NCBI GenBank assembly: GCA_937127375.1
Contig: CAKZMA010000093.1
Location: forward strand, 1 to 36,926
Source of the DNA: an uncultured Coleofasciculus sp.
GTDB lineage: Bacteria > Cyanobacteriota > Cyanobacteriia > Cyanobacteriales > Coleofasciculaceae
DNA: 36,926 nucleotides
Direction of reading: 5' to 3'
The notes under the pieces were generated by a model. It saw only the letters and a list, made by a program, of their open reading frames with translations, was not told the DNA's origin and searched no databases. The translations under genes and the position numbers were made by a program. Every line of letters begins with the position of its first letter. Position 1 is the stretch's first letter. Positions 1 through 36,926 of the stretch are shown here, piece after piece.

Positions 1-40
1 AGCGAGCAAGATGCTCAATGTAGCGAGCAAGATGCTCGCA
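1..40. repeat. Tandem hairpin repeat downstream of the cluster
   Basis: Two copies of an element with a 21-base period (agcgagcaagatgctc at 1 and 22). The second copy is a perfect hairpin: gcgagca (23-29), loop aga, tgctcgc (33-39). It lies ~85 bases past the stop of the last gene. It could fold in the transcript and stall or stabilize the 3' end, but no U-run follows it within the window, so it is not called a terminator. Confidence 0.6.
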
Positions 41-67
41 CTACGGCAAGGATTTGGCAATTCTTGA

Positions 68-124
68 CATTATGGTTTAAATGCCGAACAGCTTACTCCC
101 TTACCCCTAGAAGAATATCGCAGG
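68..124. other. Non-coding 3' flank of the cluster
   Basis: Short stretch after the stop of gene 10. On the plus strand it is open from 68 to a TAG at 179-181 and its translation has ordinary protein-like composition (for example PLPLEEYRRS), but no start codon or ribosome site precedes it and most of the frame overlaps the end of gene 10. It may be the tail of a decayed gene; I do not call a CDS. Confidence 0.3.
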
Positions 125-3100
125 TCATTGATGGTGATGGAGTTGGAGCAATGGAGGATTGAGAAAGCCTGTATTAATTAGGTAGGAGAAGTAAGTCTTA
201 AAGACTTCAGCATCAACGGGAGGACAAACAATTGAAGTTCCCCCAAGTCCATTGAGAGTATTCTGATAGTCAAACTGTTGCACGGGTGACTTTTGAGATT
301 GGGAGTTGCTGGTTTCTTCGGCAAAAATAGTCATCAGTGGATACAAGGCATTTTCGGGCGAATCTACTGAATCAATCAATTGCTTTCGCCACTGTTCATA
401 AGCGACTAACTCAATCGAATAACCCAAAGAGCGAATATAGCTAACCATTTCCTTCAAGGGTAAGGGTTGAGGATTGACCAGATGAAAAGCTTTTCCGATA
501 GAGTCTTTCTGACTGGAGAGAAAAACAATGGCTTTACTGACATAATCAACCGGGCTTAAATTCAACTGAATATCCTGATTGGGGATACCTCCCAGTTGAA
601 TACAACCTTTAATCATTCTGTAGGTATGATCCCCCGGATTACAAGCCCCTGTTTTGCTGTGTCCTGATATGCGTCCTGGACGATAAATACAGACCGGAAG
701 TCCTCGTTCCCGCGCAATTGTGGCTAATTTCTCAGCCACCCATTTGCTTTGAGCGTAGCCACTGGACGGCATTTTGGCATCATCGAGGCTGTCTTGTTCT
801 CGAACAACTTTAACATCGGGATTGTTAGGATAAACAACACTGATAGTCGAGATGAAATGAACGGGTTTCACTTTAACCTGACAGGCTAACCTTAAAACCT
901 CTTGGGTTCCCAGAACGTTAGCGGCTTTGAGAACTGAATAGGGATAGGTGAAGTTGACGACTGCTCCATTGTGATAGATGACATCGAGTTGACTTGCCAG
1001 CCGTTGAAATTGCGCTTGGCTGAGACCTAAATAGGGTTGAGATAAATCGCCGAGGACGGGGATAATTCTTGACTGGAAGGATTGATGCCAAAGTAAATAA
1101 GTGTCCAGACTCTGTTGAATCTTAGTTTTACCCAACTCAAGGGTTTTCGCCCGGACTAAGCAGTAAATATCGGCTTGAGTTTGTCGGAGGAGTTCGTAAA
1201 GTAAAAAAGTTCCCAGAAACCCCGTTGCACCTGTTAAAAAGATAGCCGTTGGCACAGTGTCTGGGTGATAAGGAATCCCATTGGGGCGAATAGTCGCGTC
1301 TAACACTGCCTCAGTGTTCAGATTGATTGAATCCTGCTCACCTTGAGTGTCGGGTTTTGCTTGTTGGGTGATTTTTTTTGCAATGTTAGCGACAGTCGGC
1401 TGTTGAAAAAGACTACGCAAAGATAAATTGACCTGAAAGGTTTCTCGCACCTGGGCGAGTAACTGAGTAATGAGTAGAGAATGTCCTCCCAAATCGAAGA
1501 AATTATCGTGGATGCCTATTTTTTCAATCCCCAGAACTTGCGCCCAAATCTCGGCGATTTGTTTCTCGACTGGAGTACGCGGTGCGACATAAACGCCTTC
1601 AAGTTCTGGACGGGTTTGTTCAGGTGCGGGTAAGGCACGACGGTCAATTTTACCGTTGGGCGTAAGGGGCAGTGATTTGAGTAGTACAACGACTGAAGGC
1701 ACCATGTATTCAGGCAGTTTGTTTAAACAGAACTGGCGTAACTCGCTAATATTAGGTGTCTGTTTGGGGTTGGGAATTACATAGGCAACTAATCGCTGAC
1801 TATCTAATTCATCTTCAGATAGCCAGACAACGACTTGCTGCACGCTGGGATGCTGACTCAGTACCCCTTCAATTTCTCCGAGTTCGATGCGAAACCCTCG
1901 GATTTTTACTTGATAGTCTACCCGTCCAAGAAACTCAATTGTGCCATCGGGTAAGTAGCGTGCTTTATCCCCTGTTTTATACAGCCTTGGAGAGGGGGTA
2001 TCTTGTCCACCCAACTTTTCTACTGTAATAAACTTCTGTGCCGTTAGTTCGGGACGATTGAGATAACCCCTGGCTACCCCAGCACCACCAATGTATAATT
2101 CGCCCGGTACGCCGATGGGTACAGGTTGCAATTGTTCGTCCAGGAGGTAAACTTGGGTATTGGCGATCGCACGACCGATGGGAACAGTTTTAGCATGATA
2201 ACGATTGCCCTGGCTCTGAACCGGATAAGTGAGGACACCAACGGTGGTTTCTGTGGGACCATAGTGATTGAGAATCCGACAGTTCAGTGCAGTGTCTTGA
2301 ATTTTGCTAACTAACTCCCAGGATGCCGCTTCACCCCCTAGAACTAAACATTGACGCGGTAGGATGGACGCAGATGGGGAGGAGGCTAAGAGGGTAGCTA
2401 GGTGAGAGGGAACGATTTTGAGGTAGTCAATGGGATGATGTTGGACGTACTCGGCGAGTGCTTCCGGGTCAGAGGCTCGCTCTTGGGATAGGATATGTAA
2501 GCATCCTCCTGTACATAAGGCGGGAAAAATTGCCGTGTTGCCTAAATCGGCGGCAAAGGTGGACACGGTAGCGAAGCTGGCACCTGTTGGTATATCCAAT
2601 TTTTCGCAAATGGCATACAAGTAATTCAGGATTTGGCGATGTTCAATAGCAACGCCTTTCGGTTCACCTGTAGAACCAGACGTATAGAGGACATACGCTA
2701 AGGTTTCCGGTGTGACTGTCTGGGTGGGATTGGTATCCGACTCTTGGGCGATTGTTTGCCAATCTGCATCCAGGTACACCACGGTAGGAACTGGAGTATC
2801 CCGGCGTTTGAGAAGTTTCTTTTGGGTTAAGAGAATAGGTACTTGGGCATCTCGTAATCTGAAGGCTAAAGGGTCTAGCGGTAATGCTGAATCAAGAGGA
2901 AGGTAAGCTCCACCCGCTTTGAGAATAGCCAGCATTGCAATGATACTATGAATTGACCGCTCGGCATAAATTCCCACTAACACTTCAGCACCAACGCCCT
3001 GACGTTGCAAATAATGGGCTAATTGATTGCTACGTCGGTTGAGTTCAGCATAAGTGAGTTGTTGGTTTTCCAAGACAAGGGCAATGTTGTCTGGCGTGCG

Positions 3101-4498
3101 TTCTACCTGCTGTTCAAATCGATGATGAATGCATTGAGTTTGAGGATAGGGAGTTTGGGTATCGTTGAGTTCAACGAGTAGGTGATAGCGAGTGCGATCG
3201 CTGATATAATTTAACTCACTCACTCCTATCTCTGGATGGTTGACAGCCTGCTCTACGACAGTTTGAAATTGTTCGGCAAAGCCTTGAATCGCTTCTGGGT
3301 CAAATCGTTGGCTATCGTAGTGAAATTCGGCAATGATAGACTCTTGTTTGCGAACACAGCGAAGCTTTAATTTAAATCGCTCAAAGCAAACCCACTGCTG
3401 ATCAATTGAAAAGGAAACATCACCACTATAATACTGATCCGACCAGTCATCAAATTCAAAGCTAATCGGCAAGTTTGTCTCCTTGTCAGTATCTGTACTC
3501 GCTTGCCCAATAAAATAGTCCTGCCATTGGTCAATTTCAGCCAACTTTTCAGCCAAGTTTGACAAGACTTCGCTAAATTTTAAGTTTTTCTGCAAGGAAC
3601 AGGGAACAGGTAACCCTTTGGCAAGCAGTCCCATCACTTCATTTAATTCTTCATAGCTTCTGCCACTATACACGGTGTTGACCGTAATCTCGGATTGTTG
3701 GGTTAATTGCCAAAGTAAGGCATACCAGCAGGCGAATAATACTTCACCAGGAGTAACATTAGTTCTGTGAGCTAAGGCTTCAAGTTTTGCCGCAACTGCT
3801 GGATTAAGGGTTACCTGATAAACTTCAGGTTCAAAGGGTACAGCATTGACAGATTCAGCCTCAAACGGAAGTGTTATCCTTTGAAGGTTTTGCTCCCGCC
3901 AGTAAGCCTCTCCTGTTGCAGCATCCTCATCCTCTAGGATTTCATTTTGCCATTCAGAAAATTGCAGGTATTGTACGGGTTCGGCTTCAAATACCTCTTC
4001 CCCCTGCAAACAAGCTTCATAAGTTTGGCTAATTTCTTTAACCAAGTTTTTCAGCGTCCAGCTATCTGCACATAAAGCGGGTAATAGCAGCAAGAGAATA
4101 TGGTGATTTTCGGACAGGGTTAGCAGCGATGCCGATAGGATAGACTCCAGTTGAGAGGGGTCATTCAAATCTCTTTTTTCTTGAAGTCGTTGCTGAATAT
4201 GGGCGGATTGCTCTTGTGGACTTAATCCGTTGATATTGACGTGAGTCCAGGATAAGTTTCCGCTTGTTTCTATCACCTGAATGGGCAGTTTAATTCCGGG
4301 TTGTCGGTGAAAGCGGGTGCGGAAAATTTCATGTCGATTAACAATCCGTTCCAAGGCTGCTTTTAACTGTTCAACATTCAAATTACCTTGAATCTGGATC
4401 GCACAAGAAGCCTGATAGACTCTACTATCTTGTTGTAATAACCAAAGCTGCCTTTGTTGAGGTGACAGCCGAAACCCTTCAATCATTTGAGTTTGCAT
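125..4498 (-). CDS. Terminal NRPS: interface(C-like)-A(Asp)-PCP-thioester reductase
   Basis: The last 1457-residue module. Residues ~1-445 are a C-like interface domain close to that of gene 8 (GFRLSPQQRQLWLLQ); the HHxxxDG position reads P-A-L-C-A-D-S (140-146). A ~456-965: code D-L-T-K-V-G-H-V-G plus K, aspartate. PCP DLGGHSLL (~1001). The C-terminus (~1080-1440) is an extended short-chain dehydrogenase-type reductase: NADPH motif TGATGFLG (~1090), a GAVVNF strand and YAQSK (~1249) for the catalytic Tyr-x3-Lys. Such R domains release the chain as an aldehyde, or by a second reduction as an alcohol. There is no E domain, so this Asp should stay L, unlike that of gene 8. The TauD domain at the end of gene 9 is the likely hydroxylase. 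An AGGAG Shine-Dalgarno 6 bases upstream supports the start. A gap of 510 bases separates it from gene 9. Confidence 0.95.
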   Translation of the reverse strand: MQTQMIEGFRLSPQQRQLWLLQQDSRVYQASCAIQIQGNLNVEQLKAALERIVNRHEIFRTRFHRQPGIKLPIQVIETSGNLSWTHVNINGLSPQEQSAHIQQRLQEKRDLNDPSQLESILSASLLTLSENHHILLLLLPALCADSWTLKNLVKEISQTYEACLQGEEVFEAEPVQYLQFSEWQNEILEDEDAATGEAYWREQNLQRITLPFEAESVNAVPFEPEVYQVTLNPAVAAKLEALAHRTNVTPGEVLFACWYALLWQLTQQSEITVNTVYSGRSYEELNEVMGLLAKGLPVPCSLQKNLKFSEVLSNLAEKLAEIDQWQDYFIGQASTDTDKETNLPISFEFDDWSDQYYSGDVSFSIDQQWVCFERFKLKLRCVRKQESIIAEFHYDSQRFDPEAIQGFAEQFQTVVEQAVNHPEIGVSELNYISDRTRYHLLVELNDTQTPYPQTQCIHHRFEQQVERTPDNIALVLENQQLTYAELNRRSNQLAHYLQRQGVGAEVLVGIYAERSIHSIIAMLAILKAGGAYLPLDSALPLDPLAFRLRDAQVPILLTQKKLLKRRDTPVPTVVYLDADWQTIAQESDTNPTQTVTPETLAYVLYTSGSTGEPKGVAIEHRQILNYLYAICEKLDIPTGASFATVSTFAADLGNTAIFPALCTGGCLHILSQERASDPEALAEYVQHHPIDYLKIVPSHLATLLASSPSASILPRQCLVLGGEAASWELVSKIQDTALNCRILNHYGPTETTVGVLTYPVQSQGNRYHAKTVPIGRAIANTQVYLLDEQLQPVPIGVPGELYIGGAGVARGYLNRPELTAQKFITVEKLGGQDTPSPRLYKTGDKARYLPDGTIEFLGRVDYQVKIRGFRIELGEIEGVLSQHPSVQQVVVWLSEDELDSQRLVAYVIPNPKQTPNISELRQFCLNKLPEYMVPSVVVLLKSLPLTPNGKIDRRALPAPEQTRPELEGVYVAPRTPVEKQIAEIWAQVLGIEKIGIHDNFFDLGGHSLLITQLLAQVRETFQVNLSLRSLFQQPTVANIAKKITQQAKPDTQGEQDSINLNTEAVLDATIRPNGIPYHPDTVPTAIFLTGATGFLGTFLLYELLRQTQADIYCLVRAKTLELGKTKIQQSLDTYLLWHQSFQSRIIPVLGDLSQPYLGLSQAQFQRLASQLDVIYHNGAVVNFTYPYSVLKAANVLGTQEVLRLACQVKVKPVHFISTISVVYPNNPDVKVVREQDSLDDAKMPSSGYAQSKWVAEKLATIARERGLPVCIYRPGRISGHSKTGACNPGDHTYRMIKGCIQLGGIPNQDIQLNLSPVDYVSKAIVFLSSQKDSIGKAFHLVNPQPLPLKEMVSYIRSLGYSIELVAYEQWRKQLIDSVDSPENALYPLMTIFAEETSNSQSQKSPVQQFDYQNTLNGLGGTSIVCPPVDAEVFKTYFSYLINTGFLNPPLLQLHHHQ

Positions 4499-4504
4499 TT
4501 TTTA

Positions 4505-4509
4505 CTCCT
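4505..4509 (-). promoter_or_regulatory. Shine-Dalgarno of gene 10
   Basis: AGGAG on the minus strand, 6 bases before ATG at 4498. It favours this start over the in-frame Met five codons later. Confidence 0.7.
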
Positions 4510-4546
4510 AAGTAATTGGACAAAACTAAAGTTAACGGTTGAGGTT

Positions 4547-4595
4547 AGGGAATAGGGAATAGGGAACAGGGAACAGTAAACAGTAAACAGTAAAT
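4547..4595. repeat. Heptanucleotide tandem repeat, seven units
   Basis: Seven consecutive 7-mers: agggaat twice, agggaac twice, agtaaac twice and agtaaat once. This is the short tandemly repeated type common between cyanobacterial genes. The sequence just before it (gttaacggttgag, from 4531) recurs at 10649 before a related array. Confidence 0.85.
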
Positions 4596-4662
4596 ATTTG
4601 AGACTTCTTAACCTTTATCAGTACAGCGTACAGAATTTATGTTCAGGTACTTAACTGAAGGA

Positions 4663-4668
4663 ATTATA
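4663..4668 (-). promoter_or_regulatory. Possible -10 element upstream of gene 10
   Basis: TATAAT on the minus strand about 165 bases before the gene 10 start, with TATACT a few bases further upstream. No convincing TTGACA-like -35 element lies at the right distance. The AT-rich setting makes chance matches easy; this is only a candidate for an internal promoter. Confidence 0.2.
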
Positions 4669-4794
4669 AGCAGTATAAAACCATTGAAAATGATGATTTA
4701 AGCAACATAATACCTCCAAATATGAAGCCTTATTGAAATTTTTATTGACAGATGAAGACTACCAGATGAGGTATGGGATTAGCGAAGCGTTGTG

Positions 4795-4910
4795 CAGGGG
4801 GTATGGGGGAGGCACTCGTCCTATCCCCCTCCCGTCCCCCTTTGAAAGGGGGAAGCCAGAGGATGCTTCGCTTTTTGTTCGATGGGGGTCTGGGGGGCTA
4901 GTCCTCCAGA
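4795..4910. repeat. C/G-run repeat block with palindrome
   Basis: A stretch of ccccc/ggggg runs. Its core at 4835-4853 is a perfect 19-base palindrome (tccccctttgaaaggggga). Further G-runs follow at about 4882-4899. It looks like an interspersed cyanobacterial repeat, possibly a small non-coding mobile relic; no terminal repeats or target duplication could be defined by eye. Confidence 0.5.
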
Positions 4911-5008
4911 AAAACTGCTAGCTTTGACCCTATCTGTAACAAGAATAAAACCAGGATACTTCAACACTTAAGCTAGCTTGTTAAACCCTGAAGTTGATTA
5001 TTAATTAC

Positions 5009-8000
5009 TCATGATAGAGTGATCAAATCTGCCATAGCCACAACAATTTTGCGAGAACCCACATAAGGATTGCGACTGTGAGCCGTCAGCATATTATCTA
5101 ACATCAATAAATCTCCTTTCTGCCAAGAAAAACTAATTTGACTATCTTGATAAATTGCTTCAATCTCTTCCATGACAGACTCCTCAATTGGCGTCCCATC
5201 ACCGTAGTACACATGACGCGGTAACTTATCTTCTCCAAAGAGAGACAATAACGATTGGCGAACCGCTGAATCTAAGCAAGATATATGGTGTAACTGAAGC
5301 TGATTGAAAAATACCAACTCTCCGGTTTTCGGATGCTTGGCGACAGCAGGGCGAATTTTGCGCGTTTTCAAACCATTATTCTCTAGCCATTCAAACTCCA
5401 TATCGGCTTGACGACAGTAGTGTTCCACCTCAGCTTTATTCGTGGTATGGAAGAAATCTTGCCAACTGACATCTAATCCTTCCGTGTAGTTCCGAACATA
5501 CATTAATTGCTTTTGCTCGAATTTTTCTCGCAATTTAGGATTGAGTTGCTGATAAACTTGCCGACAGTCAAGAATGGGCGTTTCTCCACCTTGTTGGGCG
5601 GGTTGAATACAGAAGAACCAAATTTTTAGGGGCAAACGATGCAAGTGAGAACTTTCATTATGAAATAGGATAGTTTTATCGGCTGGATAAGGCGTAGAAC
5701 CATAAACATGACCACTGACGCCTTCGCGGGGTAAATCGCCATAGTCTCCAAATAAATTTGGCTGTATGGCATTAGCCACCTTTTCAAAATCTACAGCAGA
5801 ATTAAGATTAAATCCCCGGAATAAAAGAGCTCCATGTTTGAGCAAGTGAGTTTCAATGAAGTCTCGGTGACTCATTGACCAGTCGGCTAGGTCAATTTCA
5901 GCGCTATCAGGTTCGATAACTAACGGTAAGGATTGTCCAGGTTGAAGAAGCCGAGTCTGAATTAATTGCCGTTGGGGTAAACTGACGGCTTTGGGTTTGA
6001 TCGTTTTAAACTTGCTAAATTTTACCTGTTTTCGCTGGGTTTGTTTAGTCATTTGTTTTTGTTTTTGCGCTTCACTCATCAGTTCTAAGGCATCAATTCG
6101 GGTATCAGGGTTTTTGAGAATGCTACGAATCAGGGTTTCAAAATGATGGCAAAATTCGGTAATTCCCGTAGCTTCAAACCGATCAGTATTATATTTAAAC
6201 CTGCCAACAAGTCCTGTCTCGGTTTGTTCCATAAACAGAGCTAAGTCGAATCGAGCGATTTCGGTATTAATTTCTACAGGTGTAACCGTTAACCCTGAAA
6301 GCGTTAAGTCGGGTAAAGGAGCATTTTGCAGTACAAACAACACTTGAAATAGAGGAGTATGACTCGAATTTCGCTCCGGACGCAAAACTTCCACTAACTT
6401 GGCAAAGGGCAGATCTTGATGTTCGTAAGCGGCTAATGCCACGTCTCGTACCTGCTCAAGTAACTCCCGAAAGCTAGGATTACCAGATAAGTCAGTTCGC
6501 AGCACTAACAGGTTGACAAAAAAGCCAATCAGTGGCTCAATATCCTGGCGATTACGATTAGCAACATCGGTGCCAACAACAATGTCTTTTTGATGACTGT
6601 AGCGATACAACAGAGTTTGAAATGCTGCCAGTAAGGTCATGAACAGAGTCACTTCCTCTTGGCGACTGAGGGTTTGGAGTTGTTCGCGGGTTGTAGTAGA
6701 GAGGTGGAATGAGTGGCTAGCGCTGCGGAATGTGGGAATAGCGGGGGATGGGCGTTGTATGGGTAAGGTTAAGGTTGCCGGAATACCCGCTAATTGTCGT
6801 TGCCAATAAGACAGTTGGGCATCTAATACCTCTCCCTGAAGCCATTGACGCTGCCAATTGGCAAAGTCGGCGTATTGAATGGGTAATTCGGGTAGTAGGA
6901 AAGAGGAGTCTTGGCGGACAACGCTGTCGTAAAGCTGGGTGAATTCCCGAATCAATACCCCAAATGACCAGGCATCACAGACAATGTGATGAATCGTGAA
7001 TAGAAGAATGTGGTCTGATGGACTCAATTTTAGAAGTTTGATTCGTAATAGCGCTCCCTGGGCTAAATCGAAGGGAAACTGGGCTTCTTCTGTAGCCTGT
7101 TGCTGCACTTGAGCCTCTCGCTCCGTTGCCGACAATCCCTGCAAATCGACAACTGGAATATTTAAGGTCAACGTGGGAGCAATAACTTGAACGGGTTGTC
7201 CATCCACAACTCTAAAGTTGGTGCGTAAGACATGGTGACGCCGGACAATTTCGTTGAAACTCTGCTCCAATGCTTGAATATCCAGCCAACCTGTAAGACG
7301 CACGGCAGCAGGCATAGTATAGGTAGCCGCAGTTGGCTCTAACTGATGGAGAAACCACAGCCGTTCTTGAGCAAAGGATAAAGGTATGGGTTGCTCCGGT
7401 GAAACCGGGTTGAGTGGGGGAAGGTGGACATGGGACTCCTGTAGGGCTTGGATAGAATCTGCCAAGCTTGCGACTGTGGGACTCTCAAAAAGAGTGCGTA
7501 GGGGCAGTTCTAGGTGGAAAACATTTCGCAACCTAGAAATAACCTGAGTGGCTGAGAGAGAATGCCCTCCCAAGTCAAAGAAGTTATCCTCAATCCCCAC
7601 TGGCTGAACACCCAGCACCTGAGTCCAGATTCCGGCAATCACCTCCTCGAAGGGGGTGCGAGGTGCAATGTACGTCTGTTCTGGGTGGCGTTGTGACCAA
7701 TCCGGTGCGGGTAAGGCGCGACGATTGATTTTACCATTGGGCGTCAGTGGCAGTTTGTCAAGTACCATCAACGCCGAGGGAATCATATAAGAGGGTAACT
7801 TCTGGGCTAAAAAGTGGCGCACCTGAGAACTGGTGAGCGTCTGCTCTGGCTGCAAGACCAAATAGGCGACTAAGCTAGGATTGCCCCGTTCATCCTGCCG
7901 AAGTGCGATCGCCGTTTCTGCTACAGCCGGATGTTGGGTTAAAATGGTTTCGATTTCTCCGAGTTCGATGCGGAACCCCCGAACCTTAACCTGCTCGTCA

Positions 8001-10588
8001 ATTCTGCCCAAATACTCCAGGATTCCATCGGCGCGGTAGCGTACTAAATCCCCAGTTTTGTATACCCTGGTGGGCTGAGCATCCTCTCTACCCCAAAGGT
8101 CTATCATCACAAACTTCTCTGTCGTCAGTTCTACCCGATGCCAATACCCCCGGGCTAAACCGACACCGCCAATATACAATTCTCCAGGAACGCCGATAGG
8201 AACGGGCTGCTGATAGGAGTCAAGAACGTAAAATTCCGTATTCGCAATCGGGCGACCGATGGCAACAATACCCTGACCCTCTTGAGACTTAACCTTATAG
8301 GCGGCTGACCAGACAGTTGTTTCCGTCGGACCATATAAGTTCCAGACATCCGTATCCCGTGCGAGCAACTGATTGGCGAGTTCACAGGATAACGCCTCAC
8401 CACCGCACAGGATTTTCAGGGGAGAATGCTGCTGCCATCCCGCCGCTAATAACAGCCGCCAGGTTGCAGGTGTGGCTTGCATAACAGTGGCTTGGGTCTG
8501 GGCTAACTGCTGTGATAACTGGATGCCGTTAGCGGCACTATCACGAGGGAGAATAATCACCTTTGCCCCTAGGATTAAAGGCAGATAAAGTTCCAACGCG
8601 GCAATATCAAAGGAGAGTGTCGTTACCGATAAGAGACTATCAGTCTGACTCAACCCCAGCGTCTGACCCATGGCGGTGAGAAAATTAACTAAGGCACGGT
8701 GGGTAATTTCTACACCTTTGGGTTTGCCCGTCGAGCCGGAGGTGTAGATGATATAGGCGAGGTTGTCGGGGGTTGACTGGTTCGGGCAAGGCTGATGACT
8801 GGCTTCACTAATACCCTCCCAGTCGGCATCTAGACAGACAACCGATGCTTGATGGTTCGGTAACGTAGCGATCAAGTTTTCCTGAGTGAGCAGCACTGAA
8901 ACCTGGGCATCGGCGAGCATGAAAGCTAAACGCTCTTGGGGATAGGCGGGATCTAAAGGAACATACGCTCCACCCGCTTTGAGGATACCCAATAATCCCA
9001 CAACCATCTCAATTGAGCGCTCAATGCAAATCCCCACCAAGACTTCGGGTTTGACACCCAATGTTTTCAGGTAATGTGCCAGTTGATTGGCTCTTTGGTT
9101 GAGTTGTCGGTAAGTCAGTTGCTGGTCTGCAAAGACGACTGCCACAGCATCGGGGGTTTTTGAGGCTTGCGCTTCAAACAGTTGACCAAGACACTGATGC
9201 TGGGGATAGTCCCGCTGCGTCTGATTCCACTCACCCCACAGCTTTGTCCGTTCGGCGTCTGTTAAGAGGGGTAAGGCTTTGAGGGGTGTCTGGGGATGGG
9301 CAACCATGCCTTGCAGCAGGGTTTGGAGATGCCCCAGCATTCGGCGAATGGTATCCTGGTCAAAGCGATGGCGATCATACGAGAGGATGAATCCTAATTC
9401 AACACCGGGTATAGCGATCGCGGTTAAGGGATAGTTGGTGGCTTCAATACTCCTAACATTCTGGATGTCTAACTCAATCGTCCATTTCTCTCTAGCTCGC
9501 TCCACAGGGTAGTTCTCAAACACCACCAAAGTTTCAAATAACGGTATACCTCGTGGTATTTCACTCCACCCTTGAACCTTGACTAGGGGACTATATTCGT
9601 ACTGGCGCATCTCCACCAGTTGAGTCTGAAGCTGTTGCAGCCAGGGGATTAAAGACTGTTCGCCATCGATAGTAACCCGCACGGGCAAGGTATTAATAAA
9701 CAGTCCCACCATCGACTCGGCATCCACCAAGTCTACGGGACGACCCGATACCGTGTTACCGTAAATCACATCGCTCTCCCCACTGTAGCGACTAATCAGT
9801 AACGCCCAAGCGCCCTGAACCAGGGTGTTCAGCGTGAGTTGATGCTGCCTTGCCAGGGATTGTAAGGCTGTTGTGGTTTCTGCCGATAGCTTGATGGACT
9901 GTTCCTGGTAGTCTGGTTTTGACTCACCCGAGAGATCACCCGTCCGACTGATGAGGGGGGTGGGGGCTTGGATTCCACCCAGCGTTTGCCGCCAGAATTT
10001 CTCAGCTTTAGCTAAATCCTGTTGCTGTAACCAAGCAATGTAATCGCCATAGGCTCTACTCGATACTAAGGGCAATGTTTGACCTTGACAAAGGGCTTGG
10101 TACTGTTGAACAACGTCTTTAAATACCAAGGCAGTTGACCAGCCATCCAGAATCAGATGGTGTTTACTCCAGATCAATTGATAAGCCTCCTCCGCAATGC
10201 GGATTAGCGTCAGACGCATTAGGGGGGCTTGAGCCAAATTGAAGCCAGACGCGCGATCGCGTTTCAACCAGGTTTCTAACTGCGCTTGCTGCTCTTTTAC
10301 CGCCATTTCTCGCCAATCCTGTTGCTCGAACGGCAGGTTTACCTGTCGATTCACAACTTGGAGTGGTTTGTCAAGGTTTTCCCAATAAAAGCTAGTCCGC
10401 AAGATTGTGTGCCGCGCGACCACCTGTTGCCAAGCGCACTCAAACGCTTCAGGATTGAGAGAACCCCGCAAAGTACAGCACAGTTGGACAAAATACACCC
10501 CTAATTCTGGAGAGTACAAACTGTGGAAGAGAATACCGTGTTGGGCGGGGGAAAGTTCGTAGATATCTTGGATATTGTCTGCTTTCAT
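5009..10588 (-). CDS. NRPS: C-A(Gly)-PCP-C-TauD hydroxylase fusion
   Basis: An 1859-residue protein. C1 ~1-445, HHLILDG at 143-149; it follows the E domain of gene 8, so it should be DCL and accept a D-residue donor. A ~466-960, code D-I-L-Q-L-G-L-V-W plus K, glycine. PCP LGGHSL (~1005). C2 ~1068-1510, motif HHIVCDA: both His and the Asp are kept but the Gly is Ala. After a basic linker comes a TauD/SyrP-like domain (~1550-1859) with H1643 and E1645 in FHNES, distal His1837 in TAHSR and Arg1846 in GSRKIVV. C2 has no A-PCP after it in cis and should serve the Asp-loaded PCP of gene 10, with the fused hydroxylase oxidizing that Asp. This is the same C-hydroxylase/interface-A unit as genes 5, 6 and 8, but in one polypeptide. 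No strong Shine-Dalgarno was seen at this ATG; the start is chosen because residue 1 lies just before the DIYELSP motif. Confidence 0.95.
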   Translation of the reverse strand: MKADNIQDIYELSPAQHGILFHSLYSPELGVYFVQLCCTLRGSLNPEAFECAWQQVVARHTILRTSFYWENLDKPLQVVNRQVNLPFEQQDWREMAVKEQQAQLETWLKRDRASGFNLAQAPLMRLTLIRIAEEAYQLIWSKHHLILDGWSTALVFKDVVQQYQALCQGQTLPLVSSRAYGDYIAWLQQQDLAKAEKFWRQTLGGIQAPTPLISRTGDLSGESKPDYQEQSIKLSAETTTALQSLARQHQLTLNTLVQGAWALLISRYSGESDVIYGNTVSGRPVDLVDAESMVGLFINTLPVRVTIDGEQSLIPWLQQLQTQLVEMRQYEYSPLVKVQGWSEIPRGIPLFETLVVFENYPVERAREKWTIELDIQNVRSIEATNYPLTAIAIPGVELGFILSYDRHRFDQDTIRRMLGHLQTLLQGMVAHPQTPLKALPLLTDAERTKLWGEWNQTQRDYPQHQCLGQLFEAQASKTPDAVAVVFADQQLTYRQLNQRANQLAHYLKTLGVKPEVLVGICIERSIEMVVGLLGILKAGGAYVPLDPAYPQERLAFMLADAQVSVLLTQENLIATLPNHQASVVCLDADWEGISEASHQPCPNQSTPDNLAYIIYTSGSTGKPKGVEITHRALVNFLTAMGQTLGLSQTDSLLSVTTLSFDIAALELYLPLILGAKVIILPRDSAANGIQLSQQLAQTQATVMQATPATWRLLLAAGWQQHSPLKILCGGEALSCELANQLLARDTDVWNLYGPTETTVWSAAYKVKSQEGQGIVAIGRPIANTEFYVLDSYQQPVPIGVPGELYIGGVGLARGYWHRVELTTEKFVMIDLWGREDAQPTRVYKTGDLVRYRADGILEYLGRIDEQVKVRGFRIELGEIETILTQHPAVAETAIALRQDERGNPSLVAYLVLQPEQTLTSSQVRHFLAQKLPSYMIPSALMVLDKLPLTPNGKINRRALPAPDWSQRHPEQTYIAPRTPFEEVIAGIWTQVLGVQPVGIEDNFFDLGGHSLSATQVISRLRNVFHLELPLRTLFESPTVASLADSIQALQESHVHLPPLNPVSPEQPIPLSFAQERLWFLHQLEPTAATYTMPAAVRLTGWLDIQALEQSFNEIVRRHHVLRTNFRVVDGQPVQVIAPTLTLNIPVVDLQGLSATEREAQVQQQATEEAQFPFDLAQGALLRIKLLKLSPSDHILLFTIHHIVCDAWSFGVLIREFTQLYDSVVRQDSSFLLPELPIQYADFANWQRQWLQGEVLDAQLSYWQRQLAGIPATLTLPIQRPSPAIPTFRSASHSFHLSTTTREQLQTLSRQEEVTLFMTLLAAFQTLLYRYSHQKDIVVGTDVANRNRQDIEPLIGFFVNLLVLRTDLSGNPSFRELLEQVRDVALAAYEHQDLPFAKLVEVLRPERNSSHTPLFQVLFVLQNAPLPDLTLSGLTVTPVEINTEIARFDLALFMEQTETGLVGRFKYNTDRFEATGITEFCHHFETLIRSILKNPDTRIDALELMSEAQKQKQMTKQTQRKQVKFSKFKTIKPKAVSLPQRQLIQTRLLQPGQSLPLVIEPDSAEIDLADWSMSHRDFIETHLLKHGALLFRGFNLNSAVDFEKVANAIQPNLFGDYGDLPREGVSGHVYGSTPYPADKTILFHNESSHLHRLPLKIWFFCIQPAQQGGETPILDCRQVYQQLNPKLREKFEQKQLMYVRNYTEGLDVSWQDFFHTTNKAEVEHYCRQADMEFEWLENNGLKTRKIRPAVAKHPKTGELVFFNQLQLHHISCLDSAVRQSLLSLFGEDKLPRHVYYGDGTPIEESVMEEIEAIYQDSQISFSWQKGDLLMLDNMLTAHSRNPYVGSRKIVVAMADLITLS

Positions 10589-10664
10589 GAGTTTTCGTTC
10601 ATCGCTGTTGTGCCATCGTTATGACTGGTATAGGCGTAAGTAGTTAACGTTAACGGTTGAGATT

Positions 10665-10692
10665 AGGGAACAGGGAACAGGGAACAGGGAAC
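10665..10692. repeat. Heptanucleotide tandem repeat agggaac x4
   Basis: Four exact consecutive copies of agggaac. They are preceded from 10649 by gttaacggttgagattagggaa-like sequence shared with the gap upstream of gene 10, so the two gaps carry the same repeat family. Confidence 0.85.
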
Positions 10693-10793
10693 AGTAAGGA
10701 TTTGAGAGTTATTAACATATCTTTTAAGTAGTCGGACAAAAGAAAACGGCACTTTACTAAGTTTTGTAGATAATCCTCAAACCCTTACAAAGG

Positions 10794-10821
10794 ACAAATG
10801 ACAAATGACAAATGACAAATG
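10794..10821. repeat. Heptanucleotide tandem repeat acaaatg x4
   Basis: Four exact consecutive copies of acaaatg immediately downstream of the gene 8 stop (which is at 10827 on the minus strand). Different in sequence from the agggaac array 100 bases away but with the same 7-base period. Confidence 0.85.
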
Positions 10822-10826
10822 ACTAC

Positions 10827-13800
10827 TTACCGAATTTGCCCCAGCAAGCGATTCAGGTCTTTTTGGCTCACGTTTGCTTTCTGGAAGTCAGACGGGGTAT
10901 AGCCTCCAGCGTCAGCAGATTGGCAATGGGCAATCAGTGCTTGCAATGCCTCAACAAACCCTTGCGCTAACCGTTCAATCGTGATTCGTTGATGGATTTG
11001 TTGGCTATACGTCCACTCCAGTTGCAGTTGACCCCCAAGCACAAACCCATTGACATCTATCAGATAGCGACGATTACCTTGGAGACTACGACTTATACCC
11101 GGAGTTGGGTAAACCAGCTCAAATAACTGGGATTCAGAGAGAACCTGGTCAAACTGACCCAAGTAGTTAAATCTCACCTCAGCTTGAGGACGGCTGGACA
11201 AGGTTTGGCTAACATCTGCATCCCCGCTCAGATAGCGCAGCACACCATAACCAATGCCTCGATTGGGAATACCGCGAAGCTGCTCTTTAATCGCTTTGAG
11301 CGCCTCCCCTGGCTGCGAAATCCCGGCTAACGTCAGCAGCACTGGGAAAATCGTGGTAAACCAGCCCACCGTCCGCGATACATTGATATCCTTGTCTATT
11401 GCTTCTCGTCCGTGTCCTTCTAAATCCAGCAGTAGAAAAGGTTCCTGTGTCCACTCAGCAAAGGTTTGTACCAATGCCGTGAGCAAGACATCATTGATTT
11501 GAGTTTGATAGGCTAATGGCACCTCTTGCAACAAGGCACGAGTCTGTTCAACGGTGAGAGCCACGGATACAGTGTCAGCCAATCCCACTGTGTTTGCACC
11601 GTGGGGATAATCTACAGGTAAACCGGAGTAATCCCCTGTTCTGAGCCAGTAATTGCGTTCTTGCTGAAGCTGCTGTGAACGGGCATAATCTTGCAAAGAC
11701 TGAGACCACTGCTGGAAAGAATAGGTTTTCGCAGGTCGTTGAACCGCTTCTCCCTGGCTGAGTTGCTGATAAATCTGCTCCAAGTCTTCCAGCAAAATTC
11801 GCCAAGAAATGCCATCTACCGCCAAGTGATGAATCACGATGAGTAAGCGATTTTTCTGATTCTCCCCGACGTGAAACAACGCCACCCGCAGGATTAACCC
11901 TTCTGCCAGGTTGAGGCTGGCTTGTAACTCGGAGGCGGTAGTTTCCAGGATGCTTTCCTGTTCGGCTGCTGGAATACCAGATAAATCAATCTCCGAGAAA
12001 GGTACAGATTTAATCTCATCCAGTCCAGCATTCACTTGTTGCCAACCGGATGCTGTCTTAGTAAACCGTAAGCGTAGGGCGTCATGATGCTCCATCAAGT
12101 GCTGCACCGCTTGCTTGAGGAGGTCAGGACGAATAGATTGTTGTACCTCTAACAGTAGCGCTTGGTTCCAGTGATGCCTATCATCAAGTTTCTGCTCAAA
12201 GAACCAATGCTGAATTGGTGTTAGGGGAATCGCACCCGTCACGGGTTCCTGTTGAGCGTGAAGGGTGGCAGTTGTTTCAGCAACTGCGGCTAATCCGGCT
12301 ATCGTGGGAGACTCAAACAGTTGGGGAGGAGTCAGTTGTAAGCCTGCTTGATTCACTCTGGAGACAATCTGAATACTCAGGATAGAATCGCCCCCTAATT
12401 CAAAGAAATTATCATAAATGCTGATGCGATCGCGTCCCAGGACTTGCCCCCAAATCTTGGCAATGGTTTCCTCAACAGGAGTGCGAGGAGCGACAAATCG
12501 CCCTTCCATCTCTGGTTTAACGCTATCGGGGTCAGGTAGCCCTTGACGGTCTATTTTACCGTTGGGGGTAAGAGGTAGGGCTTTCAGGGGTACATAAGCG
12601 GAAGGGATCATATAGTCGGGCAATTGCTGCTTCAGAAAATCCCGAAGTTGATTAATCCGTACTGACTCCTGACTGGGAACAATATAAGCCACCAAGCGTT
12701 TATGGTTCAATTCGTCTTCCTGTGCCAAGACAATGGCATTTTGGATAGCCGGATGTTGAGTCAATACCGACTCAATCTCTCCCAGTTCGATGCGGAAGCC
12801 GTGAATCTTGACTTGGTGGTCAATTCGTCCTAAAAACTCAATGGTGCCATCGGGGAGATAACGGGCTAAATCTCCTGTTTTGTAAACTCTTTTGGCAGGG
12901 GTATCTTCTATGCCCCAATCCTGGATAGTAATAAACCTCTCAGCCGTTAGTTGTGACTGGTTGACATAGCCTCGCGCCACATTATCCCCACCAATATATA
13001 GCTCTCCCGGCACTCCGATCGGGACAGGTTGCAAATAATGGTCGAGAATATAACTTTGGGTATTAGCGATCGCACGACCAATGGGTACGGTTTCAGATGT
13101 ATCCCTAATTCGCTCATGAACAGGATACGTCAAGACACCGACAGTCGTTTCCGTGGGTCCATAGTGGTTAAGGATTTGACAACTAGGTGCATACTCTCGG
13201 ATTTTCTCAACCAACTGCCAACTCAAGGCTTCACCGCCCAAAATCAGGTATTTTCGGGGCAAAATCTTCTCTGGCTGAGACGCGGTTAATAGAGCATTTA
13301 AGTGAGACGGAACAATTTTCAGACAATCAATCCGATGGCTTTCACAATACTCTACCAATGCCTCTGGACTGGTTGCGCGTTCCTGAGAGATAACGTGCAA
13401 ACATCCACCCGTACACAAGGCTGAGAAAATCGCCGTATTCCCCAAATCTGCCGCTAAAGTAGACACGGTGGCAAAGCTAGCCCCCGGCGGCACATCCAAT
13501 CTTGCCAAAATACCATGCAAATAGTTGACAAGTTGGCGATGTTCAACCCCGACGCCTTTGGGGTTGCCCGTTGAGCCTGATGTGTAAATGACATAGACTA
13601 AATTCTCAGGCATGGCTGGACAAGGGGGAGTCTCTTCTGGCTGTTGGGCAATAGTCTGCCAATCAGCATCGAGACATACAAGCGTCGCCGTATCTTCAGC
13701 AAACTGTTCAACTAAATGCTGTTGGGTTAAGAGAACCGATGCTTGGGCATCGTGTACCATGAACGTGATGCGATCGCGCGGCAAAATCGGATCAATGGGA

Positions 13801-15422
13801 AGGTAGGCTCCCCCTGCTTTGAGAATCCCCAACACGCCGACTATCATATCCAGGGAACGCTCCACGCACAGCGCTACCACAGTTTCAGCACTAACCCCCA
13901 GGAATTGCAGGTGATGGGCGAGTTGATTTGCACGGGTATTGAGTTGGGCGTAAGTAAGTTGTTGATGTTCAATAGAAACGGCAATTTTATCAGGCGTTTG
14001 TTCTGCCTGTTGCTCGATAAACTGATGGATGCAAAGCTGTTTAGAATAATCAGTTTGGGTGTTATTGAACTCAACGAGCAGTTGATAGCGATCGCTCGGA
14101 CTTAAAATGTCTAATTCACCAATCGTAGCATCAGGTTTTTTGATAACACAAGTTAACAAGGTTTGAAAATATCTGGCTAATCGTTCAATCTCCTGGTGTT
14201 GAAACAGGTTAGCATCATAGTGGAATGCTGTCACGAAGCTATCATGGCGCTTCAGGCAAGAAAGTTTTACTTTAAACCGATCAATACAGGCGTATTCTTG
14301 GTCAATGGAAAACGACACATCAGCCACAGTATATTCACCCGGCTGTTCTCTCCATTCAAAACTATAGGGAAAAAAGCAGGAACCCAAGTTATGTTCAGTC
14401 ACACCTGCAACCTGTTCCCAATTAAACGCCTCTTGCCATTTCTCGGCATTCTCTGTAGCATCATCAATTTGTTTGCATACGTCACTTAATCGAGTGGTAT
14501 CGTCTAACTGACTATCAATCGGTAAATATTTAGCCAATAGTCCTAAGCTTAGTTCCAATTCTTCATAATTTCGCCCATCAAAATAAGTGCCAATAACAAC
14601 ATTGGATCGTCCAGTCAGACGCCAGAGCAGAATCGCCCAACACGCCTGAAGCAGCACAGAAATTGAGGTATTATAGTTTTGAGCGATCGCCTCTAGATTG
14701 GCGACTTTTTCCGAATTCAAACCAACAGGAATCAATTTAGGCTCAAATCCCCCTTTGGTGGCAGAGTTATTTTCCTGAGGAAGCTGCCAATTCGCCAAAC
14801 CTGATAAATCTTTTGTCTGCCAATACTTTTTCCCGACTTCTACTTCTTCCCCAGCAAAGAATTCATTTTGCCATTCTGCAATATCAACATACTGTAATGG
14901 CTGCTCAACCCATTCCTGACTTGACAACTCGGCGGCATAAAAACAGCTAAGTTCACGGACAAAATTCTCGATACTTACCACATCCGAGTTCAGCGCTGGT
15001 AAGCTAACCAGCAATATCTGCTGATTGGGAGCAAGAATGACCCAATAAATATCTAAAATAGCCTCTTGCTCAACGTCAAAAGCTAGCTGATGAGTCGGGT
15101 TAAACAGTGCCTCGATTTGAGCCTGTTGGGTTTCTGGATCTAGATTCGTTAAGTTATGAAAACGAAGGATAGGTAAGCGATTAGCCGTGATGACTTGCAG
15201 GGGAACATTCATCCCCGATAACGCCTGAAAATTAGTTCGGAGAATCTCGTACTTCTCAACTATTCTTTGTATGGATAACTCTAGCTTTTCGCGATTAATC
15301 TTTCCCTGAATTCGTACAGCACATTGAGTCCGATAAACTCGATAGTTGGCGTCTTTTTGCAGTAACCATAAACGCTTTTGTTGAGGTGAAAGTCTAAATC
15401 CTTCTATCGATAGCTCTTGCAT
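10827..15422 (-). CDS. NRPS: interface(C-like)-A(Asp)-PCP-E
   Basis: A 1531-residue module. Residues ~1-450 are a C-superfamily domain (FRLSPQQKRLWLLQ at the start), but the HHxxxDG position reads P-A-L-N-S-D-V (142-148), so it cannot act as a normal condensation catalyst. It matches the idea of an interface domain that brings a beta-hydroxylase to the loaded PCP. A domain ~465-960: code D-L-T-K-I-G-H-V-G plus K, the aspartate code, with D235 near residue 657. PCP LGGDSIL (~1010). E domain ~1065-1490 looks functional: IPLTPIQHWFFEQ, HHLAVDG (~1200), EGHGRE and RTVGWFTTIFPV are all present. The product unit should therefore be D-configured, probably D-beta-hydroxy-Asp, with hydroxylation by gene 6. 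The tail SQKDLNRLLGQIR is a donor docking segment for the DIYELSP N-terminus of gene 9. A GGAG Shine-Dalgarno 8 bases upstream supports the start. Confidence 0.95.
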   Translation of the reverse strand: MQELSIEGFRLSPQQKRLWLLQKDANYRVYRTQCAVRIQGKINREKLELSIQRIVEKYEILRTNFQALSGMNVPLQVITANRLPILRFHNLTNLDPETQQAQIEALFNPTHQLAFDVEQEAILDIYWVILAPNQQILLVSLPALNSDVVSIENFVRELSCFYAAELSSQEWVEQPLQYVDIAEWQNEFFAGEEVEVGKKYWQTKDLSGLANWQLPQENNSATKGGFEPKLIPVGLNSEKVANLEAIAQNYNTSISVLLQACWAILLWRLTGRSNVVIGTYFDGRNYEELELSLGLLAKYLPIDSQLDDTTRLSDVCKQIDDATENAEKWQEAFNWEQVAGVTEHNLGSCFFPYSFEWREQPGEYTVADVSFSIDQEYACIDRFKVKLSCLKRHDSFVTAFHYDANLFQHQEIERLARYFQTLLTCVIKKPDATIGELDILSPSDRYQLLVEFNNTQTDYSKQLCIHQFIEQQAEQTPDKIAVSIEHQQLTYAQLNTRANQLAHHLQFLGVSAETVVALCVERSLDMIVGVLGILKAGGAYLPIDPILPRDRITFMVHDAQASVLLTQQHLVEQFAEDTATLVCLDADWQTIAQQPEETPPCPAMPENLVYVIYTSGSTGNPKGVGVEHRQLVNYLHGILARLDVPPGASFATVSTLAADLGNTAIFSALCTGGCLHVISQERATSPEALVEYCESHRIDCLKIVPSHLNALLTASQPEKILPRKYLILGGEALSWQLVEKIREYAPSCQILNHYGPTETTVGVLTYPVHERIRDTSETVPIGRAIANTQSYILDHYLQPVPIGVPGELYIGGDNVARGYVNQSQLTAERFITIQDWGIEDTPAKRVYKTGDLARYLPDGTIEFLGRIDHQVKIHGFRIELGEIESVLTQHPAIQNAIVLAQEDELNHKRLVAYIVPSQESVRINQLRDFLKQQLPDYMIPSAYVPLKALPLTPNGKIDRQGLPDPDSVKPEMEGRFVAPRTPVEETIAKIWGQVLGRDRISIYDNFFELGGDSILSIQIVSRVNQAGLQLTPPQLFESPTIAGLAAVAETTATLHAQQEPVTGAIPLTPIQHWFFEQKLDDRHHWNQALLLEVQQSIRPDLLKQAVQHLMEHHDALRLRFTKTASGWQQVNAGLDEIKSVPFSEIDLSGIPAAEQESILETTASELQASLNLAEGLILRVALFHVGENQKNRLLIVIHHLAVDGISWRILLEDLEQIYQQLSQGEAVQRPAKTYSFQQWSQSLQDYARSQQLQQERNYWLRTGDYSGLPVDYPHGANTVGLADTVSVALTVEQTRALLQEVPLAYQTQINDVLLTALVQTFAEWTQEPFLLLDLEGHGREAIDKDINVSRTVGWFTTIFPVLLTLAGISQPGEALKAIKEQLRGIPNRGIGYGVLRYLSGDADVSQTLSSRPQAEVRFNYLGQFDQVLSESQLFELVYPTPGISRSLQGNRRYLIDVNGFVLGGQLQLEWTYSQQIHQRITIERLAQGFVEALQALIAHCQSADAGGYTPSDFQKANVSQKDLNRLLGQIR

Positions 15423-15430
15423 AGTATTAA

Positions 15431-15434
15431 CTCC
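15431..15434 (-). promoter_or_regulatory. Shine-Dalgarno of gene 8
   Basis: GGAG on the minus strand, 8 bases before ATG at 15422. Confidence 0.6.
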
Positions 15435-15513
15435 ATTTTATTGAACTGAGTATTTTAGCCAAAATAAAATCTCATCTTTTACTAAGGCTATATTTATCTC
15501 ACGTTTAAAACCT

Positions 15514-16797
15514 TTATGTAATCGAAAAAGCTTCTTTTATAATTGAACATCCCTTTTGTAAGCTAGACATTTCAATGGTTAAGGGGGGTAAGAGTTTAAT
15601 GACTGTATCGTTTCTGCCTACTCGTTCAACGATTAACCCCATTTCAAAACAATGTGAAGCTATTTTTTTTGCAAAACTAGCACATCCAAAATCCATTAAA
15701 TCGATTCCCCATATCATGCCAAGACCCCGAATTTTTATAGTGCCATGGATGGAGGCAATCTCCTCCATTAAAAATTTTTTCAAGAAAAACTCTTTCAGTT
15801 TAACCTCATGTTCAAGGTTTAATTTTTCTCGGTACTCTAATGCTGCTGTTCCTGCAACAAAGGCTAATTGATTTCCCCTAAATGTTCCCGTATGCTCACC
15901 AGGTTCCCAGACATCGAACTCTGGCTTAATTAACAAGAGCGACATAGGAAATCCGTAGCCACTAATAGATTTTGAAAGAACTACCATGTCAGGAACTATA
16001 TTCGCTCTTTCAAACGAAAAGAATGCCCCTGTCCGCCCACAACCCACTTGAATATCATCACAAATCAGTAAAATATCATGTTCATCGCATAATTTTCTGA
16101 GTCGTTGCATCCATTCAATCGGCGCAACAATAATCCCTCCTTCCGCTTGCACAGTTTCAAAGATAATTGCGGCTGGTTTTTCAATTCCAGAATTGACATC
16201 ATTGAGGACTGATTCAATAAACGTTATGGTGTCAAAGGTTTCCATGAATCCATAGGGATAAGGCATAAACGTTACATCATTCGTTGTAACAATCCCTCCC
16301 AATCGCATCCCAATATTACCGCTAACCGCTAAACTCCCTAACGTCATGCCGTGATAAGCACCCATGAACGAGAATATTCCGGCTCTTTTTTTGATTTTCT
16401 TCGCTAATTTCAATGCGGCTTCAACGGCATTGGTTCCCGTTGGGCCACAAAATTGAATTTGATAACTCAAGTTTTTGGGGCTTAAAACGGATTCATGAAA
16501 TTTTTCTAGAAAGTCTTTCTTCGCCACTGTATACATATCTAGACTGTGAGCGATCGCATCTGATTCTAGATATGAAATTACCTTGGCTTTAATGTAGTCA
16601 TTGTTATGACCATAATTCAGCGCTCCTGCACCAGCGAGAAAATCAATATACTCTCTTCCCGAGTCTGAATAGACGATAGATCCTTTCGCCCGATGAAACA
16701 GAGCAGGAAAGCTTCTACAGTAACTTCTAACGTTTGACTCTCGTTGTTCAAAGATATTCAAAGTATCACTTTCTTGTCTTAGAGGAGCAAAACTCAT
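15514..16797 (-). CDS. ectB: Diaminobutyrate-2-oxoglutarate aminotransferase (EctB/Dat family)
   Basis: A 427-residue class III PLP aminotransferase, full length for the family. Typical EctB/Dat stretches are present: NIFEQRESNVRSYCRSFP near the N-terminus, FLAGAGALNYGHNN (~53-66), GPTGTNAVEAALK (~118-130), a PLP-contacting DDIQVGCGRTG (247-257) and the Schiff-base lysine K276 in VLSKSISG. It converts L-aspartate 4-semialdehyde and an amino donor into L-2,4-diaminobutyrate. There is no ectA or ectC beside it, so an ectoine role is unlikely here. The Dab code of the first A domain in gene 5 indicates that it feeds a building block to the assembly line, as in other Dab-containing peptide clusters. 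An AGAGG Shine-Dalgarno 5 bases from ATG supports the start. The symbol names the family; a cluster-specific name would be better. Confidence 0.94.
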   Translation of the reverse strand: MSFAPLRQESDTLNIFEQRESNVRSYCRSFPALFHRAKGSIVYSDSGREYIDFLAGAGALNYGHNNDYIKAKVISYLESDAIAHSLDMYTVAKKDFLEKFHESVLSPKNLSYQIQFCGPTGTNAVEAALKLAKKIKKRAGIFSFMGAYHGMTLGSLAVSGNIGMRLGGIVTTNDVTFMPYPYGFMETFDTITFIESVLNDVNSGIEKPAAIIFETVQAEGGIIVAPIEWMQRLRKLCDEHDILLICDDIQVGCGRTGAFFSFERANIVPDMVVLSKSISGYGFPMSLLLIKPEFDVWEPGEHTGTFRGNQLAFVAGTAALEYREKLNLEHEVKLKEFFLKKFLMEEIASIHGTIKIRGLGMIWGIDLMDFGCASFAKKIASHCFEMGLIVERVGRNDTVIKLLPPLTIEMSSLQKGCSIIKEAFSIT

Positions 16798-16802
16798 AAA
16801 AA

Positions 16803-16807
16803 CCTCT
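16803..16807 (-). promoter_or_regulatory. Shine-Dalgarno of the aminotransferase gene
   Basis: AGAGG on the minus strand, 5 bases before ATG at 16797; supports the chosen start. Confidence 0.55.
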
Positions 16808-16817
16808 CTTAATCTTT

Positions 16818-16848
16818 ACGTTCCTTCACAAAACCCTTGACGTTCCTT
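16818..16848. repeat. Short direct repeat acgttcctt
   Basis: Two copies of acgttcctt (16818-16826 and 16840-16848), with a partial third right after (gcgttc), in the gap between the hydroxylase and aminotransferase genes. Function unknown. Confidence 0.4.
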
Positions 16849-16924
16849 TGCGTTCAATGATTAATTATTTCAGTTAGCTAATCTGTCCCCGCTGAACAAG
16901 GGGTTAGGCGGGTTGTGCCATATT

Positions 16925-17932
16925 TTAGCTAACAAAAGGTTCTGCCATTCCGACTACAACTTTCCGCGAACCAATGAACGGCTTTCTACCATGAGCAGAT
17001 AGCATATTGTCTAACATCAATACATCTCCTTCTTGCCAAGAAAAGACAACAGTTTCTTGTTGATAGATTTCACGAATTTCATCTAATACAGAAGCTTCAA
17101 TTGGAGAGCCATCACCATAATAAGCATTGCGGGGAATGTTTTCTTCTTCCATCATTGAAAGCAATGTTTGGTGAACTTCTGAATTTAAACTGGAGACATG
17201 GAACAAATGAGCTTGGTTAAACCACACTGTTTCACCTGTTTTAGGATGTGTGGCAACGGCTTGGCAGACTTGACGAGTCCTTAAATGATTACCATTTTTC
17301 CACTCGAAGTCAATGCCAACCTTCTGGCAGTACTGTTCTAATTCTAATTTATTTTTTGTCTGAAAAACATCCTCCCATGAAAGATCTAATTTGTCAACAT
17401 AATTTCGCACATACAGCACCTTATTTTTGATGAATTTATCTTTAATCTTGGGGTCGATGCGTTGAAAAACTCTTCGACTATCTGCAATCGGTGTTTCTCC
17501 TCCCTGTTGAGCTGATTTTAGGCAGCAAAACCAGATTTTCATGGGCCAGCTTAAAGAGTAAGCCATCTCATTATGTAAAGGAATCGATTGAGTGGCTGGA
17601 TATTCAGTTGAAGTATAGATTTTACCGCTAACCTGACTGCGCGGGGTTGAACGATAAGAATAGTCTAGCAACTTTCCAGAAATAGTTTGGATAAATTGCT
17701 CCAATTGAGCGACTTCTGTAATGTCAAAGTTCCGGAACAAAATACCGCCATGCTGCAACAGCCAAGTCTCGATCACATCTCGATTGCTGGCTACCCAAGT
17801 GACCAAATTAATGCCTTCAACGGTGGGTTGAATCACTAAAGGCAGTGGCTGTTCGGGCTGAAACAATGTGACCTTAACTAGGTCGGTTGGCGATACTTTG
17901 ACGGCTTGGCGTCTAGTTGTTTTGAATTTCAT
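16925..17932 (-). CDS. TauD/SyrP-like Fe(II)/2-oxoglutarate dioxygenase, probable aspartyl beta-hydroxylase
   Basis: A 335-residue TauD/TfdA-family non-heme iron oxygenase. The iron facial triad is visible: H120 and E122 in LHNE, distal His314 in SAHGR, and a 2-oxoglutarate-binding Arg323 in GSRKVVVGM. The sequence is colinear with the C-terminal domain of gene 9 throughout (GETPI, YVRNY, HPKTGE, NAYYGDGSPIE against HVYYGDGTPIE). Its place between a terminal C domain (gene 5) and an interface-A(Asp)-PCP protein (gene 8) fits the interface-dependent beta-hydroxylases that act on carrier-bound Asp in beta-hydroxyaspartate siderophore pathways. The inferred reaction is 3-hydroxylation of Asp tethered to gene 8. 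Its basic N-terminus (MKFKTTRRQAVKV) resembles the linker that joins C to TauD in gene 9 (KFSKFKTIKPKAV), so the gene looks like a split-off domain. No clear Shine-Dalgarno was seen. A short direct repeat (caggagt) lies in the 44-base gap upstream. Confidence 0.93.
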   Translation of the reverse strand: MKFKTTRRQAVKVSPTDLVKVTLFQPEQPLPLVIQPTVEGINLVTWVASNRDVIETWLLQHGGILFRNFDITEVAQLEQFIQTISGKLLDYSYRSTPRSQVSGKIYTSTEYPATQSIPLHNEMAYSLSWPMKIWFCCLKSAQQGGETPIADSRRVFQRIDPKIKDKFIKNKVLYVRNYVDKLDLSWEDVFQTKNKLELEQYCQKVGIDFEWKNGNHLRTRQVCQAVATHPKTGETVWFNQAHLFHVSSLNSEVHQTLLSMMEEENIPRNAYYGDGSPIEASVLDEIREIYQQETVVFSWQEGDVLMLDNMLSAHGRKPFIGSRKVVVGMAEPFVS

Positions 17933-17976
17933 GATCTTAGAGTTCAGGAGTCAGGAGTGATGTTGACCTTTGACTT

Positions 17977-20900
17977 TTAACGTTTAGTTGGATTTCGTCG
18001 GATGTTTCCAAGTTTTTTACGGCGTGCTTTTTTGAACTCTTGTTCTTGGATAAGCTGCTGCTGCTTTTCGGCATTTTCCAAGACTTCCACTAGCGAATTA
18101 ATCTGAATGTCGGGCTGTTTAATCACCGTATCGAGCAACGTTTCGTACAATCGAACCATACGAGCGATCGCTGATGCTTCAAACAAATCGGTTTTATACT
18201 CGAAGAAACCTGTTAAACCTTCAGGTGTCTCTGTTAAATCAAGCTTTAGATCGTACCGTGCTACCTCAGTTTCTACTTCTATAAGGTTGAGCGTTAGACC
18301 TGGAAGTTCTACAGTTGGCATGGGAGCATTCTGGAGAACAAACCAGACTTGAAACAGGGGATTGTGTCCGAGATGACGCTCTGGCTGTAACTCTGCCATG
18401 AGCTTCTCGAAGGGTAAATCTTGATGGGCGTAAGCTCCCAAAGCGACTTCCCGCACCCGCCTTAAAACATCCCGAAAACTGGGATTACCCGATAAATCAG
18501 TACGTAAGACAAGAGTATTCACAAAAAATCCAATCAGTTTCTCCGTTTCGCGTCGGTTGCGATTGGCGATGGGTGAACCAACGGCAATATCTTCTTGCTT
18601 ACTGTAGCGGTAGAGTAAGGTTTTGAATGCCGCTAATAGAGTCATAAACAGGGTGACACCTGCCCGCTGACTGAGTTTTTTGAGTGCTTCTGTTAAGGCT
18701 GAGGACAAGGCAAAGCGATGCTTTTTCCCGGTAGAGGATGGGGTGGAAGAGCTAGTGCGATCGCTAGAGAATGTCAGTACGGGCGGGATTGTTCCCAGTT
18801 GTCGCTTCCAGTAAGTTAGCTGAGTTTCTAATACTTCCCTTTGCAACCACTGTCGCTGCCAGACGGCGAAATCTGCATATTGTATGGGTAGCTCTGGCAA
18901 TGGGGAGAGTTGCCCTTGAGAGAAGGCATTGTACAGGGTTGCCAGTTCTCGGAAAAACACTCCAGCAGACCAGCCATCTGTAACAATGTGATGGACATTT
19001 AACACCAGTAAATGTTCCTGCGGATTGAGTTGCAACAACATCCATCGCAGCAATGGGCTTTGAGTTAAGTCGAAGGGTTGTTGGCTCCACTGCGTAACTA
19101 ACTGTTGAACTTTTTGCGCTCGCTCAGCCTCTGACAACTCCTCTAGATTTATCACAGGCAGCTTCATGGTTAGGGATGGAGCAATCACCTGAACGGCTTG
19201 CCCATCAACGACACAGAAAGTTGTGCGTAAAGCTTCGTGGCGACGCACGATTTCGTTTAAAGTTTGTTCTAGCGCTGCCACATTCAGGGAACCAACGAAG
19301 TGTAAAGCCCCTGGCATGGTATAGGCTAAACTACCTGGCTGTAGTTGCTCCAACAACCACAGTCTTTCTTGTGAAAATGACAGAGGTAGCTTGCCGTTTC
19401 GAGAAATGCGATTGATAGGAGGAGCATTTTGTCCTGCTTCGGACTTAAGCGTCTCTTGGATAGCGGTAGCTAACCCAGCGACTGTCGGCTCCTCAAACAA
19501 GCGACGCAGAGGCAGTTCTACCTCAAAGCAATTCTCTAATCGAGAAATCAATTGGGTAGCTAACAGGGAATGTCCGCCCAACTCAAAGAAATTATCGTAA
19601 ATCCCAACTGGCTCGACACCGAGAATTTGCACCCACATTCCCACAACCGCTTCCTCGACTGGGTTGCGTGGTGGCACAAAAGTTCTTTGCCCATAATCAT
19701 TACCAACATCAGGTGCAGGAAGATCACGGCGATTAACCTTACCATTCGGTGTCAAGGGAAGTGTTTCTAATCGGACAAAGGCGGACGGTATCATATAGTG
19801 AGGTAGCTTTTGTGCAAAGAACTGACGTAGTTCGTGAGTTAAATCGGCTGAAGGGACTTGAACGACTATATAGGCAGCTAAGTACTGATTATCCGGTTCA
19901 TCCTCCCGGACGATCGCAACCGCTTGTGCCACAGCCGGATGTTGACTCAATACCGCTTCAATCTCTCCGAGTTCAATGCGAAAGCCGCGTAATTTCACCT
20001 GATAATCGGTTCGCCCCAGGTACTCAAGGGTGCCATCACTGCGGTAACGAGCCAAGTCTCCAGTTTTATAGAGCCTTCCGCCAACAGGATGAAGGATAAA
20101 CCTTTGCGTCGTCAGTTCAGGACGGTTGAGGTATCCTCGTGCTACTCCAGCACCACCGATATATAGTTCACCCGGAACCCCAATCGGTACGGGTTGCCCA
20201 AACGAGTCGAGTAAATAAATGGTTGTGTTGGCAATGGGGCGTCCAATCGGTACTAAAGATTTCTCCAGTTGAGTCGCCTCTAGCTGGTAAGCGGTTGACC
20301 AAATGGTGGTTTCTGTCGGGCCGTACAAGTTCCATACCGCAGCACCTCTTACCAGTAACTGTGCTGCCAAGTCACGGGGTAAAGCTTCGCCACCACAGAG
20401 AATTTTCAACTCCTGACTGCCTTGCCACCCTGCTGCCAGTAACATCCGCCATGTGGCTGGGGTTGCTTGCATTACAGTGGCACCTGATGCTGTCAGAGAT
20501 TGGATCAGCTTTTTCCCATCCGTAGCAGTTTCTCGGCTAGCGAGTACAACACGCGCACCCGTAATCAGGGGTAAATACAGTTCTAGGGCGGCAATATCAA
20601 AGGATATGGTCGTAATTGCCAGAAGAATGTCAGATGCGGTTAATCCTGGCTGCCGTGCCATTGAGGTTAAGAAGTTGACGACAGCACCATGAGGAATTTG
20701 TACTCCTTTGGGGAGTCCTGTAGAGCCTGAGGTGTAGATGAGGTAAGCCAGATTCTTTGGTGTGGCGCAATGAACGGGGTTATCTACACTGTTTTGGCGA
20801 ATCGTTTCCCAATCTGTATCTAAGCAGAGAACCTGTGCTTGATGCTGGGGTAGGTTGGCAAGCAACGGCTGTTGCGTCAACACAATCGCCACCTGGGAGT

Positions 20901-23900
20901 CGGATAACATAAACGCTAGGCGCTCTTGGGGATAGGCTGGATCTAAGGGGACATAGGCTCCACCCGCTTTGAGAATGCCCAAGAGTCCAACTATCATTTC
21001 TAGCGATCGCTCTACGTAGATGCCCACCAATTCCTCTGGCCTCACACCAAGCTGTTGTAGGTGGTGTGCTAGTTGATTGGCTCGCTGATTCAGCTCTTGA
21101 TAGGTTAATTGTTGACCTGCAAACACCACTGCCACAGCATCGGGGGTGCGCTCCACCTGAGCCTCAAATAGCGCATGAATACATAGGTTGAGAGGATAGT
21201 CAGTCTGGGTATTGTTCCACTCGCAAAGCAGCGTATTGTACTCCGCTTCAGGCAAAAGCGGTAACTCATAAAGATGGTGATCGGGATCGGTGACAAGCCC
21301 ACAGAGCAATGTCTGCAAATGTCCTGCCATTCGGGCGATCGTACCTGCCTCGAATAAGTCAGTACTGTACTCGAAGGTGCCAATCAGCCCAGAATCGGTT
21401 TCTTCTATGTACAAAGTCAAATCAAACATTGCCGTAGTTCTGTCGCTCTCTACAGCACTCAAAGTCAAACCCGACAACCTTATCTCTGACTTGGGTGTAT
21501 TCTGAAGCACAAACATAACCTGGAACAGTGGATTGTAACTGAGGTTCCGCTGCGGCTGTAGTTCCTCAACCAGCTTCTCAAAAGGCAAATCTTGGTGAGC
21601 ATAGGCTCCCAAAGCCACTTCGCGTATCCGACTCAACAACTCTCGGAAAGAGGGATTGCCAGATAAATCAGTCCGTAGCACCAGGGTATTGACAAAAAAG
21701 CCGATGAGTCCTTCGAGTTCGGCTCGGTTGCGGTTGGCGACGGGGGAACCCACCACAATATCCTCGCTTCCCGTGTAGCGGTATAGCAGAGTCTTGAACG
21801 CTGCCAGCAGGGTCATAAACAGTGTGCTTCCTTCTTGCTGGCTTAAGGATTTGAGGGCAATAGATTGCTCTTGGGAAAGTACAAACGTATAGGTGGCACC
21901 CTGGAAGGTTTGAACGGCGGGTCGCGGGTAGTCAGTAGGTAACTCTATTACTGTCGGTGCGCCCTCAAGGTGTTGCCGCCAGTAAGCAAGCTGAGCCGCC
22001 AACACCTCTCCCTGTAGCCACTGCCGTTGCCAAGCTGCGAAGTCTACGTACTGAATTGGTAGTTCAGGGAGGGGTGAGGATTGCTGATGACAAAAGGCTT
22101 GATACAGTACAGACAATTCCTGTACGAGTACATCAATCGACCAACCATCAGAGGCAATATGGTGCATGGTGAATAAGGCGATATGCTCCTGTTCACCGAG
22201 GCGAAGTAATTTGACCCGAAGCATGAGGTCGGTTTTCAGGTCAAAAGGTTGTTGCGCTTCTGCTCTAATCAGTTCTTGGACTTTCGTTTCTTGTTGGGCA
22301 GTTGGTAACTCACTGAGGTCGAGTACGGGCAAGGGTAGTGTGGTTACTGATGAGATGACGGGTTCAGGTTGCTCGTCTACAGTCTTGATATGAGTTCGCA
22401 AGACTTCATGGCGACGGAGAATTTCGTTGAGACTCTGTGCTAAGGCGGCTTGATTGAGCTGTCCCTGTAAACGCACAGCCGCAGCCATGTTGTAAAAGGT
22501 ATTGTGGACTTCTAACTGGGACAGGAACCATAACCGTTGTTGTGCAAAGGATAGGGTTAATTTGCCATCCCTGGAAATGCGCTGAATGGGGGGGGCATCC
22601 AACCCTAACCCAGCCTGATTGGCGCGTTCAATGTCTTTGGCTAATCCAGCAACTGTCGGTTCCTCAAACAATCGACGCAGAGGCAGTTCTACCTCAAAGA
22701 CTTGCCGCACCTGGGAAATAACACGAGTAGCAAGAAGGGAGTGTCCACCTAACTCGAAGAAATTGTCGTGAATGCCTACTGTTTCAACGCCCAGAACCTC
22801 TGCCCAAATCCCAGCTAGCATTTCTTCAACAGGGGTAGAAGGCGCAACAAATGTGCTTTCACGCTGAAGTTGTTTCAGATCAGGTGCAGGCAAAGCACGA
22901 CGATCTACCTTACCACTAGGAGCGATCGGCAAACTCTCCAACACGACAAAAGCTGAGGGCAGCATATGCTGGGGCAACCGTTCTTTCAGGAAGTTACGCA
23001 GTTGTGGCATCAGTTCGCTGCTGATTGCTGAGGTGTTATGTAGCGATCGAGTTTCCAAGTGCAACACTACATAAGCGACTAAACGCTTGTTACCAGGACT
23101 ATCTTCCCTAACGACAACGACATTTTCTCCTACCGCTGAATGCTGACTGAGTAACGCCTCAATTTCTCCCAGTTCAATGCGGAAACCACGAATTTTTACT
23201 TGGTCATCAATCCGCCCTAAAAACTCAATAGTTCCATCAGGTAACCACCTTCCCAAGTCTCCAGTTTTGTAAATTAAGTCCCTGTTCGTTCCTGGTAACG
23301 GTTTAGCCGTACTTGGAAACGGGTTGGGAACAAAGCTGAGATTAGTTTTCTCTTCATTTTTCCAATACCCCTCACCCACTCCATATCCTGAGACACAAAT
23401 CTCTCCCGGAACTCCTATTGGGACTAAGTTCATCTGAGAGTCAAGGATATAAAGATTTAAATTAGCTAAAGGCTTACCAATGGGTACTGTTCGTTGGTTT
23501 TCCGGTAAAGGCTTTTCAATGATGAACTGAGTAATATCATCAGCCGCTTCAGTAGGCCCGTAAGCATTAACGACCTTAATTGACGGATACAAATGCAGAC
23601 ACTGATTGACCAGAGCTACCGACGCCGATTCTCCCGTCACCATGATCCACTTCAGATCAGGTAATAATCTTTCTTGAGGAGATAAACGGGAAGCATAATT
23701 TAATAGAGCGGTAAGAACGACGGGCACTAATTCTATAATCGTGAGTTTCTCTTGTTTAAGAACTTGGAATAACTTTTCTGGATTAGAAACCGTCTCTGTA
23801 TCTACGACAACTGTCTTTCCACCAATTAAAAGCGATGCCAAAAATTGCCAAACTGAAATATCCGATGAAGCTGGAGCGCTTTGCAAAAAACTATACTCTT

Positions 23901-25368
23901 CAGTAAATTCGAGAGCATCAAACTCGGCATAGATATGATTAATTGCACCACCATGTTTAATAATGGCACCTTTGGGGAATCCAGTTGAACCAGATGTATA
24001 AATCATGTAAGCAGGGTCAACCCCCCGATTGTTCAAACCTAGATTCTCATCCGGAAGGTTATCAAAATCGTGTGGGTCAAATATAGTAATTTCAGAAAGC
24101 GTTTCACTCTCTCCTAAATTAGGTTGAGTATCTAAACTTATTAGGTATTTTAATTGAGAGCAATATTCAATTAAATTGATGATCGTTTTTAATAGATAAG
24201 AATTTGTTAAGAGAACGCGGACTTCACTATTCGATAGCATATACCTGATTCTTTCTGGAGGATATGTACTATCAATAGGCACATAAACTCCTCCCACTTT
24301 CAATATAGCAAGTATAGCTATTAAAAAACTGATATTACGCTCGTTTAGGATACCAACGAATTCTCCTTGCCTAACTCCTAAATTTTGGAGTAATCTAGCT
24401 AATTGATTAGCTTTTTGATTGAGTTCTTGATAAGTGAGTTTCGCCCCTTTACAAACTACGGCTGTTTTATTGGGCGTCTGATATACCTGCTCCTCAAATA
24501 AGTGATGAATCGTCTGAGAAACTGGATAGTTTTGAGAATTGTGATTAAAATCTTTAAGTAATTGCTGCTTATCCGATTCTTTTAATAAATCAATATTCGA
24601 CAGCTTTATATTGATATTCTGAAAAACATTTTCGATTGCAGTGACATAAGATTTACAAAATAATTTAATTGTTTTATTGCAAAAAACAGATTCCTTGTAG
24701 TCAACTCTACACCGAATATTATTTTCTGCAACACCAAAAGAAAAGGTTATATCATTGTTTAAACTTAGTATATCTTTTGAGTCATGGATATTTTCCAATA
24801 AAACACAAATATTAAAAATTGAGCAGCGGCTTTTAAGCTGTGGCAATTTTAAGAGTTGAACTAATTGTTCAACAGAATAGCCTTGATGGTTATAAGCACT
24901 AATTGTAGTCTCTTTAACTTTAAGCAGTAAATCTTTGAAAGTAATTTGATTATCTACACTAAATCGCAAAGGTACAGCTTTATGGTCTAAACCATCATAT
25001 TTTTTTTGCTTATAACTAGGAGAGCCGACAATTAAATCAGTAGTGCTTGTGTAGTCTTGCAGTAATACAATGAGAACTGCTAAAAGGACTAGATAGATGG
25101 AGAAATAAGAGTTTTTTGTAAACTTAATAATAAATTCAGATGATTTAATGGGTAAATCAAAGGTAACATACTCATTCTTAATGGCAGCAGAATTATGTCT
25201 TAAATAATCAGGAATTAGATTAGTTTCTGGTAATTCTCCAGAGAGTTGTTTTAACCAGTAGATTCTCCGAGCAAGTAAGACTTGGCAAGGCTCAGACAAG
25301 TTCTTTGCCAATTTATCAACTGCTTGTTGAGTAAGAACTTCTTTTGGATCATTTATTTGAATACTCAT
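17977..25368 (-). CDS. NRPS: half-C-A(Dab)-PCP-C-A(Gly)-PCP-C
   Basis: A 2463-residue dimodular synthetase. Residues ~1-280 hold only the second half of a C domain: from the YWLKQLSGELP region through weakened later motifs (TTDLIVGSP, YNHQGYSVEQL), with no HHxxxDG half. A1 (~288-840) code is D-I-W-E-M-T-A-D-D plus K, matching 2,4-diaminobutyrate codes, which agrees with the Dab aminotransferase gene nearby. PCP1 LGGHSLL ~873. C2 ~943-1385 with HHIASDG ~1071. A2 (~1400-1890) code DILQLGLIW, glycine. PCP2 ~1928. C3 ~1996-2420 with HHIVTDG ~2126, then a Lys/Arg-rich tail to the stop. C3 has no A-PCP after it in cis and should act on the Asp-loaded PCP of gene 8; the hydroxylase gene follows 44 bases later. 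A GAGGAA Shine-Dalgarno 7 bases before ATG supports the start, so the half-C is not a missed longer frame. The first ~2 kb are AT-rich. Confidence 0.95.
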   Translation of the reverse strand: MSIQINDPKEVLTQQAVDKLAKNLSEPCQVLLARRIYWLKQLSGELPETNLIPDYLRHNSAAIKNEYVTFDLPIKSSEFIIKFTKNSYFSIYLVLLAVLIVLLQDYTSTTDLIVGSPSYKQKKYDGLDHKAVPLRFSVDNQITFKDLLLKVKETTISAYNHQGYSVEQLVQLLKLPQLKSRCSIFNICVLLENIHDSKDILSLNNDITFSFGVAENNIRCRVDYKESVFCNKTIKLFCKSYVTAIENVFQNINIKLSNIDLLKESDKQQLLKDFNHNSQNYPVSQTIHHLFEEQVYQTPNKTAVVCKGAKLTYQELNQKANQLARLLQNLGVRQGEFVGILNERNISFLIAILAILKVGGVYVPIDSTYPPERIRYMLSNSEVRVLLTNSYLLKTIINLIEYCSQLKYLISLDTQPNLGESETLSEITIFDPHDFDNLPDENLGLNNRGVDPAYMIYTSGSTGFPKGAIIKHGGAINHIYAEFDALEFTEEYSFLQSAPASSDISVWQFLASLLIGGKTVVVDTETVSNPEKLFQVLKQEKLTIIELVPVVLTALLNYASRLSPQERLLPDLKWIMVTGESASVALVNQCLHLYPSIKVVNAYGPTEAADDITQFIIEKPLPENQRTVPIGKPLANLNLYILDSQMNLVPIGVPGEICVSGYGVGEGYWKNEEKTNLSFVPNPFPSTAKPLPGTNRDLIYKTGDLGRWLPDGTIEFLGRIDDQVKIRGFRIELGEIEALLSQHSAVGENVVVVREDSPGNKRLVAYVVLHLETRSLHNTSAISSELMPQLRNFLKERLPQHMLPSAFVVLESLPIAPSGKVDRRALPAPDLKQLQRESTFVAPSTPVEEMLAGIWAEVLGVETVGIHDNFFELGGHSLLATRVISQVRQVFEVELPLRRLFEEPTVAGLAKDIERANQAGLGLDAPPIQRISRDGKLTLSFAQQRLWFLSQLEVHNTFYNMAAAVRLQGQLNQAALAQSLNEILRRHEVLRTHIKTVDEQPEPVISSVTTLPLPVLDLSELPTAQQETKVQELIRAEAQQPFDLKTDLMLRVKLLRLGEQEHIALFTMHHIASDGWSIDVLVQELSVLYQAFCHQQSSPLPELPIQYVDFAAWQRQWLQGEVLAAQLAYWRQHLEGAPTVIELPTDYPRPAVQTFQGATYTFVLSQEQSIALKSLSQQEGSTLFMTLLAAFKTLLYRYTGSEDIVVGSPVANRNRAELEGLIGFFVNTLVLRTDLSGNPSFRELLSRIREVALGAYAHQDLPFEKLVEELQPQRNLSYNPLFQVMFVLQNTPKSEIRLSGLTLSAVESDRTTAMFDLTLYIEETDSGLIGTFEYSTDLFEAGTIARMAGHLQTLLCGLVTDPDHHLYELPLLPEAEYNTLLCEWNNTQTDYPLNLCIHALFEAQVERTPDAVAVVFAGQQLTYQELNQRANQLAHHLQQLGVRPEELVGIYVERSLEMIVGLLGILKAGGAYVPLDPAYPQERLAFMLSDSQVAIVLTQQPLLANLPQHQAQVLCLDTDWETIRQNSVDNPVHCATPKNLAYLIYTSGSTGLPKGVQIPHGAVVNFLTSMARQPGLTASDILLAITTISFDIAALELYLPLITGARVVLASRETATDGKKLIQSLTASGATVMQATPATWRMLLAAGWQGSQELKILCGGEALPRDLAAQLLVRGAAVWNLYGPTETTIWSTAYQLEATQLEKSLVPIGRPIANTTIYLLDSFGQPVPIGVPGELYIGGAGVARGYLNRPELTTQRFILHPVGGRLYKTGDLARYRSDGTLEYLGRTDYQVKLRGFRIELGEIEAVLSQHPAVAQAVAIVREDEPDNQYLAAYIVVQVPSADLTHELRQFFAQKLPHYMIPSAFVRLETLPLTPNGKVNRRDLPAPDVGNDYGQRTFVPPRNPVEEAVVGMWVQILGVEPVGIYDNFFELGGHSLLATQLISRLENCFEVELPLRRLFEEPTVAGLATAIQETLKSEAGQNAPPINRISRNGKLPLSFSQERLWLLEQLQPGSLAYTMPGALHFVGSLNVAALEQTLNEIVRRHEALRTTFCVVDGQAVQVIAPSLTMKLPVINLEELSEAERAQKVQQLVTQWSQQPFDLTQSPLLRWMLLQLNPQEHLLVLNVHHIVTDGWSAGVFFRELATLYNAFSQGQLSPLPELPIQYADFAVWQRQWLQREVLETQLTYWKRQLGTIPPVLTFSSDRTSSSTPSSTGKKHRFALSSALTEALKKLSQRAGVTLFMTLLAAFKTLLYRYSKQEDIAVGSPIANRNRRETEKLIGFFVNTLVLRTDLSGNPSFRDVLRRVREVALGAYAHQDLPFEKLMAELQPERHLGHNPLFQVWFVLQNAPMPTVELPGLTLNLIEVETEVARYDLKLDLTETPEGLTGFFEYKTDLFEASAIARMVRLYETLLDTVIKQPDIQINSLVEVLENAEKQQQLIQEQEFKKARRKKLGNIRRNPTKR

Positions 25369-25375
25369 CGTCTAT

Positions 25376-25381
25376 TTCCTC
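25376..25381 (-). promoter_or_regulatory. Shine-Dalgarno of gene 5
   Basis: GAGGAA on the minus strand, 7 bases before ATG at 25368. It matters because it marks this ATG as a real start and so supports the view that the protein begins with only half a C domain. Confidence 0.65.
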
Positions 25382-25424
25382 TAATTTATTGCGGTCTTTA
25401 ATCTGCTGTCTTGAGATAAATTAT

Positions 25425-26822
25425 TTAATTACATAAACTAAAATCAAAAAATACTTCTTTTTCTAAATCTGAACTTACATTTAACTGATTTATCTTTAAC
25501 AAAGATAAGTCTTTGAGGCGTACTTCAGGATTAGCAACAATATTTTGAAGCAATATTTCTATGTGTTCCAAGATCCCAACAATCGTTTCCTTGTCAAAGC
25601 GGTGGCTATAATATGCAATTTCTATTCCTAGTTTTGAACTTGGATAAAAGACAATATTGAGTGGATAATTCGTCCAGTAAAAGTTGCTATGGAGTTCTAG
25701 CTCTATATCTTCCCATTCCGGTAAACTCTCATTATTGGTGACTTTCTCGAACACTACTAAACTCTCGAACAAAGAGCGATCGCGCGGCACTTCACTCCAC
25801 CCTTGAATCTTGATCAGTGGACTGTATTCGTACTGACGCATTTCCACCAGTTGCTCCTGAAGCTGTTTGAGCCAAGACAGTAGATACTGTTCTCGATCAA
25901 CCTCGATCCATACAGGTAAACTGTTGATTAACATCCCAATCACCGAATCAGCCCCTTTTAGGTCTACTGGACGACCAGCAACAGTACATCCATAAACTAC
26001 TTTTTGTTCATCAGTGTAGTCACTGAGCAGCAAAGCCCAAACTCCCTGCAATAGCGTGAATAATGTGAGTTTATGTTGGCGAGCAAATAACTGTAATGCC
26101 GCTGTAGAATCTTTTGATAGATAGGTGATTTGATGAGCGACTTTTTCTTCCTGGCTGGATAAGTTCTCAACATCCAAATTAGTTAAGGAAGTAGTAGATT
26201 TTAATCCTTTTAGCTTCTGTTGCCAGAAAACCTCCGCTTTAGATAAGTCTTGCTTTTGTAACCAAGCGATGTAGTCGCCAAAAGAACTACTAACTGCAAA
26301 TGAAATATCTTTCCCCTTACAAAAGGCTTGATATAGTTGACCAACTTCCTGAAAAATTAATGCAAGTGACCAACCATCTGCAATGATAAAGTGTGCGCTA
26401 AAGACAAATTCGTAATAAGTCTCGCTAAACTCAAACAGATTCAGCCGCATCAGGAAGTCTTGGGATAAATCAAAACCTTGTTTACGGTCTTCTTCCAGAA
26501 ATGCTTCTAATCTTTTGTGCTGTTCGACTGGCTCTATTCCCCGCCAATTGTGCTGGTTTAGGGGTACTACTACTTGATTATACACAATCTGCACAGGTTT
26601 TTCAATATCTTCCCAATAGAAATTGGTACGCAAGCTGGTGTGCCGATTGACTACTTCCTGCCAAGCCCGGTGAAAAGCATTAACATTAAGCTTGCCACGC
26701 AAAGACAAAGCCATCTGAACTAAATATAATGAACTCAAGTCAGGAGCATAAGTACAGTGAAAAAGGATACCTTCCTGTAGCGGCGATAGTTCGTAAATAT
26801 CTTGAATTTTTTCGTTTTCCAT
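25425..26822 (-). CDS. Free-standing condensation domain with mutated catalytic motif
   Basis: A 465-residue protein that is a complete C domain and nothing else. Its N-terminus (KIQDIYELSPLQEGILFH) and overall sequence closely resemble the first C domain of gene 9 (NIQDIYELSPAQHGILFH), which follows an E domain and so should be a DCL C domain. The active-site motif HHxxxDG reads H-F-I-I-A-D-G: the second His, the key catalytic residue, is Phe (codon TTT on the coding strand). Gene 9 has HHLILDG at the same place. The protein ends just after the domain (FDFSLCN), where gene 9 runs on into its A domain. By position it lies between the Gly-loaded PCP of gene 3 and the Dab module of gene 5. It may be a structural or docking relic, or may work by another mechanism. 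No strong Shine-Dalgarno is visible. Base composition is AT-rich compared with the surrounding modules. Confidence 0.92.
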   Translation of the reverse strand: MENEKIQDIYELSPLQEGILFHCTYAPDLSSLYLVQMALSLRGKLNVNAFHRAWQEVVNRHTSLRTNFYWEDIEKPVQIVYNQVVVPLNQHNWRGIEPVEQHKRLEAFLEEDRKQGFDLSQDFLMRLNLFEFSETYYEFVFSAHFIIADGWSLALIFQEVGQLYQAFCKGKDISFAVSSSFGDYIAWLQKQDLSKAEVFWQQKLKGLKSTTSLTNLDVENLSSQEEKVAHQITYLSKDSTAALQLFARQHKLTLFTLLQGVWALLLSDYTDEQKVVYGCTVAGRPVDLKGADSVIGMLINSLPVWIEVDREQYLLSWLKQLQEQLVEMRQYEYSPLIKIQGWSEVPRDRSLFESLVVFEKVTNNESLPEWEDIELELHSNFYWTNYPLNIVFYPSSKLGIEIAYYSHRFDKETIVGILEHIEILLQNIVANPEVRLKDLSLLKINQLNVSSDLEKEVFFDFSLCN

Positions 26823-26905
26823 CTTGAATTTATGAGTAAATTGGACGCATTAGTTTCATGGCGTTTTTGCTTATTTGAGCAGTGCTAACTGCAGTTTTAT
26901 AGCTA

Positions 26906-29900
26906 CTAACCGCTTGTATTTTTACTCGATCGCTTGATTTTATTTAGTATTTTATTAAGGTCTTTTTGATTGAGATGAGCTTGGGGAAAGTTTGAAGAAG
27001 TGTAGCTTTTAGATTCATTTGATTTTGGAATTGAAGACATCGGCTCAGTTTCTACTACTTGTTCAGACTGGAAAGTTTGTAACATATTGGCTACTGCTGC
27101 TAACTCAGCAATTGTCTGGTTATCAAATAACTGTTTTGGAGTAAGCGACAAACCCGTTTGATTAGCTTTGTAGATAATTTTGATGCTTACAAATGAATCT
27201 CCACCTAATTCAAAAAAGTTATCGTGGATGCCAATTCTCTCAACACCGAGAACTTGACTCCAAATTTCGGATAGAACTTGCTCCACTGGAGTCCTTGGAG
27301 GCACAAAGGTGCCTTCAGGTCTAAGGTTGGTGAAATCTGGTACAGGCAGCGCTTTGCGGTCTACCTTACCATTGGGAGTGAGTGGTAGTGACTTCAGCCT
27401 TACAAATAGCGACGGCACCATATAGTTAGGTAACTTTTTCTCTAAAAAGCTCCGCAGTTCATGGGTTATATCCTCGAAGGACACCTGACCAACGATATAA
27501 GCCACCAAACGCTTGTTACCCGGTTCATCCTCGCGCAATATCACCACCGCTTGTTCTACGGCTGGGTGTTGCCGCAGCAGGGATTCAATTTCCCCTAACT
27601 CAATCCGGAAGCCACGCAGTTTTACCTGATGATCAATGCGCTCGATGTACTCAATCGTGCCATCGGCAAGGTAACGCGCCAAGTCCCCCGTCTTGTACAA
27701 CCTCCCAGCTACCGGATGGTGGATTAACCTTTGTGCCATCAGTTCGGGGCGATTTAAATAGCCTCGCGCCAGTCCCGCACCACCGATGTGCAACTCACCG
27801 GGAATACCAATCGGCACGGGTTGCCCAGAGGTATCGAGTAGATACACCTGAGTATTAGCAATCGGACTTCCAATCGGCACTGTCGCTTTGACCAATTTGG
27901 TTGCCTCTACCTGGCAGACAGTAGACCAAATCGTGGTTTCCGTCGGTCCGTACAGGTTCCAGACCGCAGCACCTCTTGCCAATAACTGCTCGGCTAAATC
28001 GCGGGGTAATGCTTCGCCGCCACAGAGGATTTTCAACTGAGGACTACCTTGCCAACCCGCCGCCAGCAGCATTTGCCAAGTGGCTGGAGTCGCTTGCATC
28101 ACTGTTGCCCCCGCAGTAGTGAGCTGCTCGATGAGCTGTTTGCCATCGCTGGCAACTTCCCGACTAACTAATGCAACACGGGCACCCGTAATTAGAGGGA
28201 GGTAGAGTTCTAAGGCAGCAATATCAAAGGAGATAGAGGTAACAGCTAGGAGTACGTCAGTCTGTGTTAATCCTGGCTGGCGCTGCATGGAGGTTAAGAA
28301 GTTAACCACACCCCCATGGGGAATTTGTACCCCTTTAGGTTTTCCTGTGGAACCTGAGGTGTAGATGACGTAAGCTAGGTTTTCCGGTGTGGTGCTGCTA
28401 GTTGGGTTATCTGGGCTTTCTTGGCTGATGGTGTACCAATCTGTATCCAAGCAGACGACTTGTGCCTGATGAGAGGGTAGCCTAGAGAGTAACCGTTTCT
28501 GGGTCAGCAATACAGGCATTTGAGCATCTGACACCATCAAGGCAAGGCGTTGTTGAGGGTAGGCAGGGTCTAGGGGGACATAGGCTCCACCCGCTTTGAG
28601 GATGCCCAAAAGCCCTACTACCATCTCGATTGAGCGCTCAAGGCAAATCCCCACCAAGACTTCGGGTTTGACACCCAGCGTTTTCAGGTAGTGTGCCAGT
28701 TGATTGGCTCGTTGGTTAAGTTCTCGATAGGTGAGCTGTTCATCCTCAAACACCACTGCCACAGCATTAGGGGTACGCTCCACCTGGGCTTCAAATAGCT
28801 GATGAATACAGGCATTTTTGGGATAATCGGCTGCGGTTTGATTCCACTCCTCCCACAATTGATGCTGTTCGGCGGCACTTAACAGGGGTAAGTCACACAG
28901 GTGCTGGTCAGGATTGGCGACAATGCCTTCTAATAAGGTCTGAAAATGACCTACCATCCGAGCGATCGTGGCAGCCTCAAATAGGTCACTGTTGTACTCT
29001 AATCTTCCTGTGAGACCTGATTTCGTCTCTACCAAATCAAGAGTCAAGTCAAACTGTGCCGTCTTAGTCTCAACTCGTTCTAAAGGGCTTAGGGTTAAAC
29101 CCGGAAGCTCTAGGTTCGTTTTTGGGAAATTGAAATTTTGGAGAATAAACATCACCTGGAACAACGGCGGGTAACTCAAATCTCGTGCTATTTGTAATTC
29201 TTCTACGAGCTTTTCAAACGGCAAGTCTTGATGAGCATAAGCTCCCAAAGTTACCTCTTGCACCCGTTTTAACAATTCCCGAAAGCTGGGATTGCTAGAC
29301 AAATCAGTACGCAGCACCAAGGTGTTGACAAAAAAACCAATTAGCCCCTCTATTTCCGTTCGGTTGCGGTTAGCAATGGGCGAACCCACCAGAATGTCAT
29401 CAGCCCCCGTATAGCGATAGAGTAAGGTGTTGAATGCTGCCAGCAGTGTCATAAATAGAGTGGACTGTGTCTGCTGGCTTAAAGCTTTAAGTGCCTTGGT
29501 GAGCGTATTGGGCAGTATAAATAATTGGGTTGCACCTCGGAAGGTTTGAACTGGCGGTCGCGGACGGTCAGTGGGAAGTTGTAACAGGGTAGGAGCGCCA
29601 TCAAGTTGCTGCTTCCAGTAAGACAGCTCTTTGTTGAGTGTTTCCCCCTGCAAGTACTGCCTCTGCCATAGGGCGAAGTCGGCATATTGGATAGGTAATT
29701 CAGGCAACGGTGAAGCTTGACCTTTAGAGAAAGCGTCGTACAGTAAATTCAACTCATGGAAAAGTACCCTGCCAATCGACCATCCATCTGAGACAATGTG
29801 GTGCATCACGAGCAGCAGCAAATGTTCTGCATCTCCCAATTGCAGTAGTGTTACCCGCAATAATGGACCTTGTACTAGGTCAAATAAGCGTTGAGCTTCT

Positions 29901-30424
29901 TCGATAACCAGACGCTGTGCTTCAGCTTCCCGCTCGGCTTTGAGTATTCCTCGCAAATCTATCGGCGGCAGTGTAAAGGTTACGGTTGGTGAAATAACCT
30001 GAATGGGTTGACCATCGAGGTTCTTCAAGGTCGTTCGCAAGGCTTCGTGGCGCTGAATGATTTCCCTAAAACTTTGCTCTAGAACGTCTACTTGAAGCGC
30101 ACCAGTGATTTTAATTGTCCCAGCTAAGTGGTAAGCTGCATTTTCACCCTCTATTTGGTTGAGAAACCACATTCTTTGCTGGGCAAAAGATAAGGGTAAG
30201 TTCATGTCTCGTGAGACAGGCATAATCGTCTCACCCATAGAACTTGAAACATTATCAGTTTTTTGTAAAAACTTGATTATTTCTGCTTTTCGCTCTTGGA
30301 GTTGGGTTAGTAAATCGGGTGTTAGCGTCTCTTTTGGAGCGCTGTAACACAACTTGTCACCGTTAATCCATAGTTTCACGTCTAGACGGTGAAAGTCAGA
30401 TAAAAGCTTATCAATCTTTTTCAT
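26906..30424 (-). CDS. NRPS: TubC docking-C-A(Gly)-PCP, with an E-type tail but no E domain
   Basis: A 1172-residue module. Residues 1-55 (MKKIDKLLSDFHRLDVKLW onward) match the TubC N-terminal docking fold, suited to receive the chain from the PKS. C domain ~75-500 with intact HHIVSDG (~207), LCL-like. A domain ~541-1030; code D-I-L-Q-L-G-L-I-W plus K, the established glycine code. PCP at ~1072 has LGGDS, the form usually found before epimerase domains. Only ~65 residues follow, yet their end (LNQKDLNKILNKIKR) matches the end of gene 8 (VSQKDLNRLLGQIR), where it lies after a real E domain. This looks like clean loss of an E domain with the PCP core and donor docking tail kept; an E domain would be pointless on glycine. 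The A domain is very similar to the second A domain of gene 5. The start is fixed by the four-base overlap with the PKS stop. Confidence 0.95.
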   Translation of the reverse strand: MKKIDKLLSDFHRLDVKLWINGDKLCYSAPKETLTPDLLTQLQERKAEIIKFLQKTDNVSSSMGETIMPVSRDMNLPLSFAQQRMWFLNQIEGENAAYHLAGTIKITGALQVDVLEQSFREIIQRHEALRTTLKNLDGQPIQVISPTVTFTLPPIDLRGILKAEREAEAQRLVIEEAQRLFDLVQGPLLRVTLLQLGDAEHLLLLVMHHIVSDGWSIGRVLFHELNLLYDAFSKGQASPLPELPIQYADFALWQRQYLQGETLNKELSYWKQQLDGAPTLLQLPTDRPRPPVQTFRGATQLFILPNTLTKALKALSQQTQSTLFMTLLAAFNTLLYRYTGADDILVGSPIANRNRTEIEGLIGFFVNTLVLRTDLSSNPSFRELLKRVQEVTLGAYAHQDLPFEKLVEELQIARDLSYPPLFQVMFILQNFNFPKTNLELPGLTLSPLERVETKTAQFDLTLDLVETKSGLTGRLEYNSDLFEAATIARMVGHFQTLLEGIVANPDQHLCDLPLLSAAEQHQLWEEWNQTAADYPKNACIHQLFEAQVERTPNAVAVVFEDEQLTYRELNQRANQLAHYLKTLGVKPEVLVGICLERSIEMVVGLLGILKAGGAYVPLDPAYPQQRLALMVSDAQMPVLLTQKRLLSRLPSHQAQVVCLDTDWYTISQESPDNPTSSTTPENLAYVIYTSGSTGKPKGVQIPHGGVVNFLTSMQRQPGLTQTDVLLAVTSISFDIAALELYLPLITGARVALVSREVASDGKQLIEQLTTAGATVMQATPATWQMLLAAGWQGSPQLKILCGGEALPRDLAEQLLARGAAVWNLYGPTETTIWSTVCQVEATKLVKATVPIGSPIANTQVYLLDTSGQPVPIGIPGELHIGGAGLARGYLNRPELMAQRLIHHPVAGRLYKTGDLARYLADGTIEYIERIDHQVKLRGFRIELGEIESLLRQHPAVEQAVVILREDEPGNKRLVAYIVGQVSFEDITHELRSFLEKKLPNYMVPSLFVRLKSLPLTPNGKVDRKALPVPDFTNLRPEGTFVPPRTPVEQVLSEIWSQVLGVERIGIHDNFFELGGDSFVSIKIIYKANQTGLSLTPKQLFDNQTIAELAAVANMLQTFQSEQVVETEPMSSIPKSNESKSYTSSNFPQAHLNQKDLNKILNKIKRSSKNTSG
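30421..30424 (-). other. ATGA stop/start overlap of PKS and gene 3
   Basis: The TGA of the PKS and the ATG of the TubC-containing NRPS overlap by four bases, a common sign of translational coupling. It fits two proteins that must dock to each other in equal amounts. Confidence 0.9.
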
Positions 30425-33400
30425 ATTTTTCCCTCCTCGCGATCACCCACAGCAACAGGTATAACAGCGTTCAGTTGAGTCTCGATGTACTCCGACACAT
30501 CGGCTATTGTAGGAGCCTTAAAGAGAATGTTTACCGGAAACTCGACCTGGAACTTTTTACGTATCCGAGAAATAAGTTGGGTAGCCAATAAGGAATGTCC
30601 GCCCAGTTCAAAAAAGTTGTCGTAAATTCCTATCTGTTTCATTCCTAGAAGTTCTTGCCAAATATGAGAAATTGTTTGCTCAATTTCATTTCTGGGAGCT
30701 ATGTAATCATTCTGTAAATCTGGTCGCGAGTAAACAGAGAGCGCATTACTAGACTTGGACGCAGCCTTCTCGTGTGAAGATTCTAACTTAATCCATTGGT
30801 TAATCCTCGCTTGCAAATCACCCGTTGAAACGACAACCTGACTCAGCCCACTGTTAGATAAAAGACATTGAAAAGCCTTGACTCCTTCTTGGGAGTTAAT
30901 CGCAAATTCTGCTAAGGTTGAACCCCACGATGCACTCTTGGATGGATCTTCTCCAATTTGCCAGCTATCCCAATTTATGCTCATCCACGAGATAGAACGA
31001 GTTTGATGATGTTGCCGAGTAAACGCATCCATGAAAAGATTCGCTGATGAATAAGCAACAGACCCTAATCCCCCCAAAACCGTGGATAATGAGGAAAGCA
31101 ATACACAAAAGTTAATTTCTCGACCTTGCAAGAGTTTTTCTAATACTAATAATCCGTATACTTTGGGATGAAACTGTTTTTCGCAATTCGCCTCACTGGT
31201 ATTTTCAACTGTATTAAACTGTCCTCCTAAAATTCCAGCTGCATGGAATACACCATTAAGTTCACCAAAGCGTAACTCTACCTGATGGATGAGAGATTGC
31301 ATTTGTGTGAGGTTAGCTACATCCACACTGGCAATCAAAACTTCAGCGCCCAATGCTTCGAGTTCCCTGACTTTCCGAATTTTGCGGCTGATGCCATCTT
31401 GCTTGTCATGCGTTACCAGCCATTGTTCCCACTCGTCCTTTGCAGGAAAAGCTGAACGTCCTGTCAAGATGAGCTTGGCTTGTACCGTCTTTGCCAGATA
31501 TTCTGCTAGAACCAGCCCAATGCCGCCGAGTCCACCTGTAATCAGATAGACTCCTCCTTTCCTCAAGCGCGATGTCCCTTCAACCGCGTCTTCTAAATGA
31601 ATGGGTTCAAAGGTTTGTACCCAGCGATGATTTCCCCGATAGGCAATAATTCGGTCGGAAGATTGGATGGCGAGTTCTGCTAGTAGTTGATCTACCAGCT
31701 TCTCGGTAGCGGGAATAACAATATCAATGCTACGACAATTGAGGTTTGGATATTCTTGAGAAATGACGTTAACAGGCCCAAGTAACGTAGCTTTTTCCGG
31801 ACACAAGGTTTCCTCTCCTGTCACGTCCTGCAAGTTATTGGAAACAACCAAAATTTGAACGTCATCAGCAAGATTTTCTTTTCCGAGTGCTTGTGCGAGA
31901 AACAGCAAGCTATAGAATCCTAAATCTTGAGCGCAATCAATAAGTTCAATTTCTAATTCTGAGTGTCTATTTGGCTTAGATACAGAGCTAAAAATCCCTG
32001 TTTCTTTTTCAGTGACACTCCATAAATGAACAATCTTGCTGGGTCGCTTATCTTGGGTGATCAGTGCATCAACTAATGCTTTATAGTCATCTTTTTGCCG
32101 AGGATTAAGACTATATACACCATCGCTTAATTGACTGAATCCTGACCCAACTTTCACGATAATGACATCTTGACTTGCCTGTTGGAGGTGTTCTACTAGT
32201 TGGACACCCAAACCACACTCATCAACAAACACGAGTATGCTAGAGTGAACCGATGTGCCGTTCACTTTACAGGTGGAGGTAATGGAGCGTTTCCACGAAG
32301 GAACATAGAACCAATCAGCAATGTTTGGCTTTTTGCTCAACGTTACCTGGCGACTATTCGCTGATTCCTCTGGTGGGTCGATCCAATAGCGTTGGCGTTC
32401 AAAGGGGTAAGTGGGTAACGGGATGCGATAGCGAAGTCTTGCTGCTTTGAGCAGATCGCGTTGTTCATGAGCATAAAAACCCGACCAATCGACCTGAACT
32501 CCTTCTAGCCAGAGTTTGCCTAGGGTATTCAGTATAAATGCCACATCGGACTGTTCCTCCTGGGGATGGCGCAGGGAAGACAGCACCACTCGTTCAGTTG
32601 CCTGCTGTTTGGTCAAGGTGCTTAACGTTCGTCCTGGTCCCACTTCTAAGAAAATGGCTTGAGCATCCTTGAGTAACTCGCTAATACCTTCTGCAAACCG
32701 CACGCCTTGACGTAGATGCCTTGCCCAGTAATTGGGATCTGTGGCGTCTGCGGCGGTAATCCAAGTGCCAGTGACATTGGAAATAAAGGGGATTTGGGGA
32801 GGATTGAGCTTGACGGTATGAAGATGCTGGGTGAACGTCCCGATAATGGGGTTCATCATCGGCGAATGAAAGGCATGGGAGGTATGCAAGCGACGGTAGC
32901 CGATTCCCTTTGCCTCCAGTTGCTGTTCCAGTTGTTCTACTGCTTCCACTGAACCGGAAACCACACTTAAACAGGGTGCATTACTGGCAGCCAGAGCGAG
33001 TGGTTCACCTAAAAAGGGTTGCACCTCATCGGCAGATAAATTCACCGAAACCATTGCCCCGGAAGGCATTTGCTGCATCAACCGTCCCCGAGTGGCAACT
33101 AATGCCAAAGCATCTTCTAAACTGAAAACACCTGCCAGACAAGCGGCGACGTATTCCCCAATGCTATGCCCGATCAGGGCTTGGGGTTGCACTCCCCAGG
33201 ACATCCATAATTTAGCCAGGGCGTACTCGATCGCAAAAAGTACAGGTTGGGTAATCGCCGTTTGCTTGAGTTGGTCTGTTGCCTGTTCTACGTCTTCTGG
33301 GGCTGGATACAAACAGGAGCGCAAATCGATACCCAGATGAGGTTGGAGTAGGTCAAAACAGCGATCGCATTCTTCTCGGAATGTTGGTTCACTCTGATAC

Positions 33401-35073
33401 AGTTCCCGCCCCATGTTGACATACTGCGCTCCCTGTCCAGTACATAAGAACACAATCGAGCGATCGCTTGATTCCTGAAATTGGCTAAAAACTCGTTGCG
33501 GATTCCCTGATTCTAGGGCGTTTACGGCATCTTCAAGGTCTTGGGCGACGACCATGCGGCGATGCTCAAACCTCCGACGACCCACTTGGAGAGTGTAAGC
33601 GATATCCGCTAAGTTGAGGTCTGGATGCTGCTGTAAATGAGACGCCAGATTCCTGGTTGCTGTTGCCAAAGCCGAAGCCGTTTTAGCAGAAATCACCAAC
33701 AGATGAGACTGTCTCTCCTGTTGACCCGTTAAGGTATCAGTTGTCTCCAGAACCTTAGCCTCGACAGCAGGCGCTTCTTCCAGAATTACGTGGACATTTG
33801 TGCCGCCAAATCCGAAGGAACTCACCCCAGCACGGCGAGGAGTGCCATTCCTCTTCCATTCAGAACAGTGGGTATTCACATAAAAAGGGCTATTTGCAAA
33901 ATCAATTTGCGGATTGGGTGTCTCAAAATTCAGACTAGGAGGTAATACTTGATGATGCAGAGCTAAAGCCGTTTTAATTAAGCCCGTTATCCCAGCAGCA
34001 GCATCCAAATGCCCCACATTAGTTTTCACTGAACCGATCGCACAGTATCCTTTTTTATCAGTCGTGTCTCGAAATGCTCGCGTCATTGCTGCGATTTCAA
34101 TCGGGTCCCCCAAAGGAGTTCCGGTGCCATGGGTTTCCATATAGCTAATTGTGTCTGGCTCCACTTCAGCCATGAGTTGAGCCGCTCGAATGACCCGGGC
34201 TTGACCCTCTTCACTCGGCGCTGTGTAACCCACTTTTAACGCACCATCATTATTAATCGCTGAACCTTTGATCACCGTATAAATATAATCCCCATCCGCC
34301 AAAGCATCCTCGAGTCGTTTGAGGACAACTACACCAATTCCGTTCCCAGCAATTGTGCCATTTGCCTTGCTATCGAATGCTCGACAATGACCATCAGGAG
34401 AAACGATTTCCTCTGGTGATAGGGTTAACTCGTTCTGCGGAACTTTCACCGAAACACCAGCCGCCAAAGCCATATCACATTCGCCACTTAATAAACTTTG
34501 GCAGGCTAAATGAACGGCAACTAATGAACTGGAACAAGCCGTTCCTACACTAACACTCGGTCCCTTGAGATTTAATTTATAGGAAACGCGGGTCGGGACG
34601 TAATCCTTATCAATGCCAACCAGCGTTTGTAAGAATCCCCTAGATTCCATCAATTCCCGGTTAGGATAAAGGTTATGGAACGAGTAGGTACTCATCCCCA
34701 CACCCGCATAAACGCCGATGGGTCGTTCTTCTCGTTCAGTGTCATAGCCCGCATTTTCTAAAGCTTCCCAAGCACATTCTAGAAAGAGGCGGTGTTGGGG
34801 GTCCATGGCTTCCGCTTCTCTGGGGTTGAAGCCAAAAAATGAGGCATCAAATTGTTCAACATCCTCTAGGATAGAACCGGATTTGATCGTCTGGCGGGCG
34901 GGTTGATGACCCGTTGATGTTACCTGACTATTCTGTTGAACCGCTGGAAACTCGGTAATTAATTCAACACCATTTTGCAAATTTTCCCAAAATTGATCAA
35001 TGGTATGACTTTTCGGAAAACGACCGGAAATTCCGATGATGGCAATTTCTAATCCGTTTGGCTCGCTCGTCAT
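30421..35073 (-). CDS. Type I modular PKS: KS-AT(malonyl)-KR-ACP
   Basis: A 1550-residue single extension module that adds one C2 unit to the chain from the preceding NRPS. KS: residues ~8-435, active Cys180 in TACSSSL, His315 in HGTGTPLGDP, His355 in KTNVGH. AT: ~540-830, Ser637 in GHSIGEY, and HAFH at 733-736, the pattern of malonyl-CoA-specific ATs. A KR structural half-domain (~890-1150) precedes the catalytic KR with the NADPH motif TGGLGGIG (~1181) and a catalytic Tyr in AYSSAN (~1341). The LDD motif of B-type KRs is not seen, so alcohol stereochemistry cannot be called. No DH, ER or methyltransferase is visible, so a beta-hydroxyacyl product is expected. The carrier (~1470-1545) has LGGHSLL, resembling a PCP more than a classic ACP. 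The stop overlaps the start of the next gene (ATGA). The short C-terminal tail (VGDREEGKI) is a candidate partner for the next protein's TubC-like docking domain. Confidence 0.95.
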   Translation of the reverse strand: MTSEPNGLEIAIIGISGRFPKSHTIDQFWENLQNGVELITEFPAVQQNSQVTSTGHQPARQTIKSGSILEDVEQFDASFFGFNPREAEAMDPQHRLFLECAWEALENAGYDTEREERPIGVYAGVGMSTYSFHNLYPNRELMESRGFLQTLVGIDKDYVPTRVSYKLNLKGPSVSVGTACSSSLVAVHLACQSLLSGECDMALAAGVSVKVPQNELTLSPEEIVSPDGHCRAFDSKANGTIAGNGIGVVVLKRLEDALADGDYIYTVIKGSAINNDGALKVGYTAPSEEGQARVIRAAQLMAEVEPDTISYMETHGTGTPLGDPIEIAAMTRAFRDTTDKKGYCAIGSVKTNVGHLDAAAGITGLIKTALALHHQVLPPSLNFETPNPQIDFANSPFYVNTHCSEWKRNGTPRRAGVSSFGFGGTNVHVILEEAPAVEAKVLETTDTLTGQQERQSHLLVISAKTASALATATRNLASHLQQHPDLNLADIAYTLQVGRRRFEHRRMVVAQDLEDAVNALESGNPQRVFSQFQESSDRSIVFLCTGQGAQYVNMGRELYQSEPTFREECDRCFDLLQPHLGIDLRSCLYPAPEDVEQATDQLKQTAITQPVLFAIEYALAKLWMSWGVQPQALIGHSIGEYVAACLAGVFSLEDALALVATRGRLMQQMPSGAMVSVNLSADEVQPFLGEPLALAASNAPCLSVVSGSVEAVEQLEQQLEAKGIGYRRLHTSHAFHSPMMNPIIGTFTQHLHTVKLNPPQIPFISNVTGTWITAADATDPNYWARHLRQGVRFAEGISELLKDAQAIFLEVGPGRTLSTLTKQQATERVVLSSLRHPQEEQSDVAFILNTLGKLWLEGVQVDWSGFYAHEQRDLLKAARLRYRIPLPTYPFERQRYWIDPPEESANSRQVTLSKKPNIADWFYVPSWKRSITSTCKVNGTSVHSSILVFVDECGLGVQLVEHLQQASQDVIIVKVGSGFSQLSDGVYSLNPRQKDDYKALVDALITQDKRPSKIVHLWSVTEKETGIFSSVSKPNRHSELEIELIDCAQDLGFYSLLFLAQALGKENLADDVQILVVSNNLQDVTGEETLCPEKATLLGPVNVISQEYPNLNCRSIDIVIPATEKLVDQLLAELAIQSSDRIIAYRGNHRWVQTFEPIHLEDAVEGTSRLRKGGVYLITGGLGGIGLVLAEYLAKTVQAKLILTGRSAFPAKDEWEQWLVTHDKQDGISRKIRKVRELEALGAEVLIASVDVANLTQMQSLIHQVELRFGELNGVFHAAGILGGQFNTVENTSEANCEKQFHPKVYGLLVLEKLLQGREINFCVLLSSLSTVLGGLGSVAYSSANLFMDAFTRQHHQTRSISWMSINWDSWQIGEDPSKSASWGSTLAEFAINSQEGVKAFQCLLSNSGLSQVVVSTGDLQARINQWIKLESSHEKAASKSSNALSVYSRPDLQNDYIAPRNEIEQTISHIWQELLGMKQIGIYDNFFELGGHSLLATQLISRIRKKFQVEFPVNILFKAPTIADVSEYIETQLNAVIPVAVGDREEGKI

Positions 35074-35135
35074 AATAACTGCGGGTACTCTCTAACTTAA
35101 ATACTCTATGATTGGCTCGTTTCAATTCGATTAGG

Positions 35136-36926
35136 CTAACGAGGACGCGACCTAGATTTGTCAAATCGTTGCTTCAGGCGACTCTTGCCTCGGCTAAGGT
35201 TTTGTTTAAATTGAATGGAGTCTTGATTGAAACGGTTGCTTGAATGTCCTGGCGATAAATGTTGTGATAATAACCGAATCGTTGGCAGTTTAAATAAATC
35301 AACCACTGATAAACATGTTACCTCATTATTCGGTAATTTGTCTTTTATTTTCTGATAAATCTTTGTAACAAGTAATGAATTTCCTCCCAGGTCAAATAAA
35401 TTATCATTAATCCCAACTTTTTCGACACCGAGTACCTCTTGCCAAACTGTAGTAATCATTTGTTCAATCTCAGTCTGGGGAGCAACATAAGAAACTTCTA
35501 TGGTCTGAAGCGAATCGGCTTGAGTCGGTAGCGCACGGCGGTCTACTTTACCATTAGCTGATAGGGGAAACTCATCCAAAAATACATAAGCTGACGGTAA
35601 CATATAGTCCGATAGCTTCTGTTTAAGTAAATGGTTAATTTCTTCTGGAGTAGGTGTTGGTGTCTGGTCAGAAAGGATGTATGCCACTAACCGCTGGTTC
35701 CCTGGCTGTTCGCCAACCACCGTCACAATTGCCGATCGCACGGCTGGATGCTGGGTCAAAGTGGTCTCAATTTCTCCCGCTTCAATACGGTATCCCCGAA
35801 TCTTAATTTGAAAGTCTACTCGTCCTAAAAATTCAATGTTGCCATCAGGACAATATCGCCCTAAATCTCCGGTGCGATAAATCCGTTCCCCGGTACAAGG
35901 ATGAGTGATGAAATTAGCCTGGGTTTTTTCAGTATCCCGCCAGTACCCTTTGGCTAACTGCACTCCCGCACAGTACATTTGACCGGGAACCCAAGCGGGA
36001 CAATCTTCTAAAGCTTCGTTCAAAATGTAGTATTTTGAATTAGCCATCGGTTGACCATAAGGAATACTCTGCCAATTGGATTCAACCTGTTCAATCAAAT
36101 AGCCGATATTCCAAATTGTGGTTTCCGTGGGTCCGCCAATACTTAAAACTTGGATATCTGGAACTAAAGCTTTCAGCCGATTGGGAAGGGAAACGGGTAG
36201 CCAATCCCCTCCCAAAATTGCCAAACGCAAGCTCTCTGGAAGAGCTACCGATTGCCCTTGGGCATAGTCCACTAGCATTTCCATCATGGCGGGGACTGAG
36301 TTCCACAGCGTCACCTGTTCTCGTACTATTAATTCAGCCCAGTGACTGGGGTCTTTCGTACCGCAAGCATCAGGCATGACAATCGTGCCACCAGCACTCA
36401 AAAGACCAAAAATGTCATAAACAGATAGGTCATGATTGAGAGCGGTAAGGGCTAAAATTCGATCCTGGAAACTAATATTAAAACGCTGATTCGTATGAAC
36501 AACCACATTTACTACGTTGCGATGAGTAATCATCACCCCTTTAGGCAACCCTGTGGAACCGGATGTATAAATAACGTAGGCTAAATCATCGGGAGTTTGG
36601 ATTGGCTGGAGTGGTTCCTTACGTTCTTGGGTAAAGTCTTCTGTGTCTATACACAGCCGATGAATACCCTCAGCCCATGCTAATTTATCATTGAGCCAAG
36701 ATTGAGTAAGCACAATGTCAGCTTCACTATTTTCGAGCAGGTATGAAAAGCGCTCTTGAGGCAGGTTGGGATCGATGGGAACGTAGGCAGCACCAGCCGC
36801 TAAAATACCCATGACGGCGACAATTTGCTCCCATCCCTTTTCCATGACAATGGCTACCAGTTGGTTAGGAGTTGCGCCCAATGAGCGCAGCTTATGACCC
36901 ACCTGATTGGACTGTTCATATAAGTC
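35136..36926 (-). CDS. NRPS, A(Cys-like)-PCP, 5'-truncated by window edge
   Basis: C-terminal 596 residues of a nonribosomal peptide synthetase. The frame is open to the window edge and the first visible residues (DLYEQSNQVG) lie inside an adenylation domain, so the true start is upstream and the first Val-Gly is not a start. A-domain cores are clear: YTSGSTGLPKG, GPTETTIW, a YRTGDLGRY-type A7 and NGKVDRR. The specificity code reads D-L-Y-N-I-G-I-I-W plus the A10 lysine. This is close to the DLYN(L/M)S(L/M)IWK codes of cysteine-activating A domains in heterocyclizing modules, and the surrounding sequence (LWNSVPAMM, GGDWLPVSLP) fits that subtype. Residue 301 is Gly rather than Ser, so Cys is likely but not certain. 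A carrier domain follows (DLGGNSLL), then a basic tail rich in Arg, Lys and Ser. The PKS gene starts 62 bases downstream. The type of the preceding C or Cy domain cannot be seen here. Confidence 0.93.
   Translation of the reverse strand, partial: DLYEQSNQVGHKLRSLGATPNQLVAIVMEKGWEQIVAVMGILAAGAAYVPIDPNLPQERFSYLLENSEADIVLTQSWLNDKLAWAEGIHRLCIDTEDFTQERKEPLQPIQTPDDLAYVIYTSGSTGLPKGVMITHRNVVNVVVHTNQRFNISFQDRILALTALNHDLSVYDIFGLLSAGGTIVMPDACGTKDPSHWAELIVREQVTLWNSVPAMMEMLVDYAQGQSVALPESLRLAILGGDWLPVSLPNRLKALVPDIQVLSIGGPTETTIWNIGYLIEQVESNWQSIPYGQPMANSKYYILNEALEDCPAWVPGQMYCAGVQLAKGYWRDTEKTQANFITHPCTGERIYRTGDLGRYCPDGNIEFLGRVDFQIKIRGYRIEAGEIETTLTQHPAVRSAIVTVVGEQPGNQRLVAYILSDQTPTPTPEEINHLLKQKLSDYMLPSAYVFLDEFPLSANGKVDRRALPTQADSLQTIEVSYVAPQTEIEQMITTVWQEVLGVEKVGINDNLFDLGGNSLLVTKIYQKIKDKLPNNEVTCLSVVDLFKLPTIRLLSQHLSPGHSSNRFNQDSIQFKQNLSRGKSRLKQRFDKSRSRPR

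Follow-up and report, generated by a model that had tools for sequence, protein, structure and literature searches.

The third gene of the cluster described here (gene 3) most probably descends from a protein ending in PCP, epimerisation (E) domain and COM donor, of which the pre-E type PCP and the C-terminal tail have been kept and the E domain has been lost. The window, i.e. the whole stretch of 36,926 nucleotides analysed, is spanned by a single NRPS/PKS cluster in which every gene lies on the minus strand. The features referred to below are:

35136-36926, minus strand, AMP ligase-PCP, open at the window end (Pfam)
30421-35073, minus strand, PKS with KS-AT-KR-ACP (Pfam)
26906-30424, minus strand, gene 3, TubC_N-C-A(Gly code)-PCP-tail, E absent, 1172 amino acids (Pfam; A code DILQLGLIW)
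27095-27277, minus strand, gene 3 PCP of the pre-E type, with LGGDS at 27194-27208 (Pfam and profile scores)
27005-27082, minus strand, gene 3 linker LQTFQSEQVVETEPMSSIPKSNESKS, site of the E domain in relatives
26909-27004, minus strand, gene 3 retained tail YTSSNFPQAHLNQKDLNKILNKIKRSSKNTSG, comprising E end, COM-donor lid and helix (profile score)
25425-26822, minus strand, gene 4, stand-alone C, predicted docking partner (Pfam; 60 homologous cassettes)
26757-26807, minus strand, N-terminal COM-acceptor region of gene 4, IQDIYELSPLQEGILFH, whose LSPLQEG fits the consensus (PMC11546977)
26373-26393, minus strand, HFIIADG of gene 4 in place of HHxxxDG, second His changed to Phe
17977-25368, minus strand, gene 5, partial C-A-PCP-C-A-PCP-C (Pfam)
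16925-17932, minus strand, TauD (Pfam)
15514-16797, minus strand, class III aminotransferase (Pfam)
10827-15422, minus strand, gene 8, C-A(Asp code)-PCP-E-tail, the E-bearing comparator within the cluster (Pfam, E motifs)
10830-10907, minus strand, gene 8 E end and tail GGYTPSDFQKANVSQKDLNRLLGQIR (aligned with PvdL)
5009-10588, minus strand, gene 9, C-A-PCP-C-TauD, partner of gene 8, start MKADNIQDIYELSP
125-4498, minus strand, gene 10, C-A-PCP-reductase (Pfam)

Between 125 and 36926 the cluster looks like a pathway for a beta-hydroxy-Asp lipopeptide metallophore, as predicted from its gene content. The siderophore-type features present are an AMP ligase start, a PKS, two Asp-code modules (genes 8 and 10), two TauD-family hydroxylases and a terminal reductase; further modules carry Gly and Dab codes. 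Throughout this work the Asp, Gly, Gln and Dab assignments are what we take the aligned specificity codes to mean from general knowledge. Comparison of 5009-16797 with the second E-bearing cassette of the sister genome (L107) showed that gene 9 is a complete C-A(Gly code)-PCP-C-TauD in the window, L107 having instead a stand-alone C, an aminotransferase and a C-lobe-A-PCP-C-TauD protein. A plasmid search with the window gave no match.

The PCP of gene 3 was scored with two HMMs built from related loci, one for pre-E PCPs and one for other PCPs, and reached 121.9 bits as pre-E versus 91.0 bits as other PCP; the difference of +30.9 bits bears out the first-pass annotation, which had read its LGGDS as the pre-E form. 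Among the other window PCPs tested, only that of gene 8 scores as pre-E, and it does precede an E domain. No E domain is found among the Pfam domains of gene 3. The C-terminal tail (last ~35 residues, YTSSNFPQAHLNQKDLNKILNKIKR) matches the E/COM-donor tail of E-bearing relatives, as had also been proposed: against a profile made solely from the last 60 residues of such relatives TSSNFPQAHLNQKDLNKILNKIK scores 44.3 bits, the best independent control reaching 9.6 bits (n = 1,321 controls, i.e. the C-terminal ends of further proteins encoded at the loci plus 1,000 shuffles). An extra control, L106, scores 40.3 bits and is the sister gene under a second locus number. With a combined PCP-linker-tail profile the window scores 152.7 bits and the next hit among 386 genomes drawn from the phylum 97 bits; within the window's own family the sister genome (G403) reaches 152.6 and the genome of L110 (G400) 137.1 bits. 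In the AlphaFold model of the C-terminal fragment of gene 3 residues 118-133 form a helix, but with a pLDDT of about 43, and the models (mean pLDDT 43 for this C-terminus, 36 for gene 4 alone) were too poor to be used.

The search for homologues of the stand-alone C covered 386 genomes drawn from the phylum, 22 from the family to which the window belongs and 218 from that of G278; 60 cassettes, from two cyanobacterial families, were readable together with their upstream partner. This partner ends in PCP-E-tail in 44/60 cassettes and in PCP-tail without E in 16/60; the E-less state of gene 3 is not unique among its relatives, and the PCP of the E-less partners is of the GDS type in 16/16. Eight additional loci are fused, with C directly behind the PCP and neither E nor tail. 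The relatives which the first-pass annotation had suggested looking for, with A(non-Gly)-PCP-E before a stand-alone C, do exist (e.g. L037, L038, L039, L124, L128-131, L133, L140 and L164). The same E-less arrangement as in the window is found in an independent assembly, the sister MAG UBA11370 (L035), whose gene 4 product is 90% identical; its copy of gene 3 (L035:6188-9811) has ~33 extra residues inside the A domain as compared to the window.

The usual neighbours of the stand-alone C are an aminotransferase and a C-lobe fragment-A-PCP protein with the A code DIWEM(V/T/S)ADD, which from general knowledge we take to be that of diaminobutyrate. Gene 5 likewise starts (about 24529-25368) with a C domain reduced to its C-terminal lobe, placed before a Dab-type A domain, and HHxxxDG is present in 0/65 such C-lobe units of relatives. 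Outside this cassette type, a 172 amino acid E-less PCP-tail protein precedes a stand-alone C (L183:5853-6371), and E-less C-A-PCP-tail proteins with Gln and Asp codes precede C-A-PCP proteins (L184:5419-8817 and L185:5698-9042, respectively). In L112 (8736-10390) ~1.65 kb carrying transposase-like ORFs, so called from reading the sequence, interrupts the E domain of a PKS module and leaves the rest of E plus tail as a separate frame of 400 amino acids. Several stand-alone C copies have internal stops (G547:C76, G426:C172, G426:C39, G493:C215, G521:C60), which suggests ongoing loss of the cassette in some genomes.

At the gene 3 junction the E remnant is recognisable on the C side, by the 44.3 bits given above, and non-significant on the N side. 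A profile search of the window linker for a remnant of the E N-terminus gave no reportable match, the linker of L035 reaching only 4.3 bits, and a resemblance of SIPKS to IPLTP, suggestive by eye of the E start, was dropped as non-significant. No E sequence was seen in the 83 bases that separate gene 3 from gene 4. Since the N-side breakpoint is undetectable in the window, an internal deletion and a recombination of the 3' end both fit gene 3. Of the earlier proposal that an E domain had been removed cleanly, the removal is supported, given the E-bearing kin and the remnants in relatives, and the word cleanly is not, as the N-side breakpoint is unrecognisable.

Recombination would imply that a Gly-type C-A body was joined to an already E-less PCP-tail 3' end, derived e.g. 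from the ancestor of L110, and that the scar predates the Gly module. E is lost in this reading too, in another order and by another mechanism; we regard it as possible but rather doubtful. L110, a locus with an E-less PKS partner, is sister to the window and L035 in the C-domain tree (support 100/99), so that E may have vanished before the Gly module arrived; both the unrecognisable N-side junction and the variation of upstream bodies within the family go in the same direction. On the other hand, the linker of L110 is only loosely like that of the window, so that separate losses fit too, and L151 and L142 share their body with E-bearing kin except for the A core. In these two E-less/E-bearing comparisons the A core is, judging from the identity profile, replaced by a Gly core: between L151 and L155 identity is 72-93% over C and the first part of A, drops to 33-53% in the A core and returns to 65-85% beyond it, and between L142 and L124 the A core is where identity falls, to 23-43%. 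Whether gene 3 had recently received its A core by conversion from a further Gly module of this cluster was considered; we do not propose it, as DNA identity to module 2 of gene 5 is 71-79% along the A domain and shows no sharp block.

Regarding the substrate, the A domain of gene 3 had initially been read as glycine and its code, DILQLGLIW, is one that we too take, from general knowledge, to be a Gly code. Glycine has no stereocentre. Integrity of E was called from motifs (second His, Glu of EGHGRE, NYLGQFD), so that a dead domain is here a motif judgement, and by these motifs E is intact in 19/26 non-Gly amino acid units, 0/9 Gly units and 0/34 PKS units. For Gly versus other amino acids Fisher's test gives p = 1.6e-4, with the rows being related and only three pairs independent, none of them discordant. 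PKS modules of the KS-AT-KR-PCP type which end in E all have a decayed EGHGRE (L040, L041, L042, L111, L116, L117, L121, L122, L125-L127, L137, L138, L141, L145-L147, L149, L161), and L143 combines a Gly-type code with a dead but undeleted E. As dead, undeleted E domains thus occur behind a Gly code and in polyketide modules, a sequence of substrate change, E decay and deletion was probably a frequent course in the family. Loss also occurs without Gly, since L164 (Asp code, E with its Glu lost) is sister to L148 (Asp code, E gone). A strict rule that E is lost only with Gly was dropped in view of E-less modules with Asp or Gln codes (L148, L185, L184 and the fused L043, L044 and L160). For gene 3 itself, E was plausibly lost because the module would now load glycine.

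The tail of gene 3 is under purifying selection. Between the window and L035 dN/dS is 0.075/0.477 (~0.16) in the tail, 0.26/0.55 (~0.47) in the linker and 0.043/0.437 in the PCP. A continuing role in docking predicts both selection on the tail and its retention in unfused, as against fused, E-less genes, and the tail is present in 17/17 unfused E-less genes and in 0/8 partners fused to C. These two observations, i.e. the ~0.16 of the tail against the 0.47 of the adjoining linker and the distribution of the tail, make it improbable that the tail is a dead leftover without present function, which might be thought because the active-site motif of gene 4 is degenerate and the whole step could be decaying. 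Among stand-alone C domains the second His of HHxxxDG has been lost in many separate lineages (HF, HM, HL, NL, SL); such His-less domains sometimes lie beside an intact E and are still conserved as full-length genes.

The distribution of the E-less partners was examined in trees of the C domain, used as a proxy for the history of two genes which are able to recombine. The C-domain tree, of 74 rows, requires eight changes of the E-less label, seven of them imposed by branches with good support, and three of the fused label; the AU test rejects a single clade of all seventeen E-less rows (p = 1.4e-52). The upstream PKS proteins, placed in a tree of their own, agree, with four E-less changes and two fusions. 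Remnants of E fused to the tail are found in L151/L152, L142, L120, L114/L115 and L118/L119, on both sides of the junction in L151/L152, L114/L115 and L118/L119. In L151 the junction reads SLTPIQ|FDFPEADLNQQDL, remnants of E being joined to the tail, and in L151 and L152 together AEQGLIT(D/G)LVSLTPIQ|FDFPEADLNQQDLERFLGKIN, the first residues of E fused to the last ones; the remnants are HCQSSEAKGFTTSDFPEA in L142 and QSLSAEKYTPSDF in L120, and the fused L136 keeps ~40 residues of the E start before its C domain. L113 and L111, as well as L118 and L116, differ at the DNA level by a single gap of about 1.3 kb. Breakpoints outside the window are known from sequence comparison, and the junction of L151 versus L155 was taken from the protein, as the DNA alignment misplaced the tail.

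Counts of changes alone give no direction; the direction is that of loss because remnants of E remain in E-less relatives. As judged from the trees and the junctions, the E-less state is evidently derived, with E lost independently at least seven times. The gene 3 junction had been described as a scar, a reading to which a broad family of native E-less proteins with the same PCP and tail would be the counter-example. Sixteen E-less partners besides the window do share this PCP type and tail, but since they are scattered over at least seven places and several have remnants they are repeated losses and not a native family, and the scar reading, as one of E loss, is supported. It is accordingly very improbable that the LGGDS PCP and tail never had an E domain and that E was gained elsewhere: such a native family is contradicted by the rejected single clade and by the E start and end sequences persisting in L151/L152, L142 and L136, and decaying E domains are common. 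An assembly or frameshift artefact, conceivable in a draft of 1596 contigs which is about 90% complete, is practically ruled out by the sister MAG UBA11370, in which the gene likewise lacks E and its linker has diverged, and by gene 3 being a single open frame.

For COM docking the published consensus is TPSD at the fusion of E and donor and L(T/S)P(M/L)QEG at the acceptor (PMC11546977). Gene 3 carries a TPSD-type motif, with TSSN where the consensus is TPSD, and a putative donor helix, and gene 4 carries the acceptor start LSPLQEG; the tail of gene 3 does not lie behind an E domain, and for this reason we call it a derived, E-less COM donor. In gene 8 the E motif set is intact, and E plus tail matches TycA (9bfd_A), BacC (9rde_A) and PvdL over ranges which extend into the tail. 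Solved relatives of gene 4 include McyB, PvdL, BacC E-COM-C and TycB1. Genes 4 and 9 both begin, a few residues in, with IQDIYELSP, which contains the shared acceptor region DIYELSP that the first-pass annotation had pointed out.

COM donors have been described as strictly co-occurring with E domains, the reason given being scaffolding between E and C; swapping of COM domains was expected to be restricted to E-C junctions, and a strong dependence of docking on contacts with the E body was suggested, which counts against a donor still docking in gene 3 (PMC12402864). No description of natural E-less COM donors was found in the literature searched, which was mostly without subscription papers.

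According to our preferred reading, the loss of E with retention of its flanks, the ancestor of gene 3 would have handed a D-configured residue to a stand-alone C of the DCL type (gene 4). The module would now read glycine and do without E, the pre-E PCP and the COM-donor tail being kept because the tail would still be needed to recruit gene 4. The Gly-loaded PCP would be brought to gene 4 by docking of the helix LNQKDLNKILNKIK on the N-terminal hand of gene 4, and the acyl-Gly chain would go on, with no epimerisation step, to gene 5 and its Dab-type module. We infer a tail that may still dock, a module that presumably loads Gly and a relaxed need for epimerisation that would have allowed the loss; in the family as a whole the course was probably often substrate change, E decay and deletion. 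More tentatively, pre-E PCP, COM-donor tail and stand-alone C might form an E-independent docking platform for varied upstream modules (amino acid, glycine, polyketide), in which E would be a passenger that decays where there is no stereocentre and the His-less C would be mainly an adaptor.

At least seven independent natural losses keeping the donor tail represent exceptions to the strict co-occurrence of COM donor and E, and suggest that a carrier protein may be followed at once by a functional tail, also where the carrier belongs to a polyketide module. Natural pairs with and without E (L151/L155, L118/L116) could serve to test the contribution of E to docking, and the natural PCP-tail junctions could be used for engineering. 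The checkable rule would be that with a substrate lacking an epimerisable centre E decays and then goes.

Compared with known systems, the cluster resembles those for cyanochelin-type siderophores (PMC12628792) in the FAAL-like AMP-ligase start, the PKS/NRPS composition, the TauD-type Asp hydroxylases, the E domain and the terminal reductase, and differs from them in the stand-alone C, the Dab-type module with a C-lobe fragment and the E-less Gly module. With TycA/TycB and the COM domains of BacC (Diecker et al. 2025, PMC12402864) gene 3 shares a tail at a TPSD-like E/donor junction, an amphipathic-looking C-terminal segment and a DCL-type partner starting with L(S/T)PLQEG, but its donor has no E ahead. 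In microcystin synthetases natural loss of the N-methyltransferase segment of mcyA, reported by Fewer et al. (2008) as cited in PMC8097286, is similar, as far as that citation goes, in that a tailoring domain is gone in frame and a cyanobacterial NRPS stays in use; there the domain is another one, and gene 3 keeps a docking tail beyond the loss, of which the family has recurrent cases. Gain of E by exchange of T-C for T(E)-E-DCL, together with A-core swapping, has been described by Baunach et al. (2021, PMC8097286). The special pre-E PCP, the DCL-type C and the A-core swaps are alike, and the direction is opposite: here E is lost, and pre-E PCP, tail and C stay.
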